DNA of 64,000 bases, from positions 22,501-86,500 of the IMG/VR virus record IMGVR_UViG_3300028822_000042; one strand, written 5' to 3'. A program made the position numbers and the translations under genes. Numbering within the stretch: position 1 is the stretch's first letter; every line of letters starts with the position of its first letter. The stretch comes from a virus. The notes beneath the pieces were generated by a model. The model did not search any database and was not told the DNA's origin. It saw only the letters and a list, made by a program, of their open reading frames with translations. Below are positions 1 to 64,000 of this stretch, piece by piece.

Positions 1-1154
1 AATTCAAAGATATTATGGCCACTCCGAATGCTCAGTACTGGATGCCTAAGGTAGTTGAGGAGATTGTTCGTGAGCCTGTTGAGCCTATGCTCATTGTTCC
101 TAGCTTGCTAGACAGGATCGCTTACACTCCAGCTGCTAGAATTACATTCCCAGCAGTAGGTGCTTTGGTTGCATTTGACCTTGCTGAAGGTCAGGCATAT
201 CCAGAACAACAGTTAAATGTTGCTCCTGGTAGCATCACAATCAATGTTGGGAAAACTGGTGTTGCGTTTAAGATTACTGAAGAGATGCAGAAGTATTCTC
301 AGTACGATGTGATGAACATGCACATCCGTGCTGCTCGACGTGCTCTTGATCGACACAAAGAGAAGAAAGGTATGGACTATATCACTGGTATGGGCGTATC
401 TCTCTTCGATAATAAGAATCCGACAACATCTGTCTATGGCACATGCACAGGTCGGTCAATTACAGGTGCTGGTAATGGCTCTTGTAGAATGGAAGACCTT
501 CTAAAGGCATATGCCCACATCATGATGCAGGGTTACACTCCTGATACCATCCTGATGCATCCTCTGACATGGTCTATGTGGATGGCTGATCCTCTGCTTC
601 AGACTATTGTCAAGAATACAGGTAATGGTAGTTGGTTCCAGCCGCACAATATGCCTAAATCTGGTTTGCCTTGGGCTAACGCCTCACAGAACAAAATGGG
701 TATCCATGGTGGTTACGGCCAGTATACACCTCCGGATAACAATGCTTCTGCTACACCTACTGGTGTGGATGAGATCGATCAAAATCTCAACAGTGCACCT
801 GTTATCCCTAATTACTTCCCGCATCCGCTGAAAGTATTGGTTAGCCCATTTGCTCCGTTCAATGTCCACAACAATAGTTGTGACATCATGATCTTCGACT
901 CTAGCAACCTTGGTGCTCTAGTTGTTGATGAGGATGTCAGCATTGACCAATGGGAAGATATGTCAACAGACATCATGAAGGTTAAACTGAAAGAGCGTTA
1001 TGCTTTTGCTATCTATGAAGATGGTTTGGCAGTTGGTGTTCTGAAACATGTCCCAGTTAAGGCTAATGAGATTGCTCTGCCAGTAACAGCTACTATTTCT
1101 GCTGCTGGATCTCTTGACGAACTGGACCAAACAACATCTATTAGTGGTCTCTAA
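1..1154 (+). CDS. Major capsid protein (5' end cut by window edge)
   Basis: Probable coat protein that builds the icosahedral head. The reading frame is open to the left edge (codons for F-K-D-I precede the first ATG at 15) and no ribosome site precedes that ATG, so the true start lies outside the window and the 379 residues seen are a C-terminal portion. The visible start (ATPNAQYWMPKVVEEIV, then EPMLIVPSLLDRI) looks like the N-terminal arm region of HK97-fold coats of large myoviruses. A mixed alpha/beta middle and a beta-rich C-terminus fit that fold. Arginine codons here include many CGT/CGA, unlike the AGA-dominated genes downstream, as expected of a very highly expressed gene. It is followed at once by an intrinsic terminator and then neck genes. 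The family call is from pattern memory, supported by synteny. Confidence 0.75.
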   Translation, partial: FKDIMATPNAQYWMPKVVEEIVREPVEPMLIVPSLLDRIAYTPAARITFPAVGALVAFDLAEGQAYPEQQLNVAPGSITINVGKTGVAFKITEEMQKYSQYDVMNMHIRAARRALDRHKEKKGMDYITGMGVSLFDNKNPTTSVYGTCTGRSITGAGNGSCRMEDLLKAYAHIMMQGYTPDTILMHPLTWSMWMADPLLQTIVKNTGNGSWFQPHNMPKSGLPWANASQNKMGIHGGYGQYTPPDNNASATPTGVDEIDQNLNSAPVIPNYFPHPLKVLVSPFAPFNVHNNSCDIMIFDSSNLGALVVDEDVSIDQWEDMSTDIMKVKLKERYAFAIYEDGLAVGVLKHVPVKANEIALPVTATISAAGSLDELDQTTSISGL

Positions 1155-1182
1155 TTAGAGAACCGCATTGATGTGGTAAACT

Positions 1183-1225
1183 AAAGGGAGGAGGAGCGGT
1201 GGTTCCTTCTCCCTTTTTTGTTTTT
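1183..1225 (+). terminator. Strong intrinsic terminator after the capsid gene
   Basis: A 13-bp stem (left arm 1183-1195, right arm 1204-1216) is perfect except for one G-U pair. It encloses an 8-base loop and runs into a T-rich tract (TTTGTTTTT) at 1217-1225. This is a textbook rho-independent terminator on the + strand. It should separate abundant capsid mRNA from the less expressed neck genes. The rest of the 1155-1245 gap holds only the ribosome site (AAGGAA) of the next gene. Confidence 0.9.
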
Positions 1226-1245
1226 CTTCAATAAGGAATTTAGCC

Positions 1246-1791
1246 ATGAGATTGGTTAAAATTAAACTCTGTCCTCAAAATCCCTTCTGGTTTCTTGGAG
1301 ATATCATCAATCTCACAAAAGAGAATCCTGAGAGCCCTCTGATAAATTTAGACTCATTAGAGGAAGAACAAGTTAAAACAATTAACCAAGCTGCAAATCA
1401 GATGGAAGTTAAATTGTTTGATAGTGAAGGGAATAAGCTAAAGAAAACTAATGATGCTATCTTTATATCTGGCGACCATGCTGTAGATGTAAACGATATA
1501 GATAAGGAGGAATCAGAACAAGACTTTTTAGGAATTGAATCTGTTACTGTGTCAGAAGAATCAGAAGAATCTGAAGAAAAACAAATAATAGTAGAAGAAC
1601 AGGATTTGAAGGATGCTAGTATCTTTCTTAGCAAGAATGGAAATACTGTTAGGAAGATGATTAAATCCTTACCTAGGTCTGACGATAGTCTCGTGTTTTT
1701 GCATGCTCTTCTTCAGGTTGAATCAAGCACTAAGAACAGACATGGTGTTGTCAGTAGGATAGAAGAGGTGATTGATGAGTGCCAACAATAG
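1246..1791 (+). CDS. Acidic head/neck-region protein, function unknown
   Basis: A 181-residue protein with no family I recognise. The first 35 residues (MRLVKIKLCPQNPFWF, then LGDIINL) look like a small beta-rich domain. The middle (about 80-125) is very acidic, with runs of Glu and repeats of the form SEESEESEE. The C-terminal 55 residues are predicted helical and contain RKMIKSLPRSDDSL. Arrangement with the capsid gene upstream and neck genes downstream suggests a minor head or head-completion role, which is inference. It has its own ribosome site (AAGGAA) just after the terminator, so transcription must restart nearby or read through. It overlaps the next gene by 20 bases. Confidence 0.6.
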   Translation: MRLVKIKLCPQNPFWFLGDIINLTKENPESPLINLDSLEEEQVKTINQAANQMEVKLFDSEGNKLKKTNDAIFISGDHAVDVNDIDKEESEQDFLGIESVTVSEESEESEEKQIIVEEQDLKDASIFLSKNGNTVRKMIKSLPRSDDSLVFLHALLQVESSTKNRHGVVSRIEEVIDECQQ

Positions 1792-2005
1792 AGAAGTATT
1801 CGTAGAAGAAGGCGAATTTAAAGTTGGAATGGATTTCATTATGAAGCTTAGAACAGAAGCCAATAGGCAGAAAGCCTATAGGAGTTCGAAAGATTTTGCA
1901 AAAATGCTTGGTAATGATGGTTCTGACATCCCTGACTTCAAACAAGATTCTCTGTCAGAACTAGATAAGATAGCTGATTCTCTTGAAATCATAGAGGAAG
2001 AATAA
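1772..2005 (+). CDS. Small helical neck-region protein, unknown
   Basis: A 77-residue charged protein, largely helical by composition, with no recognised motif. Its ATG lies inside the end of the previous gene, behind a GAGGTGA ribosome site. Its TAA overlaps the ATG of the following gene (TAATG), so the three genes are translationally coupled. Likely a minor head or neck factor by position only. Confidence 0.6.
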   Translation: MMSANNREVFVEEGEFKVGMDFIMKLRTEANRQKAYRSSKDFAKMLGNDGSDIPDFKQDSLSELDKIADSLEIIEEE

Positions 2006-3795
2006 TGGCTACCACTCCTCATATTTTAGACGTATATCCTGCTCCAGGTTCGTCTGGAATTCCTATTGGTGATCAAGTAACAGTTACATTCGATCAGGAG
2101 ATGGACCACTCTTCTATCAATACAGGTACTTTTGTGCTTGCTGCTCCAGACAGAAGCACTACAATTGGTGAAGGGTGGAATTTTCCTGATACAGCAGGCT
2201 CAGAAGATGAAGATATGCTTAGCTCTCCTTATTATGGAGGGTTTGTTAAAGGTACTATCTCATTTTCAAGAGTAAATGCATATGGCTCTCCAGTAGAAGA
2301 TAGCGAAACAGACACAACTGGTGATGGTACACTATGGAGAACAGTTGCTCTTTTTACTCCATCTCAACCTTTATCTCCTAATGTTCAATATACTGTTTTA
2401 GTTGCTGGTGATGAAGATCCTACAAATCAGTTTGATAGTGGTGTCAAAACTAGGACTGTATTTGACCCTGTAGCTATATCTGTAACAGGGACTGGTAATA
2501 TCTCTTTCAGCGGCGGGTATACTGGCTCAACAAGCAGAACCTATACTGTAGAGATAGTTGCTTCTGGTACAGTAGGCAATGCTACTTACCAGTGGTGGGA
2601 TAATTCAGATCCTCTTACCGTTTATCAAGGCATCACTACTACTGGCGAGAGAGAGCTAGATAATGGATTGTTAGTCTCATTTGATCCTGATGGTACTTTG
2701 GCATCAGGCGATAAGTGGACTGTTCATTGTGTGCCGTTTATCTCTCTCTCGAACACATATAAGTGGACATTCACTACCGGCTCAGGAGAACTTCTTGCTC
2801 CTCCATCTTCTTCAAGCACTAGTGGAATAGAAGAGTTGTCTTCTGCTTCTACTTCTGCCTTCTCAGTCTCTGAAGTAAATCCTGAAGGAGCAAAGTATGG
2901 CGTCTCTATATCTGAGGACCCATACCAAGGAGAAGTAATTACAGTAACATTTACAAGCACCTCTATAGTAGATGCAGCAACACTTGTAGATGCTGTAGAG
3001 GTCAGAATGGAAGCTGCTAATGGAGATGTAAATTTAGTCCCTGTTACCGATCTTGATTTTGAGACTACATTGTTGGACAACGTTCTCACAATTACACTAG
3101 ATCCAGGTCAGCTTGTACAAAATTCTATTGTTGTTGTTACCCTTGACAAGACTATAGCGGATACAGATGGCAATATGCTCGGGTCTGATTATGTGACCTA
3201 TTTCTCTACAACATATACACCTCTATATTCTAGCTTAAGAAGAATAAGATTTGATCTTGGTAACTTCATCTCTGGAATACAAGATGAAACAATCATGCTA
3301 GCTATATTAGAAGCTAGTATATATACAGATGCAATCAAGTTTGCTACTACAATAAGCAATTCTTCATTTTATATGCAAGCAAAACGTGAGTTCACTACAT
3401 GTCTTGCTGAGTTAAAGTTGCTTAAAGGTCTTTCTGCTGATGTGGTATCAGGAGATAGAATGTCAAAAACATTAGGTGACCTTTCTGTGTCCAGAACAGG
3501 TACAGGAAACGCTCTTAAAGAGACAATGAGTGATTTGCAAGACTGTATAAATTACTGGAGAGTTGTGATTGAGTCTGGAGGCGCAGTCGCTCCAAATACT
3601 TCTCTGTCTCCAGAGTACACTGTTAAAGGAGCTGATGCCTCTGATGCTATCACTGTTGCAAGACAATGGGAACCAACAAGTGGTCTTGGTAGTTATCGCT
3701 CCGCAGCAAATACAAAAGTTTCGAACTATAATAGTAGCTCTAGAAAGAGATATAGGACGTTTAGAAACAAGACAACTTGGAGAAATAGAGACTAA
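2005..3795 (+). CDS. Ig-like (SbsA/Big_5-type) protein with adaptor-like C-terminus
   Basis: A 596-residue structural protein. The N-terminus (about 1-60) reads as an SbsA-type Ig-like domain: PHILDVYPAPGSSGIPIG, then VTVTFDQEMDHSSI. A second beta-sandwich-like segment lies around 300-405 (VITVTFTSTSIVDAATL and VVVTLDKTIADTDGNML). The C-terminal third (about 410-520) is helical (DETIMLAILEASIYTDAIKFA and following) and resembles head-tail adaptor proteins. The last 30 residues are very basic (SSSRKRYRTFRNKTTWRNRD). An adaptor carrying surface Ig-like domains would fit its place between capsid and neck genes. The Ig call is fairly secure, the adaptor call is inference. Start and stop are coupled to both neighbours. 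Confidence 0.6.
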   Translation: MATTPHILDVYPAPGSSGIPIGDQVTVTFDQEMDHSSINTGTFVLAAPDRSTTIGEGWNFPDTAGSEDEDMLSSPYYGGFVKGTISFSRVNAYGSPVEDSETDTTGDGTLWRTVALFTPSQPLSPNVQYTVLVAGDEDPTNQFDSGVKTRTVFDPVAISVTGTGNISFSGGYTGSTSRTYTVEIVASGTVGNATYQWWDNSDPLTVYQGITTTGERELDNGLLVSFDPDGTLASGDKWTVHCVPFISLSNTYKWTFTTGSGELLAPPSSSSTSGIEELSSASTSAFSVSEVNPEGAKYGVSISEDPYQGEVITVTFTSTSIVDAATLVDAVEVRMEAANGDVNLVPVTDLDFETTLLDNVLTITLDPGQLVQNSIVVVTLDKTIADTDGNMLGSDYVTYFSTTYTPLYSSLRRIRFDLGNFISGIQDETIMLAILEASIYTDAIKFATTISNSSFYMQAKREFTTCLAELKLLKGLSADVVSGDRMSKTLGDLSVSRTGTGNALKETMSDLQDCINYWRVVIESGGAVAPNTSLSPEYTVKGADASDAITVARQWEPTSGLGSYRSAANTKVSNYNSSSRKRYRTFRNKTTWRNRD

Positions 3796-4361
3796 TGTCG
3801 AAAAACCCTTATATGGATATATATCCGACTAATTCTTCTAATCTCGAACTTGATTTGAGAAGAGAGATCAGTCGTTTGCTTTATGGAGCAAAAGATGAAA
3901 TTGCTAAAGGCAGACAAGGTCTCTTAAGAAGAATGCGTAAAGACAATAATGGAGACTTAATACGTTGTCCTTGTAGAAACAGAAATACAGATGAGCCAGA
4001 TAGAGACTACTATTGCAGATACTGTGTCGGCATGGGGTACTTTTGGGATGAAGTAAAAATAGTGTATTATAGAAATGATGAGTCTTTTCGTAAGAGAGAA
4101 GGAAAGGTTAAGGAATTCGAAGGAGATATGTTCTATCTTGCATATGATACAATCATATCCAGTAGTGACTATATCATAACAGTTGATTTAGATCAGAATG
4201 GGAATCCTTCAGTGCCTGTAACTAGAGACAAGTATTTTAAGATTTTGAGTGCTGATCCATTCAGAGCAGATAATGGACGAATAGAATTTTGGGCAATTAG
4301 AGCTATAGAGGAACGCAAGTGGAGTACTTGGTATGGTGTCAAGAATAGACAATATAACTAG
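3795..4361 (+). CDS. Neck/head-completion protein with Cys4 motif
   Basis: A 188-residue protein. Its clearest feature is four cysteines, C58-x-C60 and C74-x2-C77, the second pair followed by VGMGYF. This resembles a compact zinc knuckle of the kind seen in phage neck proteins. Downstream it is beta-rich (KIVYYRNDESF, DYIITVDLDQNG, YFKILSADPF), which suits a head-closure or stopper fold. Position between the adaptor-like protein and the terminator-like protein supports a neck role. Zinc binding is inference. The 3' end overlaps the next gene by 29 bases. Confidence 0.5.
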   Translation: MSKNPYMDIYPTNSSNLELDLRREISRLLYGAKDEIAKGRQGLLRRMRKDNNGDLIRCPCRNRNTDEPDRDYYCRYCVGMGYFWDEVKIVYYRNDESFRKREGKVKEFEGDMFYLAYDTIISSSDYIITVDLDQNGNPSVPVTRDKYFKILSADPFRADNGRIEFWAIRAIEERKWSTWYGVKNRQYN

Positions 4362-5049
4362 TGTTCCTGATATAGAGGATCCAGAAGTTAAGGTGCGTTA
4401 TTCTGAGACAGAATGCAATAGGATCCTACGTGTATACCTTGAGACAATACAAGCCCAAAAGCAATTTTCTAATGGTTCAGAACTGAATGATTTTTTTGAT
4501 TTGGTTCATAATGCCATTATTTCAAGACAAGATTCTGAAGGCGTACTTAAGTCTAAGAGGATACTTTTCTTAGAGGAAGATCCTCCAAGTGAGAGTGAAA
4601 TTGACACAGAAGCAATTACTTTCATCTTAAGGTCTAGAGTACCTGGAAGATTCGACCAAGGTCCTGCTGGTACTGGTAGGATTAAAGAGGTTACTGGACA
4701 CCAGAGATCTATAATTGAACATCCAGAGCATCCTGGAGAGAAGCTTGTTACTATGGGTCGGTTTTACGACAACTGGATAACATTCAATGTCTATGCTCGT
4801 ACAGCCAAAGTAGCAAGACATAGACTTCTTTGGTTTGAGCGTCTAATGGATGCTTTTACATGGTATTATAGATTACATGGGTTTCGAGTGATAGAGGAGG
4901 GTTGTGGAGATAAAGAGTCTATAAATCTAGGAGAATTAGAAATAACAAAATATCCTATATCATACATGGTAAGGACAGACGATACATTCCATATTAGTAC
5001 GCAAGAGCTTAAGTCTGTAGTGTTTAATATAGGTGTATCAAGACAATAA
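4333..5049 (+). CDS. Tail terminator / neck protein (probable)
   Basis: A 238-residue protein directly upstream of the tail sheath, where phages usually place the tail terminator that caps the tube and joins it to the head. Residues about 120-235 look like that alpha/beta fold: a strand, a helix with HRLLWFERLMDAFTWYY, then strands ending in SVVFNIGV. The ATG sits inside the previous gene behind a well spaced GGAG. The assignment rests on position and secondary-structure impression, not on a diagnostic motif. Confidence 0.5.
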   Translation: MVSRIDNITSVPDIEDPEVKVRYSETECNRILRVYLETIQAQKQFSNGSELNDFFDLVHNAIISRQDSEGVLKSKRILFLEEDPPSESEIDTEAITFILRSRVPGRFDQGPAGTGRIKEVTGHQRSIIEHPEHPGEKLVTMGRFYDNWITFNVYARTAKVARHRLLWFERLMDAFTWYYRLHGFRVIEEGCGDKESINLGELEITKYPISYMVRTDDTFHISTQELKSVVFNIGVSRQ

Positions 5050-5067
5050 ATACAGGAGGGTTCGATT

Positions 5068-6960
5068 ATGACGTTACAGAATCTCCCCCGCGTAACAGTT
5101 ACAAAGCCTGATGGGAACTTGGTTCCTGAGCAGACAACACGTGCTCCACGTGTTCTTGTTGTCGGCACTGCTGGGTCTGGTGTTGGCGATACTGCATACT
5201 TTGTTTCTACTACAACTCAAGCTAGATCAGAATTTGGTTCAGATGGAACCTTGATTAGAGGTATGTGGGAAGCAAAGAAAACCGGAGCTGAAGAAATCCT
5301 TCTTTATAGGATTGGTTCCACATCAGCTATTGTATCTGGCATTGGAGACTCGACAGGCTCTACAGGTTACACTGTAACTACTATTGAGCAAGATGCTTCT
5401 GCTGGTGACAATTATGCTCTCTATTATGACAATTCGAATGACCGTCTTGTCGTAAAGAGAAACAGTGATGATCTTATTGTCTTTGACAATGACTCTACAA
5501 ATCCAATTGATTTGTTTGAAGTTACTGTTTCTGGCTATAAAGCTACTGGTGGTGGCCCTGATATAGGTAGTGCATCAAGTTATGTGAACTTGAGTTCTAT
5601 TGATGCTTCTGCATATTCAGGAACATCTTATACTGCAGGCACAGATGGTCTTGGTCTCTCAAGAATGGAAATGTACCAGGAACTGTATGTTGCCTATAAG
5701 AATCTGCTTCAGGAAGAATTTGATGTTATCGTTCCTATGGATGTCTATATGGACGACTATAATGTAGTCGATCAAGGACATTATAAGGGTTCGGTTACAC
5801 CTGTTGTTCCTGGTGGACAGTCATTTCCGACTGCTGGAGCATATCAACCTGGTACAGACGTAGACTCTCTTGGTAAGGTCTATGTTGAAGAGTATGAAGG
5901 CGAATATTACTTCTGGTGGTGGTTTAGCGGCGGTGCATTTGCGGCTGCAGACATTACTCCTGCAAATGTTCCTGGCTCTGGTAGTTCAACAACTAAAATT
6001 GATGGCACTACAATAACAGAAGATGACTTCCATGAAGTTAACTTCGCATATCAGCTTGGTCGGTTTCTTTATGACTATAGCACTGACATTGTTGATGCAA
6101 CTGGTGTCATTGGCGCTCTTCCGCCAGCAAGTAACTCTCTTAGAGACAAAGCTCGTTGGTTGGGTAAAGCTCCTACTTGGACATTGAATACATCAACAGG
6201 TGAATACTATGTCGCATCTAGTGGAGATAATGGCTCTGGTCTATTAGGAAATAAATTTACCGTTGGTAAAAGTGACCATAGATCTGGTGAGTTTGGTGGT
6301 GGTTTTATTCTAACTGATTCTGAGTTCATGGATGGAACTGAACAGGTAGATCAAAACGACATCCCTGTAGATCTTGGAAAGTATTTCTCCATCGTTGTAG
6401 ATACACCATTTCTGAGAAACAATTGGTATAATGCTGGCTATAGGGCTTCATTCGCAGCGTCATATGCTGGCTTTTATGTTGGCATGGTTCCATCTAGCGC
6501 TCCTACCAACAAACGTGTTAGCTCTTCAATATCTCTCATTTATAAGATGAGCTTAGGTTCTCTTGATGCACTTGCTGGTGCAGGATATGTCGTCATGAGA
6601 AACAAGCCTCAGGGTCTTGTTGTGGCTGATGCACCTACAGCTACGATGCCAAACTCTGACTGGAAGAGACTCTCAACAGTTAGAATTGTTAAGTCTGTCG
6701 TTGACGGGATTAGGGTAGCAGTTGATTCATTCCTTGGCGAAGGCATGAACGATGGTTCCAGAGCCTCTATGAGGAATGAAATTGATAAGATTTTGCTTTC
6801 TGCCAAGTCGGCTGGATATCTACAGGACTATAAACCTTTCGATATCATCCAAACACCTTCTATGGAGGTCGCTGGAAGAGCAGAAATCAATCTAACGCTA
6901 ATTCCGTCTTTCGAACTGAGAGTCATCGACCTGACTGTTTCTCTTTCTAAGTCAGGCTAA
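5068..6960 (+). CDS. Contractile tail sheath protein
   Basis: Sheath subunit that polymerises around the tail tube and contracts to drive the tube into the host. At 630 residues it is in the normal range. The N-terminal domain shows the family pattern: RAPRVLVVGTAGSGVGDTAYF, then SEFGSDGTLIRGMWEAKKTGA. The C-terminal domain (about 480-630) has AGAGYVVMRNKPQGLVV, a helix-rich stretch with FLGEGMNDGSRASMRNEIDK, and a final beta segment AEINLTLIPSFELRVIDLTV, as expected for the conserved sheath core. The middle (about 100-400) is an inserted, variable surface domain rich in Gly, Ser and Thr. A strong AGGAGG site precedes the ATG. Arg codons again include CGT, consistent with high expression. Confidence 0.92.
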   Translation: MTLQNLPRVTVTKPDGNLVPEQTTRAPRVLVVGTAGSGVGDTAYFVSTTTQARSEFGSDGTLIRGMWEAKKTGAEEILLYRIGSTSAIVSGIGDSTGSTGYTVTTIEQDASAGDNYALYYDNSNDRLVVKRNSDDLIVFDNDSTNPIDLFEVTVSGYKATGGGPDIGSASSYVNLSSIDASAYSGTSYTAGTDGLGLSRMEMYQELYVAYKNLLQEEFDVIVPMDVYMDDYNVVDQGHYKGSVTPVVPGGQSFPTAGAYQPGTDVDSLGKVYVEEYEGEYYFWWWFSGGAFAAADITPANVPGSGSSTTKIDGTTITEDDFHEVNFAYQLGRFLYDYSTDIVDATGVIGALPPASNSLRDKARWLGKAPTWTLNTSTGEYYVASSGDNGSGLLGNKFTVGKSDHRSGEFGGGFILTDSEFMDGTEQVDQNDIPVDLGKYFSIVVDTPFLRNNWYNAGYRASFAASYAGFYVGMVPSSAPTNKRVSSSISLIYKMSLGSLDALAGAGYVVMRNKPQGLVVADAPTATMPNSDWKRLSTVRIVKSVVDGIRVAVDSFLGEGMNDGSRASMRNEIDKILLSAKSAGYLQDYKPFDIIQTPSMEVAGRAEINLTLIPSFELRVIDLTVSLSKSG

Positions 6961-6980
6961 CAATGGAGGTAGGGTAGACA

Positions 6981-7655
6981 ATGGCACAAATTAGTTCATT
7001 TACTAGAGGCTACAATAGCTTCAGTGGTGTAGACATCAAAGCTACTATCGGCGCAAAGGCAATTGGTACTTTGCAAGGTATTAGCTATCAGGTGTCTCGT
7101 GAAAAAGCTCCTATTTATACAATGGGTACTGCCGATCCTAGAGCTTTTGCTAGAGGCAAAAGAGCTATTGCTGGATCACTGGTCTTTATCCAGTTTGATG
7201 CAGAGCCATTGATGTATGAGCTTGCTAACCCCAATGACGAAACAAGGCAATTGTATTTCTTGTCTGATGTTGATGATCTCAGACCAGAATATAACATGAA
7301 TGACGAAATCCCAGTCGCTGATACAACTGTTACTCCTGTTGGAGAAAGCAGTCCTAACGTGCCTGGTGCGCCTGCTGGTGGACAAGAGTCAGATGTTACT
7401 TCTGCTGCATCAGATCAGAAGAGAGCATTGCCTTGGTATCCTGATCAACTTCCACCCTTTGATGTTGTATTGACTGCAGCCAATGAATATGGTGCACTTG
7501 CCATCATGAAGATTCTTGGTGTTGAGCTTATGAACTCAGGTCATGGTGTCAGTATTGATGATATCGTGTCTGAGCACAGCTACACATATGTAGCCCATGG
7601 AATGGTCCCCTGGGTCTCTCAGGGCGTCCATGAAGACATGGAAAGCGCTATATAG
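6981..7655 (+). CDS. Major tail tube protein
   Basis: A 224-residue inner tail tube subunit immediately after the sheath. Family signs are FSGVDIKATIGAKAIGTLQGI followed by the REKAPIYTMG and PRAFARGKRAIAGSLVF segments, and the C-terminal LPPFDVVLTAANEYGALA with the GVELMNSGHGVSIDDI strand pair. These match tube proteins of large myoviruses, which use the hairpin for stacking. Residues about 105-150 form a low-complexity insertion rich in Pro, Gly and Ser. A GGAGGT site precedes it and a terminator follows, as expected for an abundant subunit. Two divergent paralogues follow. Confidence 0.8.
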   Translation: MAQISSFTRGYNSFSGVDIKATIGAKAIGTLQGISYQVSREKAPIYTMGTADPRAFARGKRAIAGSLVFIQFDAEPLMYELANPNDETRQLYFLSDVDDLRPEYNMNDEIPVADTTVTPVGESSPNVPGAPAGGQESDVTSAASDQKRALPWYPDQLPPFDVVLTAANEYGALAIMKILGVELMNSGHGVSIDDIVSEHSYTYVAHGMVPWVSQGVHEDMESAI

Positions 7656-7675
7656 TTAATGTCATGTCTATCCTA

Positions 7676-7710
7676 AAGGGCTAGGGGAATAGGCTCCTAG
7701 CCCTTCTCTC
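7676..7710 (+). terminator. Probable intrinsic terminator after the tail tube gene
   Basis: A 10-bp perfect GC-rich stem (7676-7685 with 7696-7705), extendable by a G-U pair, encloses a 10-base loop. The following sequence (CTCTCCCC, then TT) is pyrimidine-rich but has few consecutive T, so termination may be partial. It would lower expression of downstream genes relative to sheath and tube. Confidence 0.7.
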
Positions 7711-7725
7711 CCCTTAGGAGTCATA

Positions 7726-8658
7726 ATGTCTAATGGCGGCACACAAAAAACATTAGCCTCTTATCGAACAACAAGTGTTGATAAGAAAATTAGCTATCCT
7801 AACAATATAGAGAATGTAGGCAGAGCTTTACATCCTGCAGAAAGTACTAATTCTGTAGTTTCTGATTATATGGGATATGGTAGTTTCTCTGGGGCTGATG
7901 TTAAGGTTGTTGTCCATTATCCAAGAAATCACTTCTTAGAGAAGAGACTGGCTGAAGAGAAGAGAGACGCCATAAGAGAGATAAATGAAATAACTGATGA
8001 CATTAACTCATTTAGCGTTATAGATACTTCAAGACTAGAAGGCAGAAGACAATCTGCATATAAAAAGCTAGAAGAAATTGATGAAGAGATTGATAAATTT
8101 CACAATATACCTACATCTAAAGTTTTAGCTGAGCTTCAGACTATCAGCTATTCTATATTTAGAGAAAAAACTCCTGTACGTACATTAGGTTCTGTATACC
8201 CTAGAGCATATGTTCGTGGTCCGCGTACTATTGGTGGCTCTATGATCTTTACTGTGTTTCACAAACATGTTCTTCATGAGGTACTAAGCATGAACATGGG
8301 AGTATACAGTACAGGAACTAGTGATCATGATAGATACAGATATTCTACAAATTTACCTGATCAAATACCTCCTCTAGATATGAGTATCATATTTGCTAAT
8401 GAATATGGTGCTATATCTCATATGGGGCTGTGGGGGGTTGAATTTGTGCAGGAAGGATCTACTTTTTCAATTGAAGACATCTTTACTGAGAACACAGTGC
8501 AATATGTTGCTAGAGACTTAGACCCTATGAGGGTAGTAAATGCAAGAGAAATTGACGGGAAAGGTGTAAGTAAAGAATGGACCAAAACAGCTTCTATATT
8601 GTTATATGAGAAGCAACAGTTAAATAGTCATCTGACTAGAAGGAATCCTTTCTTATAA
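7726..8658 (+). CDS. Tail tube-like paralogue with charged coiled-coil insertion
   Basis: A 310-residue protein that aligns with the major tube protein: FSGADVKVVVHY, then LQTISYSIFREKTPVRTLG, PRAYVRGPRTIGGSMIF, LPDQIPPLDMSIIFANEYGA, GVEFVQEGSTFSIEDI and QYVARDL. Between the first strand and the REKTPV segment (about residues 66-135) sits a highly charged helical insertion such as EEKRDAIREINEITDD and KKLEEIDEEIDKF, likely a coiled-coil hairpin. A minor tube-end protein (tube initiator, baseplate-proximal ring or terminator-proximal ring) is the simplest role. It has a good ribosome site (TTAGGAG) and its stop overlaps the next ATG. Confidence 0.6.
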   Translation: MSNGGTQKTLASYRTTSVDKKISYPNNIENVGRALHPAESTNSVVSDYMGYGSFSGADVKVVVHYPRNHFLEKRLAEEKRDAIREINEITDDINSFSVIDTSRLEGRRQSAYKKLEEIDEEIDKFHNIPTSKVLAELQTISYSIFREKTPVRTLGSVYPRAYVRGPRTIGGSMIFTVFHKHVLHEVLSMNMGVYSTGTSDHDRYRYSTNLPDQIPPLDMSIIFANEYGAISHMGLWGVEFVQEGSTFSIEDIFTENTVQYVARDLDPMRVVNAREIDGKGVSKEWTKTASILLYEKQQLNSHLTRRNPFL

Positions 8659-9551
8659 TGGCTATTAGAGACGAATATAACAATCTTGTTGGTAGCAAAT
8701 TCTCTGGAGAGAGAGTTTACGAATATGATTGGTTTTCTGGGTCTCAGATTAACATTATGTTAGGTGATGTTGTTATTGATAGTGCTGTAGGTATTTCCTT
8801 TAATATCCAACAGACAAAAACACCTGTTTATGGATATGCTAGTCAGTATTACAAGTTTGTGACTAACGGACATGTTCTTGTGCAGGGCAACTTGACCATT
8901 GCTTTTAAAGAAACAGGATACCTTATGTATCCTATTCAGAGGCTCTTAAACAATCAGGTCAATACAAAGAATCTTGACTATTCTGACTTGGCTAAACAAG
9001 AATTCTCTAGTTCTCCTAAATACTCAATGGAGAATGGTGAATTTCAGAGAGGTTATAAGAGTTCCACTAATAGTCTTACAGAAGCAGCTGATGCAGCTAG
9101 AAGAAAACGCACTATGAAGGCTAATGTGGAACAGATGTTTGAGTGGGAAGCTCGTGGCGGAGATCCTAAATTACAGAGAAGATACAACAAATTCTGGAGA
9201 GGGCTTTCAAGTCTTCCCGATGATAAGTTTGAAGACTGGGCAGAAACTTTTGAAGATGCAGTTTGGTTCGGATCAGATAGTAGCAATCCTGTAGTTAGAG
9301 ATAAATTTTTTAGCAACAATATTGATGACACAACTAGTCTTGCAGATGAAGATGTTTTGATGCATCGGCGTTTAGATCAATATCCAGAAATTGATATTAT
9401 TATCTCTTATGGAGATCAATCCATACATTCAGCAAATCACACCGTCAAGAAGATACTTGATGTCAATTTTACTGGTCAGTCTCAAACAATAGAAATTTCT
9501 GGCCAGCCTGTGTATGAACAGTACAGCTTCATTGCTAGAAATCTAGTTTAA
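8658..9551 (+). CDS. Third tail tube-like paralogue
   Basis: A 297-residue protein, the most divergent of three tandem tube-like proteins. The shared frame is DWFSGSQINIMLGDVVI, then VGISFNIQQTKTPVYGYAS, and near the C-terminus RLDQYPEIDIIISYGDQ and EISGQPVYEQYSFIARNL. A roughly 120-residue insertion between the halves (about 110-225) is charged and helical. Likely a tube-capping or baseplate-proximal ring. This position matches the tube-initiator type proteins of other contractile tails, but the exact role is inference. Confidence 0.55.
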   Translation: MAIRDEYNNLVGSKFSGERVYEYDWFSGSQINIMLGDVVIDSAVGISFNIQQTKTPVYGYASQYYKFVTNGHVLVQGNLTIAFKETGYLMYPIQRLLNNQVNTKNLDYSDLAKQEFSSSPKYSMENGEFQRGYKSSTNSLTEAADAARRKRTMKANVEQMFEWEARGGDPKLQRRYNKFWRGLSSLPDDKFEDWAETFEDAVWFGSDSSNPVVRDKFFSNNIDDTTSLADEDVLMHRRLDQYPEIDIIISYGDQSIHSANHTVKKILDVNFTGQSQTIEISGQPVYEQYSFIARNLV

Positions 9552-9565
9552 GAATTTTCTATATC

Positions 9566-9571
9566 TATAAT
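9566..9571 (+). promoter_or_regulatory. Possible -10 element before the chaperone genes
   Basis: A perfect TATAAT lies in the 82-base gap ahead of the chaperone gene. I see no convincing -35 at 16-18 bases, so either a phage-specific factor or chance could explain it in this AT-rich gap. It lies just upstream of an inverted repeat. Confidence 0.25.
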
Positions 9572-9586
9572 TTAAGTCTTGCATGT

Positions 9587-9611
9587 TTTAGATTATTACA
9601 TGTAATCTAAA
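9587..9611. promoter_or_regulatory. AT-rich inverted repeat in the 9552-9633 gap
   Basis: A 9-bp perfect stem (9587-9595 with 9603-9611) has a 7-base loop, and a nested perfect palindrome ATTACATGTAAT lies at 9595-9606. No T-tract follows, so it is not a classical terminator. It could be an operator, an mRNA processing site or a weak 5' UTR structure ahead of the GGAGG site of the next gene. Confidence 0.4.
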
Positions 9612-9633
9612 TCATAACCTATTGGAGGAATAG

Positions 9634-10275
9634 ATGACTAAAGGCAAAAAACTATCAAATGAAGAAGCTCAGATGCTTGCAGAAGCAGAGAAGGCAGCAA
9701 AGGCAGGTTTTGACCAAAAAACAAAGCAGTTAAATGAAGAAATATATGGATCAATAACAACAAAGTTTGATCCTACAGTAGAAATGAAAGATAAAGCTTC
9801 TATGGAAAATGATTCTACAGTAGAGACCTCTTCTCATAGACCTGAAGAAGACCCATCTTTAGAGGGGGAAGAGCCTGGAGATACAGTCCCTGAAGATCCT
9901 GAAGAGAGGATGAAATGGACTGCCAAGATGCTGCAGAAGGTAAACCCTAAAGCACCTGGATACAATGCTCTTAGGCAGTGGAAACAGATGCATGGGGATA
10001 TCTTCATTCTAAATATACAAGATAAAGTCTTTATCTATCGGTATATTAAGAGACAAGAATGGGCACAACTTCAATCGAGTGATAGTTTCAACAACATGAA
10101 TCCTGTTCAACAGGAAGATCATATTACAGAACGTTGTGTTCTTTGGCCAGAAATGAATCCTATGGTTAAGGCATCTATGCCTGCAGGTGCATTGAGTATG
10201 CTTGCAGAACAGATCAGAATTCAGAGTATGTTCTTAGATCCTGTACAAGTGGCCAATATCACATTGAAGCTCTAA
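9634..10275 (+). CDS. Probable tail assembly chaperone, first of pair
   Basis: A 213-residue protein between the tube genes and the giant tail-interior genes, the usual place of tail assembly chaperones. The N-terminal 90 residues are acidic and low-complexity. The C-terminal half carries APGYNALRQWKQMHGDIFILN and FIYRYIKRQEWAQL, then AEQIRIQSMFLD, a pattern I associate with phage chaperones that handle the tape measure. A GGAGG site precedes the ATG. The stop overlaps the following ATG (TAATG). I see no slippery heptamer at the end, so this phage seems to use coupling rather than the frameshift used in lambda-type chaperone pairs. Confidence 0.5.
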   Translation: MTKGKKLSNEEAQMLAEAEKAAKAGFDQKTKQLNEEIYGSITTKFDPTVEMKDKASMENDSTVETSSHRPEEDPSLEGEEPGDTVPEDPEERMKWTAKMLQKVNPKAPGYNALRQWKQMHGDIFILNIQDKVFIYRYIKRQEWAQLQSSDSFNNMNPVQQEDHITERCVLWPEMNPMVKASMPAGALSMLAEQIRIQSMFLDPVQVANITLKL

Positions 10276-10967
10276 TGACTTCTCTCCATCATGCATTAGA
10301 TGCAATAAGAAAGGCAGATGATGCCTTATATGCTGTTCCGTTTCCTGATGGTACAGAGATAGTTTTTCGTCTGCCTTCTTATAGAAAAGCTCTACAGTAT
10401 TCTGAGCTTATATCTATTAGCAAAGAAGACTCTCAACTTTCTTCTCATATCTACAACTATATATTTAAATCTGTATGTCAGGATAAATTTCTGGCAAATG
10501 ATAGCGACATGCTTCCAGCAGGTGTCCCTGAGACGGTTGCTAAATTAGTCCTACTCTTCTCTGGTGTAGATGAATCTTCATTAGACTATACAGAGACTCT
10601 TCTTAACTCATATAGATCTAGAGTTAATAATGTCATCTGTACAATGAAGAGGTGTATCTGCAAAGTGTTTTCTGGGTATAAGTATCATGAGCTAGATAGT
10701 CTTAACTATCAGCAACTTATTGAAGTATTTGTTCAAGCAGAGAAAGTTTTACAAGATGAAGGTATAATATCTGAAGAGGGTCTTGTTATTCAAAGACCTG
10801 AAGATAGTAAACAAAAAGATCTTGATGTTGGACAAATGATCAATAAGGACATTAAGGAATACAATCAATTTGAACATGGTGGTTCTTCAGGACAATCCCT
10901 GTATGACAGCCCAGAATATAAATCTAGACTAGAACAAGAGAAGATGAGAAGGATGAGACAGTCTTAG
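10275..10967 (+). CDS. Probable tail assembly chaperone, second of pair
   Basis: A 230-residue, mostly helical protein coupled to the previous gene. Visible segments are FPDGTEIVFRLPSYRKALQY, a Cys-containing helical middle (NNVICTMKRCICKVF) and YQQLIEVFVQAEKVL. The last 50 residues are polar and charged and end SRLEQEKMRRMRQS. Position immediately before the giant tail genes and coupling to a chaperone-like gene suggest it helps tape-measure folding or tail assembly. No diagnostic motif is present. Confidence 0.45.
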   Translation: MTSLHHALDAIRKADDALYAVPFPDGTEIVFRLPSYRKALQYSELISISKEDSQLSSHIYNYIFKSVCQDKFLANDSDMLPAGVPETVAKLVLLFSGVDESSLDYTETLLNSYRSRVNNVICTMKRCICKVFSGYKYHELDSLNYQQLIEVFVQAEKVLQDEGIISEEGLVIQRPEDSKQKDLDVGQMINKDIKEYNQFEHGGSSGQSLYDSPEYKSRLEQEKMRRMRQS

Positions 10968-10980
10968 GAGGGTACTTGAC

Positions 10981-13900
10981 TTGGTCAAAAAAATTCTTGC
11001 AGAAGGGGAACAACCAGGTTTACCTGGTGAAGGGTTCCAAGATAATTCTGGTTCTTTAACAGCTCTTGCATTTGGCGCTGGAGGTCTTGCCGCTACTGGA
11101 TTTATTCCTGTTGGCAAAGGTCGGATGTGGGATAAGTATCTCTCTGGAATTAGAAGTGTAGAAACTGCTTTTCCCGGCGCAATACTAAGAACATTTAGGA
11201 CATCTGAGTTCCTCTCTCCTCTTGAGAGCTGGTCCAAGCTTGGTCTTGCTGAAGCTGAGCTTAAGGGTGCTGGAGTATATTCAGATTACCTTAAGACTAC
11301 TTTTGGCCAGGGCATAAAGGCACTAGATGTTACTAGAACTGGATCTGTATTTGGTGAAGTCAGAGACGAGGCTGGAAGACTTGTTGGTATGGCAGCCCAG
11401 ATGGAGGCTGGTACTCTCAAGGGTTCTGCTATCTCTGACTACTATGCTCGTGTTCAAGGATTAAATCTTACTCAGTATGATTCTTTAAATGAATCTTTGC
11501 TCAGAGCCAAGTGGAAAGCTGCTAAGAGTACTCTTCCTTATAATGAATGGGTAAAGACTCTTGAGCCTCATCTGCGTAGAGAACGTATAATACTTGGGGC
11601 TAAGATTAGAAACAAAGCCAATCTCATGGGGCTTAATCTTGAACTCTCTGAGAGGATGGCTCGCAATGTAGCTAAAGCAGAAATAGCAGGAAATATCCTT
11701 AGAGCTAAGGCAGCATCTACTGCCGGTAGACTAAACAATCTACTTACAAAACCATTAGAAGTTCCTGTTCTTGGTGATGTTCTAGAGAAAATACCTGGCC
11801 TGCGTAGTATGGCCGTTCGTCCTGGCACCAACTTACAGATACTTGGAAGGCTTACTGCCAAAGGTGCTGTAGCTGGTGCTGCTTGGAAGGGTTTAGATTA
11901 TGTAGACTATCTTCGTTCTGAAGGGTCTATATGGGCTGCTCCACTGTCTGTAGCTGGTGGGGCTGCAGCTGGTGCTTTTATAGCTAGAAGACCTGGTATG
12001 AAATTCTCTAAAGGAGGATTGATTGCCGGTGCAGCTCTTGGTCTGTTTACTTCCATATCTCCTAGATTTAGTGAAGGCATATTCTATGGTGCAGCATCTA
12101 CTACTGCAGATATAAATCTTGCTAGATCAGAATTGTCTAGTACCGTTGGGATCACAGAGTCTCTTCAAGAACAAGAGGAAGTAACTTCTGGTCTTGTAAC
12201 TCCTCAAGCTGCATTAGCATTTGGTGGTATTGGTGCTTTAGGTGTTGGATTCGCTGACTATTTTTCCTTTCTTGGTCGCGCAAGTAAAGAGAAGTTGGCT
12301 ACTAAAGAACCGTTCTTTAAAGTTCTTGAACGATTCAGAGAGAGAGAGGGCAACTTAGTATCTAATTTGTGGGAGTCTTCTCTTGGTAAGAAAATAGCTA
12401 AAACTCCTATTCTAAAACATCTTACTAAGATTAAGAGTGCAGCAGGACTTGGCTTTGTTGCTGGCCTTGCTGCATGGCAAGGAATTACATCTGGTCTTTC
12501 TCTCCTTGCTGGCAATCCATTGGCAGCTATACCTGGTGTTCCTTTTATAGGAACCACAGAAACTCCTGAAGAGCTTAGTGCTGTTTATTCAGGTGAGAAA
12601 GATGTAGCTGTACGTAAAGGCAGATGGTGGGAGTTTGGTAGATCAACTGGTTACGAAGGTGGACGTATAGAATACTATCGTCCGCACTTTCTACATAGAT
12701 TAAGAACTAGAGCGTATCAGAAAGGACTGTATGGTTCAGAAGAGGAGAAATGGGAATACGACCCCATGATAAATCCTCTTAAAGCTCTTTTCGGCTCGGA
12801 TGAGTGGAAATACCACTATGAGAAAAAACATCAGTATGATAGACCTGCTCCTCTTACAGGCACATATGGAGAAGATATTCCGTTCATAGGGCCTCTAGTT
12901 GCAGCTACATTTGGTAAGCTCTTCAAGCCTCGTAAGAAAGTACGTCCAGAAGAATGGAATCTTGGTGGTGGTGAATATGTAGATATTACTGACCCTAGAG
13001 GAGAGACAGAACCTGCATATGGTCTTGGTGGTTTAGGTCCCGGTGCACCTGTTGCTCCAGAAGAAGGCAGCCAACTATTAAACCAACTTAACTATAGGAG
13101 ACGTGAAGCTGTAGGTCTTGTAGGTTTCCTTGAGGGAGCCCTTACTAAGAGAGCTATTGGTAGAGAAGAATTTTTTCAGAACAAAAGAACCCTAGAAGGA
13201 ATGGGAGAAGAGACAGGTTCTGAATACTGGTTATGGAAACATCTTAATCTTGGCGGTGGGTTAGGCACTACAGAAGCAGTTAGACGTTTTATTCCTAGAA
13301 CTCCTAGCTATCTAGAGACATATAATCCTCTAAAGAATGCTCTTCCTTCTTGGATGCCAGATGACTACTTTCTAGATCTAAAGCATGGTAACCCCTTCAA
13401 GAAGATACCTGAAGCAGAGATAAGACTTCCTGGTGAAGGCTATGCCACCCTACATCCAGAAGTTGAAGGTCTATCTCCTGAAGAATATCCATTAGCACAT
13501 AGAGTTAAGATCCTTGGCGATGTAGCTATGTGGTCTAATGAATATAAAAGCACAATTAGATATGCCAAGTCTAGATTAGATCAATTCTCTCCTGAAGAAG
13601 CTCAGATGATTCAGGAGACAGAGGAACAAGTAAGAGCCAAGAAGGAGAGAAGAGAGTTTTCTCCCTATATATTTGGTGGCGACCAACTAGAAGAGATGGA
13701 TGTAACTGTCTCTGAAGTCTTAAGTCCTAGACATATTAAGACTAAAGAGATGGGAGATATGATTCTTGAGATTCAAGGTATTGGTGCAGTTAAGAATACA
13801 AAGGAAGCCTTAAACTTTGTTCAGCAGTCTCTTGAAGGCAGCAAGGTATCTGTCCATACACCTAAACTAGAACCTAGAAGATACAGCTCTATAACTAGAG

Positions 13901-15162
13901 GTCCTAGAATGAAGGTAGTTCCTATGGTTGAGGGACAGCCTATTAGTTCTTTAATGGCAGAGGAAGGTATTTCTGAAGCGAGGCCACTAGAAGATGAGTT
14001 CAAACAATTACAATTTTCAACGGCAGAACGTCTTGCAGGTAGATTAGGTGAATATGTCACTCATGGAATAGAGACTCCGCTTGAATATCTAACTCCTGTA
14101 TCTCCAGCATCAAAACTTATTCGTAAGAGATCTCCAGTTGAAGAATATGTTGCTACAGAAGCTATAGGAACTGGAGCCTCATTCTGGGATAGGCCTGTAG
14201 AGAATTTTCTAAAGCCTGCTTATAACATGGCTAAATACAAAGCAGGTATAGTTGATGTCCCTGAAAACGTAGAAGAAAGACGAGATATTCAAGAATACTT
14301 CGATATGCTGAAGTGGGTTAAAATGTCTCGTCTTGAGAAGAAAGCTCGACAAATAGGTGATGATACAGCTGCTGCTGAATATAGCAAAGCTAAATCCTCT
14401 ACTGTATTTGGTGTAGATGTCTTTAAGAGTCCTGTAAATATTATGAGGGCTCTTCCTCGTCGAGAGAGAGATTTCTTTGGCGAATTTGTTGACGCAAGAA
14501 CAGAAGAAGAGAGAGCACAAATCCTTCAACTCATACCTGAGAACGAGAGAAGAATTTATCTTTCTCAATGGATGAGACAAGAAGAAAGAGCAGCCTATTC
14601 AAAGAGGAATGCAAAGATAGAGACAGAAGAGGACGATAAGATAATAAACATGACTGCTAGAATGAGAGCCTCTGAAGGTTTTTCTTATCCTGAAGGTGCA
14701 GAAGAACAATGGCTTAAAGAGACTGGCGGTCGAATAGAATTTGATGAGTGGATTAGAGAACGTAAAGCAGAAGAATACTTTGAGACTCACTCTCTCCCTG
14801 GAGCAGACTGGCTAGGTTGGCATCCATCAGTGGACCTTGAAGATGTTAAAATGCTCATGGTTGAGCAAGCAGGCCTTGACCACCATGACTTTGATCTCTG
14901 GGGACAGAGAAGAAGAGCCCTTGCACGTAAGCCATATATAGAACCATCTCTCCTTCAAGGTATGACTGAAAGAGCTGAATATGAAGATTCTTGGAAGGTT
15001 GCTGAGAATTCTAGAACTCTTACAAGAATGTTTAATGACCATCAAGCAGAAATATATGTTTCTCAGTTAGATACCCATGGAGATGACAATAAATATGATA
15101 TCCAGGTTAAGGATAGCCGCAGAGACCTTATTGAGAAAGCCTACAGACATCTAGGAGCTTAA
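10981..15162 (+). CDS. Giant tail-interior protein: tape measure or ejection protein
   Basis: A 1393-residue protein starting with TTG 9 bases after an AGGAGG site. It lies where the tape measure is expected, just after the chaperones. Several hydrophobic, Gly/Ala-rich segments (about 23-44, 320-336, 345-360, 410-424 and 488-524) could be membrane-inserting, a usual tape-measure property. Around 632 it has DIPFIGPLVAATFGKLFKP, a segment I associate with large tail proteins of big phages. The C-terminal half is hydrophilic and charged, without the long heptad-repeat coiled coil of a classical tape measure. It may therefore set tail length, be an ejected cargo, or both. The stop lies one base before the next ATG. 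Confidence 0.55.
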   Translation: MVKKILAEGEQPGLPGEGFQDNSGSLTALAFGAGGLAATGFIPVGKGRMWDKYLSGIRSVETAFPGAILRTFRTSEFLSPLESWSKLGLAEAELKGAGVYSDYLKTTFGQGIKALDVTRTGSVFGEVRDEAGRLVGMAAQMEAGTLKGSAISDYYARVQGLNLTQYDSLNESLLRAKWKAAKSTLPYNEWVKTLEPHLRRERIILGAKIRNKANLMGLNLELSERMARNVAKAEIAGNILRAKAASTAGRLNNLLTKPLEVPVLGDVLEKIPGLRSMAVRPGTNLQILGRLTAKGAVAGAAWKGLDYVDYLRSEGSIWAAPLSVAGGAAAGAFIARRPGMKFSKGGLIAGAALGLFTSISPRFSEGIFYGAASTTADINLARSELSSTVGITESLQEQEEVTSGLVTPQAALAFGGIGALGVGFADYFSFLGRASKEKLATKEPFFKVLERFREREGNLVSNLWESSLGKKIAKTPILKHLTKIKSAAGLGFVAGLAAWQGITSGLSLLAGNPLAAIPGVPFIGTTETPEELSAVYSGEKDVAVRKGRWWEFGRSTGYEGGRIEYYRPHFLHRLRTRAYQKGLYGSEEEKWEYDPMINPLKALFGSDEWKYHYEKKHQYDRPAPLTGTYGEDIPFIGPLVAATFGKLFKPRKKVRPEEWNLGGGEYVDITDPRGETEPAYGLGGLGPGAPVAPEEGSQLLNQLNYRRREAVGLVGFLEGALTKRAIGREEFFQNKRTLEGMGEETGSEYWLWKHLNLGGGLGTTEAVRRFIPRTPSYLETYNPLKNALPSWMPDDYFLDLKHGNPFKKIPEAEIRLPGEGYATLHPEVEGLSPEEYPLAHRVKILGDVAMWSNEYKSTIRYAKSRLDQFSPEEAQMIQETEEQVRAKKERREFSPYIFGGDQLEEMDVTVSEVLSPRHIKTKEMGDMILEIQGIGAVKNTKEALNFVQQSLEGSKVSVHTPKLEPRRYSSITRGPRMKVVPMVEGQPISSLMAEEGISEARPLEDEFKQLQFSTAERLAGRLGEYVTHGIETPLEYLTPVSPASKLIRKRSPVEEYVATEAIGTGASFWDRPVENFLKPAYNMAKYKAGIVDVPENVEERRDIQEYFDMLKWVKMSRLEKKARQIGDDTAAAEYSKAKSSTVFGVDVFKSPVNIMRALPRRERDFFGEFVDARTEEERAQILQLIPENERRIYLSQWMRQEERAAYSKRNAKIETEEDDKIINMTARMRASEGFSYPEGAEEQWLKETGGRIEFDEWIRERKAEEYFETHSLPGADWLGWHPSVDLEDVKMLMVEQAGLDHHDFDLWGQRRRALARKPYIEPSLLQGMTERAEYEDSWKVAENSRTLTRMFNDHQAEIYVSQLDTHGDDNKYDIQVKDSRRDLIEKAYRHLGA

Positions 15163-15163
15163 T

Positions 15164-18100
15164 ATGTTTGGACAAGATGAACGATCACCTCTATGGGGTT
15201 TAGCTGCTGGCGGAAGTCTTATTGGCGGTGCCGCATATGCTTTTAGTAAAAACAAATCAGCATTTGCTGATGTTCTTAAATCTAATCTAGATGTGGCCTC
15301 TTCAGTGGGGTCTAGAATTGCTGATGCTCCTGGCTTTGTTACAGTTAGAAATATGCCTTCAGCAGTAGGTTCTGTTAGTAGTGAATTGTCTTCACTAGTT
15401 CAGGATCTACCTAAGAGCACAATACGAGACATAGAACAACTTACATACAGATCTATCATGGCAGGCAAAACAGCAACCCATGAAGAAGCATTGTCAGCTT
15501 TGTCTGTAGTTAGAAAACAGGGATCTCCTCTAGAAGCATATGAAGCAGCAGTTGAGAAAGCTGGAGCATTAGGCGGAGACATAGGAGAGATAGAAAGAGG
15601 AATGAAAGGAATTGGAAGTGTTCCTTCAGAATCTATAGTTAGACGTGCAGGAGTTTCTGAGGGAGGATTTGGTTTTGGCTTTCAATATGAGAAATTTGCT
15701 GATCTTAGTGAAGATGCCCAATCCAGATATACAAGACTTAAAAGCAACCTTGAGTCAGCAGCTGGCAGAAAAATAGATATTAGAGTTAAGAACATAAGTG
15801 ATATTATTGACAATGAGGTTGTAACTACTCCTATGGCTACAGCAGAAATTGCAGGAGAGTCATTTAATATTCCACTTGCTGATACAAAATATACTTATGG
15901 AGGCAAAGGATATACTGCTAGATACGCAACTAGAGGGGCCTATACTGCTACTGGCCATAAGATGACTTATTCTCAACTTGCTGAACAGACACTTATAGAT
16001 GCTTTGTCTGGCGCACAATCTCATAGAGAAGTTAAGCAAAATTTACTTCAAGCACATCAAACACTGATAGATCAAATGAACTCTAGAGATTCAGATGCTA
16101 GAGCAGCAGCAGTATGGACTCTTCCTGAGCCTGTTGCTCCTTCTGGATCTAAAGCTAGAACACGTATACTTGCACAAGAGGCAATTGCATCAGGCAAGAT
16201 TACAGAGGAAGAAGTAATTAATCTTTTAGGACATGGCTTCTATGGATACACAAGTCCCTCTGCTGCAGCAAAGGGAACATTAGCTACTCAAAATCTAGCA
16301 ACTGGTCTCTATGGTCCTCTTGGGGCTTTTATGAGTGCAGAGCAGAAACCTACTCAATTCATTAGAGGAGAATGGGGTGTTACAGGAGAAGCTAAAAGAA
16401 GAGCTAAAGCTTTTAAAGGTGCATTCGGACAAGCATACTCTCGTTTAGATAGAAAGATGAAGGGAGAACTATATGACCCTCTAATATATGGTAAAGGAGT
16501 TAATCCCCTATCTGCAGAAGCTTACTCCTCTCCTCAATTACTTACATTTTATGCAAAGCCTGCTGCAAAGAAAGAATATGGTATTGGCTATAAGTCAGGA
16601 GCTCTTAATGAACTTCTTTCAGCAGAAGAAGGAGTTATATCTAAATCTGTTACCGGACAGATGGAACATGAAAGAGTAATTCAGAAGAAGATTGCTCTTG
16701 ATGAAGGTTTTAGAGTTAACAAACAAATCTCAGAACAACTTAAAGATGTACCTCCAGGTTCTGGAGTTTCTCCTGTATTCTTAGGCGAAAATCAGTTTGT
16801 TGGAATAGAGAAAGGCACAGGTAAAGAAATAATAACTAGTAGAGGAGATGCTATTGAAAATGTTGTTGGTGCTGAGATTACTGGGCCTAATGAGGCTAAT
16901 GTTTTTATAAGAGAACGTAGAAGATTGTCAGAAGATGAATATTGGAAGTTCTTCTCAGAAGAGAACAAATTTATGGCTTCTGCTGCTTCTGAAGAGAAGA
17001 TGAGAAAGACTATTAAAGCAGCTGGGGTAGGAGACCTCAGAAAAATAGCTGGTCAGGAAATAGAAGCTGTGTTCTCCGGTAAGCTTGTTGGCAGAAACAA
17101 AATGGCACTTCTAAACCAGCAGATAGAAGCAGCAAGTATGTTTCTTGGTAGAAAGATAGATAGAGGAACAATTGCTTCTCCTGCGGCGCAAGAATTCTTA
17201 GCTGACCCTATAAAAGCTCTCAATGTAAAAAGTCTTATGGCTTCAAGTGCAGCAGATGCTGATTTTCAAATACAGAAGAACTTGGTTGGCTTAACAAGAA
17301 AGTGGGGCTTCTCTGGATTTGAAACACAGTTAACATTTGGTCTTACTGATCTTGATGTAGCAGCTAAGCTTGAGAAACAGACAAACTTTAGAGGCTTTTC
17401 TAGATTAGTTGAGAGAGCACCTGGTGTAGTCGGTCTTGGCAAAATGAAGCTTGGCGATAGAGCAGCTGAAGGTGGAGCTGGAAGAATAGGATCATTTGAA
17501 ACTACAGGTTTTAGAGCCTTGGCGATGAAAGGCGAAACAGGAGAAAGCTTTGCTGCTGAACTAAGAAATAGACTTCTTGGTAAAGGTGATATTACAGAAT
17601 CAGACAGAATGTTTGCCTCTGTTATTGGAGAACAAGGCTTCTTTGATAAGTTTAAACGTAGAGGTTTAGAAAATTTAACAGATATAGATCCTGAAGAACT
17701 GTTTGTTCCTGAAGGTAGAGAAGTTAGTCTTGGTCGGAGGATGAAAGAACTAGGAGGATCCTCTTCTTTATATGTCCCAGGTCTTGAGACATCTCCTGAT
17801 ATAATGGCTCCGTCTATCGTTAAAGGTGAAAGAGTACAGTCTCCAGCCGCTAAAAGCATAATGTCTTTCCAAGGCTCTCTTAGTAAACATGTCGCCGGTA
17901 AAATAGGAGATGAAGAACTTGAGGCTGCAGCTGCCACTCTCAGAACTAATCTAGCTAGAGTCTCAGAGCAGCAAGCATTTGCTAAGAGTAAAGTACTTGG
18001 CTCTAGAGTTCTTACAGGCATCAGAGGAAACTTTGCCAAGGATAGAGATACTTTTAGAATATCTAAATCTGCAGCAGAAGGAATGTTTGATGAGCTTATT

Positions 18101-19549
18101 GACAGAGCTGAATCAGGCGAACAAGTAGATTTCCTTAAGCAACAGAGAAAAGCAGCCATGGAAGAACAGGTTCTTACTGGAGGAATGTGGAGACACCCCA
18201 CTACAGGACCTGAGTCATTTCAGTTCGTAAAATACAAAGTAGATAAAGATCTAGCTGATGGGATGCTAGCTGCTCCTAAAGAATATGGGAAGCTTCATAT
18301 AGAAGGCAAGACTAGACCTGTAGATGTTTCTGCTATGGTTGGGTTTAAAGGTGACTTTGACAGAGATCAATTCGTTATATCTGCAATAGCCGATAGAGAT
18401 AACTCTAATAGAATAGCTAAACAGATAGATCATGGCATGAAAGAACAGTATAACAGATATGTGTTTAATCATTATGCTATGAAAGATTCCATCGAAGGCA
18501 GACTAGGCAAAAGTTCTGTCCTTGATATGACTTCAAAAGAAGCCCTTGAGATGGGATACAAACAACACACAACAGCAAAGACCTCAACTGGTAAAGTTAA
18601 TCTAGCTTTACAAAAACTAAAGATTGGTGTTTCAGCTGCAGCTCCTGAAAAGTATAGACCTTTAGCTGAAATGTTCTGGCATTTAGAAGAAGCGGCTATC
18701 AGTGGCAAGCATGGTGTACTAGAATCAGAACTTTATCAGGCAATTGCTAGTTCGGTTAATAAAGGTGGAGAACGGGGAATTAGAGATATGGAGGCTGTAA
18801 TAAAAAGTCTCATGGGAGAAGCAAGAACAATAAGAGGTGAAATAACTGATTCTTTTGGTAATAGGATTACTCAACAGATTGATTATAATCCAAGACAATG
18901 GGCTGAGACAGCTGTCGGTTCGTTAGATGCTGTTAGAGACGATGTTAATGCTGTTATGCGTTCGGCTTCATTTGCTAAAGGAAATGTAGACGCAAATATA
19001 AAACAGCTTACTGAACAATTCCATGCTAGAAGATCTGGTTCTGTTGATATAGCTCAAAGCCTTATGCAAGGAACAAGTGATGAGTTTACAACTAAAACAT
19101 CAAGAGCAATGAGACGAGGAGCTGTAAGAGCTAAAGGATTTATGTCTGCAGTTAAGAAAGGTTCTAAACCTCTTATGGTTGGAGCTGCAGCTGCTGCAGG
19201 TATTATGCTTATGTCACCTAGCACATCAGGTGTACTTAGAAAACCTGAAGGCTCTGCTGGCGGACGTAATATGCCACCAGAAGACTATGGTCCACCTAAT
19301 GGCGGTCCAATACAACCACCACCACCAGGACCAAATAGATCTCCTAGAACCTATGACATAGGTAGCGGAAACAGAACATCTCATGCTAATATTAGAATGC
19401 GTATTAACGATTTAGATTCTTCATCTAGAGACTTTATGGCTAGTGCTCGTGCCCTATCAGATGGTTCTGGAGTTAGAATTAATGCTAAAGATGACAGAAG
19501 TATCTTAGATCCTAGATTACTCGCTAGTAAGATCCATGAGAGGCTATAG
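15164..19549 (+). CDS. Putative two-barrel RNA polymerase-like tail protein (DFDRD motif)
   Basis: A 1461-residue protein in the tail module. Seen directly: DFDRD at 1064-1068 (Asp 1064, 1066, 1068); LGSRV at 945-949; RHP at 1010-1012; GKVN at 1143-1146; and LAEMFWHLEEAAISGKHG at 1167-1184. Known: RNA polymerase beta-prime and related two-barrel enzymes carry a metal-binding D-x-D-x-D, preceded by LGKR and RxP elements, and QDE-1/YonO/crAss-type enzymes carry G-x-x-N and a LA...AVD..K.G helix after it. Inference: this is a divergent single-chain polymerase core. A first-barrel candidate is near 636-650 (SGKLVGRNKMAL), but its lysines cannot be assigned. The N-terminus has a Gly/Ala hydrophobic segment, and a likely membrane segment lies at about 1336-1353, followed by a Pro-rich linker and a short conserved-looking tail. 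It could alternatively be a purely structural tail protein. Confidence 0.5.
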   Translation: MFGQDERSPLWGLAAGGSLIGGAAYAFSKNKSAFADVLKSNLDVASSVGSRIADAPGFVTVRNMPSAVGSVSSELSSLVQDLPKSTIRDIEQLTYRSIMAGKTATHEEALSALSVVRKQGSPLEAYEAAVEKAGALGGDIGEIERGMKGIGSVPSESIVRRAGVSEGGFGFGFQYEKFADLSEDAQSRYTRLKSNLESAAGRKIDIRVKNISDIIDNEVVTTPMATAEIAGESFNIPLADTKYTYGGKGYTARYATRGAYTATGHKMTYSQLAEQTLIDALSGAQSHREVKQNLLQAHQTLIDQMNSRDSDARAAAVWTLPEPVAPSGSKARTRILAQEAIASGKITEEEVINLLGHGFYGYTSPSAAAKGTLATQNLATGLYGPLGAFMSAEQKPTQFIRGEWGVTGEAKRRAKAFKGAFGQAYSRLDRKMKGELYDPLIYGKGVNPLSAEAYSSPQLLTFYAKPAAKKEYGIGYKSGALNELLSAEEGVISKSVTGQMEHERVIQKKIALDEGFRVNKQISEQLKDVPPGSGVSPVFLGENQFVGIEKGTGKEIITSRGDAIENVVGAEITGPNEANVFIRERRRLSEDEYWKFFSEENKFMASAASEEKMRKTIKAAGVGDLRKIAGQEIEAVFSGKLVGRNKMALLNQQIEAASMFLGRKIDRGTIASPAAQEFLADPIKALNVKSLMASSAADADFQIQKNLVGLTRKWGFSGFETQLTFGLTDLDVAAKLEKQTNFRGFSRLVERAPGVVGLGKMKLGDRAAEGGAGRIGSFETTGFRALAMKGETGESFAAELRNRLLGKGDITESDRMFASVIGEQGFFDKFKRRGLENLTDIDPEELFVPEGREVSLGRRMKELGGSSSLYVPGLETSPDIMAPSIVKGERVQSPAAKSIMSFQGSLSKHVAGKIGDEELEAAAATLRTNLARVSEQQAFAKSKVLGSRVLTGIRGNFAKDRDTFRISKSAAEGMFDELIDRAESGEQVDFLKQQRKAAMEEQVLTGGMWRHPTTGPESFQFVKYKVDKDLADGMLAAPKEYGKLHIEGKTRPVDVSAMVGFKGDFDRDQFVISAIADRDNSNRIAKQIDHGMKEQYNRYVFNHYAMKDSIEGRLGKSSVLDMTSKEALEMGYKQHTTAKTSTGKVNLALQKLKIGVSAAAPEKYRPLAEMFWHLEEAAISGKHGVLESELYQAIASSVNKGGERGIRDMEAVIKSLMGEARTIRGEITDSFGNRITQQIDYNPRQWAETAVGSLDAVRDDVNAVMRSASFAKGNVDANIKQLTEQFHARRSGSVDIAQSLMQGTSDEFTTKTSRAMRRGAVRAKGFMSAVKKGSKPLMVGAAAAAGIMLMSPSTSGVLRKPEGSAGGRNMPPEDYGPPNGGPIQPPPPGPNRSPRTYDIGSGNRTSHANIRMRINDLDSSSRDFMASARALSDGSGVRINAKDDRSILDPRLLASKIHERL

Positions 19550-19552
19550 TAA

Positions 19553-22500
19553 ATGACAAAGAAGAAAAAACCAACTCGTGAAGAGCACCTAAAGTATATG
19601 AAGACAGACACTTCATCTATACTTGGTAAGTTAGGTTCTTTTCCTGTACGTAGGTTACATCAAGAAAGAGACTATTCTACCTCTCCTCGCACATCACTTA
19701 GATATATATCATCTACGATTGAGAGAAGTCGTCCTTCATTTGATAAAGCAAGAACAACTGGATTTGATTATAATCCAGGTTATGTAATTCCTTCAGACAT
19801 TGAGTTAAATACAGGTTTTAGTGACGAAAGAGAACTTCAGTTAGAGAACGACTTTGCTGAACCTATTAGCAGTGAATCTATTGAAGGCGGAACAAATAGA
19901 CCTGATCTACTAGAGCAAGAAATAGAAGAAGCTATTTCTAAAGATACTAAGCTAGCTACAAAATTTTCTTTTAATACTTTTTCAGATGATTTTCTCATCA
20001 TAAATGATGTCTTTCTCTATAACGTTCCTACAGCAAGTATCTCAATTCGGTCACAAACTGATGTTTTTGTTGGTGAGACACTTAGAACTAGAGCACCTGT
20101 AATCTCTACAGAAGGTCGACAAGATTTCATTTTGAATTTAAGTTTAGTCTTTAATCCTGGTAGAGAACAAACAGAAGATTTACGTAGACTTATATCTGAA
20201 CTATCAAGACATCCTCTTGTCTTTATCTTCAATAACAAAGTTAGAAAGTCAATTGGTGTTGGTGAATTCGACACCACAATGTTTATTCTTGAAGCGGGTA
20301 CACTTAGAAGCTCATCTGAATCTGTAGGTGCTGTAGTACTAGATTTACAGATGCACTATTTCAATCATAAACCTTTCAGCAATAACTTCTTCTTCAACGC
20401 GAAGATGCCCGGTATTTCATATTCTTCTGAGATTGAAGACTCAAAGGCAAGAGAGCCACTTAGTTTAGATAGTCTTGAAGGATATGAGTCGTCTGATTAT
20501 ATTCTTGACCAAAAAGCACAAGATATAAGAGAAAGAATAAGAAAGAGTGTTACTCAAGTTGCAGATTCTAAGACAAGAAATATTCCTGTAAACTTTCCTT
20601 CAGAGTCTGATTCTTGGAAGTATTATGCAGATCATCTTACTGATTTGACTCCTATCATCTCTGAGAAGCCATCAGACTATATGAGCTTTTCTGTTAAGGT
20701 CTTCGAAGTAAAAGACCCTCCTAAAGAAGCAAAACAAGGACTTGGTACGATTCAGGGCGCCTTAACAAGCACAGTTACTCGTCCTTCTGTCAAGTCTATG
20801 TATGATGCTACTAAGCCTCTTCCTGAATCCAAAACATACCAACAGAAAGAGGTAGAGGCTACGTATGATTCTAATGTACAGCCATCTGCTCTTGAAGGCA
20901 CACCTATTGATTTTTATAGTTATGACTCTGGCAGGTCTGACAGTATTATACTTACTGCTTCTCCTGGTGTTGTTCATAGTGATGCCTCAAGTAGACTTTC
21001 TGATTTAATTAATGTTGGGAAGGATGAAGGCGCCCCTGCAATTCAACCTGGATTAATTCTACATATGCAAAAAGTAGCTAATAGATTTCCAGGTAGAAAA
21101 ATTTTAGTTAATTCAGGTTCCAGGTTTCCTAAAAACCCAGAGAAATTCTATTCTAAACCAGTAGAGAGAAGAAGTAGACATGCTACTGGAAACGCCATGG
21201 ACTTTAAGGTTCAAGGCGTATCAAATAGAGAACTTTTTAAGTTCTTAAGAACTCTTCCTAATTGTGGATCAGGATACTATCCTAATTCTACATTCTGCCA
21301 TGCTGATTATAGATCTAGAAAGGATTATTGGGTTGATATTTCTGGCCCGGGAGAAAAATCACATTATCTTAGAGGCCAAGACAGAGCAGATTACCTTAGA
21401 CAACATGTCTATGATGGGTCTGCACAATCAGACAATGTAGAGGCAGAAGCCGACAAGAGAAGTCGTCAGGCTAAATCAAAACCTCATGAGCAACGTAAAG
21501 ATGCTGCCGCTCCTAAATCAAGTGAATACGCTAAACAAGAAGAAGAATTATACAAGAAACAAACAAAACAAGATCCTTCTATTGGACATAAAGTAAACGA
21601 CCCAGTAAAGAGGTCGTGGCAGGCTAGAGCTGATTGGATAGAAAAACTCTATAGAGAAGGAGGTTGGATCTATTATTCAGGAGAAGATAATAAGATAAGA
21701 AATGTATTCTATAAGGAGTACTCTGTAGAAATCTCTTCTGGTATAGATTCAAATAGAGATCCTGACATTCTTAGAAATATTGTTTGTTCTGCAATCTCAA
21801 TTCAGTTTGGTCATAGAATTGCTCCTATGAGATTGCTTAGTCAACATACATACACTTATCAATTTCTTGGCGCTGGTAATAAATCTGGACAAATGGTTTT
21901 TACTTTCTCTGGCAAGAAAGGTCGTGAGTCTGCAGATGCTCTGAAGAGACTAATTATTTTTGCTAGAGATAATGCAAGAAATTTTGGAGGTGTAATCAAA
22001 GAAGCAGGAACTATATATATAAATGGCCTCAACTACAATAATGGAGACACTAATACAATTCTGTCTCTGCTTAATATAGAGAATATCATTATTACAGATA
22101 TTAAGGAGTCTTCTCTTCCGGACTCTGTAGATAAACACCAACTTGTACTTGAGTTTATTATTCAGGATTTTCAAGAAGAGACTTTTGAAAAACTATTTGT
22201 TGAATCTGTTGAGAATAGAAGAAGAATAATAAAACAAATATTTAAGTATCTTACTAGAAACAAATATGGTGTGGTTCCTGTCCCTTCAGTGGCCACCTAT
22301 GATCCATCTCAATATAGACCGTATGTTTTAAACAAGGAGACTCCTTCTTGGGTTTCAAGTATTATTAGCAGAGCGGCTACTATAACTAGAAATATAGAGA
22401 AGCAGATGCCTCCTCTTGACTGGAAGTTAGAGCCTAGATCTTCAAGAACATGGAGAGACATATATGCAGAGTGGGGAGCTGATAAAGTAATAAAGGGAGA

Positions 22501-25500
22501 CTATTCAAATGTCTCTTCTTCAGACTTCAATGCTTCTTCTTTAACTGTAGGTAGAAGTGTGTCTTTGTCTGCAGTTCAAGACCTAACAGAAAGACGCAAG
22601 TTCGAGAGTAATGGAGGATCAGAAACCAACAATACTCATAATGATCTATATAGAGAATGGCTATCACAGATGACCAACCTCACTAAAGAGGTCAAGAAGT
22701 ATATAGAAGACGAGAAGAACTTTGAAAAGTACTTTGGTTCTCTTGGTGATGATTTATTAGATGCTGTTACTCAGACTATGGGTGAGTGCTATGGAGATAT
22801 GCTTCTTCCTAATCTTCCACATGCTAACATTCCCGTACCTCCAGAATTCTATGTCTATGACGACTCAGATGAAAGCCCTATCTTATCCAATATTACAGAC
22901 CCTGCTAATATGGAGAAGTTTTTAAAAGAACATATTAGGAATGAAGTTCAATCTATATCTTTGTACATGAGAGAACGTTGGCTTGGTGGATCATACTTAG
23001 CAAAGAATCTTCCTCGTATATTAGAAAATAGGAAATATTACGATAGACAGATGCAAGGAGAGTTTGATTTTATAGATAATTTTTGGAAGATATATCAAGA
23101 AGGAGCAACAGCTTGGGAACCAATAACATATAAAGAGGACCCTTCTATTGATAACAATTCTCAAGTTAAGAAGTGGAAAGAATTTACTTATGCTGGTATA
23201 GGAGCCACTAATCCTGAAGACGCTAGATTTAAATACATGGAAAGTCTTGTTGGCTTAAGTCAATATCTTAATAAAGGTAGACATTGGCAAACAAGTTATA
23301 CTGAACAAGATAACCGTAACCTAGTGACAAATATATATGGCGACCTGTATGATAAGACATCTTTTGGTCCCAATCCACAATATAACAAAGCAGATGCTGC
23401 ATCTAATGGCAAAGCTCTTCCAGAACGAACACTAACTCAGATACAAGCGATAACAAACCAAGCGTATTCTAAAGTAGCTAAAGACAATAATGTAGCTATT
23501 CCTATTGGTTCTGATAGAACCGCGTTACCAAACGGTGATATTGTTATAGGAGACACGAAAGAAGAAAGATTAGCTGAAGAATACTCAACAAGTGTTGCTA
23601 TGATTAATGCAGCTAAAGAGAGTGTCGATAGGATGAAGAGACGCTCTCAGAATAGCTTATTGGGGTATATCGGTAGTGTTGGTGGTCTTGCTCTTGTCTC
23701 TATGCTTGATTTTACTGACACCTATGATGTTGATGCTTCTGATTTAATATATAGAGGAAATGCTGATGCTGTAAATAGAGCTAGCGCAGCACAGCATATA
23801 TCTAATGTAATTAAAACTTTAGATCATAATATTAAAGAAAACGTAGATGAAACCAACCAAGAAGACAAGATGGCATCTATGTTTGCTGGGATGGCTATTG
23901 GCTCTAAGGCAGATGATCTTAGCATTCGAAGAGCATATCCAACATTTAAAATATATTTTATTGAAGAAGACGCTCAAGATAGCGAAATGATAGATGGGAA
24001 GGTCGTCAGAGCATTTGATGACTTTTACAGTTATTCAGCTATTCAAGAAATAAAGATAACTAGGTCTCGCAAAATAGCTTCTGATCTTGCTGTTATAAGA
24101 ATGACTAATGTTGGTGGTCTTCTTCTAAGACGTAGATTTGGAGATAGAGATCCTAGACAAAATAGTACTGGTGAAATGCAAGGTGTTTTTGCAGATACCG
24201 CTAAAGAGCATCCATTTGAGAAGATGGTTCTTCAAGATGGAGTAAAGGTTCAAATCAGACTTGGTTATGCCTCAGACCCAAGTAATCTAGAGTCAGTATT
24301 TCTTGGTCAGATAGTTGAGATAGCGCCTTCAGAACATGGCAAAATCTTAGAAATAATGTGTCAGGGATATGGAGCTGAACTTGAATCTATTGAACTTGGC
24401 GAGCTAGAGGATGGACCTATATATACTAGCACTCAACAAGCTCTGTCTTCTGCTATCATTCAAGATAGCGTGTCTACATTTGGTAGACAAAGTAATTTTA
24501 ATAGATTCAATCCTGCAGAAATAAGACATGCTTGGACAGGAGGTACTGGAGATAGTATTCTTGGAAAAATAAATCCTGCTACTGCTGTCAGAGATTGGGC
24601 AGACCATAATATGGATAAACACTTCCAGAAGTACACCTTCTTGAATTTTCCTCAAGATGATAATATTTTTGCTCCTCCTCCTTCTGCTTATGCCTCAGCA
24701 TGGATGAGGTTTTATAACAATGCCTGTATCTACAGACCTTTAAAACAAACTCCATGGCAAATATTCAAAGAACATGAACTTAGACATCCTGGATATATTT
24801 CTATGGCTGTACCATATGGACATTCACCTAGAATGACAATGTTCTTTGGTTCAAAGATGCAGCACTATTGGTCTAAACCTCCTTCATCTTTAGAACTATT
24901 TGCGTCTGAGAATGCATATAATGCTCTTGTTAGAATGAGAGGCAAAGTTGCTTCAGGCGATTTTAAGTCTTTACAAGGTTTAATTAGTCGACTGACTAAA
25001 GAGTCAGGAGAAAAGCCTAAGCTTATATCTGCGATGCTTAGAGATATTGCTTTGTCTGGTGCTCCTACAAGAACATCTCAAGCAATTGCTAAAGAGACAG
25101 GAAGATATAAACCATTTAGAAACTATCATTACTTTGATAGCTATCACCATATTTTAAAAAATGAAATTCGTACTTCTACAGATGGAACATTTAATGAAGT
25201 AGAAATACTATTCTTTACTGATGAAGATGATATTCAAGAACAATATGCAGAAGATCTAATAAAAAGCATTCAAAGTCTTGGATCAAAACAGGAAGGTGTA
25301 TTTTCTGTTAAGCTAGATGAAAATATACTTGAAAGTTCACTAAGGTCTTACAGAGAAGAATTTCCGTCATGTGTCACTGTAGATATGGCAAGAAGGTATG
25401 CTCAGGGTATTTTTGCAAGACACCTTAGAGACGCCTATAAAGGAGAGCTTATTGTTCTTGGCAAAGAAACACTAAAGCCATATGATATTTGTTATCTCAA

Positions 25501-26008
25501 TGATGCAAGTATCAATATGACAGGGCCTATAGAAGTTGAAGCTGTCACTCATGTCTTTAATAGAGATAATGGATTTATTTCAATAATAACTCCTGACTTA
25601 TGTGTTGACGTAAATGATATGTTTAGTACTACTGTATTTGATGTAGCTGCTGCTGGATATAGTTCGGTATGGAGCTGGAATGATGCTTTAAACCCACCAG
25701 CGGCTATTCTTAGTTCTATTGCTGGGTTTCTTGCTATGTCTGCTGGTGTTAAACTATCAATGTGGACGCAAGATGGCGATCCTGTAGTTCCAACACCTCT
25801 AACACTTGGCGGTAAGCCTTTTATGAGTGTATCGCTTGGGCCAAATCAATCTTCATTGTTCTTGAACTTCTATGGCAAATGGGTTCAATATTGGGATGAT
25901 CTTGAAGATGCTTGGCATAAATTTGATATTGCAGAAGAAATCTTTGATAAGAGAGTTGGCTTTAGGACTAAGATTCTATCTATGTTGGGAACAGGAACAG
26001 GAGAGTAA
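19553..26008 (+). CDS. Giant baseplate hub protein with embedded M15/DUF882 peptidase
   Basis: A 2151-residue protein. Two related beta-modules lie near 150-270 and 716-883, each with a G-R/K-E-x-x-(D/A)-x-L-(R/K)-R-L-I helix. Between them, at about 510-610, is an M15-type peptidase domain: NSGSRFP, then H543-ATGNAMD550 and H583 in FCHADYR, giving the His/Asp/His zinc site, with YWVDISGPGE after it. The C-terminal third (about 1460-1640 and 1880-2060) reads like gp27/late-control-D hub domains: AYPTFKIYFIEED, IRLGYASDPSNLESVFLGQI and GKETLKPYDICYLNDAS. The protein should sit at the tail tip and cleave peptidoglycan peptides during penetration. Domain fusion of hub and peptidase is unusual in size. 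The ATG follows the previous stop by three bases. Confidence 0.75.
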   Translation: MTKKKKPTREEHLKYMKTDTSSILGKLGSFPVRRLHQERDYSTSPRTSLRYISSTIERSRPSFDKARTTGFDYNPGYVIPSDIELNTGFSDERELQLENDFAEPISSESIEGGTNRPDLLEQEIEEAISKDTKLATKFSFNTFSDDFLIINDVFLYNVPTASISIRSQTDVFVGETLRTRAPVISTEGRQDFILNLSLVFNPGREQTEDLRRLISELSRHPLVFIFNNKVRKSIGVGEFDTTMFILEAGTLRSSSESVGAVVLDLQMHYFNHKPFSNNFFFNAKMPGISYSSEIEDSKAREPLSLDSLEGYESSDYILDQKAQDIRERIRKSVTQVADSKTRNIPVNFPSESDSWKYYADHLTDLTPIISEKPSDYMSFSVKVFEVKDPPKEAKQGLGTIQGALTSTVTRPSVKSMYDATKPLPESKTYQQKEVEATYDSNVQPSALEGTPIDFYSYDSGRSDSIILTASPGVVHSDASSRLSDLINVGKDEGAPAIQPGLILHMQKVANRFPGRKILVNSGSRFPKNPEKFYSKPVERRSRHATGNAMDFKVQGVSNRELFKFLRTLPNCGSGYYPNSTFCHADYRSRKDYWVDISGPGEKSHYLRGQDRADYLRQHVYDGSAQSDNVEAEADKRSRQAKSKPHEQRKDAAAPKSSEYAKQEEELYKKQTKQDPSIGHKVNDPVKRSWQARADWIEKLYREGGWIYYSGEDNKIRNVFYKEYSVEISSGIDSNRDPDILRNIVCSAISIQFGHRIAPMRLLSQHTYTYQFLGAGNKSGQMVFTFSGKKGRESADALKRLIIFARDNARNFGGVIKEAGTIYINGLNYNNGDTNTILSLLNIENIIITDIKESSLPDSVDKHQLVLEFIIQDFQEETFEKLFVESVENRRRIIKQIFKYLTRNKYGVVPVPSVATYDPSQYRPYVLNKETPSWVSSIISRAATITRNIEKQMPPLDWKLEPRSSRTWRDIYAEWGADKVIKGDYSNVSSSDFNASSLTVGRSVSLSAVQDLTERRKFESNGGSETNNTHNDLYREWLSQMTNLTKEVKKYIEDEKNFEKYFGSLGDDLLDAVTQTMGECYGDMLLPNLPHANIPVPPEFYVYDDSDESPILSNITDPANMEKFLKEHIRNEVQSISLYMRERWLGGSYLAKNLPRILENRKYYDRQMQGEFDFIDNFWKIYQEGATAWEPITYKEDPSIDNNSQVKKWKEFTYAGIGATNPEDARFKYMESLVGLSQYLNKGRHWQTSYTEQDNRNLVTNIYGDLYDKTSFGPNPQYNKADAASNGKALPERTLTQIQAITNQAYSKVAKDNNVAIPIGSDRTALPNGDIVIGDTKEERLAEEYSTSVAMINAAKESVDRMKRRSQNSLLGYIGSVGGLALVSMLDFTDTYDVDASDLIYRGNADAVNRASAAQHISNVIKTLDHNIKENVDETNQEDKMASMFAGMAIGSKADDLSIRRAYPTFKIYFIEEDAQDSEMIDGKVVRAFDDFYSYSAIQEIKITRSRKIASDLAVIRMTNVGGLLLRRRFGDRDPRQNSTGEMQGVFADTAKEHPFEKMVLQDGVKVQIRLGYASDPSNLESVFLGQIVEIAPSEHGKILEIMCQGYGAELESIELGELEDGPIYTSTQQALSSAIIQDSVSTFGRQSNFNRFNPAEIRHAWTGGTGDSILGKINPATAVRDWADHNMDKHFQKYTFLNFPQDDNIFAPPPSAYASAWMRFYNNACIYRPLKQTPWQIFKEHELRHPGYISMAVPYGHSPRMTMFFGSKMQHYWSKPPSSLELFASENAYNALVRMRGKVASGDFKSLQGLISRLTKESGEKPKLISAMLRDIALSGAPTRTSQAIAKETGRYKPFRNYHYFDSYHHILKNEIRTSTDGTFNEVEILFFTDEDDIQEQYAEDLIKSIQSLGSKQEGVFSVKLDENILESSLRSYREEFPSCVTVDMARRYAQGIFARHLRDAYKGELIVLGKETLKPYDICYLNDASINMTGPIEVEAVTHVFNRDNGFISIITPDLCVDVNDMFSTTVFDVAAAGYSSVWSWNDALNPPAAILSSIAGFLAMSAGVKLSMWTQDGDPVVPTPLTLGGKPFMSVSLGPNQSSLFLNFYGKWVQYWDDLEDAWHKFDIAEEIFDKRVGFRTKILSMLGTGTGE

Positions 26009-26010
26009 TT

Positions 26011-26439
26011 TTGCCTAGAATATATGGCGGTCATACAAATCTTGGTTCTCAGATTAATAATATATCTCAGAAGACTGCTCAGACTAATACAAGCAGAGCA
26101 AGACAGAAGAGAGCTATTATCAAGAAGAGCTATAATAACATGTATGTCTTTTATATGGATCTTCTTGATTCTAGAGGAAAGATTGAGAGAACTACAGGGC
26201 CTATTCCTATTGTTGGATCACCAGAAGATTTAGCTATGAGGTATGGCTCTCCATCAGAGATGGAAGGTTTGTGGGAAGTACTTATCTCTTATAAGGGGCC
26301 TTCTGTTACTACTGGCAGCGCTCAGATTATTAGAAGAGTTGGCTCTACATATGGTGGACAGATTGAAAACACAGAACAATCTAACCAAGTTCCTCTTAAG
26401 GGGGTAGCATATGCACCTCCTGGGTCTGGAATGATATAA
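26011..26439 (+). CDS. Small baseplate-region protein, unknown
   Basis: A 142-residue protein starting with TTG, 8 bases after an AGGAG site at the end of the hub gene. The N-terminus is basic and Asn/Gln/Ser-rich (SQINNISQKTAQTN, then RARQKRAIIKK). The middle has strand-like YVFYMDLLDSRGK, PIPIVGSPEDLAMRYG and WEVLISYKG. The C-terminus ends in a Gly/Pro-rich tail. By position between hub and gp25-like protein it is probably a central baseplate component, such as a spike-associated or hub-wedge linking protein. Confidence 0.5.
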   Translation: MPRIYGGHTNLGSQINNISQKTAQTNTSRARQKRAIIKKSYNNMYVFYMDLLDSRGKIERTTGPIPIVGSPEDLAMRYGSPSEMEGLWEVLISYKGPSVTTGSAQIIRRVGSTYGGQIENTEQSNQVPLKGVAYAPPGSGMI

Positions 26440-26456
26440 TAAGTCTGGAGAAAGCT

Positions 26457-26795
26457 ATGGGAACTAAAGTAATAAAGTCAAATGCTGAATCTGATGCTGG
26501 TGTTGTTGTCTCTGATACTGTCGTCCGCATGAACGTAAACAAAGACAATGGTGTAATGGTTGACGAGAGAGGGACAACAATAACTGGTCCTATCAGCATA
26601 GCTTCTGCTACAAATCATATACGTGTTGGTGGCTTGTGGACTTTTAATACTCCTATAAATCTCTCTTTGCCATCGACTATAGCCACACCAACACCTGTGT
26701 TAATGGTCGACCCTCCAATGAAGCAGTATGCAAACTTGATGAAGGATGCAGCTGTCATGATAGGCTTGATTGGTAGTCTTACAGCAGTAGGATAA
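26457..26795 (+). CDS. Small baseplate-region protein, possible spike accessory
   Basis: A 112-residue protein with short strands and turns (VVVSDTVVRMNVNKDNG, RGTTITGPISIAS) that could form a small beta-helix. These are followed by a helix-forming, rather hydrophobic C-terminus (MKDAAVMIGLIGSLTAVG). A GGAGAAA site precedes the ATG. The gene sits just before the gp25-like gene, where many myoviruses encode a spike or PAAR-like tip, but I see no PAAR motif. Confidence 0.45.
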   Translation: MGTKVIKSNAESDAGVVVSDTVVRMNVNKDNGVMVDERGTTITGPISIASATNHIRVGGLWTFNTPINLSLPSTIATPTPVLMVDPPMKQYANLMKDAAVMIGLIGSLTAVG

Positions 26796-26796
26796 T

Positions 26797-27237
26797 ATGG
26801 CTAAAATATATGACAATACTGATTTAACATGGACTTCTCGTGGAGATTTTGTTGTAGGACATGATGGTGATATCTCAGATACTTCTGCCGACCCACTAAG
26901 GTCTATATATCAGGAGATTCGCACAAGGGTTATGTCTGGTATTGGAGATTGGGCCTTCTATCAAGACGTAGGTGCCTCATTGTCCGACTTTGTTGGCGAG
27001 CCTAATAACAAAGTTACTGCTGAAGCCATTAAAACTAGAATTATTTCATCTGTGGCTAGACATGGTCTGGTTGCTAGAGAAGATATATCTATTAGATACA
27101 TGCCTGTAGATATAGATCAGATCTTATTTCGTGTTTCTTTGAGTGTTATGCCTACAGCTCAGAATGCTGGCAGTGCTTATTTGCAAATCAATCTTCTCTA
27201 CAATTACGCTGAGAATAACGTTTATACTGTCATATAG
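26797..27237 (+). CDS. Baseplate wedge protein, gp25/W-like
   Basis: A 146-residue GPW/gp25-family protein of normal length. It forms the baseplate ring where sheath assembly begins. Family marks are TWTSRGDFVVGHDGDISDT near the N-terminus, the helix DPLRSIYQEIRTRVMSGIGDW, FYQDVGASLSDFVGEPN, then EAIKTRIISSVARHGL and the final strands. It is directly followed by the J-like gene, the order seen in P2-type and T4-type baseplates. Confidence 0.87.
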   Translation: MAKIYDNTDLTWTSRGDFVVGHDGDISDTSADPLRSIYQEIRTRVMSGIGDWAFYQDVGASLSDFVGEPNNKVTAEAIKTRIISSVARHGLVAREDISIRYMPVDIDQILFRVSLSVMPTAQNAGSAYLQINLLYNYAENNVYTVI

Positions 27238-27247
27238 GAGCTGATCT

Positions 27248-28510
27248 ATGGCGTTTTTTGATAGGACACAACAACAGATAATTTCTGCTTCTCTAGATAG
27301 ACTTTCAGAAAATACAGAGATTACTCAGCTTGCTCCTGGTAGTAAGATGAGATTCCTTATAGATACATTTGCCGAAGAACAAGCTTCTCAGCATACAACA
27401 TTCGATGAGAACCTTATGCAGGCTTTCATTAAGTATGCTGATGGTAAGTTTCTAGATTTCTTCGGTGATATGTTAAATGCTCCACGCTATGAAGCCACTC
27501 ACGCATACACAGAAGACAATAATTTCATGTTCTATGTTAGCAGTGGTGTGTTTGGTGATATCAATGGAGGTGTTGATTTTGTTATACCTTACAATACAAA
27601 TGTCTCAACAGTTCCATTTGATGGCCAAATAATTACTCCTGGTATTACTGAATACGATCAGATCTCATACGTAACCACTGCAGATGTTACTTGTTCTGCA
27701 TCTGATTCCTTTGTTTATGCGCCAATCAGAGCAACTGTTGAAGGAGCTGGCTCTGATGTCCCAAGAGGAGTCCTTAATCAACATGACTTCTCGAATTACG
27801 TTCTAAACAATACAGCTTCTCTCAGGTGCACAAACAAGTATTCTATTTCTAGTGGCCGAGATAGAGAAAGTAATGAGTCCTATAGGTTTAGGCTTACTGA
27901 ACTTTTCAGAGCTAGACAGTTAGCTATATATCCTTCAATTAGATTAGCTGCTTTAAGTGTGCCCGGTGTGGCTGATATAAAGATGGTTAATTGCGAACAA
28001 GGACCTGGTAGCTTTTCTGTTTATATTAAGTCTCTATCCTCAACTCCAAGTCCTAGACTTATTGATGAAGTCTCTACAAATGTCGCTGCTGTGTCTTCCT
28101 ATGGAGTCAGACCTTTTGTTCTTGCTCCAGAGCCAATAGGTCTAGAGTTTGTTGCTGCTGTTTTGTGGTCTCCTAGAGCAACACAGGCCCAAGTTGCTGA
28201 AGGCTACAATCAGATGAGACTTGCTTTAGAGGACGAGCTAAACAATAAAGATATTGGAGAAGAGATAGTCTTTTCAGACCTTATAGATGTCTTGTTGTCT
28301 GCAAGTCCATATGCAAATAGTATTGGTCTTAATCGACCAAACAAGTTTGAAGAAGTTTATGCTTATAGAGCTGATCCTTCAGGACAAAATACAGCTATAA
28401 GAAATTTAGTCAAATCAGACAGAATTGTTCCTCTCTATAACGAGAGAGCTATTCTTGAGACATCAGGCAGATTTAGAGGCATTCAATTCTTAACCCGTCA
28501 GCAGGTATAA
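27248..28510 (+). CDS. Baseplate J-like / gp6-like wedge protein
   Basis: A 420-residue baseplate wedge protein. It shows the J-family pattern: a helical N-terminus with PGSKMRFLIDTFAEEQA, a beta-sandwich middle beginning FVIPYNTNVSTVPFDGQ, then RDRESNESYRFRLTELFRARQ and ALSVPGVADIKMVNCEQGPGS. The C-terminal segment ends in helices and strands near KFEEVYAYRADP. The protein normally forms the iris-like ring around the hub. A TAGGAG site precedes the ATG. Confidence 0.82.
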   Translation: MAFFDRTQQQIISASLDRLSENTEITQLAPGSKMRFLIDTFAEEQASQHTTFDENLMQAFIKYADGKFLDFFGDMLNAPRYEATHAYTEDNNFMFYVSSGVFGDINGGVDFVIPYNTNVSTVPFDGQIITPGITEYDQISYVTTADVTCSASDSFVYAPIRATVEGAGSDVPRGVLNQHDFSNYVLNNTASLRCTNKYSISSGRDRESNESYRFRLTELFRARQLAIYPSIRLAALSVPGVADIKMVNCEQGPGSFSVYIKSLSSTPSPRLIDEVSTNVAAVSSYGVRPFVLAPEPIGLEFVAAVLWSPRATQAQVAEGYNQMRLALEDELNNKDIGEEIVFSDLIDVLLSASPYANSIGLNRPNKFEEVYAYRADPSGQNTAIRNLVKSDRIVPLYNERAILETSGRFRGIQFLTRQQV

Positions 28511-28513
28511 AAC

Positions 28514-30157
28514 ATGACAAAACTTGGATCATATCCATCTCATAGATACTCTAGATCATGGATTACCCAGAGACTTATGAATCGTGCTCCAGAGTGGACT
28601 GATATTAGGAAGAATCATGCCTCTGTAGGTCAACAAGTTGTAAACTCTATGGCTCTTGATATCCAAGATACATATCAACAGCTTTCGCAGGAGAGGTATA
28701 ATACCTTTGTCTCTACTGCTGATGTGTCTATGCTGGATATGCTCTATAGGTTTGATCTTACTCCAGGCATGTCCTTCAACCATACAGAAGATTCTTCTGG
28801 TACAGTAAAATATATACCGCCTACTGTTTATGCCACGATTAGCAATACTGAGCATCAGATAACTCAAGCAGAGAATAATGACATAAATTCTTTAGCCTAT
28901 GATTGCTTGCCATCAAGAGTAGAGGATGGGGCTGTCTCATATGCGTATGATGATGTAGTTACAGCCACTTCTGTTGCTAGTTTGGCATCCATAACTCCAA
29001 ATTCTCTACCTATTAATGGCCATCTATATATTACTATCAGGAACAATACTACTTGGAGTATAACGTTCAGAGATACTATATATTATCCTAAGATCTATAT
29101 AACAGGAACAACTCGTAAGGGAACTTCTGTTACTGAAGCCCTTCCTCTAAGATACAATGGTACTTTTAGAACCGTAAATGAATGGCAATCTGTATCTTCT
29201 GTATTTGTAAGCTATGTTGACTCTACAGCTACAATAGAAATAGAGTCTCTTCCTTTTAGTGCAGATGCTCTTATTGATAAGAGAAACATTTCTGTACCTG
29301 TAGCATTAGGTGAGAGATTTCAATTCCTAAAGTTAGGCACTAGGGTATTTGGATCTACTTTAATAGCAGAAGCCTACACTCTTAGTGATATGGATGTGGT
29401 TAGAGAATCAGGTGTAGATGACAGAGATATACAGTATGAAATTGAATTGCTTGATGAAAGCGAGTCAAATGTAGACCTTACTGGTCATGTGTTTAAAACC
29501 AATTCTAGATTTATGTATGCAGTAGATTCTGACTACTTCTACGTATATGATGTATCTCTTCCTTACGCAGACGCTAAAGACATGTTAGGTCAGAGTTCAG
29601 AGACTAAAATAGATTTGTATTCTGATAGGTGGTCATATGCTCGGAATGAATTAGCTACTATCAAGACAAGAAATCTTGCTGTCTTTGACCCTCCATGGAG
29701 AGTTAGATGGACTCTTCTGGATCCTGATGATGATGAGTATTATATGGGGTTAGATGGTTCCCTCTGGCCAACAACCACTGATGCTTGGATACCAAACTTA
29801 CAATATGAAGACGGCAAATGGAGAGAACAAGAGATTGAGTTTCAGCTTACTAAAACAGGTAGGTATATTGTTTCTATAGAAGCTTCATATCTTAATGAAG
29901 ACACAGGCGAACTCACTACTCTCACTACTAAGTATCTCTTCTTTGTTCCATCAATAACACCTGAAACTCAAATTGAACTTCCTTCAACTCTTAAAAGCCC
30001 TGACGGTATCAGTATAGATTCGGATGGTAGAGCATGGCTCTTAAAATATGGTAGTATAAACTTGTTAAATGTCTATCATGATTATTTTTTAGTCGATTAT
30101 GAGAGGAATAGAGTTTGGTTTAAAGAGGATTACTCTTCTGTCAGGGTGATTGTATAA
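28514..30157 (+). CDS. Baseplate wedge/arm protein, unknown family
   Basis: A 547-residue protein. The N-terminal helical region (RLMNRAPEWTDIRKNHAS, then QDTYQQLSQERYNTFVSTA, MLDMLYRFDL) resembles wedge proteins that bind the J-like ring. The remainder is beta-rich, with an Ig-like segment near 390-490 (WRVRWTLLDPDDDEYYMG; YIVSIEASYLNEDTG). The C-terminus ends with a VDYERNRVWF motif that recurs in other tail proteins here. Its stop overlaps the next ATG (TAATG). Confidence 0.55.
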   Translation: MTKLGSYPSHRYSRSWITQRLMNRAPEWTDIRKNHASVGQQVVNSMALDIQDTYQQLSQERYNTFVSTADVSMLDMLYRFDLTPGMSFNHTEDSSGTVKYIPPTVYATISNTEHQITQAENNDINSLAYDCLPSRVEDGAVSYAYDDVVTATSVASLASITPNSLPINGHLYITIRNNTTWSITFRDTIYYPKIYITGTTRKGTSVTEALPLRYNGTFRTVNEWQSVSSVFVSYVDSTATIEIESLPFSADALIDKRNISVPVALGERFQFLKLGTRVFGSTLIAEAYTLSDMDVVRESGVDDRDIQYEIELLDESESNVDLTGHVFKTNSRFMYAVDSDYFYVYDVSLPYADAKDMLGQSSETKIDLYSDRWSYARNELATIKTRNLAVFDPPWRVRWTLLDPDDDEYYMGLDGSLWPTTTDAWIPNLQYEDGKWREQEIEFQLTKTGRYIVSIEASYLNEDTGELTTLTTKYLFFVPSITPETQIELPSTLKSPDGISIDSDGRAWLLKYGSINLLNVYHDYFLVDYERNRVWFKEDYSSVRVIV

Positions 30158-31107
30158 TGGGAAATGGCGTTGAATTACTTGGTTTTTTATTTAATGTAAC
30201 CACTCCTACTCAGGCGAGCGGCAAACCTGAAAAGAAATCAATAGTAAATTCCTTTGATCTTGCTGCAGATCTTGTTTCTTTAGATAGGATTGAAGGAGAA
30301 ACAAATGCTGATTTTAAGCAAAGGATAATGGATGCTTCTGTTAATCCCGGAGCACCAATATATGATGGGTTTGTAAATAACCTGACAAGAGAGCTTGGTT
30401 TTTCAAAAGACAGAGCAATTCTTATTGAGCTTAAACAGAATAGTGCTGGTGATGTTATAGCTAGGAATCCTCGTGTGGATGTTTTGGCAAATAGAGTAGT
30501 CTTATATAGTGACTGGAGACCTGACGGAACAGCAGTTATCGATAAAACAATAAGAACATATAAGACTACAGATACAGGATATATGTTAGATGGTTTAGTT
30601 GCTGCAATAAATACTTCATCATGTTTTACTGCAAGTATGTATTCTGGTGTGCGTTCTAATTTACACTCTTCTAATCTTATTAGAGGCACAACAGATGTTT
30701 ATTCTCTTAGGTCGCCTATAGATTCTTCTAACTTTACAGAATTAGTAGGAGAACATATTGTAGAAGGCAGCTTAGTCTTTGAAGAAGAGGATATTTTCAA
30801 GACAGAAGTTGCAACAACACCTACTGCTGAAGGTGAATATAAAGTTGATTACGAGAATGGTAGGATATATCCATATAGCACGCCATCAGGTACGCTTGGT
30901 GTGACTTATCATTATGGATTGTTTCCATTTGTTGTATACTTTAGCCCTGTCCAATTCTTCTCTCTTCAAGATGAAGATTTTCTAGATGAACTTTTTCACC
31001 TAGAGACTTTAGATTCTGGAGAAGAACAAAGAGGTCTTCCTAATAAAGAAGGCTCAGAAATCTTTCATCAGTTGTTTGAAGAGACTAAAGTCTTTTGGGG
31101 TGAGTAA
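30157..31107 (+). CDS. Baseplate/tail protein with wedge-type N-terminus
   Basis: A 316-residue protein. The N-terminal part carries LDRIEGETNADFKQRIMDAS followed by GFVNNLTRELGF, a pattern common in phage baseplate and tail-plate proteins that bind fibres. The middle is beta-rich. Around 228-255 it has YKVDYENGRIYPYSTPSG followed by VTYHYG, a module repeated elsewhere in this window. The C-terminus is acidic and helical. Coupled by TAATG overlaps at both ends. Confidence 0.5.
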   Translation: MGNGVELLGFLFNVTTPTQASGKPEKKSIVNSFDLAADLVSLDRIEGETNADFKQRIMDASVNPGAPIYDGFVNNLTRELGFSKDRAILIELKQNSAGDVIARNPRVDVLANRVVLYSDWRPDGTAVIDKTIRTYKTTDTGYMLDGLVAAINTSSCFTASMYSGVRSNLHSSNLIRGTTDVYSLRSPIDSSNFTELVGEHIVEGSLVFEEEDIFKTEVATTPTAEGEYKVDYENGRIYPYSTPSGTLGVTYHYGLFPFVVYFSPVQFFSLQDEDFLDELFHLETLDSGEEQRGLPNKEGSEIFHQLFEETKVFWGE

Positions 31108-33395
31108 TGGCATTAACAAGACCAACATTATACGTTCGGACAAGACAGACTGTAGTTAAAGAGCTTAGCACTAAACCATATGTTGGCTTTGAACATTTAA
31201 CAAGCCTTCCAGATGGCTGGGAGTACGACATCAAGAGATGGTGCAGTCCTTTTGATCTGAGACTGCCAAATATGCCAAGGCTCTTAAATCCTTCTTCTCA
31301 AGGAGTAAGTGAAGAAACTTATTTCACATCTGGTGTTGGCTCTGTGTCTCTTGGTGATCTAGAGATTGAAGATATAATAAATGTTACAGAAAATAATGTA
31401 AGATACTGGGTCCCATTAATTAGACATGGTTTGTATTTTAGAAACAAAACAGATTACTTCTTTTATAGTGATAATAGTGTAGTTCAGTATATCGATCCAT
31501 CTGACAATAGAGACAGTAGAAACTATATTGAGTTGGCAAAGACTCCTAAGCTCTCTACTCCTATATCAGTTGCTTCTTATAAAAGGAATCCTGATACTGA
31601 CTCTCCTAGTTACCATACTAGGTTAGAGCAGATGTATAAATTCACTGGCCTTTATTCTGAAGGTGAGGAATTAGAAACTGTTTCTGATGCTGGTAAGATA
31701 ACATGGTCTAATGTTGACACCACCAAGAGAGAATTTCTTATAGACAATACAATCGATGGTCTTACTCGTCTCTTTATGAACAAAGACTATGTGAAGACTA
31801 TCGGTGTTGATGTCTCGTCATATAAAGATGTGGCTGCTTGTGAGGTTCTTGGTACTTCTACTGGCGCACCATATCAATCGTTCTATCTAGACTATTTTCC
31901 AGTAATATATGACAGCTCATTTCATCTGTATGTCGCGACAGATTCCTCTTATGAAGAGTGGACTCCCGTAGATAGTTGGTGGGACCTGATAACTCAGACA
32001 TGGTCATATGATACTGGAAATAAATATTTTGTAGATAAGGATTTAGGAATTGTTTACTTGGGGGCCTCTGACAATGGTGGAGTCCCAGCTATAGGAAGAA
32101 CTATTGCTGTATCGTATAGAACTACTCTTAGAGTAGAGTATGAAGAAGATGATAAAGATTATGAGATACAGGCTATAGACGCCAACGTTAATCCAATAAC
32201 TCAGGGACTTAATCAAGGCTTTGTTTGTATTACTCATGAAGAAATTGAACCTGCAAATATTACTCTTGGTATAGACAAACGAAGAATACAAGGAACCTAT
32301 AATCCATCAGAATATGGTCCTATTTATGTTGGCTCTGATTATGCTGTTTTAAAATCCACTGTTACTAGCAGAAGCGGTTTGCCTGTTCCTAATGCATCAG
32401 TTGGTTTTGTTATGGAACCTAAAGATGTTGGTTATATTGGCGGGTCAACTACAGATTCTGCAGTTACCAATAGTACAGGTCATGCCTATTCAAACTTTCA
32501 GCCGCCAACATCAGCAGACACTTTAGGCTTCTATAGCACTACTGTCAGAGCGTCTACAAATCCATATTACCCCAACTGTAAAGATGTGATTATTAAACAA
32601 TCAGAGACAGGTCTCGAGGGTAAGGAGAATGAGATATATCTCTATCATATTCTTAAGGATGATGTAATTCTTGGATATGATTCAATAGATGACTTTTTGC
32701 TTTCTCTTTATAACGAGAAGACGCCTAGTTGGGTTAATGATTCTGCAGACTATGCTGTTTGGAAGCAGGAAATGATTCTTGAGTACGATCTTAAGGACTG
32801 GACTGAACCTGTAGAAGGTGAACCCATTGATGGTCGTAAGGTCGTTATTTACAAACAAGACTTTGATAATCCATATCCGTATCCAGATGATACAGCTATA
32901 AATCCTATCACGGGAGAGTATGGAGCTTTTGTTCCTCTGCGGCCGTATCTTGCAGAAAAAATAACTACTGCTGGTGATCCATATTATGGATTGTGGAGAC
33001 TTATCTATCCTGAGGATGCCATTCCTGATGTAGGAACCAACAATATTGGTGGCTACTGGGCAACATCAAGTAGAGTAGTTAAGTTCCAAGCACATTGCTG
33101 GAGTCCACACTATAATAGAATTATCTATAGTAATGAGATCTCTGCTAGAATTTCATTGCCTAGTTATTTGCTAGGTGAGTATCTCAACTCTCTTGGAGAG
33201 AAGATACCTTTTGGATGGAAGATAATTGGACTAGATAATGTTGCTGCAGGTTTGAATGGAGCCACCTTTATCACGATTAACCCACATACAGGACCATATG
33301 AAATTATCGATCTTGTCGGTGATACAGGTGGTACAGGTACATGGGTAGATGGTGCTCCAAATACACTGCATTTTCAATTTGAAGTTATAGAATAA
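31107..33395 (+). CDS. Large baseplate/fibre protein with invasin-like Ig domain
   Basis: A 762-residue beta-rich protein. Residues about 414-495 look like a Big_1/invasin-type Ig-like domain: LKSTVTSRSGLPVPNASVGF, then a T-NSTGHAYSNF segment and TTVRAST. A VDKDLGIVYLG module occurs near 310-335. The last residues are LHFQFEVIE, which resemble the end of the 36920 protein (NFQFEVV). Likely a distal baseplate or fibre-attachment protein. No enzymatic motif is seen. Confidence 0.5.
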   Translation: MALTRPTLYVRTRQTVVKELSTKPYVGFEHLTSLPDGWEYDIKRWCSPFDLRLPNMPRLLNPSSQGVSEETYFTSGVGSVSLGDLEIEDIINVTENNVRYWVPLIRHGLYFRNKTDYFFYSDNSVVQYIDPSDNRDSRNYIELAKTPKLSTPISVASYKRNPDTDSPSYHTRLEQMYKFTGLYSEGEELETVSDAGKITWSNVDTTKREFLIDNTIDGLTRLFMNKDYVKTIGVDVSSYKDVAACEVLGTSTGAPYQSFYLDYFPVIYDSSFHLYVATDSSYEEWTPVDSWWDLITQTWSYDTGNKYFVDKDLGIVYLGASDNGGVPAIGRTIAVSYRTTLRVEYEEDDKDYEIQAIDANVNPITQGLNQGFVCITHEEIEPANITLGIDKRRIQGTYNPSEYGPIYVGSDYAVLKSTVTSRSGLPVPNASVGFVMEPKDVGYIGGSTTDSAVTNSTGHAYSNFQPPTSADTLGFYSTTVRASTNPYYPNCKDVIIKQSETGLEGKENEIYLYHILKDDVILGYDSIDDFLLSLYNEKTPSWVNDSADYAVWKQEMILEYDLKDWTEPVEGEPIDGRKVVIYKQDFDNPYPYPDDTAINPITGEYGAFVPLRPYLAEKITTAGDPYYGLWRLIYPEDAIPDVGTNNIGGYWATSSRVVKFQAHCWSPHYNRIIYSNEISARISLPSYLLGEYLNSLGEKIPFGWKIIGLDNVAAGLNGATFITINPHTGPYEIIDLVGDTGGTGTWVDGAPNTLHFQFEVIE

Positions 33396-33409
33396 CTAGA
33401 GGTGATAAT

Positions 33410-36400
33410 ATGAGTAGAGACCAAATGGAAGATGTTTTTCCTATTGAATTTAATTTCAAACAAGGGGAGCAACCTACTGCAGCAAAGCTAAATGGTCTAG
33501 TTAAGTTTACAGATTCTGCTTTCTCTAGGGTAACTCAGGCTGTTGGCGATCCTTGGGATGCGGCAAACCCTCCTCATACTTCTGCACTAAGTCTTGAGAA
33601 ACTATCTCAAGCTAGTATAGCTCGCATTCTAGGACCTTCAGATTATGCTAGTCCTCTTGGAGGTTGCTGGAATGAACAGATGACAACAACTGTTGAAGTA
33701 ACTCTAGAGGAAAATAAAAACTCATGGACTCTTGGGTATCCTCTTGTAGAGGTCTCTACTCCCGTGACAGAGAAATCTACATCTGTATCTTCTTTTGTAA
33801 CTAAACTCTCTTGGGGTTCTGATATTGTCGTCACTACAGACCCTGATGGAGTGCTTTCTGATATAAAATCATCTATAGATGAAGTTGTAAGTGATGGAGA
33901 TTTCTATGTAGATTTTTATACTGGAACTATTACAGCATATAGTTCTTCTTCTAGTAGTATCATATTAACAATAAGTAATCTTCATATGCTTGGTGCAGGT
34001 GTGCCATGGGGTACACATAATGTAATTCCTAACTGGGAGGAAACTACCTTATGCAATCTTGCAGAGATTTCTAGCACTGCTACAACGACGACATATACAC
34101 TTACTTTACCCACAGTTAGTAGGTCTCCTAGATATGACTCTTCTCCTATTAAAATGGGAAAGAAGCCAGAAGAAGTAGATGATTATGATTCTTCATGGTC
34201 AGCAAATGTTCCTAATGTAAGTAGTAATTACAGATTGCCTAAAGCACTAATAGATGGTTATACATCTGATAGTGAAATCCCTGAAGGTTATATTCTTCTT
34301 TATTATGAAGACAATGAAAGAATAATCCCTAGTTCTCTAATTACATTTTATTACTTAAATGAGAATTCTCTTAATATTGTTACTTCTAAAGATTACTTGA
34401 CAGAAGGAAGTTCTTATAGACTGTTTACTTCAGGCACAAGTCTTGCCGAGGCAGTCAGTCATCTTCTTCAGGTTCAGCGAAACAATAACCATGTTGGCTT
34501 AACAGCAAATCCAACAATATCATACACTGTGCCTCTGTCTCATGGCTCTATGGATAACTTGTATACAGGTGATCTGGATGCTTCAGCTACAGATGTCCAT
34601 AGATTCAAGTTCACAAAGTCTAACTACGAAACGAACTGCCATCCTCAATACCTACATAGATACGGTTGGATGGAAAACGATAAACCAAGTGACGATTCTG
34701 AGAAGGGTAATAGTGGAAATGCCATGAGAGGGAATATAGTCTTCTCTGGCAACAATGATGATATGTATGTAGGAGTTTGGAATAAGTCTGGAAACTGGAC
34801 TTCTACGTATGGAATCATGTGGGGAGGTGGAGACCAAAACAGCGGATATGGCAATACAGAGCTTTCTTTTCAGGGCGGTGAGGATGTTGCAACATGGGTC
34901 CCTGGTGATCCTCCTCAAAGATTCCCCTTCGTATCGAGCCATACAGGAGGAAGTGATAGTGATAGATATGGTGCACTAACCTATCGTCCATGGTATGGAA
35001 CTCCTCTTTACCTCAGAGGTAGAAATCCTTCTGCTGTTGTTGATGGAGCTATGCTTGGGTTTGACCTTGCAAGGCAGGGTGAACTTAACTACATCAAACT
35101 GTTCCCTGGATACAGAAGCACATATGATCCAGTTCATCAATGTGCAAATACAGGTCAAACAGCAACTACTGCTCTCTACATAACACCAGGCCTTTCAGGT
35201 GCTTCATTTGAGCGTCTTGCTGCTGAACAGGTAAGAGAGTTTAGGTTCCGTGGCATTCCATATCTTAGCTCTGCTACTAATACTGACAACTCAATAGGTG
35301 ACGGTTTAGGATCATCAGAGTTTGAGCATAGCTTTGTCTCTCCAGGTATGGTCGGAGCAGACTTCTTTAATGTCTACTCTAATGCTATATTCTTCTCTGA
35401 TGATGGTGATGGTAGCAGAACTTCATTCACAGAGCATGGCAAGAACTGGCTAGATACAGGCACTGGTACCTATGTGCCTTCAGGGATTTACTATATCCCA
35501 AACAATGGAGGCACAGCAGCTAGATTCTCATTCGTCACTCAAGAGGATTCTACTACTGCCTCTGGCGATGATATGTTCCAGGTTGGCTCTGCACATGGTC
35601 TTAGATACTATGGTGAACGCCTAGACCTCATAACTAGAGATACTACGACATTTGCTGGCAACTCAGTAAATATTGATAGTTCGATTGCGACTCTAAGAAG
35701 CCCCTTGTTTAGTACTTGGTTTGGATATGAGAGCATTCTCATGGATGCCACAGAGGATAAGAATCTTGGCATCCTTAGCTATGATGGCAGAGTAGATATA
35801 TGGGCATGTAATAGTTATAGCTACACGACTAACCCTGGTAAGGGTAGACATATAAACATTAAGACAGCTAGTACACATGGGGACCAATATTCAGCTCTAC
35901 AAGATTGTGGGAACATAACATTACATGCTGGTTATGTCTTCGGGGCTACAGCTCCTAGTTCTACTGGAAGTAAACTCTACCTGAAGGCCTATAACGATGT
36001 AAACATAGAGAGTGAGTCTCAAGACGTAAACATCACTTCTACTCTTGGGGATATTAATATAGACGCACATGATAATGCGTATATCAATAGTACTGACTTC
36101 ACTAAGCTCACTACAGATGGCTCTTCTGGCAAGATAGAGATCAGTACAGACTCTTCTAATGCTACTTCCGAAAGTGGAGATATATCAATAGAGGCATCTG
36201 GAAATCAAGGTAGAATCTATCTAAGCAGTGCAGATTATCATAATATAGATGTTTCATCTAACTATGCTCTTACAATGAGAGCATATCAATATATAGCATT
36301 AGGCACCAATATGAGTGAGAATCATGTTACTAATGCTAGCAACTTTGACGATAACACTATAACTTTATCAAGTAGAATTAATAAAACTAATACAGGAGCT

Positions 36401-36916
36401 ACTGGTAAGATACTATTAGATTCTATAAATGATGTTCATTTGTATGCTCTTGATGATGTTCTTATTGATGCAACTGATCGTTTCTATGTAACTGCTGGTG
36501 GAGATTGTACTTTTGAAGTTACAGGAAATATAGATTTAGATGCTGATGGCAAGTATTACATGAATGAACCTACAGCTGGTGCTGGAACAGGTGGCCTGAG
36601 ATTAGATACAAATACGAGAGAGATTAAGTATCAAGTATCTTCTTTGAGATACAAAGAAAATATTAAAGATATACCAGATACATCATGGATATATGATGTC
36701 AGGCCTGTTGCTTTTAACTATATCAAAGAGGATAGAACTTGTTATGGCCTTATTGCAGAAGAGACTATTAAGTTCAATACAGATGTTGTTTGCGTTGATA
36801 AACATAATAGGCCAGAGTCAGTAATGTATGAATCTGTATTTAGTGCTTTAATTAAAGCAGTACAAGATCAGAAGAAAGAGATCGATGCTTTAAAAGCTCA
36901 GCTTATTGGAAAGTAG
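33410..36916 (+). CDS. Tail fibre with C-terminal S74 chaperone domain
   Basis: An 1168-residue trimeric-fibre candidate. The N-terminus (FNFKQGEQPTAAKLNGLVKF, then SAFSRVTQAVGDPWD) looks like a baseplate-anchoring segment of tail fibres. The middle has long beta-rich repeats typical of elongated fibres (SQDVNITSTLGDINIDAHD and similar). The C-terminus (from about 1077) is an intramolecular chaperone of the S74 type: SSLRYKENIKDIP, VRPVAFNYI, YGLIAEE, then a helix SALIKAVQDQKKEIDALKAQ. Such domains drive trimerisation and are usually cleaved off by their own Ser-Lys centre, here S1077/S1078 and K1082. A GAGGTGA site precedes the ATG. Confidence 0.8.
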   Translation: MSRDQMEDVFPIEFNFKQGEQPTAAKLNGLVKFTDSAFSRVTQAVGDPWDAANPPHTSALSLEKLSQASIARILGPSDYASPLGGCWNEQMTTTVEVTLEENKNSWTLGYPLVEVSTPVTEKSTSVSSFVTKLSWGSDIVVTTDPDGVLSDIKSSIDEVVSDGDFYVDFYTGTITAYSSSSSSIILTISNLHMLGAGVPWGTHNVIPNWEETTLCNLAEISSTATTTTYTLTLPTVSRSPRYDSSPIKMGKKPEEVDDYDSSWSANVPNVSSNYRLPKALIDGYTSDSEIPEGYILLYYEDNERIIPSSLITFYYLNENSLNIVTSKDYLTEGSSYRLFTSGTSLAEAVSHLLQVQRNNNHVGLTANPTISYTVPLSHGSMDNLYTGDLDASATDVHRFKFTKSNYETNCHPQYLHRYGWMENDKPSDDSEKGNSGNAMRGNIVFSGNNDDMYVGVWNKSGNWTSTYGIMWGGGDQNSGYGNTELSFQGGEDVATWVPGDPPQRFPFVSSHTGGSDSDRYGALTYRPWYGTPLYLRGRNPSAVVDGAMLGFDLARQGELNYIKLFPGYRSTYDPVHQCANTGQTATTALYITPGLSGASFERLAAEQVREFRFRGIPYLSSATNTDNSIGDGLGSSEFEHSFVSPGMVGADFFNVYSNAIFFSDDGDGSRTSFTEHGKNWLDTGTGTYVPSGIYYIPNNGGTAARFSFVTQEDSTTASGDDMFQVGSAHGLRYYGERLDLITRDTTTFAGNSVNIDSSIATLRSPLFSTWFGYESILMDATEDKNLGILSYDGRVDIWACNSYSYTTNPGKGRHINIKTASTHGDQYSALQDCGNITLHAGYVFGATAPSSTGSKLYLKAYNDVNIESESQDVNITSTLGDINIDAHDNAYINSTDFTKLTTDGSSGKIEISTDSSNATSESGDISIEASGNQGRIYLSSADYHNIDVSSNYALTMRAYQYIALGTNMSENHVTNASNFDDNTITLSSRINKTNTGATGKILLDSINDVHLYALDDVLIDATDRFYVTAGGDCTFEVTGNIDLDADGKYYMNEPTAGAGTGGLRLDTNTREIKYQVSSLRYKENIKDIPDTSWIYDVRPVAFNYIKEDRTCYGLIAEETIKFNTDVVCVDKHNRPESVMYESVFSALIKAVQDQKKEIDALKAQLIGK

Positions 36917-36919
36917 ATA

Positions 36920-39502
36920 ATGACTACCTCTATATTAAATTTTCAGTTTAGACTTACTGGAGTAGAAGGAGATCCTTTTAATACAAGGACTCGTCAAAAC
37001 GTAAAGAAGTCTATTGGTAAAATCCTATATCTTGAGGAGCCACCTACTAGCGCAGTTAAACTTGCATATGTTGGCTCGCGGGAAATAACACCAACAGCTA
37101 ATATTTTCATTGCTGACAGAAGTGATGTTCTTTATTCTAATTCTAAGACCAGCACTTCTTCAGAGTTTTATGTAGAGAGCACTGCCGCAGAGGTGGTAAG
37201 TGCGAATTTCATTGTTACTGCCGAGTTTAATGAAGCAGATTCAGGCAATATTCCCCTCTATTACAAGCATGAAATAACAAAACATGCTATTCCTGATACG
37301 CTGAAAGTATTTGACCAGAACTTCAATGAAGTTAGTAGTGACAAATACAAGTTAAGATATAATTATAGTTATGATGAGGATACCGGAGAGATAGAGACTA
37401 GTGGTGGCAGTGCTGTAGTAAATAGCTTTTATCTATTTAATTCTTTGGAGAGTTCATTTGATGTTGATACTGGAGATTATAAAGTATATTTCATCCAGTA
37501 TGTTGATGGCTCTACATCTCCTGATACAGTAGTTACTGAGCTTCTCAATAATGAAAATGCATATCTTCCTGCAACATCTGACGACTTTTGGCATGTTACA
37601 TCTTCTTTAAAATATTGGAAAAGAGCATATAGTCTTAGTTCTGATCTTGTTCTGACAATGCCTCAGTCTCCTTGTTCTGTAAAATACATCGAGACAAACA
37701 GAATGAGTCTGCACTTGCCAACAGACTATGATGACGAGAGTCCATGGTTTCCGAGAATAGCTAATGGTAACTTTGTGCATTCTGCTTATGGCAATCTGTA
37801 CAAATATAATATTCCTGAATTTGAAAATCAGGCATTTAATCCTATTGAGCCATACAAATTAGCTGTTAAAGAAAAATGCCAGAAAGTTTCTGATAGGTTA
37901 ATAAAGCTTCCACATAATGAGATCGTCTATGGCTCTTTTACATCATATGTAAATCTTCTGTTTGAGCTTGATGGTACAATCAAGTATGCCATCACAAATG
38001 ATTCTTCAAAAGATGGAGATGAAGTATATGACTTTGACGGTAACAAAGTTCCTGTATCAAATGGAGGCTTTCTTACTTGGTCATATAATAATTTTCTTGG
38101 CATAGATAGACTGTCTGGGATGGTACATGTTAGTTTTGATGTTAAAGATGCTTATGACATCTATGCTACATATCCGTACTATGAGAGGTTCTATAGCTTA
38201 ACAAGTCTTACTATGAATCCTGTCTTCGATAGCGAGGCTCATAAAGAATTGCGTGTTGTTTATGTTGTTCCGGCTGCAATGCCAAATAACAACAATACAA
38301 TTCAGACAGAATCTATCAAATGGCTCAAAGTGTCTTCTGCTGGCAGAATTACATCTTGCAATCAAGACGATACTGGCTACAACGAGAATATAAACTTTGA
38401 TGCTAAGATTCATGATTCAGATGGGTACTATATCGATGGCGTTCTGGGTTTACATTACAAGTGGGAAGCATCCACAACAGCAAATGCTCAGTTTCCTTCT
38501 TCAGAAGTAGAAATTCTACCTGGCAATCAGTTTACTGTAAATTCTACATCTGGATTTCCAAGATCAGGTTGGCTTAGAGCATTAGATACTTCTGGTAAAT
38601 ATAGATATTTTAAATACTTATCAAAAACAGATACTGTATTTAATTTGTCTAGCTCTTCTAACGAAGTACCTTCTAATGGCAGTATAGACATTTCAGATGG
38701 AGAGACAGTAGAGTTAGTTAACTTTGTCGATGAAAGAACTGTTCTTACTTCTAGAGATAAGAGCATAGAAGATTCTGCATGGGGACCTGGTACTGATCCT
38801 TGGGGTAACTTTGAAATCTATCCTAGGATTTACTCTAGATATTTTGTCTTAGGAGAGCTGTCTATCAATCCTCCGCATAGTATAAACACTTTAACTGTTG
38901 TTGATGTGCGTGAAGATGGAGGTGGAGTAGATGAGGACAAATATGATGAAGCAAAAGCTCTAAATCCTGAGATACAATGGTACAACGACTACGAGAAGTT
39001 TGATGGTCAAGTCTATCCTGGTTCTTCAATTGCAGTAGTAAAACTACCTGTGTCTATATTGGAATCATTTACTTTAGACAACCTGAGGAAGATTATAGAA
39101 GAAAACATTCCGTCTGGTGTCTATCCTCTTATTAGATTTTATGGATATGAGCCTAGAGTTGTCAGTATTACTCCTGGCACTGCTTCTGTTACTATTGAGT
39201 GGGCTAAAGAAGGACCTGAATTTACTTATCAGGTATGGTATGCTCGCAAAGAGAATGGAAGATTTGAAAAAGCACACAAGACAAGACTTGTTGACGGCAC
39301 TGACACATATAACTCATTCCAGATATGTGAGACTACAGGTACAGCTCCTGTTGTCGTTAAAGTAACCATGCAAGACAAATACTACCAGTGGTGGCATAGT
39401 TATAGTAGTTATAATAGCATTGAAGGAGGTCTCGGACTTGACGAGACTGCTCCTCTTCCGCCATTTGGTAATGTGGCTAACTTCCAATTTGAAGTAGTAT
39501 AA
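36920..39502 (+). CDS. Large tail/fibre-associated protein with FN3-like C-terminus
   Basis: An 860-residue, mostly beta protein with no enzyme motif. The C-terminal segment (about 740-845) reads as a fibronectin-III-like domain: EPRVVSITPGTASVTIEWAK, FTYQVWYARKENGRFEKA, then VVVKVTMQDKYYQWWHSYS. The first residues (ILNFQFRL) and the last ones (NFQFEVV) share an F-Q-F motif. Likely a baseplate-attached arm or fibre collar protein. Confidence 0.5.
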   Translation: MTTSILNFQFRLTGVEGDPFNTRTRQNVKKSIGKILYLEEPPTSAVKLAYVGSREITPTANIFIADRSDVLYSNSKTSTSSEFYVESTAAEVVSANFIVTAEFNEADSGNIPLYYKHEITKHAIPDTLKVFDQNFNEVSSDKYKLRYNYSYDEDTGEIETSGGSAVVNSFYLFNSLESSFDVDTGDYKVYFIQYVDGSTSPDTVVTELLNNENAYLPATSDDFWHVTSSLKYWKRAYSLSSDLVLTMPQSPCSVKYIETNRMSLHLPTDYDDESPWFPRIANGNFVHSAYGNLYKYNIPEFENQAFNPIEPYKLAVKEKCQKVSDRLIKLPHNEIVYGSFTSYVNLLFELDGTIKYAITNDSSKDGDEVYDFDGNKVPVSNGGFLTWSYNNFLGIDRLSGMVHVSFDVKDAYDIYATYPYYERFYSLTSLTMNPVFDSEAHKELRVVYVVPAAMPNNNNTIQTESIKWLKVSSAGRITSCNQDDTGYNENINFDAKIHDSDGYYIDGVLGLHYKWEASTTANAQFPSSEVEILPGNQFTVNSTSGFPRSGWLRALDTSGKYRYFKYLSKTDTVFNLSSSSNEVPSNGSIDISDGETVELVNFVDERTVLTSRDKSIEDSAWGPGTDPWGNFEIYPRIYSRYFVLGELSINPPHSINTLTVVDVREDGGGVDEDKYDEAKALNPEIQWYNDYEKFDGQVYPGSSIAVVKLPVSILESFTLDNLRKIIEENIPSGVYPLIRFYGYEPRVVSITPGTASVTIEWAKEGPEFTYQVWYARKENGRFEKAHKTRLVDGTDTYNSFQICETTGTAPVVVKVTMQDKYYQWWHSYSSYNSIEGGLGLDETAPLPPFGNVANFQFEVV

Positions 39503-39512
39503 GGAGATTGCA

Positions 39513-39998
39513 ATGAGTGTTAATATAACCCTATCTGATGCTTCTGGTGGCAATCAGTTGGCAGATGTAAATGACATGGGAAGTGTATCAACAGATTCTG
39601 AGACGGATGCTCAGGATATTTATATTTCTCATGATGCAGTGGTGAATCCTATTACTGATTGTGCAATGTACATTACCAGATATGCTGGTAGTGGCTATTC
39701 TGGTACAGATGCAGATGCAGATTTTACAGAGATTATGGGATGGGGAGATGCAGGTAATGGTGGAGTCTTGATGAAGATGAACACAACCTGGTATCGCTTT
39801 AAGAATGCATTTGGAGATGTTGACAACCAAATAACCTTAGATAAAAATACTCTTGTTATTGGGTCTTCATCTAATGATGGAGAGATACCTGTTGGTGGAG
39901 AAGCCTACATTCAAGTAAAAGTAGAAACTCCACCTACTGTTGGCTCTGCGGGCTATAAAGGATTTTCCTTTGTGTTTGCGTACTCATCAACATCATAG
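39513..39998 (+). CDS. Small beta-rich tail protein, unknown
   Basis: A 161-residue acidic protein rich in Asp, Gly, Ser and Thr. Short strands (QDIYISHDAVVNPITDCAMYI; GEAYIQVKVETPP; GFSFVFAYSSTS) suggest a compact beta-sandwich, such as a fibre-tip, decoration or collar domain. It has a strong AAGGAG site. It is followed by the only sizeable gap in this part of the tail module. Confidence 0.45.
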   Translation: MSVNITLSDASGGNQLADVNDMGSVSTDSETDAQDIYISHDAVVNPITDCAMYITRYAGSGYSGTDADADFTEIMGWGDAGNGGVLMKMNTTWYRFKNAFGDVDNQITLDKNTLVIGSSSNDGEIPVGGEAYIQVKVETPPTVGSAGYKGFSFVFAYSSTS

Positions 39999-40006
39999 GA
40001 GGCAGT

Positions 40007-40078
40007 ATGGAAAGTAAAAATGGATCTCCAGGAACTCTCCCCTCTTCTGAATACTCAGCTCAGCCTTTATCATCATAG
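40007..40078 (+). CDS. Possible 23-residue small ORF
   Basis: ATG with a perfect GGAGG 5 bases upstream starts a 23-codon frame (MESKNGSPGTLPSSEYSAQP, then LSS) ending in TAG, directly after the previous stop. The spacing and ribosome site are as good as those of the large genes around it. It is rich in Ser, Pro and Gly and has no recognisable domain. It may be a real microprotein, a leader peptide, or a remnant of a deleted gene. Confidence 0.35.
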   Translation: MESKNGSPGTLPSSEYSAQPLSS

Positions 40079-40080
40079 TT

Positions 40081-40139
40081 GCACTGTAGTGCTATTTGTG
40101 AGATATTCATTTCTGGTTACATCGGCGTATATGCCAACC
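40081..40139 (+). promoter_or_regulatory. Two small hairpins in the 40079-40157 gap
   Basis: A perfect 12-base palindrome GCACTGTAGTGC lies at 40081-40092. A second structure at 40115-40139 pairs GGTT (40115-40118) with AACC (40136-40139) around a GGC/GCC stem. Neither is followed by a clear T-tract, so they are not convincing terminators. They could be RNA stabilisers or processing sites before the next gene, whose ribosome site is AGGAG. Confidence 0.3.
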
Positions 40140-40157
40140 TAAATATAGGAGAATGAA

Positions 40158-40652
40158 ATGAAAACAAAGAGAGAAAATGTGATTAGTGTTTTTGGCGTCA
40201 TGAATGTTCTGTCTGAAGAGAAGACAACAGCTAAGGGAGCATATGCTATTGCCAAAAACAAGAAGATCGCAGAGGGAGAAGTAAAAGCAATTGAGGAAGC
40301 TCAAAAGAATGTTATTATTCCTGACAAGTTTAAAGAGTACGATGAGAAACGCATCAAGCTCTGTGAAGAACTTGCTGACAAGGATAAAGATGGTAACCCT
40401 GTTAAGATAAATAACGGACAGCAGTTTGCTATCTCTCCTGAGAGTCAAGAAGTCTTCAATGAAAAACTTCAAAGCCTTAGAGAAGAATACAAAGAGGCTA
40501 TTGAAGAGAAGGATAAGGTCGAGAAAGACTTTCTTGACCTCTTGGCTGAAGAAGTAGAAGTTGATTTTCATAAAGTCAAAATAGATGACTTGCCAGATAA
40601 TGTTACAGCAAGTCAGATAGAAGCTCTAGATGAAATTATCATAATGAGCTAG
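40158..40652 (+). CDS. DUF1617-like helical protein
   Basis: A 164-residue protein with a highly charged helical N-terminal region and likely coiled coil at about 95-130 (NEKLQSLREEYKEAIEEKDK). The C-terminus (EEVEVDFHKVKIDDLPDN, then TASQIEALDEII) resembles the small phage family DUF1617, which is found among tail and lysis genes of tailed phages. The function of that family is unknown. A TAGGAG site precedes the ATG. Possible role as a fibre-assembly chaperone is a guess from context. Confidence 0.4.
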   Translation: MKTKRENVISVFGVMNVLSEEKTTAKGAYAIAKNKKIAEGEVKAIEEAQKNVIIPDKFKEYDEKRIKLCEELADKDKDGNPVKINNGQQFAISPESQEVFNEKLQSLREEYKEAIEEKDKVEKDFLDLLAEEVEVDFHKVKIDDLPDNVTASQIEALDEIIIMS

Positions 40653-40662
40653 GAGTCTTTTA

Positions 40663-40974
40663 ATGGCACTCGAAGTTACAAGGATATATAAGAATGCTTC
40701 TACTGAAACTCTAAGGGTAGATAGTGTTTATATGGATCCAACTAGCAATACCATTGCTACTGGTACAGCCAGAAGGACATATTATAGAAGATTGAATACT
40801 TCATATTTGTATGGTCCTGCAAGTAGGGTTGTTGACTCTATTGAGGTAATAACAACTGCTGATAGTGCAGAGTCTTCTTCTGGTGATATCACTTGGGTCG
40901 AGTGGACTGCACCTGCATCTGGGGTTATAAGATGTGATATGTCAGACTTGCCTGCTGTAGGAGACACAGTGTAG
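40663..40974 (+). CDS. Small beta-rich protein, unknown
   Basis: A 103-residue protein with alternating strands (LEVTRIYKNASTETLRVDSV; DSIEVITTADSAESS; ITWVEWTAPASGVIRCD). AGGAGT precedes the ATG at a suitable distance. No family is recognised. It may be a fibre-associated adaptor. Confidence 0.45.
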   Translation: MALEVTRIYKNASTETLRVDSVYMDPTSNTIATGTARRTYYRRLNTSYLYGPASRVVDSIEVITTADSAESSSGDITWVEWTAPASGVIRCDMSDLPAVGDTV

Positions 40975-40984
40975 TTCACATATC

Positions 40985-41458
40985 ATGGGAGCCTGGTTTA
41001 AAATATTCACAGATGGCTCTCGTGAATCTGGCACAGATGGTCAGATAGAGAGTGGTAAGGCATCTTGGTCTCGTGGCCGTCTAGACTCAATAGACTATGT
41101 CATTCTTATAAATGATGTAAGTTCTGCTATCCTCAAGGCTCCTGACACTGAGTGGCATCAATTTGACAGATTAATTGTTGGCCTTGGTGGTCAAGGGCAA
41201 GTAACTCCAACTAGAGTTGCTCGTGTTGTACAGGCTAAAATCTTACCCCATCATGTAGGCATGTCAGTAGTAAGACATGCAGATACTTCTCATTTTGACT
41301 TTTATGAGCTTTATCATTCTAATGAAGGTTTTCTAATTACAAAGAATTATCTTGGTAAATGGATTACAATTGTAGTTAGAAAGAATTCAGTATCTATCAA
41401 TATCTCAGACAAGGGAAAGATGCCTGATGACGACAAAATTCTTGAACAGCATTCTTAG
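40985..41458 (+). CDS. Small tail-module protein, unknown
   Basis: A 157-residue protein beginning MGAWFKIFTDGSRESGTDGQ and then SWSRGRLDSIDYV, a sequence style common in tail-module proteins of large myoviruses. There is no good ribosome site next to this ATG (the nearest AGGAG is about 21 bases away), so translation may be re-initiated from the preceding gene. It overlaps the next gene by 32 bases. Confidence 0.45.
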   Translation: MGAWFKIFTDGSRESGTDGQIESGKASWSRGRLDSIDYVILINDVSSAILKAPDTEWHQFDRLIVGLGGQGQVTPTRVARVVQAKILPHHVGMSVVRHADTSHFDFYELYHSNEGFLITKNYLGKWITIVVRKNSVSINISDKGKMPDDDKILEQHS

Positions 41459-43415
41459 GGTTATGCCTGCTGTGCAGGCTAGACAGATCTCTGAGCTTCT
41501 ACAAGATTTACAGGTTTCTGGCTCTGTACGAAATGCATCAGAATATGAAGCTAAACTACGTGAGCTTTCTGCTCTGGTGAATGATGTAAATCCGGTACCA
41601 TCATTCAATCAGATTGGCTCTATAGTATGGGCTCTGTGTGCTTCTGAAGCTCATAATACAATGATGAAAGCCGCTAAGAATGATATAGAGGCTAGTTTTC
41701 TTCAAGTAGATGAAATTGGCTCTAAGGTTGAAGACCATCATAACCTATTTATCAAAAGTGTTATGGGTGACTTAGAGAGAAATCTGCAGAAACAAGAGAA
41801 TACAATAAGAAGACTAGAGTGGCTAGCTAACCAGTCTAATGAGTTCTCTCATGTTCTTGCTAATAACTTCTCTTCCTCTTCTCTTTTCCGGATACCACCA
41901 AGTGACTTAGAGGCAGATACTCTTTATTTTGACAATAGGACTTACAAAAGCAAGTCAGAAGTAGACTTGCCTTTGGCCTACACATCTGAGAGAGGCAAGA
42001 AACTAATTCTTGATTCTAGCAATAATCCTATTATTAGACCTATAAACGTTAAGCTTCATACTGACCAATATGCATACGGAACCGAGAAGTCAGTAGATTT
42101 TGATGATGATATTCTAAACATAATTGATGGGAAGCCAGGTACTTTTTGGACACGTACTGTGTATCTTAAGGATAAGGTTCCTAAGGTAAATACAGTATTA
42201 GAATTCGATCTTGGCTTTGCTAAAGATGTTGACTATATGATTGTTGAGTCAGGTACTCCTGATAGTTTTAATATAACAAACATACAAGGAGTCTCTCCTG
42301 ATGGCCATAGAATAACTCTTTACTCTGACCCTTTTGAGGTTAATGGCAAAGTAAGAAAAGATTTCTCAAAGACTTTGGTTAAAAGCATTATCGTTACTTT
42401 CTCTGTTTCTTCTCATAGAAGAGCAGACTACTTTCTTGATGGCAATGAAAAGACTTTTGAGGCTTTCTCTAAAGAAGGTAGGTTTGATAACATCATCAAA
42501 AACAATGCAATTGCGAATATAATCAGAGATGCTCTTGCCTCTAAAGAATTAGCTGATACATGTAATGTTCCCAACTACAGCTCATCAAGAGTTAGCTCCT
42601 ATGCTTATGTGTTTACTCTTGATAACGTTTGGTTTGGAAATAGCTTATACAAAGATACAGGTGTCTTTGTCTCTAAGCCTCTCAGACTAAAAAATCCTGG
42701 AGTCGTTGCAGTCCGTTCAGACGAGTTAACTCAAACTGGTGCAATTCAGAACTCTGTTGAGTATGAAATAATAAAGATAGATAGAAGTCCAAAGTACAAT
42801 GAATCTAGGTTCCCTGTACCTAAACTAAATCAGACTTCAGTCACAAGCGAAAGACTTATCCTTACCAATAGAGACACTAGTAGTGTCATTAATGACGTTG
42901 GCTCGTTGAGATTCCTTCCGTATATCGCATCAGATTGGTCCTTGACGCCATCAGCAGATAACTATCCTGTTACTGTGTACGAGAATGGAGAGACTCTTAG
43001 CTTTGGTTCTGATTGGCAGTTTGCTATAGCTAATGATAGCTCAGGGTCTAATTTCTCTTTTGATTGGAGTGGAAATCTTAGCAATGCTACTTTATGGAGC
43101 AATTACAAATTCTCTCCACCTAAGTTTTGGATAAAGATTTCTTCTCCAAAATTAAATTCTGTCTATACTGTAGATTATACAATTAGAACCTCTGATTCTC
43201 ATACAGCTACAGACAACAAGATCATATGGCTAGACAAAAACAAGACTACATCTCTTTATCATGGCGGCAGGGTAAACTTTAGACAGAAAGATCCAGATGT
43301 TACAATAGAGTCTGATGTTTTTCTGCAAGTTACACTTAGAAGAAACAAATCTTCTCAGGCAGCATCTCCAGAGCTATATGAGTATGCAGTATTAGCTGCC
43401 ACATATAACGAATAG
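41427..43415 (+). CDS. Tail protein with helical N-terminus and discoidin-like domain
   Basis: A 662-residue protein, first of three consecutive genes of like design. The first 150 residues are helical with a likely coiled coil (MGDLERNLQKQENTIRRLEW). A jelly-roll-like segment around 195-350 has GKPGTFWTRTVYLKD, TVLEFDLGFAKDVDYMIVE, and VKSIIVTFSVSSHRR, reminiscent of F5/8-type C (discoidin) sugar-binding domains. The rest is beta-rich. Carbohydrate binding is inference from fold impression. Initiation is inside the upstream gene. Confidence 0.5.
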   Translation: MTTKFLNSILRVMPAVQARQISELLQDLQVSGSVRNASEYEAKLRELSALVNDVNPVPSFNQIGSIVWALCASEAHNTMMKAAKNDIEASFLQVDEIGSKVEDHHNLFIKSVMGDLERNLQKQENTIRRLEWLANQSNEFSHVLANNFSSSSLFRIPPSDLEADTLYFDNRTYKSKSEVDLPLAYTSERGKKLILDSSNNPIIRPINVKLHTDQYAYGTEKSVDFDDDILNIIDGKPGTFWTRTVYLKDKVPKVNTVLEFDLGFAKDVDYMIVESGTPDSFNITNIQGVSPDGHRITLYSDPFEVNGKVRKDFSKTLVKSIIVTFSVSSHRRADYFLDGNEKTFEAFSKEGRFDNIIKNNAIANIIRDALASKELADTCNVPNYSSSRVSSYAYVFTLDNVWFGNSLYKDTGVFVSKPLRLKNPGVVAVRSDELTQTGAIQNSVEYEIIKIDRSPKYNESRFPVPKLNQTSVTSERLILTNRDTSSVINDVGSLRFLPYIASDWSLTPSADNYPVTVYENGETLSFGSDWQFAIANDSSGSNFSFDWSGNLSNATLWSNYKFSPPKFWIKISSPKLNSVYTVDYTIRTSDSHTATDNKIIWLDKNKTTSLYHGGRVNFRQKDPDVTIESDVFLQVTLRRNKSSQAASPELYEYAVLAATYNE

Positions 43416-43423
43416 AGGCTATC

Positions 43424-46400
43424 ATGCTAAACAAGCATCTTACTAAACCGCCATCAGATATTCTTTTGGCTAGGCTCAAATCTCTATTTGAAGATGTTAA
43501 TTCTGCTTATCAATCAGGGACAATGGTTCTTGAGAGCGATATCTTAAATGCTTATCATCAAGCTCTTAATACATTCTACAAGTCTTTAGATAGTTCTGTT
43601 ACTTCTGCTGTAAACGGTATTTATCCTGGTGCGCCAGCAGACCCAATAGAATTCAATGAATTCACTTCTGCTATTCAGAAGGACCTCAAGGCTATATTTG
43701 CTGAATTAGGAGCACTGGATAGGCTTGTTTCTTCTAGCTTTAATTCTATTATTTCTGAGCGCAACCAGGCACTAGAAACTAGCAAGAGAGTCTCTAATAA
43801 GCTTGGTGATTATTTGCTTTATTCTGACCCAAAACTTGGAGCAGGATATTTCTTTGGAGATAGCTTTAATACCTCTAATAGAGTAGATGTTGGTTCTGCT
43901 CTTGTAGGCACAGATGAATGCTATCTCAGTACAAATGAAGGTATTGTTCTTCTTCCTTTGGATGGAGAACCAGAAAGACCAAATATAAAGTCATTTATCA
44001 TAAATGCGCCTAGTAATGGAACTAAAGGAAACAATCACCAGATAAACTTCTATGGTCACGATCAGCTAGAGACAATAGGAGACAATGAACCAGATACTTG
44101 GTTTGAATATGAAAAAGTAACTTCTAATGAGTCAGAAGTTCCTCTCGTTCTAGACTTAACAATATCTCTCGAAGAGACTTCAGTTGTCAATCATATCAAT
44201 ATTAATCCAATTAATTTTGGAACTCCTACGCCTATTAAAGTTTCTGTAATAGAGACATCTAAAGATGGTATAGAGTATTTGTCTATTAAGGACGAAATCC
44301 CTATTAGTGATTTTTTATCTGAAGACGAAGACGATGTGTTTGAGTTGTCTTCTTCTGCTGCTAAGTCATCAGGACAGGGTTTCTATTCTTTCCTTCCTAG
44401 AAAGGCACAGTATGTCCATATCGTTCTTGAGCAGCATACACCATACTCAATTGAAACTGTAAATGGTCTGAGATTGAGATATGCTATAGGGATTAGAGAT
44501 ATAAATATTCTTAGTAGAAGGTTTAAAACTGAAGGAACACTAGTATCGACACGGTTCTCTATTGATGAGAACGCTAAGAAAGTCTCTCTGTGGGCTTCTG
44601 AGAACCCTGTAGATGTTTCAGAGTTAGCAGATATAACTCACTTCCTCTCTCATGATGATGGAGCTACATGGCTTCCTATTCAACCTCAACAGAGAGCCGG
44701 AAATCTTGTTCCTGAAATAGTTAACTTTAACAATATAGCCAGTGATGCAGTTTCTACAGAAAATGCTGTTGATACCTTCAGACATAAAATCTATATGCTG
44801 AGAGACCCTAATGCATTCACTGGAGACACTGTCATTAAGTCAGAAAGAATTCAAAAACTTGATGTTGTTACTTCTCCTTCTGGAGGACAAGCCTCTATAG
44901 ATCTAACGCAAACTCCTATCAAAGAAACAGTCAGAGTCTTGATGCCATATATGGGTAGCTTTAGTTGCCCCCGACCAAGACAAGGACCTACTGTTGTTGA
45001 TCAGTCTCCAACAATGGATTTAGATTTCATTAAGTTCAATGTCGATGTGGATGCCTCTCAGACAATAAAAACTGAGGTTTCAGATGGAGAAGGCGGAACC
45101 ACAACAGAAATTAGTGACAAAGGCACAGTAAGATATAAGCTTCCATTTAGAAACATACCAGACCTTAAAGATAAGATACGCGTATTCTTTAACGGCGCAC
45201 AAATAGAGTATCTGGCTAAAGATGAAGACCTCTTCTCTTCGCCGCCAACATCCCATTCGTCAATAGATGAGTATAGTAAAGTATATTATCTAAATCGTGA
45301 TGGACTAGAACTTCAATTTGGACATGTGGACAGTACTGGTACACAAAGAGGATTCATTCCTAAAGCTGGTTCTAGGATCGAGATATGTCTTGATGGAGAC
45401 AACCCCTCTATTTCTCTTACAGATAGAGGTTATGTTATAAACCTTATGGCTCCTAGTGATGGAGACAAAGAGAGTATAAGCATAGTTGCTCTTAAGCACT
45501 TGTCTGAAGATGAAGCAGAAACATATGAGATTGAAGTTCCTCCTGGTGCAACTAAGTTTATTCCTCCTCAGCTCGTATCTGCAAATATAAAAATAGATTC
45601 AGTTAAAGAACATATAAACAATAAATCCTTTACTGAGCTTCATAATATTGGTTCCTCTAAAACATCTTCTCCTAACAAGGAGCCAGATGTTAAGTTTAGA
45701 AACAAGAATATTTCTAGTAAGGTTAGTTCTGCTAAAGATCTAAAATACTCTACTCTTAAAGAGAGACTTAATGCTTATAAGGAACTTGAAGCAAGATTAG
45801 GAGAAGATTCTCAAGAGAAAGAATTCTCTTATGGTCCTACAGGTACTAGCTTCATTAGTGGTCAGGAAGGATCACTTCCACCAGTATTTCTTGAAGGAAT
45901 AGACAACTTCTACATCAAAGAGTTTGATACAGGAACTGGTGATGTTATTACTGGAGTCTCTAGACAGTTCACAGATAAGAAACCTTTCGTTGATGGTGAT
46001 TCCGAACTTAGAGATACATCTGGAGACAAGGTTAGTAGCAGATATACCTTTAATCCGCAGACTGGAACAGTTTACCTTGGCAGTGAACCATCTGCAGGCA
46101 GAAGAACAGTTCTTTACTGTAAGAAGGTAGACACTAAGGTAATTCCTCAGGAGTTTTGGAAGTTCGATAGAAATGTTGCGACTAACAGGATAGACTCTCA
46201 GAAGATTATTTTAGATCCTTCTGTAGTATTTACTGTTAAGCAAATAACTGAATACTCGCTGTCAGAAAACCAAGACGTTAGTGTTCAATTGATAAGCGGC
46301 AATACATCTGCTCATAGTTGGTTCAACAAGAGAATTGTTGTTGGCACAGTAAAACCCAGTTTGTCTTTATTTAATGAGGGAGTAGACCCTGTAGAAGTAC

Positions 46401-47137
46401 CGTTTATAGATGGAGTTACAGAGCTGTCTAGCATAGTAAACGTTAAGAATGAAAATATAACTCTTACTTCCATCGGCGGGAACGAATACCAAGCTACTCT
46501 TTCAGAGCTGACATCAAGCTATCCTAATCGTTCTCTTATAGGTTCGCCATCATTCTCTGCTGTGAGATCAGATGTATCTGGTAGCTCTCCTACAAATGCA
46601 TTCAATATTGATGGTCAAATAAGCCCATCAGAGTCTTTTAGTCTTGATGGACAATGGAAGGTGTCTGAATCAGGTGGAGATATTGTAATTACTCTGTTCT
46701 CCTTGTCTGCTCCTGGCTCTCATACAGTCTCGTATAGGTATGACGACTCTGATTCTGGAGTAGATACAGATGGTTTATACTCAGTCGATTATAAGAATGG
46801 AGCTATTTACTTCTCTAATCCTATTCCTGCTTCTGGCAGTGTAGAATACGAAGTCTCTCTATATAGTGTTTTCTATAATATGGCCAGACCAGTTAGTGAC
46901 CTAAATATAGAGGAAATAAATACAGAGAATAATACAATAACATTTTCTTCTGCTTTTGGTATGAAATTCTTGAAACAGGATTTAGCAGAAGACAGTAGAC
47001 CTCAGTATATGAAGATACTGTATGACTACTATAAGAAATCTACAGAATCTCTAGCTGATTTAGAACCTTATTTCTCTCCTATCTGTAAGGATATTGCCTT
47101 CCGGGCAGTTACCTCTAATCTACTAGAGGAGCTTTAA
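43424..47137 (+). CDS. Large tail/adhesin protein with discoidin-like domain
   Basis: A 1237-residue protein. The N-terminus (1-140) is helical. Around 224-360 there is a discoidin-like unit: EPDTWFEYEKVTSNE, VPLVLDLTISLEETSVVNHI, SVIETSKDGIEYL, and RYAIGIRDINILSRRF. Residues about 750-800 are charged and flexible. Two copies of the recurrent strand-turn module occur near 873-900 (YTFNPQTGTVYLGSEP) and 1120-1145 (YSVDYKNGAIYFSNPIPASG). Likely a receptor- or surface-sugar-binding arm of the baseplate. Confidence 0.5.
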   Translation: MLNKHLTKPPSDILLARLKSLFEDVNSAYQSGTMVLESDILNAYHQALNTFYKSLDSSVTSAVNGIYPGAPADPIEFNEFTSAIQKDLKAIFAELGALDRLVSSSFNSIISERNQALETSKRVSNKLGDYLLYSDPKLGAGYFFGDSFNTSNRVDVGSALVGTDECYLSTNEGIVLLPLDGEPERPNIKSFIINAPSNGTKGNNHQINFYGHDQLETIGDNEPDTWFEYEKVTSNESEVPLVLDLTISLEETSVVNHININPINFGTPTPIKVSVIETSKDGIEYLSIKDEIPISDFLSEDEDDVFELSSSAAKSSGQGFYSFLPRKAQYVHIVLEQHTPYSIETVNGLRLRYAIGIRDINILSRRFKTEGTLVSTRFSIDENAKKVSLWASENPVDVSELADITHFLSHDDGATWLPIQPQQRAGNLVPEIVNFNNIASDAVSTENAVDTFRHKIYMLRDPNAFTGDTVIKSERIQKLDVVTSPSGGQASIDLTQTPIKETVRVLMPYMGSFSCPRPRQGPTVVDQSPTMDLDFIKFNVDVDASQTIKTEVSDGEGGTTTEISDKGTVRYKLPFRNIPDLKDKIRVFFNGAQIEYLAKDEDLFSSPPTSHSSIDEYSKVYYLNRDGLELQFGHVDSTGTQRGFIPKAGSRIEICLDGDNPSISLTDRGYVINLMAPSDGDKESISIVALKHLSEDEAETYEIEVPPGATKFIPPQLVSANIKIDSVKEHINNKSFTELHNIGSSKTSSPNKEPDVKFRNKNISSKVSSAKDLKYSTLKERLNAYKELEARLGEDSQEKEFSYGPTGTSFISGQEGSLPPVFLEGIDNFYIKEFDTGTGDVITGVSRQFTDKKPFVDGDSELRDTSGDKVSSRYTFNPQTGTVYLGSEPSAGRRTVLYCKKVDTKVIPQEFWKFDRNVATNRIDSQKIILDPSVVFTVKQITEYSLSENQDVSVQLISGNTSAHSWFNKRIVVGTVKPSLSLFNEGVDPVEVPFIDGVTELSSIVNVKNENITLTSIGGNEYQATLSELTSSYPNRSLIGSPSFSAVRSDVSGSSPTNAFNIDGQISPSESFSLDGQWKVSESGGDIVITLFSLSAPGSHTVSYRYDDSDSGVDTDGLYSVDYKNGAIYFSNPIPASGSVEYEVSLYSVFYNMARPVSDLNIEEINTENNTITFSSAFGMKFLKQDLAEDSRPQYMKILYDYYKKSTESLADLEPYFSPICKDIAFRAVTSNLLEEL

Positions 47138-47138
47138 T

Positions 47139-49274
47139 ATGTCTCTATCTACATCCTATAAAGAATATCTTCTTGAAAAATTGCTTAAAGAGTATCTGTA
47201 TGATGGAACAATTCCTAATTCAGATGTTCTTGAAGATGATTTAGCTACATATAAGAAAACACATCCTGATCTGTCTTTGCCAAGATCTAAGTATGTTAAT
47301 TTCCTTGTAGATAGAGGAGACAACTCATCTGCATCTAACGTTAGAACTATTGCAGAAACATTTTCTGATGATGTTAGCGTTATAACTAGAGAGCTTTATT
47401 CCTTAGCCATAAAGGCATCTAAATACCATGACAGATGGACATTTGAAGCTAAGAGATTAGCGTCTTGGGCGAAAAAGTTAGAACAAAGAGTAGATTCTAT
47501 TCTGTTGTTAACAAATAATACAGATGGATACTTTGCTACTGTGGGGGATACACTTACAGACTTGAATGAAGTAGACACAGAAAATACAGATGCAAATGTT
47601 AATATAGATGAACAGCAAGTGACTGTTGGCATGGGTACTGACAATTTTGAGTCAGTAAATGCAATAGATCTTACAGGAATGAACCAATATGATGTGAGCT
47701 TCAGTACTCTTAGTAAGAGACCTGGAACTACATACTTTGATGTTAGTTCTGACAACTCATTGTTGGAAATATTCAAGTCTCATAATTCTTCATGGGTCGG
47801 TAAGGTAGTGTCCGCTACTACAGGACAAATGACTTGTGAACTTAAGGCTCAAGTTAGTACATCAGTAATTAACGTCTCTAGAATATCAATGCAGTATACT
47901 TCTCCTGACATTACAGGCAGGTCTACTATAACTGCCATGTATTCTATTGATGGATACAATTGGACTATAGTTCCTACTAGCGAGGCGACTAAACCATTAT
48001 TGTCTAATATGTCCTGGACCTTCCCAAAAACAGGTATTAGCTGGATTAAATTTATCATCAATAAACCATCTCATGATCAGGGCAAGTACGAATATCTTTT
48101 CTCTGCAAGGTCAGTTAAGTTATTTGGTGATACATATAGCACCTCTGTAGGTAGTACTTTTATGTCATCTTCACTTAGTGCTGTAGATGTAGAAGGCAAT
48201 ATAGTTGAATTTTCAAAGGTTCAGTTAGACTCTTGTGAAAACATACCAGACAATACAGATATAACTTATTACGTGTCTGCTTCTAAAGATGACTCTACCT
48301 GGACATCATGGAGTCCTATTTCTCCCTCTACTAGAGAAGGTATCCAATATCCAAAAGTTATTTCTTTCGGCGGTGCAAGCTATGTTGATAATACTGATAG
48401 CTCGATCAGCAAGCTAAATTCTAGCTACAGTCTTAAAGATATAGTTACTACATTTGATGATACTGATGTCGTCACATACAAATTTAAGACAAACAAATTT
48501 GGTGCAGTTAACACAAAGATAGAAGTTAATTCAGGAGACGATCCTGATGTTGTATCAAACAGTATTGAGGTTTGGAGAAACATTAGAGTAAAAGACAGCT
48601 ACCCTGATACCTCAACAGTTAGAGGTATTTCTAGAGGATGGGGTACTGATGATGGAGAGACCTATATTTGTTACTTTGAAATCTTTGAGTCAGATGGAAA
48701 GTTCTTAGATTTCGGCGATAACCTTTGTGTGGTAGACGGAGAACTTGTTAGTGGTGTTGTTAAGATTTCTAGAGGAGTTCATAAGTTTGAGACCGCCGCA
48801 GAGAATTGGTTTGATGTATCAGAAAATTACAACAATTTAGGCTATACGCCAGATACAGAAGAAGTTCTTAAGACAATAGATCCTCTATATCCATATAATC
48901 ATAAACTTGTTATTGAAGGATTTCCTTATAGCTCTTCATTTAAAGGCGAGAAAGTTTATAAGGGAACAGATAGATCTGCTGAGTCGTATTGTACTAGAAC
49001 TAGTTTATTCGATCTCGAAAACAATGTTAGTGGATATGGTAGTTTTGCAGTACGTGGAATAGGTGCTTCTGATATGAATCAGGTTATATCTGTTATGCTT
49101 AGATATGACCCTACAAATGTTGATTTTGTCAATGAGAAGGTTTTTGTGAAATGGAAAACAGCAGGTAGTGATTCTTCTACATACAAATACGTAAAACTTA
49201 AAGCTGTCTTAGATACATCAGACACTTCTTTAACTCCTGCAATTACGTCCTACCGCATTAAGTTAGGCGTTTAA
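47139..49274 (+). CDS. Tail/adhesin protein, third of the discoidin-like trio
   Basis: A 711-residue protein with a helical N-terminus (about 1-120, including EYLLEKLLKEYLYDG and HDRWTFEAKRLASWAKKLEQ). A beta-sandwich at about 168-331 (VSRISMQYTSPDITG, TAMYSIDGYNWTIV, and ISWIKFIINKPSHD) resembles the discoidin-like units of the two preceding proteins. A second beta region fills the C-terminus and ends TPAITSYRIKLGV. Shared layout points to gene duplication. Confidence 0.5.
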   Translation: MSLSTSYKEYLLEKLLKEYLYDGTIPNSDVLEDDLATYKKTHPDLSLPRSKYVNFLVDRGDNSSASNVRTIAETFSDDVSVITRELYSLAIKASKYHDRWTFEAKRLASWAKKLEQRVDSILLLTNNTDGYFATVGDTLTDLNEVDTENTDANVNIDEQQVTVGMGTDNFESVNAIDLTGMNQYDVSFSTLSKRPGTTYFDVSSDNSLLEIFKSHNSSWVGKVVSATTGQMTCELKAQVSTSVINVSRISMQYTSPDITGRSTITAMYSIDGYNWTIVPTSEATKPLLSNMSWTFPKTGISWIKFIINKPSHDQGKYEYLFSARSVKLFGDTYSTSVGSTFMSSSLSAVDVEGNIVEFSKVQLDSCENIPDNTDITYYVSASKDDSTWTSWSPISPSTREGIQYPKVISFGGASYVDNTDSSISKLNSSYSLKDIVTTFDDTDVVTYKFKTNKFGAVNTKIEVNSGDDPDVVSNSIEVWRNIRVKDSYPDTSTVRGISRGWGTDDGETYICYFEIFESDGKFLDFGDNLCVVDGELVSGVVKISRGVHKFETAAENWFDVSENYNNLGYTPDTEEVLKTIDPLYPYNHKLVIEGFPYSSSFKGEKVYKGTDRSAESYCTRTSLFDLENNVSGYGSFAVRGIGASDMNQVISVMLRYDPTNVDFVNEKVFVKWKTAGSDSSTYKYVKLKAVLDTSDTSLTPAITSYRIKLGV

Positions 49275-49300
49275 TGATACAATACTTTTGGAGGTTGTAG

Positions 49301-50746
49301 ATGTCTACACAATGGAACTGGTCATGGGTCGATTCTAGAGAAGATACTAGTAAGGCTTCTAATTCTATCGATCAGAGCGGTGGGACTCTTTATTCTTATC
49401 GTGCCGCGACAAGAGGACAACTAAGTGCCTCTGAGCTTAAAGCTTCTTTGGATTCAGTCTCTACAAATATCAATCATCAGTGGAGGCTATGGACTAATTA
49501 CATTAGGCCAATCCTGGATTCTTTTCCTGCTGGCAGTAGAGATGAAAGATGGCGTCCTGGTCGTGGACTGTCTTCAAAGATAGATGCTCTTAACTTTGGT
49601 GTTCAAGGCACAACACTATTTGTGTTCAATGATGCTGATGCCACTAAAGCATCTGGTAGATACTGGGACTCTGATTATGAGAGACCTAAAACTATTGCTG
49701 AAGCCATAGAGGATCTTTGGGGAGCAGTTAATGATATTGATACAGATACTACATCTGTTTCCTCTACATCAGTTGATTTAGAAGCACTATGGCTTGCTGT
49801 TGGTCATCATTACCAAGACTCTTCACTTTCTAGTGCATCAACAAGTCTCGATTCTAGAACTAGTCAGCTTGAGTCAAATATTAATCAGCTCGTAGATGAC
49901 CTCTATGGAGCTAGTGATGGTTTTGCTCCCTGGACGTTTGGGGTCCCCCTCTCTCATAGTGTAGCTAGGAATATAGACTATCTTCTTAAGCTTCATGGTA
50001 TCAGCGGAGGATGGCAGAACGACCCATCAACAGTAAATCATAGCTCTGTCTCTGTAGGTGCCCACACACACACATATACTGATGTTGCCCCTATGCCTTC
50101 GAGTACTTTAACTCAAGGCAGAACAGCTCCATATACATCTCTCTATAATGATATCCTAAGAATACGTTGGGAGATTTCTAGAACAAGAGGTGGAGCTAAT
50201 TGGTACTCAGATGCTACTGATCCAGTTGATGCTTCGTATGTCACTTTACAGAAGCACGTTAATTATTCTGGTTCTGGCTCTGTAGTAAATACAAATCCAC
50301 ATGGCATCGATTACACTAACACTGGTGCAAATACGATGCTAAGCAACCTAGCCAGATACTCAGGCATGTCAAGTTATACTTCTGGTATTGAGATGCCTAC
50401 ATATAGCTCAACAAACTATATTACTCAAAGTACTTCTCTTGAAACAGCAATTGGTGCTCTTGATGCAGCTCTTGCTTCCTCTTTGGGTTCTGTTGTCATC
50501 CGCAGAGACTATTCATACGACAGGTCATACCTTAGTGAGACGACTAGAGCTAATAACCCTATTACTGTAAATCATAATGTTGGTAGAAAACCATTAGTCC
50601 AAGTACATGATGTATCTCCAGATCAGATGGGATACTTTGGACAATACGAATCTCCAGCTAGTGAAGTCAATATTGTTCATGTAGATGAAGACTCATTCGA
50701 AATCTGGACGCCAGCTGAAAAGATTGAAGTCATTGCCTTGTTCTAG
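49301..50746 (+). CDS. Tail fibre protein with HTHT site
   Basis: A 481-residue elongated, Ser/Thr-rich fibre-type protein. It has helical heptad-like stretches (LESNINQLVDDLYG; LETAIGALDAALASSLG) that suit trimer formation. An H-T-H-T motif lies near 254-258, the kind of HxH that binds metal in T4 fibre needles. The C-terminal domain (NPITVNHNVGRKPLVQVHD, then NIVHVDEDSFEIWTPAEK) resembles a small beta fold at the ends of phage fibres. A GGAGG site precedes the ATG. Role as a fibre segment is fairly likely; metal binding is inference. Confidence 0.55.
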   Translation: MSTQWNWSWVDSREDTSKASNSIDQSGGTLYSYRAATRGQLSASELKASLDSVSTNINHQWRLWTNYIRPILDSFPAGSRDERWRPGRGLSSKIDALNFGVQGTTLFVFNDADATKASGRYWDSDYERPKTIAEAIEDLWGAVNDIDTDTTSVSSTSVDLEALWLAVGHHYQDSSLSSASTSLDSRTSQLESNINQLVDDLYGASDGFAPWTFGVPLSHSVARNIDYLLKLHGISGGWQNDPSTVNHSSVSVGAHTHTYTDVAPMPSSTLTQGRTAPYTSLYNDILRIRWEISRTRGGANWYSDATDPVDASYVTLQKHVNYSGSGSVVNTNPHGIDYTNTGANTMLSNLARYSGMSSYTSGIEMPTYSSTNYITQSTSLETAIGALDAALASSLGSVVIRRDYSYDRSYLSETTRANNPITVNHNVGRKPLVQVHDVSPDQMGYFGQYESPASEVNIVHVDEDSFEIWTPAEKIEVIALF

Positions 50747-50757
50747 GAGGACCTAAT

Positions 50758-53154
50758 ATGGCACGTGGAGTAAAACTAGATAGAGCCGACTGGACTTTAG
50801 TTCAATATGCTTCTGGTGCACCAGATTCTAATACTAAAGGCAATATATATATTAACAGCAATAATGGCACTCTATATACGAGGAAGAATGAAGAGGCTTC
50901 TTGGTCTGCTATATCAGGAAGTGGAGCATCAGACCATGGTGCTTTAAGCGGTCTTGGAGATGATGACCACTCTCAATATGCTTTCCTTGCTGGTCGTGTA
51001 GGAGGACAAACTCTTCGTGGTGGCACTGCCTCTGGTAATGATCTTACCCTCGTCTCTACTTCTAATGCCACTAAGGGATATGTCTTTTTAGGTGCGGAAA
51101 CAAATGCCTATTTTGAAGATATAGGCAAATTAAAGATTACTATCCCAGATGGTGGCAATTCGAACTGTGCTGAGTTCCAACAAGATGACGTTACTAATGG
51201 TGGCCCAGCTCTTGTTGTCGGTAATGATTACAGCACTCTGTCTGCATGGGAGAATACAGATGGTTGGGCTATAATGCTCAACGGTACCAATACGGATGGA
51301 GACATAATTGGTAGCGAAGGTGACATCTATATATTTGGAACTACTGCAAATTTAAAAGGTTGGAGTAATTCAGGCGCTGCTGAAACTTTTGTAGAGTGTG
51401 ATTCTGGAACAAGCACTTCTGATGTATATGTGTATTCCTCTGGTGCTGGCAATACAACAGTTAGAATACAATCTAGTTCTGATAGTGGTTCTTCTGATTT
51501 AACTCTTAAGGCTGCAGATGGTAGCTCTGCCACTAGTAGAGCTATAACTGTTGGGTCAGATAATGGAACAGATGATACTAAAGAAAGAGTCCGTATCTAT
51601 TCTGGCGGCGGGAAGTATGGATCTGCTGCAGATAAAGTAAACTCATGGACGTCATATACACCACTGCAACTATTAGGGTCGGAACTTAGATTATCAGACG
51701 ACAATAATTCAGGTTCAACATGGACTCAAACATATGTTGTTCTTTCAGATGCAACAGCAGAATGGACCACATATAAGTCCAATTTTGGAGAAGTTTCATT
51801 ATTTAATGCTATTAATCAGTCATATTCTGTAATATCAGCACTGGATGATTTGTCAGATGTTTCTACTGCTGGAGCAACAGAAGATCAGGTTCTAGCCTAT
51901 AATAGTTCTTCTGGCACTTGGACGCCAGCTACTCTTAGTGGTGGTGGTGGAGTAACTCTTGATGGCGCGTATGACTATGGTGGTGGTGGTACAGGTAGGT
52001 CTATAACTGCTGACTCTGGTGCAGTCGCTATAACAGTACCTGATGCTAGTAATAATGCTGCCTTGTCAGTAACTCAGAATGATACAACCAATGATCCTAG
52101 CTGTATCAGCATAACTAATAATGCTGCAGGATATGGTCTCTACATTACTCATGATGATTCTAGTGCTACAGGTATATTTTTAACTTCATCTAGCTCTACA
52201 TCGCAGGATATCTATTCTGACAAACAACTCACAGTAGGTTCTTCTTCTCCTTTAGATTCAAACGATAATTCTTTTGGTGGTCTTATATTAGAAAATCTTC
52301 CTACATCAGGAATGAGCTTTATAGAGATTGACAGTACATCAGTTGATAACGCAGCGATGGTGGCGATTAAAGCAGATGGTAGTGCTGGTTCAGATAATGG
52401 TCTTGTAGAAATTGAAGCTATAGGAGAAGACAGTACAAGTACTACTCATATTAAGCTTGATGTTGATAACAATGCTGGTACAGGAGATGCCTATATTCGA
52501 CTTGATGTTGATGGTAATGGAACCAACTCTATAGAAATAGGAACTTCGTTTGGTTCTGTGAATGAGATTCAGTTCTACGATGAAGGGAATAGCGGCTCTA
52601 CTTGGACTCAATCTTATGTCCTTTTGACTGATGGCTCTAATGCAGAATGGAATAACTTTGAGACTAATTTTGGTGAGGTCTCAATATTTAATGCCTTAAA
52701 CCAGTTAGTAGGAGGAGCTACAGCTCTTAATGACCTTACTGATGTCTCTACTGCTGGCGCTACACAAGACCAAGTTATTGCTTACAATGAATCGTCTGGT
52801 ACATGGTCTCCAGCTACAGTAAGTGGTTCTGGTGGATGGACCACTTCCGAAAATCTAGATGTAGATACTGGTACTGAGAATATAGATACCTTTGATCCTG
52901 ATGGAGATGGAGCTGTCTTTTGGTACTATTCTGTACAGAATGGAGCTAATCATAGAGGTGGCACCATCACAGCTTGCTGGGATGATTCAGCAGGCACAGT
53001 AGAATACAATGATGTCTCTACTTCTGATATTGGCGACACATCTCCTCTTACTCTTTCCGTCGATATGAGTGGTGGTTCTGGAACTGTAAGACTTAGAGCT
53101 ACTGCCACAACGGATAACTGGATAGTAAAAGTAGCTAGAGCTGAAATCCTCTAG
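50758..53154 (+). CDS. Tail fibre with internal duplication
   Basis: A 798-residue fibre rich in Gly, Ser, Asp and Thr. Seen directly: a block with GSTWTQTYVVLSD, FGEVSLFNAINQ, LDDLSDVSTAGATEDQVLAY and SGTWTPAT recurs about 294 residues later as GSTWTQSYVLLTD, FGEVSIFNALNQ, LNDLTDVSTAGATQDQVIAY and SGTWSPAT. The DLSDV...QVLAYN...W unit is a common fibre repeat. The C-terminal 100 residues, starting WTTSENLDVDTGTENIDTF, look like a separate tip domain. A strong AGGAGG site precedes the ATG. Confidence 0.65.
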   Translation: MARGVKLDRADWTLVQYASGAPDSNTKGNIYINSNNGTLYTRKNEEASWSAISGSGASDHGALSGLGDDDHSQYAFLAGRVGGQTLRGGTASGNDLTLVSTSNATKGYVFLGAETNAYFEDIGKLKITIPDGGNSNCAEFQQDDVTNGGPALVVGNDYSTLSAWENTDGWAIMLNGTNTDGDIIGSEGDIYIFGTTANLKGWSNSGAAETFVECDSGTSTSDVYVYSSGAGNTTVRIQSSSDSGSSDLTLKAADGSSATSRAITVGSDNGTDDTKERVRIYSGGGKYGSAADKVNSWTSYTPLQLLGSELRLSDDNNSGSTWTQTYVVLSDATAEWTTYKSNFGEVSLFNAINQSYSVISALDDLSDVSTAGATEDQVLAYNSSSGTWTPATLSGGGGVTLDGAYDYGGGGTGRSITADSGAVAITVPDASNNAALSVTQNDTTNDPSCISITNNAAGYGLYITHDDSSATGIFLTSSSSTSQDIYSDKQLTVGSSSPLDSNDNSFGGLILENLPTSGMSFIEIDSTSVDNAAMVAIKADGSAGSDNGLVEIEAIGEDSTSTTHIKLDVDNNAGTGDAYIRLDVDGNGTNSIEIGTSFGSVNEIQFYDEGNSGSTWTQSYVLLTDGSNAEWNNFETNFGEVSIFNALNQLVGGATALNDLTDVSTAGATQDQVIAYNESSGTWSPATVSGSGGWTTSENLDVDTGTENIDTFDPDGDGAVFWYYSVQNGANHRGGTITACWDDSAGTVEYNDVSTSDIGDTSPLTLSVDMSGGSGTVRLRATATTDNWIVKVARAEIL
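51690..51936 (+). repeat. Fibre repeat block, copy 1
   Basis: Coding repeat inside the 50758 fibre gene, similar at protein level to 52572-52826 (GSTWTQ, NFGEVS, VSTAGAT and QVLAYN segments in the same order). The two are about 880 bases apart. DNA identity is only moderate, so the duplication is old. Confidence 0.7.
52572..52826 (+). repeat. Fibre repeat block, copy 2
   Basis: Second copy of the block at 51690-51936, within the same fibre gene and just before the C-terminal tip domain. Confidence 0.7.
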
Positions 53155-53165
53155 GAGGTAATACT

Positions 53166-56100
53166 ATGGCAGGCGAATTTCGAGGTAAATTTATTCCTAA
53201 ACCAGATCTAGGTATTGGAGATTCTGCTTTAAGCTCTTTAAGTACTGGTACATATAATATAGCTATGGGTGCTAGTTCTCTTGCTGCTATATCTACTCAA
53301 GATAGGAATGTTGGTTTAGGTTATGAAGCAGGTAATGCCTGTGAGGCTTCAGATAATATCTTTGTTGGTCACCAGGCAGGTAAGAGTTCTACAAGTGCTA
53401 CTAGAACTATAGCAATTGGCTATCAAGCATTTGGTAGTACAGGAAGTAAAACTGGTAATGATAATATACATATTGGATACTCTGCTGGTAAACTTGTTAC
53501 TTCTGGCGCCAATAATATCACTATAGGAAGTTATGCTTTAGATGCGAACACTACAGGTGAAGATAATATTGCTATTGGCGTTAATGCTCTTGGTGATATG
53601 GATACCAGGGATTGTAATGTAGCAATTGGCAATGAAGCAGGTGTCAACTTAACGACCAATGGCTTTGGTGCAAATGTTCTTATAGGATATAAAGCTTATG
53701 GAAGTTCTAACACCAAAAGTGGCTATTACAATGTTGTTGTTGGTGCTTATTCTAATCTTTATGCCACCAGCGGCAAACATAATGTATATTTAGGTTACAA
53801 ATCTGCATTTTTTGCTAGTTCTGGAGTTGAGAATGTATTAACTGGATATAAGGCAGGATATTATTTTTCAACAGCAGAATATTCTACTGGTGTAGGCTGT
53901 TATTCTTTACATGCAGATAGTGGCGGTTATAATTCTGGCAATTATAATACAGCTGTTGGTCACAGCTCTGGATATACCATAACAACAGGAATTAATAATG
54001 TAGCTATTGGAGCCAGTGCTCTCTATACAGAGACTACTAATGACAACAATACTGCTGTTGGTTATCAATCTCTATATAGCCAAGATACAGCATCAGATAA
54101 TACAGCTGTTGGATATCAGGCTGGTTATAACATCTCTACAGGTGTTGGAGTCGTTGCTGCTGGCTATCAAGCACTTGGCGTTGCCAATGCTAAGACATGC
54201 GACTATGCGATAGCTATTGGCTATCAGGCACTAGGAAATGGCAGTACTTCTGGCTCTGACAATACAGCTATAGGACGCGAGGCTCTATATGCTCCTTCTA
54301 GTGGCGCTGGAAATATAGCTGTTGGTTACAAGTCTGGATATTCAAACACAACAGCAGATTACAATATAGCTATAGGTTATGAGGCTCTCTATACAAACGA
54401 TACTGAGGATAACAATATAGCTATTGGTTATCATGCCCTCTATACATTTGGAGGAGCATCCGAGGCAGGCAACATAAACATTGCTATTGGTGAGAATGCT
54501 GCTGATGCAGTAACAAGCGGTTTCTCTAATGTTGCTATAGGTCAAAATGCTTTGGGTGCAGGAACTACTGCTTCTGATAATATTGCGATTGGCAAAGGTT
54601 CTCTTGCTGCTATTACTACCTCTTATGCCTGTATAGCTATTGGTGTTGGAGCATTAGAAAGTGCTAATGGTGTTGAGAATATTGCTATAGGTGAAAATGC
54701 TGGTAATACTCTTGATAGTCCAGGCAACATAATAATAGGTGCATATGCAGCACAGACAGCTACTTCTTGTATTCGTACAATAGCTATAGGATACCAGTCA
54801 TACGGTGGCACAGGCACTAAGACAGGTAATGACAATATTGCTATTGGTCATGAAGCTATAGGGAATGGTGCGACTACTGGCGGTTCAAATATAGGAATCG
54901 GCTATCACTCTCTTAATGCGACTACTAGCGGAGCAAGTAATCTAGCTATTGGAATTAGCGTAGCCACAAATCTAACAACAGCTGATTACACTATTGCTAT
55001 AGGCTATGAAGCCATGAGTAGTGGCGTTACTACTGGTGACTATAATATTGCCATAGGATATCAAGCTGGATATGCTACAACATCAGGAGCATATACAGTA
55101 GCCATAGGGTATAGGGCTCTCAAAAATAATGACATAGACAGTGATGCTATAGCTATTGGTAGAGATGCTCTTCTTAGTTATGATAGATCAACAATAGATG
55201 GTACTTCAAACATATCGATTGGTCCTTACTCTTTAGATGCTCTTACAACTGGCAGTAATAACGTTGCTATGGGTGGGGCTGCTTTAGGTGCTTCTGTTAC
55301 AGATAACTACAATACAGCCATAGGTGGTGTTGCATTACAAGATTGTAATGGCGGTGAATATAATACGGCTATTGGATATCAGGCTGCTGCTGATCTTACT
55401 ACTGGCGACTATAATGTTGCTGTTGGTTATCAGGCAATGGCTACTAATGTAGTTACAGGTGATTACAATATAGCCATTGGCTATCACTCTATAAGCAACG
55501 GAGCAACATCAGGAGATGAAAATATTGGTATTGGTCATGGCCCCCTATACTCTTTAACATCAGGTATTGGCAATATAGGGATTGGTTATCAAGCTGCTTA
55601 TGCTGTTAATTCTGGAGACCATAACATAGCTATAGGGTATCAGGCATTAAATAGCAATGATGTAGATGATTACAACATAGCCATAGGGTATCAATCTCTA
55701 AAATCTTTTGACCCTATTGGTGTATCTACTTATTCAAATATAGCTATAGGAGATGAGTCCTTAGATGCTCTTACTGATGCTGATGGCAATATAGCAATTG
55801 GCGCACATGCATTATCTACTTCAACAACAGACTCATACAATACAGCAGTAGGTGGTTATGCTTTACTTCTCTGCAATGGAGGAGAGGGGAATACAGCTAT
55901 TGGATTTGAAGCAGCAAGAGGATTAACAACAGGAGATGGCAATGTATCTATAGGTTATGAAGCAGCATACTCAAGTGATGTTGCTAATGGAAATGTAGCG
56001 ATAGGATATCAGGCACTTAAAGCCTATGATCCAAGTAATACAGAGCCAAGTCCTAATACAGCGATAGGCTACAAGTCAATGACAGCAGAGACTACTGGAG

Positions 56101-56753
56101 CTGGCAATGTTGCTGTTGGACACGAATCTCTTATTAGTGCTAATGGCGCAAATGGTAGTGTTGTAATTGGATCCGACTCTGGTCAGTCAATAACAACTGG
56201 TGACTTTAACATCATTGTTGGCTTTAGCTCTGATGTAAAATTGTCCTCAGATCAGAACTCTATTGTTATTGGTTATGGTGAAACAGGAGCAGGATCTAAT
56301 AACTGTACTATAGGTAATAGTAGCACTACAACATACAACATGTATGCTGCTTCATGGACAAGTATATCTGATGCTAGACTTAAAGATAGTATAGAAGACT
56401 CTAATCTTGGACTAAACTTCATACAGAAAATACGTCCAGTAAAATACAGATTTAGAAATAGGAGAGATGAACGTAGAGGAGTTGATCTCACATTCAAGAG
56501 ACCTCACTATGGATTTATAGCTCAAGAGATAAAAGAAGTTATTGATGAGATGGATGTTGATTTCGGCGGATACATAGATCCTAAAGTCAATGGTGGAATA
56601 GATAGACTTGGCCTTGGCTACACAGAGTTTATAGCTCCAGCCATTAAAGCTATACAGGAGCAACAGGATATGATTCGAGACATGAAGAATCAGATGAAAG
56701 CTCTCAAGAGAGAAATAGCTATCCTAAAGAACAAGAAGGATGGAGGTAAATAA
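53166..56753 (+). CDS. Giant fibre: YadA-head-like repeats plus S74 chaperone
   Basis: An 1195-residue protein. From about 20 to 1040 it is built of dozens of short repeats centred on G-N-x-x-A-I-G-(Y/x)-x-A, for example NIAIGYQAL and NVAIGYQALK. This is the left-handed beta-roll repeat of trimeric autotransporter heads such as YadA. The C-terminal 130 residues are an S74 chaperone: S1068-DARLKDSIED, IRPVKYRFRNRRDERRG, HYGFIAQEIKEVIDEM, IAPAIKAIQEQQDMIRDMKN, with the expected Ser and Lys for self-cleavage. Expected role is a trimeric receptor-binding fibre whose tip is released from its chaperone after folding. A strong AGGAGG site precedes the ATG. Confidence 0.8.
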   Translation: MAGEFRGKFIPKPDLGIGDSALSSLSTGTYNIAMGASSLAAISTQDRNVGLGYEAGNACEASDNIFVGHQAGKSSTSATRTIAIGYQAFGSTGSKTGNDNIHIGYSAGKLVTSGANNITIGSYALDANTTGEDNIAIGVNALGDMDTRDCNVAIGNEAGVNLTTNGFGANVLIGYKAYGSSNTKSGYYNVVVGAYSNLYATSGKHNVYLGYKSAFFASSGVENVLTGYKAGYYFSTAEYSTGVGCYSLHADSGGYNSGNYNTAVGHSSGYTITTGINNVAIGASALYTETTNDNNTAVGYQSLYSQDTASDNTAVGYQAGYNISTGVGVVAAGYQALGVANAKTCDYAIAIGYQALGNGSTSGSDNTAIGREALYAPSSGAGNIAVGYKSGYSNTTADYNIAIGYEALYTNDTEDNNIAIGYHALYTFGGASEAGNINIAIGENAADAVTSGFSNVAIGQNALGAGTTASDNIAIGKGSLAAITTSYACIAIGVGALESANGVENIAIGENAGNTLDSPGNIIIGAYAAQTATSCIRTIAIGYQSYGGTGTKTGNDNIAIGHEAIGNGATTGGSNIGIGYHSLNATTSGASNLAIGISVATNLTTADYTIAIGYEAMSSGVTTGDYNIAIGYQAGYATTSGAYTVAIGYRALKNNDIDSDAIAIGRDALLSYDRSTIDGTSNISIGPYSLDALTTGSNNVAMGGAALGASVTDNYNTAIGGVALQDCNGGEYNTAIGYQAAADLTTGDYNVAVGYQAMATNVVTGDYNIAIGYHSISNGATSGDENIGIGHGPLYSLTSGIGNIGIGYQAAYAVNSGDHNIAIGYQALNSNDVDDYNIAIGYQSLKSFDPIGVSTYSNIAIGDESLDALTDADGNIAIGAHALSTSTTDSYNTAVGGYALLLCNGGEGNTAIGFEAARGLTTGDGNVSIGYEAAYSSDVANGNVAIGYQALKAYDPSNTEPSPNTAIGYKSMTAETTGAGNVAVGHESLISANGANGSVVIGSDSGQSITTGDFNIIVGFSSDVKLSSDQNSIVIGYGETGAGSNNCTIGNSSTTTYNMYAASWTSISDARLKDSIEDSNLGLNFIQKIRPVKYRFRNRRDERRGVDLTFKRPHYGFIAQEIKEVIDEMDVDFGGYIDPKVNGGIDRLGLGYTEFIAPAIKAIQEQQDMIRDMKNQMKALKREIAILKNKKDGGK

Positions 56754-57169
56754 TGTCAGTAAGAATACATGGAGTTGTTGGCGGGCCCAGGCAGAAGATC
56801 AGTAGACCTAGAACTAAGGTTGATAGAACAAATTATCTTGATATGCCTGAAAAGTTTCAGGAAGCAGAAGCAATTATTGTATCTAGCAAAGATAATACAT
56901 TAGAGTTCTCAAAACTAGAAGAAGACAAACCAGAACCTGTTTCTAAAACTGTTGAGACTGTAGATAAGCCTAAGAAGAAAGAACCTGCCATGAAGCAGTC
57001 TAGATATAAAGCTGCAAGCAAGACCAATAAAGAGTCAAAAGCAGTTGAAGAATCTCAAACAACCAGCAATCAAGAAACTGAAGAAGATAAAGAAGAAAAT
57101 TTAGTTAGTCTTGAGACTCAAGACAAGATTGACGAATGGCTATTGAAGCTTTCTCACCAAGGAGATTAG
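56753..57169 (+). CDS. Basic/acidic low-complexity protein, unknown
   Basis: A 138-residue protein, last gene of the rightward module. The first 25 residues are basic (VRIHGVVGGPRQKISRPRTK). The remainder is rich in Lys, Glu, Ser and Thr and likely disordered, ending in a short helix (LETQDKIDEWLLKLSHQ). A GGAGG site precedes the ATG, whose first base overlaps the preceding stop. Its last 30 bases are also the 3' end of the opposite-strand gene. Possible fibre-assembly or virion linker protein. Confidence 0.5.
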   Translation: MSVRIHGVVGGPRQKISRPRTKVDRTNYLDMPEKFQEAEAIIVSSKDNTLEFSKLEEDKPEPVSKTVETVDKPKKKEPAMKQSRYKAASKTNKESKAVEESQTTSNQETEEDKEENLVSLETQDKIDEWLLKLSHQGD

Positions 57170-57352
57170 AGTATTCAGTTCTGTCTCTACTGCTGTTAAC
57201 TTATCACTAAGTCTTCTATTCTCTTCATTGCATAGTGTAAGTAGTCTATTCAGCATGTTCTTGCTGGCCGCTCCATCTATAAGATTAGATAGCTTTTGAG
57301 CAGTTTTTTCAATATTCTGGATTCTCTGTTCTTCGTCATATGTTAGTGACAT
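57140..57352 (-). CDS. Small coiled-coil protein, unknown
   Basis: A 70-residue protein with heptad-like pattern throughout (IQNIEKTAQKLSNLIDG; NRRLSDKLTAVETELNTLI), so probably a coiled coil. It is the last gene of the leftward sugar-enzyme operon, 11 bases after the aminotransferase. Its 3' end overlaps the opposite gene by 30 bases. No family is recognised. Confidence 0.45.
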   Translation of the reverse strand: MSLTYDEEQRIQNIEKTAQKLSNLIDGAASKNMLNRLLTLCNEENRRLSDKLTAVETELNTLISLVRKLQ

Positions 57353-57363
57353 TGCTAATACCT

Positions 57364-58461
57364 TTATAGTTTAAGTAGAGCCTCAACTACAGATAGTTGA
57401 TGTTCATCAGTTATGCCTATGCTAGATGGTAGACATACCACTGACTTGTAGGCATTGTCTGCTTCTATTTTACCAAAGTAAAGTGAACCTTTAAAAGCTA
57501 GTTGCTTATGATTTGGTTTAAATAGTGGTCGTATTTGAATGCCACTGTTCTCCATAACTTTTATAAGATGAGAGATTTCTGTTGATGTGGCGCGATTGGT
57601 GTATTTGTTAAGTCTTACTGCCGATAGCCATCTATTAGAATCTCCAAGACCATCAATCATAGTCATTTTGTCTGATGCTTCTAAAGATTCTTTGTAGTTG
57701 TTCCAGATTGAGGTTTTCTTGTTTTTAAAGTTTTCGATGTTCTCTATCTGAGACAATGCCAGTGCAGCATTCATGTTGCCCATACCCATATTATAGCCAG
57801 GCTCATGGTGAATATACATCGTCTGGTTGTCTTTTGCCTGTAGTGCTAAATATTTTACTCTTTCAGCTATATACTTGTCAGCTATTAACATTCCTCCACC
57901 ACCAGCGGTGATCATTTTATTAAAGCTGAAAGAGAAGATGCCTACATCTCCGAAGGTGCCTGCGTGTCTGTTGTTTAGATAACTTCCTAATGCTTGGGCT
58001 GCATCCTCAACTACTTTGATTGTGTTCTTCGTGGCTATCTTCATTATTTCGTCCATATTGCACATGTGCCCTAGCATGTGAACAGGAACTATCGCTTTAA
58101 CATTAACTGAAGATACAGCTAATTCCAGAGCAGATATATCCATACATAAAGACGAATCACAATCTACAAATACTGGCCTTGCGCCTGTCTGTACAACAGC
58201 ATTTACTGTTGCCACAAAAGTCATTGTCGGCACCACAACGTAGTCATCTGGTCCTATCCCTAGTGTCTTTAGAGCTAAATATATAGCACTCGTTCCACTA
58301 TTGAGAGCTACTGCTTTCTTGTTGTGACCAACTATGTTCTCTACTTCTTGCTCTAAATCTCTAACATAGTTACCAGCATACGAGATCCATCCTGAATCAA
58401 GACAATCCTTCACATACTTGTATCCATTCTCTGTAATGCATGGCTCTAGTAGCGGTATCAT
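57364..58461 (-). CDS. DegT/DnrJ/EryC1-family sugar aminotransferase
   Basis: A 365-residue PLP enzyme that aminates a nucleotide-linked keto sugar. Family marks are IPLLEPCITENGYKYVKDCL, then SGTSA at 55-59, ED at 152-153 with AAQALGS, and SFSFNKMITAGGGG, where K182 is the expected PLP lysine. The N-terminus and length resemble perosamine synthase (RfbE) and LegC-type enzymes. With the GDP-mannose dehydratase in the same operon, conversion of GDP-4-keto-6-deoxymannose to GDP-perosamine is the simplest guess, but LegC-like substrates are not excluded. It sits two bases after the sulfotransferase gene end, in one operon. Confidence 0.85.
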   Translation of the reverse strand: MIPLLEPCITENGYKYVKDCLDSGWISYAGNYVRDLEQEVENIVGHNKKAVALNSGTSAIYLALKTLGIGPDDYVVVPTMTFVATVNAVVQTGARPVFVDCDSSLCMDISALELAVSSVNVKAIVPVHMLGHMCNMDEIMKIATKNTIKVVEDAAQALGSYLNNRHAGTFGDVGIFSFSFNKMITAGGGGMLIADKYIAERVKYLALQAKDNQTMYIHHEPGYNMGMGNMNAALALSQIENIENFKNKKTSIWNNYKESLEASDKMTMIDGLGDSNRWLSAVRLNKYTNRATSTEISHLIKVMENSGIQIRPLFKPNHKQLAFKGSLYFGKIEADNAYKSVVCLPSSIGITDEHQLSVVEALLKL

Positions 58462-58462
58462 A

Positions 58463-59203
58463 TTATCTCCACAGGTTGTTTATCTTTAGCGTGTCTTCTA
58501 GTGCTCTGTTAAATGGAGCATACATCCTATCAATGTCTCTTCTATAAGCATTCTTAGTTAAATCATGTTTCTTCTTCCTTGAGTGCGCGAACTCAATATC
58601 ACAGTAATCTAGATTTAAGAACTCAAGTAGATTTGCCCATTCTTCTTCAGGATTCTCAAACATCTCTTCTGAGATAATGATATGAATATTGTTCTTATTA
58701 AACAGAGCCCATAGTGCAGTGAGTTGCCTGATATAGAATCCTCTATCAATCAGATGGTAATCCTTAGGATGGGCCCCCATAAACAAGTCCATCACTGAAT
58801 GATACCTATCTGTCCAGTCTACTTCATTTGCTGAGATGTGATTAAAGTGAGAATATAATCTGTCTGTAGGGTTCCTCAGCATAACGATGATCTTACAGTC
58901 TGGTATTGTCTCAGCAATGTGTATCAGTGCCTGAGTCCTGTACAGATACATTGGTGTTGCCTCACCTGTAATATATCCGTCAGGACACTTAGGGAAGCAG
59001 CTTTGATACCAGTCCCAACCTCTGTTGTAGTGCTTGTCAAAGAATCGTATCTCTTTGACTCCTAGTGGGACCTCAGAATCTGCTTCTGTCTGTACACCAT
59101 TTCCTAGTGAAGGCAATATCTGTGGATGCTTCACAAGATTGTCGTACATTGATGTGGTTCCACACTTTGTCTCTCCTACAATAAGAAAGTTGGGCAATGG
59201 CAT
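58463..59203 (-). CDS. PAPS-dependent carbohydrate sulfotransferase
   Basis: A 246-residue cytosolic sulfotransferase of the NDST/heparan type. The 5'-phosphosulfate loop is GETKCGTTS at 10-18, with KEIRFFDKHYNRGWDWYQSCF after it, GEATPMYLY near 80-88, and the 3'-phosphate site LRNPTDRLYSHF at 109-120 (R110, S118). Those are the features that bind PAPS. The acceptor is probably a sugar on the virion or host surface. The gene overlaps the upstream stop by one base. No signal peptide or membrane segment is visible. Phage-borne carbohydrate sulfotransferases are uncommon. Confidence 0.85.
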   Translation of the reverse strand: MPLPNFLIVGETKCGTTSMYDNLVKHPQILPSLGNGVQTEADSEVPLGVKEIRFFDKHYNRGWDWYQSCFPKCPDGYITGEATPMYLYRTQALIHIAETIPDCKIIVMLRNPTDRLYSHFNHISANEVDWTDRYHSVMDLFMGAHPKDYHLIDRGFYIRQLTALWALFNKNNIHIIISEEMFENPEEEWANLLEFLNLDYCDIEFAHSRKKKHDLTKNAYRRDIDRMYAPFNRALEDTLKINNLWR

Positions 59204-60693
59204 TAGTTGCTTCCTTCTTCAAATCCTAGTCTAATTAATTTGTCTCTGTCTTTCGTCGCTATGGCAAATCCATGACAGTCCTTGATTTCCCAAGTCTCAA
59301 TTGGTTTGTTCCTTATATCTTTCTCTCTCTTTAAGTCTTTTGTCACTCTAAAACCTATATGGTATCCTGCTTTCTCTAGCAGTTTTATTGCCTCCATTCT
59401 AGGCTTAAACATATAGTCACTTCTTCCAAGGAAGGCTATAGAAATATCTGGAGAATGCTTCTTCATCATCCTACGTGCACCATGTATGGCATTTAGTTCT
59501 GCACCATTAATAGTTAGGTCAATTAGGTCTACTCTCTCTAAGTCTTTTGCTACTGTGTTCAATGTAGTTGTTTTGAGTACTTTTGTAGGCTTGTCTTTTG
59601 CAGATCCAACTCTGCCAGATGTTGCATTCTGAAGACTTATAAACTCTAACTTAGTCTTATTGTTCCATATTACTTTGTTTATTATTGATATGTTGTCAAT
59701 TTTGTTGTCTTGTGTATATTTTTCTATTGTTTTAGTGTTTCTAGAATCAGCTTCTACAACAACAACATGTTTTGCTGCCTTTAAGAATCTTGTTATAGCT
59801 GATAGATTCTTAAGACATAAGTCTCCTCTTGCCCCGCAGCATATTACAGTGCTTTCTTGATCTATAAAGTCAACTGGTATTAGTAGATCTATGTTTTTGT
59901 AATATAGATCGTTATACCTAGATATCTTGTTTCTTTCTACTGGTATGTATTTGAAAAACATTTTCTTCTCCCTTGAATTCAGAGACAGTCTTGTTTCTTG
60001 TATGTCTCTTTCTATTGTTTTAGATATCTCATTAACCCATAGTCTTATAGAGTCTTTTATTTTTAGATGCCAACTATCACCTAAGTTCATATATTGTTTT
60101 TTTATAAGACCAGTTGTTTTATCTAACAAAATGTGATTTATAGATGCAACCTTAAATCCATTTATGTTAGCCATGTCTTTTAGTTTTCTTTCAAATAATA
60201 GACATAGGTCTGTTCTCTCTTTGTGGGTTGCTTTTATTTCATTTCTTCTTTCTCTCCCTTGTATGTGGCCGTGTGACCCTCTGTAGGTTCCTTCTTTGTA
60301 AGCTTCAATAATAGGAATTATTGGAGATAGAAGTATTATCTTGTCTGTATATTTTCTTGCATTTATAGCAAGGTTCTCTAGTTGTTTTATAGCGAAGTCT
60401 ACTTCTGTTTCTTTTGTGGTCCCGTTTCTATTCATACGAGACCACAGTGCATATGCACAGTCTACCTCTCCAAGTTGTATTATGAAATAGTCTATGTCTT
60501 CTTTAGTCTCTCTGAGTTTCTTTAAGAAAATGTTTAAATTCTCTTGTTTTGCTAGTCCTTGTGCTGTTTTTGATGTTGCCCATGTATTCTCTACAACTGT
60601 AAATGTGTTGTTTAATATTAACTTTCTATATCCTGGTCTCCAGATATTGGAGTGAGAATCTCCAACAATGATAACTTTCTTTAATCCTGTCAT
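59203..60693 (-). CDS. SGNH hydrolase-like / FkbM methyltransferase-like fusion
   Basis: A 496-residue two-domain protein. Residues 1-220 look like an SGNH/GDSL esterase: VGDSH (S13 as nucleophile), LGEVD at 74-78, and D206-SWH209, which fit an acyl-transfer or deacetylation enzyme acting on sugars. Residues about 280-490 look like an FkbM-type methyltransferase: VICCGARGDLCLKNL, VVVEAD at 311-316, and LIDLTINGAELNAIHGA. In typical family members this last motif reads IDVEGAE; here Asp and Glu are replaced by Thr and Asn, so the catalytic state is uncertain. It overlaps both neighbours by 1-4 bases, consistent with coupled translation. Confidence 0.7.
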   Translation of the reverse strand: MTGLKKVIIVGDSHSNIWRPGYRKLILNNTFTVVENTWATSKTAQGLAKQENLNIFLKKLRETKEDIDYFIIQLGEVDCAYALWSRMNRNGTTKETEVDFAIKQLENLAINARKYTDKIILLSPIIPIIEAYKEGTYRGSHGHIQGRERRNEIKATHKERTDLCLLFERKLKDMANINGFKVASINHILLDKTTGLIKKQYMNLGDSWHLKIKDSIRLWVNEISKTIERDIQETRLSLNSREKKMFFKYIPVERNKISRYNDLYYKNIDLLIPVDFIDQESTVICCGARGDLCLKNLSAITRFLKAAKHVVVVEADSRNTKTIEKYTQDNKIDNISIINKVIWNNKTKLEFISLQNATSGRVGSAKDKPTKVLKTTTLNTVAKDLERVDLIDLTINGAELNAIHGARRMMKKHSPDISIAFLGRSDYMFKPRMEAIKLLEKAGYHIGFRVTKDLKREKDIRNKPIETWEIKDCHGFAIATKDRDKLIRLGFEEGSN

Positions 60694-61562
60694 GACCTTG
60701 TTACCTTCTTAAAGAAGTTAATCCCATCAGAGAATGCTTTGTCTTCTGTTTGTGTCTTTGCATCTACTGGGAGGATCTCCTTGTGCCAGAAGTAACTGTT
60801 TTTTCTTCTCCCCATAAATTCTTTGTACGCGTCTGGCCCAACAAACATTGCTATTGGTATCTTCTTCTCCCATGCTATACAACAATAGGCAGACCATGTT
60901 CCAAAGAAGAAGTTTGCCTTCTCTGTGAGTTTTGCTGCTAGTCTTGGTGTGGTCTTATTTACTAAGTTAAAGACATTAGGCGATATGTTAGTAGTAAAGT
61001 CCTCTTTTACGTCAACTGCAGGTATAGACTGCTTTCGTTTGTTGCGCCTAAATGACCCACCAACAACTACAATGTTGCCATCAGTATGTTCTCTTATACC
61101 TCTAATTAATCTTGTATACCTTTGAGGTTTAATAGGAATTCTCTGTTTCTCTCCGGCAAATGGGTGGATCAATATTATGCCGTTCTTAGATATCTCATTG
61201 TAAGTATCTTGTTCTTCTGGAGACAGTTGCATTGTAGGATCTTCTATTTCATGTCTGCTCTCATATACGAATGCATCACCTACAAATCTTGCTCCTATAT
61301 TTTCTGCTATCCGTTTGTAGTTTGGGTGATTACCATTCCATCCTACCCTTACTGGCTCTAGATAATCAAAGTACTTAAACAATCCAAATGAATGTGAGTT
61401 GTGGCAGCATACTAACAGGTATATCTTATAGTCATTCGACATGGCCTTCAGCTTGCTGAACCACCCATTCTTTCTGTATATCGCAATAAATATGTCTCCA
61501 AGTCCAAGTTGTGCACGAGGATGAAGAGCCACAGCGATTTTCTTCTTATTTGTGTTCTCCAC
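60690..61562 (-). CDS. GT-B/GT9-like glycosyltransferase-related protein (A)
   Basis: A 290-residue protein resembling heptosyltransferase-like (GT9) folds. Seen: GLGDIFIAIYRKNG near 20-33; LIHPFAGEKQR at 131-141; NIVVVGGS at 163-170; and NISPNVFNLVNKTTPRLAAKL at 192-212. The IHPFAGE and VFNLVNK segments recur in the 62195-63073 protein. In classical GT9 enzymes the first glycine-rich loop and the central HPG segment bind the nucleotide-sugar and acceptor. Specific donor unknown. ATGA overlap links it to the fusion gene downstream. Confidence 0.6.
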   Translation of the reverse strand: MENTNKKKIAVALHPRAQLGLGDIFIAIYRKNGWFSKLKAMSNDYKIYLLVCCHNSHSFGLFKYFDYLEPVRVGWNGNHPNYKRIAENIGARFVGDAFVYESRHEIEDPTMQLSPEEQDTYNEISKNGIILIHPFAGEKQRIPIKPQRYTRLIRGIREHTDGNIVVVGGSFRRNKRKQSIPAVDVKEDFTTNISPNVFNLVNKTTPRLAAKLTEKANFFFGTWSAYCCIAWEKKIPIAMFVGPDAYKEFMGRRKNSYFWHKEILPVDAKTQTEDKAFSDGINFFKKVTRS

Positions 61563-61563
61563 T

Positions 61564-62202
61564 TTACTTCCTAATTACGAAACAGATATTTGCCCTTCTC
61601 TTATTTGTCTCTTCGTCTTTCACTTCCATCCATCTATCAAGCCTCTTATCTGTTTGTGCAAATATCTTCTCGTCTACTAGAGTAAAACCCTTTTGTAGGT
61701 CATCCACCATCTGTCTTGAGTATCTTATTAAGTTGTTGTTAATGGTACTGTTGTGTCTTTTGTATGGAAGTGTGCATATCATTATGCCATTGTCTTTAAC
61801 AAACGACATGCAATGCCTAAATGTCCACAGTTGAGCCTTCCTCTTAGATCCCCACTTCTTCCAGTTTTCTTTCTGTCTATATCCTGGTAATCCTATATGT
61901 TCTAATGTTGACATTAAGATCACATTATCAAATTTACCAAGTCTTCTGCTCTTTTGCTTTCGTATGTCCCCAGTTAGTTGTGATATATGATCTAACTCTT
62001 CAGCCCCTTTAAACTCTGTACCTAGAGGATCGATTAGCGTGTATTTCTCTCCTCTTCTTAATATAGCCCACTTTAATAAGCTTTTGTTAGCTCCTATTTC
62101 TAGTATGCTTCCATCTTCTATATTGTTCAGTACATAAGGTACTTCAAAAGACCTTGGGCCTCTATATGTGCTTATTGAAGGAAAATCCCAATGGTTAGAC
62201 AT
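61564..62202 (-). CDS. Class I SAM-dependent methyltransferase
   Basis: A 212-residue protein. Motif I is SILEIGANKSLL (E35-G37), the acidic residue ending strand two is D58 in LIDPLG, and the motif IV region is FDNVILMSTLEHIGLPGY. A post-motif strand MICTLPYKRHN follows. Substrate is unknown; the operon suggests a sugar or sugar-linked group. Two closely spaced genes on either side imply one transcript. Confidence 0.75.
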   Translation of the reverse strand: MSNHWDFPSISTYRGPRSFEVPYVLNNIEDGSILEIGANKSLLKWAILRRGEKYTLIDPLGTEFKGAEELDHISQLTGDIRKQKSRRLGKFDNVILMSTLEHIGLPGYRQKENWKKWGSKRKAQLWTFRHCMSFVKDNGIMICTLPYKRHNSTINNNLIRYSRQMVDDLQKGFTLVDEKIFAQTDKRLDRWMEVKDEETNKRRANICFVIRK

Positions 62203-63073
62203 TTCTGTTCCTCTCTATTATCTCTTTCGTAGTGTCTACGATCTGATGCATAGCTTCTTTCTTCTTTATTACAGGAATAAGACTAATATTGTCTTCAGTT
62301 AAGAAGTTTTTATTAACTCTATTATGCTTTGTCATCCAAGAGTGCTTTGGAAGCATTATTACTAGTGGTCTGTGTCCTTGAGTTAAGAAGCATGCAAGTG
62401 AAGAATGGTTTGCGACAAGACAACTAGACTTCATTATAAGACCACACGCGACTCTTATGTTTATTTTGTTTACTAAGTTAAAAATTCCATCAGATGATAT
62501 GTTTATCTTCTCTTCGTTCTTTATCTCTTTTCCTTTTATCTTTTCTCTCTTTATGTTGCTTGCTCCTAGGACTACAATATTTACTCCTAGCTTTTTCCTT
62601 AATCTACTTATCAGATTTATGTATTCTTCTTCTTTGAAGACTATTCTTCCTGGTTCTCCAGCAAATGGATGAACTGTTATAAACTCACCCTCTCTTCTTA
62701 TGAACTCTACAAATTCTTCTTCTTCTGGTCTCATGTAGACTTTATCTGGTATTACTTTTTCTATGTTGTTCTCAATGGCATAGTCAGATAGCTTTATAAA
62801 ACCAGGCCCTGCCTCTTCTTTCTCTTTCTTAAATACTTTCTTATTAGGATCTACCCAGTCCATTACATGAAGTTCATCAATGTCTGGCTCAAATTTAAAG
62901 TATTCTCTAACTGCTTCCTTACATGCTGAGTGTGATATGACTTTCACGTAGCAGTCTGGATGTTTTATCTTTATTGCTTTTAGATAGCTAAAGTCTAGGT
63001 GCCTCCAGTGGCCACCAAAGTATTCATGAAAGTGATCTCCTAGCCCACCAACAGCATGTATATAGAATTTCAT
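62195..63073 (-). CDS. GT-B/GT9-like glycosyltransferase-related protein (B)
   Basis: A 292-residue paralogue of the 60690-61562 protein. Shared elements are the N-terminal GGLGDHFHEYFGG loop (9-21), VHPFAGEPGR at 134-143, NIVVLGASN at 165-173, and NISSDGIFNLVNKINIR at 191-207. The rest is more divergent. It overlaps the methyltransferase gene by eight bases and the upstream small gene by four (ATGA). A role in transferring or building an unusual sugar is inference. Confidence 0.6.
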   Translation of the reverse strand: MKFYIHAVGGLGDHFHEYFGGHWRHLDFSYLKAIKIKHPDCYVKVISHSACKEAVREYFKFEPDIDELHVMDWVDPNKKVFKKEKEEAGPGFIKLSDYAIENNIEKVIPDKVYMRPEEEEFVEFIRREGEFITVHPFAGEPGRIVFKEEEYINLISRLRKKLGVNIVVLGASNIKREKIKGKEIKNEEKINISSDGIFNLVNKINIRVACGLIMKSSCLVANHSSLACFLTQGHRPLVIMLPKHSWMTKHNRVNKNFLTEDNISLIPVIKKKEAMHQIVDTTKEIIERNRNV

Positions 63074-63279
63074 TTGTCTTTTGAGTAAAGTTCGTTTATG
63101 GATTCAATGATATCCATTCTTTGTTTATTGAAAGCAACAACTCTATTGCAGTTCTTCTCTATCTCTTCTGCAGCAGTATTGTTAGCTTTTAGCTCACTTA
63201 TGTGTTCTTCTGTATGCCACAACTTTAAGTTAACAATAACTAACTTATCAATGAGTTCACCTATAGAGTACTGAATCAT
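63070..63279 (-). CDS. Small LWH-motif protein (B)
   Basis: A 69-residue helical protein: SIGELIDKLVIVNLKLWHTEE at the front, then a second helix with AFNKQRMDIIESINELY. It resembles the adjacent 63276-63539 protein and the short helical DUF4254/DUF6165-type proteins often seen beside sugar genes. Those families have no assigned function to my knowledge. ATGA overlaps link it on both sides. Confidence 0.5.
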   Translation of the reverse strand: MIQYSIGELIDKLVIVNLKLWHTEEHISELKANNTAAEEIEKNCNRVVAFNKQRMDIIESINELYSKDK

Positions 63280-63539
63280 TTTGATCCTCCGACATAGTTT
63301 ATCTTAGGGTCTGGGTAGCCTGACTTAAGAGATATATTGATGCTATCTCTTGTCTTTGCTCGTTGTGAATTGAGGAGACGGATCTTCATGAAGATATCCA
63401 CTCTCTCCTCTGTAGGCATGTCTTTGATTAGGTTGCCTTCAAAGTCTTTTATCTTTGTGGCTTCATGCCATAGCTCAATATGAGTCTCTATCAGTTCATT
63501 TATGTCTTTTCCCACAGTATTCATGCATGTCATGGTCAA
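63276..63539 (-). CDS. Small LWH-motif protein (A)
   Basis: An 87-residue helical protein with [21 protein letters not shown], a loop, then [19 protein letters not shown]. The ELI...LWH and N-x-Q-R-x-x-x-x-x-S-I-N features are shared with the next gene, so the two are likely duplicates. The start is uncertain: the first ATG lies 44 bases inside the dehydratase gene, and further ATG codons 2 and 5 codons later are equally possible. Confidence 0.5.
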
Positions 63540-64000
63540 CCATCTTGTTTACGAGTTCATTGAACATAGTTTTCGATTCCCAGCCAAGTATTCTCTTTGC
63601 CTTCATGGGGTTGCCTAGTAAGGTCTGTACCTCTGTAGGTCTAAAATACTGAGGATTAACATCTATTCTTACAATACCATTCTGATCTATGCCCTTACGC
63701 TTTTCATCCTTGCCTTCAAAGGTCAAGAACATACCTGCTCTTGCAAAGGCCAACTTACAGAACTCTTCTACTGAATGGTTTTCACCAGTGGCAATAACAA
63801 GATCATGTGGTTTGTTCTGCTGGAGCATCATAAACATTGCTTCCACGTAGTCAGGGGCATATCCCCAGTCTCTGAGAGCAGATAGATTTCCAAGTGATAA
63901 TTTTTTCTGCTTGCCGGCCTTGATCTTGGCGACAGACATGGTTATCTTCCTCGTAACGAAGTTCTCTCCTCTCCTCTCCGATTCGTGATTGAAAAGTATT
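63496..64000 (-). CDS. gmd: GDP-mannose 4,6-dehydratase, C-terminal part (cut by window edge)
   Basis: The frame runs through the right edge. Upstream of the first internal ATG it encodes [19 protein letters not shown], a hallmark of GDP-mannose 4,6-dehydratases (usual HESPRRGE, here SE for SP). Then come [28 protein letters not shown]-type [14 protein letters not shown], and [23 protein letters not shown], all characteristic of the C-terminal half. The true start and the catalytic Tyr-x-x-x-Lys lie outside. It makes GDP-4-keto-6-deoxymannose, precursor for fucose, perosamine or rhamnose sugars. Its last 44 bases overlap the next gene. Confidence 0.93.

Follow-up and report, generated by a model that had tools for sequence, protein, structure and literature searches.

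A sulfotransferase of the heparan 3-O-/N-sulfotransferase fold branch in the glycan cassette of an uncultured contractile-tail phage

Why would a phage encode a carbohydrate sulfotransferase (ST), and which glycan would it sulfate? The question was raised by one gene in a 64,000-nucleotide stretch of viral DNA (the window), which is a portion of an 86.5 kb IMG/VR record. A longer copy of this record exists (IMGVR_UViG_3300000374_000001, 109.9 kb, 99.95% identical across the shared length). Judged by its predicted proteins, which include a major head protein and a tail sheath as well as DNA polymerase III alpha, a primase-helicase and Thy1- and UDG-type proteins, the source contig is that of a contractile-tail phage. 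Isolated phages are only remotely related to it (about 31% for the sheath and about 36% for the polymerase). A typical Bacteroidota host is made less likely by the strong Shine-Dalgarno usage (83% vs. 20% in the control). At L012:10641-13709, an intein interrupts the gene of a probable terminase large subunit, at its Walker A motif.

The original prediction placed a carbohydrate ST at 58463-59203. The coordinates proved correct, with the gene on the minus strand: on the plus strand this interval contains many stops and no open frame, while the minus strand holds a complete frame of 246 residues, from an ATG at 59203 to a stop at 58465-58463. Searches with Pfam profiles matched the protein to PF00685 (Sulfotransfer_1, 65.3 bits against a cutoff of 22) and PF13469 (Sulfotransfer_3, 52.5 bits against a cutoff of 27). 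As a single-sequence query against the PDB it matched heparan 3-O-sulfotransferases (3-OST-1 and 3-OST-3) at an E-value of about 4e-14, and the family profile matched 3-OST-3 at 2.4e-46, with an alignment reaching the C-terminal tryptophan. These Pfam and PDB matches are far above chance. NCBIfam profiles gave no match to the ST, and PHROGs returned a weak 'Galactose-3-O-sulfotransferase' match (E 1e-4). An AlphaFold model (pLDDT 91, pTM 0.90), for which the input alignment had 41 rows, was compared with known structures using Foldseek. The top PDB structures were heparan 3-OST and NDST (TM about 0.76, E about 1e-13), and ranks 1-21 were occupied by 3-OST/NDST chains and one bacterial ST, whereas SULT and tyrosyl-protein sulfotransferases reached a TM of about 0.5 or less. 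On this predicted structure, the protein is a member of the heparan 3-O-/N-sulfotransferase (3-OST/NDST) fold branch. Profiles, PDB matches and fold thus agree with the prediction of a PAPS-type carbohydrate ST on a phage contig. The features of the locus are collected in Table 1.

Table 1. Features of the ST locus and its neighbourhood, with positions in the window unless a contig handle is given
Feature	Position	Strand	Evidence
PAPS-type carbohydrate sulfotransferase, 246 aa, 3-OST/NDST fold branch	58463..59203	-	PF00685/PF13469, PDB profile, AlphaFold/Foldseek, phage orthologues
5'-PSB (PAPS phosphosulfate-binding) loop GETKCGTTS, residues 10-18	59150..59176	-	Sequence, conservation
3'-PB (3'-phosphate-binding) motif LRNPTDRLYSHF, residues 109-120	58844..58879	-	Conservation in 41 sequences
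Glu51, presumed catalytic base	59051..59053	-	Opposite the 3-OST Glu in AEPHFFD (profile alignment to 3-OST-3)
DegT/DnrJ/EryC1 sugar aminotransferase, ST partner gene	57364..58461	-	PF01041, 304 bits; PDB PglE-like and perosamine synthetase relatives
SGNH-like domain (by eye) and FkbM methyltransferase domain	59203..60693	-	PF05050, TIGR01444
GT9-like glycosyltransferase	60690..61562	-	Resembles other GT9-like cassette proteins; no Pfam match of its own
Putative SAM methyltransferase	61564..62202	-	By eye; homologues in L105 and L147; no Pfam match
GT9-like (heptosyltransferase-like) glycosyltransferase	62195..63073	-	TIGR02195, E 1.6e-5, below cutoff
GDP-mannose 4,6-dehydratase, C-terminal part, truncated at window end	63496..63999	-	PF16363; TIGR01472, 522.7 bits, above cutoff
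Convergent tail-fibre/appendage-type genes, possible glycan acceptors	49301..57169	+	PF13884 in 53166-56753; conserved neighbourhood
HTGTxF...RDPLLS P-loop proteins	L108:6956-7804, L147:15610-16419, L149:14502-15335, L150:12852-13697 and 14421-15236		Motifs

Both PAPS sites that the original prediction had called intact, GETKCGTTS and LRNPTDRLYSHF, are so by conservation. The extended loop GETKCGTTSMY is identical in the window ST, in the phage contig L105 and in the Bacteroidia contig L027, and K13, G15, T16 and S18 are conserved among bacterial homologues. In the second motif, R110, P112, R115 and S118 are unchanged in 41 of 41 aligned sequences, so that the pair GETKCGTTS and LRNPTDRLYS keeps its key positions throughout. 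Glu51 is likewise invariant in the 41 sequences. Its presumed role is borrowed from the Glu of AEPHFFD in 3-OST, which we take to be the catalytic base.

Searches that included a scan with a 4-row ST alignment found orthologues in three other uncultured phages, L105 (52% identity), L108 (42%) and L147 (38%), in every case within a glycan cassette; the L147 copy lies near a contig end and lacks the C-terminal Trp. In a maximum-likelihood tree from which L147, found later, was left out and whose bootstrap had not fully settled, the window ST, L105, L108 and L027 formed one clade with support 100/99. Close homologues also occur in two further Bacteroidota genomes. Because the clade comprises phages and Bacteroidota, an animal origin of the gene is rejected: the nearest cellular relatives are in Bacteroidota surface-polysaccharide loci, followed by cyanobacterial TPR-sulfotransferases. 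Differences by codon position among the orthologues fit purifying selection, though saturation is too high for them to count as evidence. One Bacteroidota homologue, L139:7101-7478, has a frame of only 125 aa and is possibly a degraded copy.

The gene is embedded in an operon that is convergent to the tail-fibre genes and shares the orientation of those for replication. It encodes a 661-aa double GT9 glycosyltransferase, other GT9-like proteins, a GDP-mannose 4,6-dehydratase (GMD), a putative methyltransferase, an SGNH-FkbM protein, the ST and a DegT aminotransferase. All six clade loci (phages, and Bacteroidota with the flank present) have DegT beside the ST or separated from it by a single gene, which in L108 encodes a hexapeptide-repeat-like acetyltransferase, recognised by eye. 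The remaining fetched ST loci, including 51 with flanks of at least 2.5 kb in both directions, yielded only two with a DegT gene. Since the six loci are not independent and the DegT-ST order in the phages is the reverse of that in Bacteroidota, these arrangements point to an association and not to proof of an inherited shared pair. For a GDP-perosamine pathway, GMD is present and the family of DegT is certain, with a substrate specificity that has no above-cutoff NCBIfam match (best TIGR04181, 346 against 420). The full GMD gene, at L016:6308-8533 on the minus strand, is split by an intein with homing-endonuclease similarity just ahead of the STSE motif. An intein-like insert is found at another site (NHE|C...N|SPRRGEN) in the GMD gene at L143:12859-14828, the L105 gene is uninterrupted, and no GMD was seen in the L108 slot.

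As originally proposed, the locus reads naturally as one for a sulfated glycan of the virion or of the host, because a carbohydrate-branch ST with both cofactor motifs is part of a phage glycan-building cassette. The alternative of a non-carbohydrate acceptor for the ST, such as a small molecule, a modified nucleotide or a tyrosine in a protein, draws on the fact that sulfotransferase folds are common to several substrate classes, and on a weakly similar protein of Vibrio phage VA-RY-3 whose gene lies between those for thymidylate synthase and DNA polymerase. It is hard to reconcile with the sugar sulfotransferases being the closest folds, at a TM of about 0.76 against about 0.5 or less for the tyrosyl-protein and SULT enzymes, and with every identified partner gene being a glycan gene, and we consider it very unlikely. 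The ST is probably a PAPS-dependent enzyme of the 3-OST/NDST branch that sulfates carbohydrates in the cytoplasm, as part of the phage glycan cassette.

From the gene, its fold and motifs, the operon and their conservation we infer an activity, substrates, an order of steps, residue roles and a target. GMD would make GDP-4-keto-6-deoxymannose, and DegT would add an amino group to a keto-sugar, with a GDP-perosamine-like 4-amino-4,6-dideoxyhexose as the probable product. GT9-type glycosyltransferases would move sugars onto an acceptor, and the methyltransferases and the ST would decorate the product, so that a deoxy-amino-sugar glycan would most likely be built in the host cytoplasm and sulfated. 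The ST would take sulfate from PAPS made by the host and place it on an amino or hydroxyl group of this glycan; Glu51 is the presumed general base, and Lys13 would assist the PAP leaving group. No APS kinase was found in the five phage records searched, and a phage-encoded PAPS supply was rejected for them on this ground; PAPS should therefore be supplied by the host.

How constant is an ST at this position? With the double GT9 gene as query, ten contigs of related phages were retrieved, counting that of the window's phage itself; six of them have a slot that is readable as far as the ST or the fibres. Of these six, L105 and the window's phage have the 3-OST/NDST-type ST, and L108 and L147 have it together with a second P-loop protein carrying HTGTxF and RDPLLS motifs. 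L149 has an HTGTxF/RDPLLS protein and, at the fibre end of the slot, a PF13469 protein, and L150 has two HTGTxF/RDPLLS proteins. This second family is thus present in four phages, of which L149 and L150 are without the 3-OST/NDST-type ST. It has essentially no Pfam match. In Foldseek comparisons, the matches of its model (pLDDT 80) at E below 1e-3 were all sulfotransferases, at a modest TM of about 0.4-0.5. The fold comparison supports a place in the ST superfamily, and these proteins probably represent a new phage ST-like family. At L145:8773-9918 a TnpB-like ORF, recognised by eye, is inserted directly upstream of the double GT9 gene, and the ThyX-like protein at L150:6004-8814 has, also by eye, apparently two intein-like inserts.

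The variable slot, and the two large relatives (L149 and L150) that lack this ST in it, could mean that the gene is a transient, non-functional passenger from a host. Such an origin sits poorly with its retention in four diverged phages with recognisable cofactor motifs, with the supported clade (100/99) that three of the four phage STs form with a Bacteroidota homologue, and with the other ST-like gene found in the slot of phages without this one; we consider it very unlikely. That the cassette is common to several related uncultured viruses and the ST is apparently intact suggests a sulfated glycan on the particles or on the host surface. A stronger version, in which this uncultured contractile-tail lineage has a dedicated sulfoglycan module, retains some ST while other genes turn over (3-OST/NDST-type, HTGTxF...RDPLLS or both in six of six slots) and coats its virions with sulfated glycans, is conceivable but doubtful.

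Which of the two surfaces carries the glycan? Tentatively, we favour the phage's own virion proteins as slightly more likely than the host envelope, at a confidence that stays short of even. Fibre genes are adjacent, no flippase, polymerase or ligase was identified in the cassette, and no strongly hydrophobic segment was found in the proteins scanned (maximum mean KD 1.48 over 19 residues). A distant phage also points to the virion: in the unrelated 21 kb phage contig L107, the major and minor capsid genes flank an ST gene and a glycosyltransferase gene (L107:7454-10714). Alternatively, the same chemistry could alter the LPS core or another envelope glycan of the host during infection, for example so that progeny do not adsorb again to debris or so that competing phages are shut out. 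The likeness of the GT9 enzymes to LPS heptosyltransferases, the orientation of the cassette with the replication rather than the structural genes, and the surface-polysaccharide loci of the cellular ST relatives would all fit a modified host, and we regard this as plausible without favouring it, given that no membrane or export genes were identified, that the cassette adjoins fibre genes and that no lysogeny genes were identified in a search that was not systematic. Among the convergent genes, 53166-56753 encodes a 1195-aa protein that has an S74 chaperone and numerous repeats of the 'NIAIGY' type, which call to mind the head repeats of trimeric autotransporters. A general tie between the cassette and this repeat fibre was rejected, as the motif was counted in the window's phage alone of three scanned. 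If virions were sulfated, their surface would carry more negative charge, with possible effects on adsorption and recognition. Mycobacteriophages are already reported to have glycosylated virions (PMC11256854, citing Freeman et al. 2023).

With which known systems can the phage ST be compared? Heparan 3-OST-1/3/5 and the ST domain of NDST share its fold, a full-length profile match, the PAPS motifs and the position of the Glu. At about 20-22% identity, without a Golgi membrane anchor and in a phage setting without heparan, the phage enzyme may be said to work like them, a claim that does not extend to a heparan substrate. The DegT-linked STs of Bacteroidota (L027, L138, L139) share the GETKCGTTS motif and an adjacent DegT, with L027 in the same clade and 40-41% identity to the window ST for two full-length members. 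Unlike the phage genes, they have the reverse gene order and belong to polysaccharide loci of cells, where genes for a flippase and a nucleotidyltransferase are also found. Cyanobacterial TPR-sulfotransferases share motifs and about 30% identity over the ST domain, but in annotated examples this domain is C-terminal to a TPR-type region, and they form separate tree branches.

Finally, the gene is less novel for a phage than the original prediction implied. One paper, whose authors describe the function of phage STs as unclear, reports them from OM43-type viral genomes and from cyanophage S-SRM01 (PMC10580990), and phage STs are previously reported auxiliary genes (PMC8290583). Like the window ST, those of S-SRM01, S-SCSM1, P-SSM7 and ACG-2014f are PAPS-type STs annotated in tailed phages. 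Annotated phage STs in a viral structure library belong to another fold branch, close similarity to the cyanophage group was not found, and the three with models (S-SCSM1, P-SSM7, ACG-2014f) have a TM of only 0.34-0.52 to the window ST. Kinship with STs of isolated phages was rejected: tblastn gave no match at 1e-5 in 50,697 INPHARED phage records, and at a relaxed E-value a partial match of 26% in VA-RY-3. Because phage STs have been reported already and the modelled cyanophage STs are distant, the window ST belongs to a kind of gene already known from phages, but it comes from a different branch and has a defined cassette around it. Here the context of a phage ST can be interpreted: its glycan cassette is conserved, an aminotransferase is its partner and candidate acceptors are encoded next to it.
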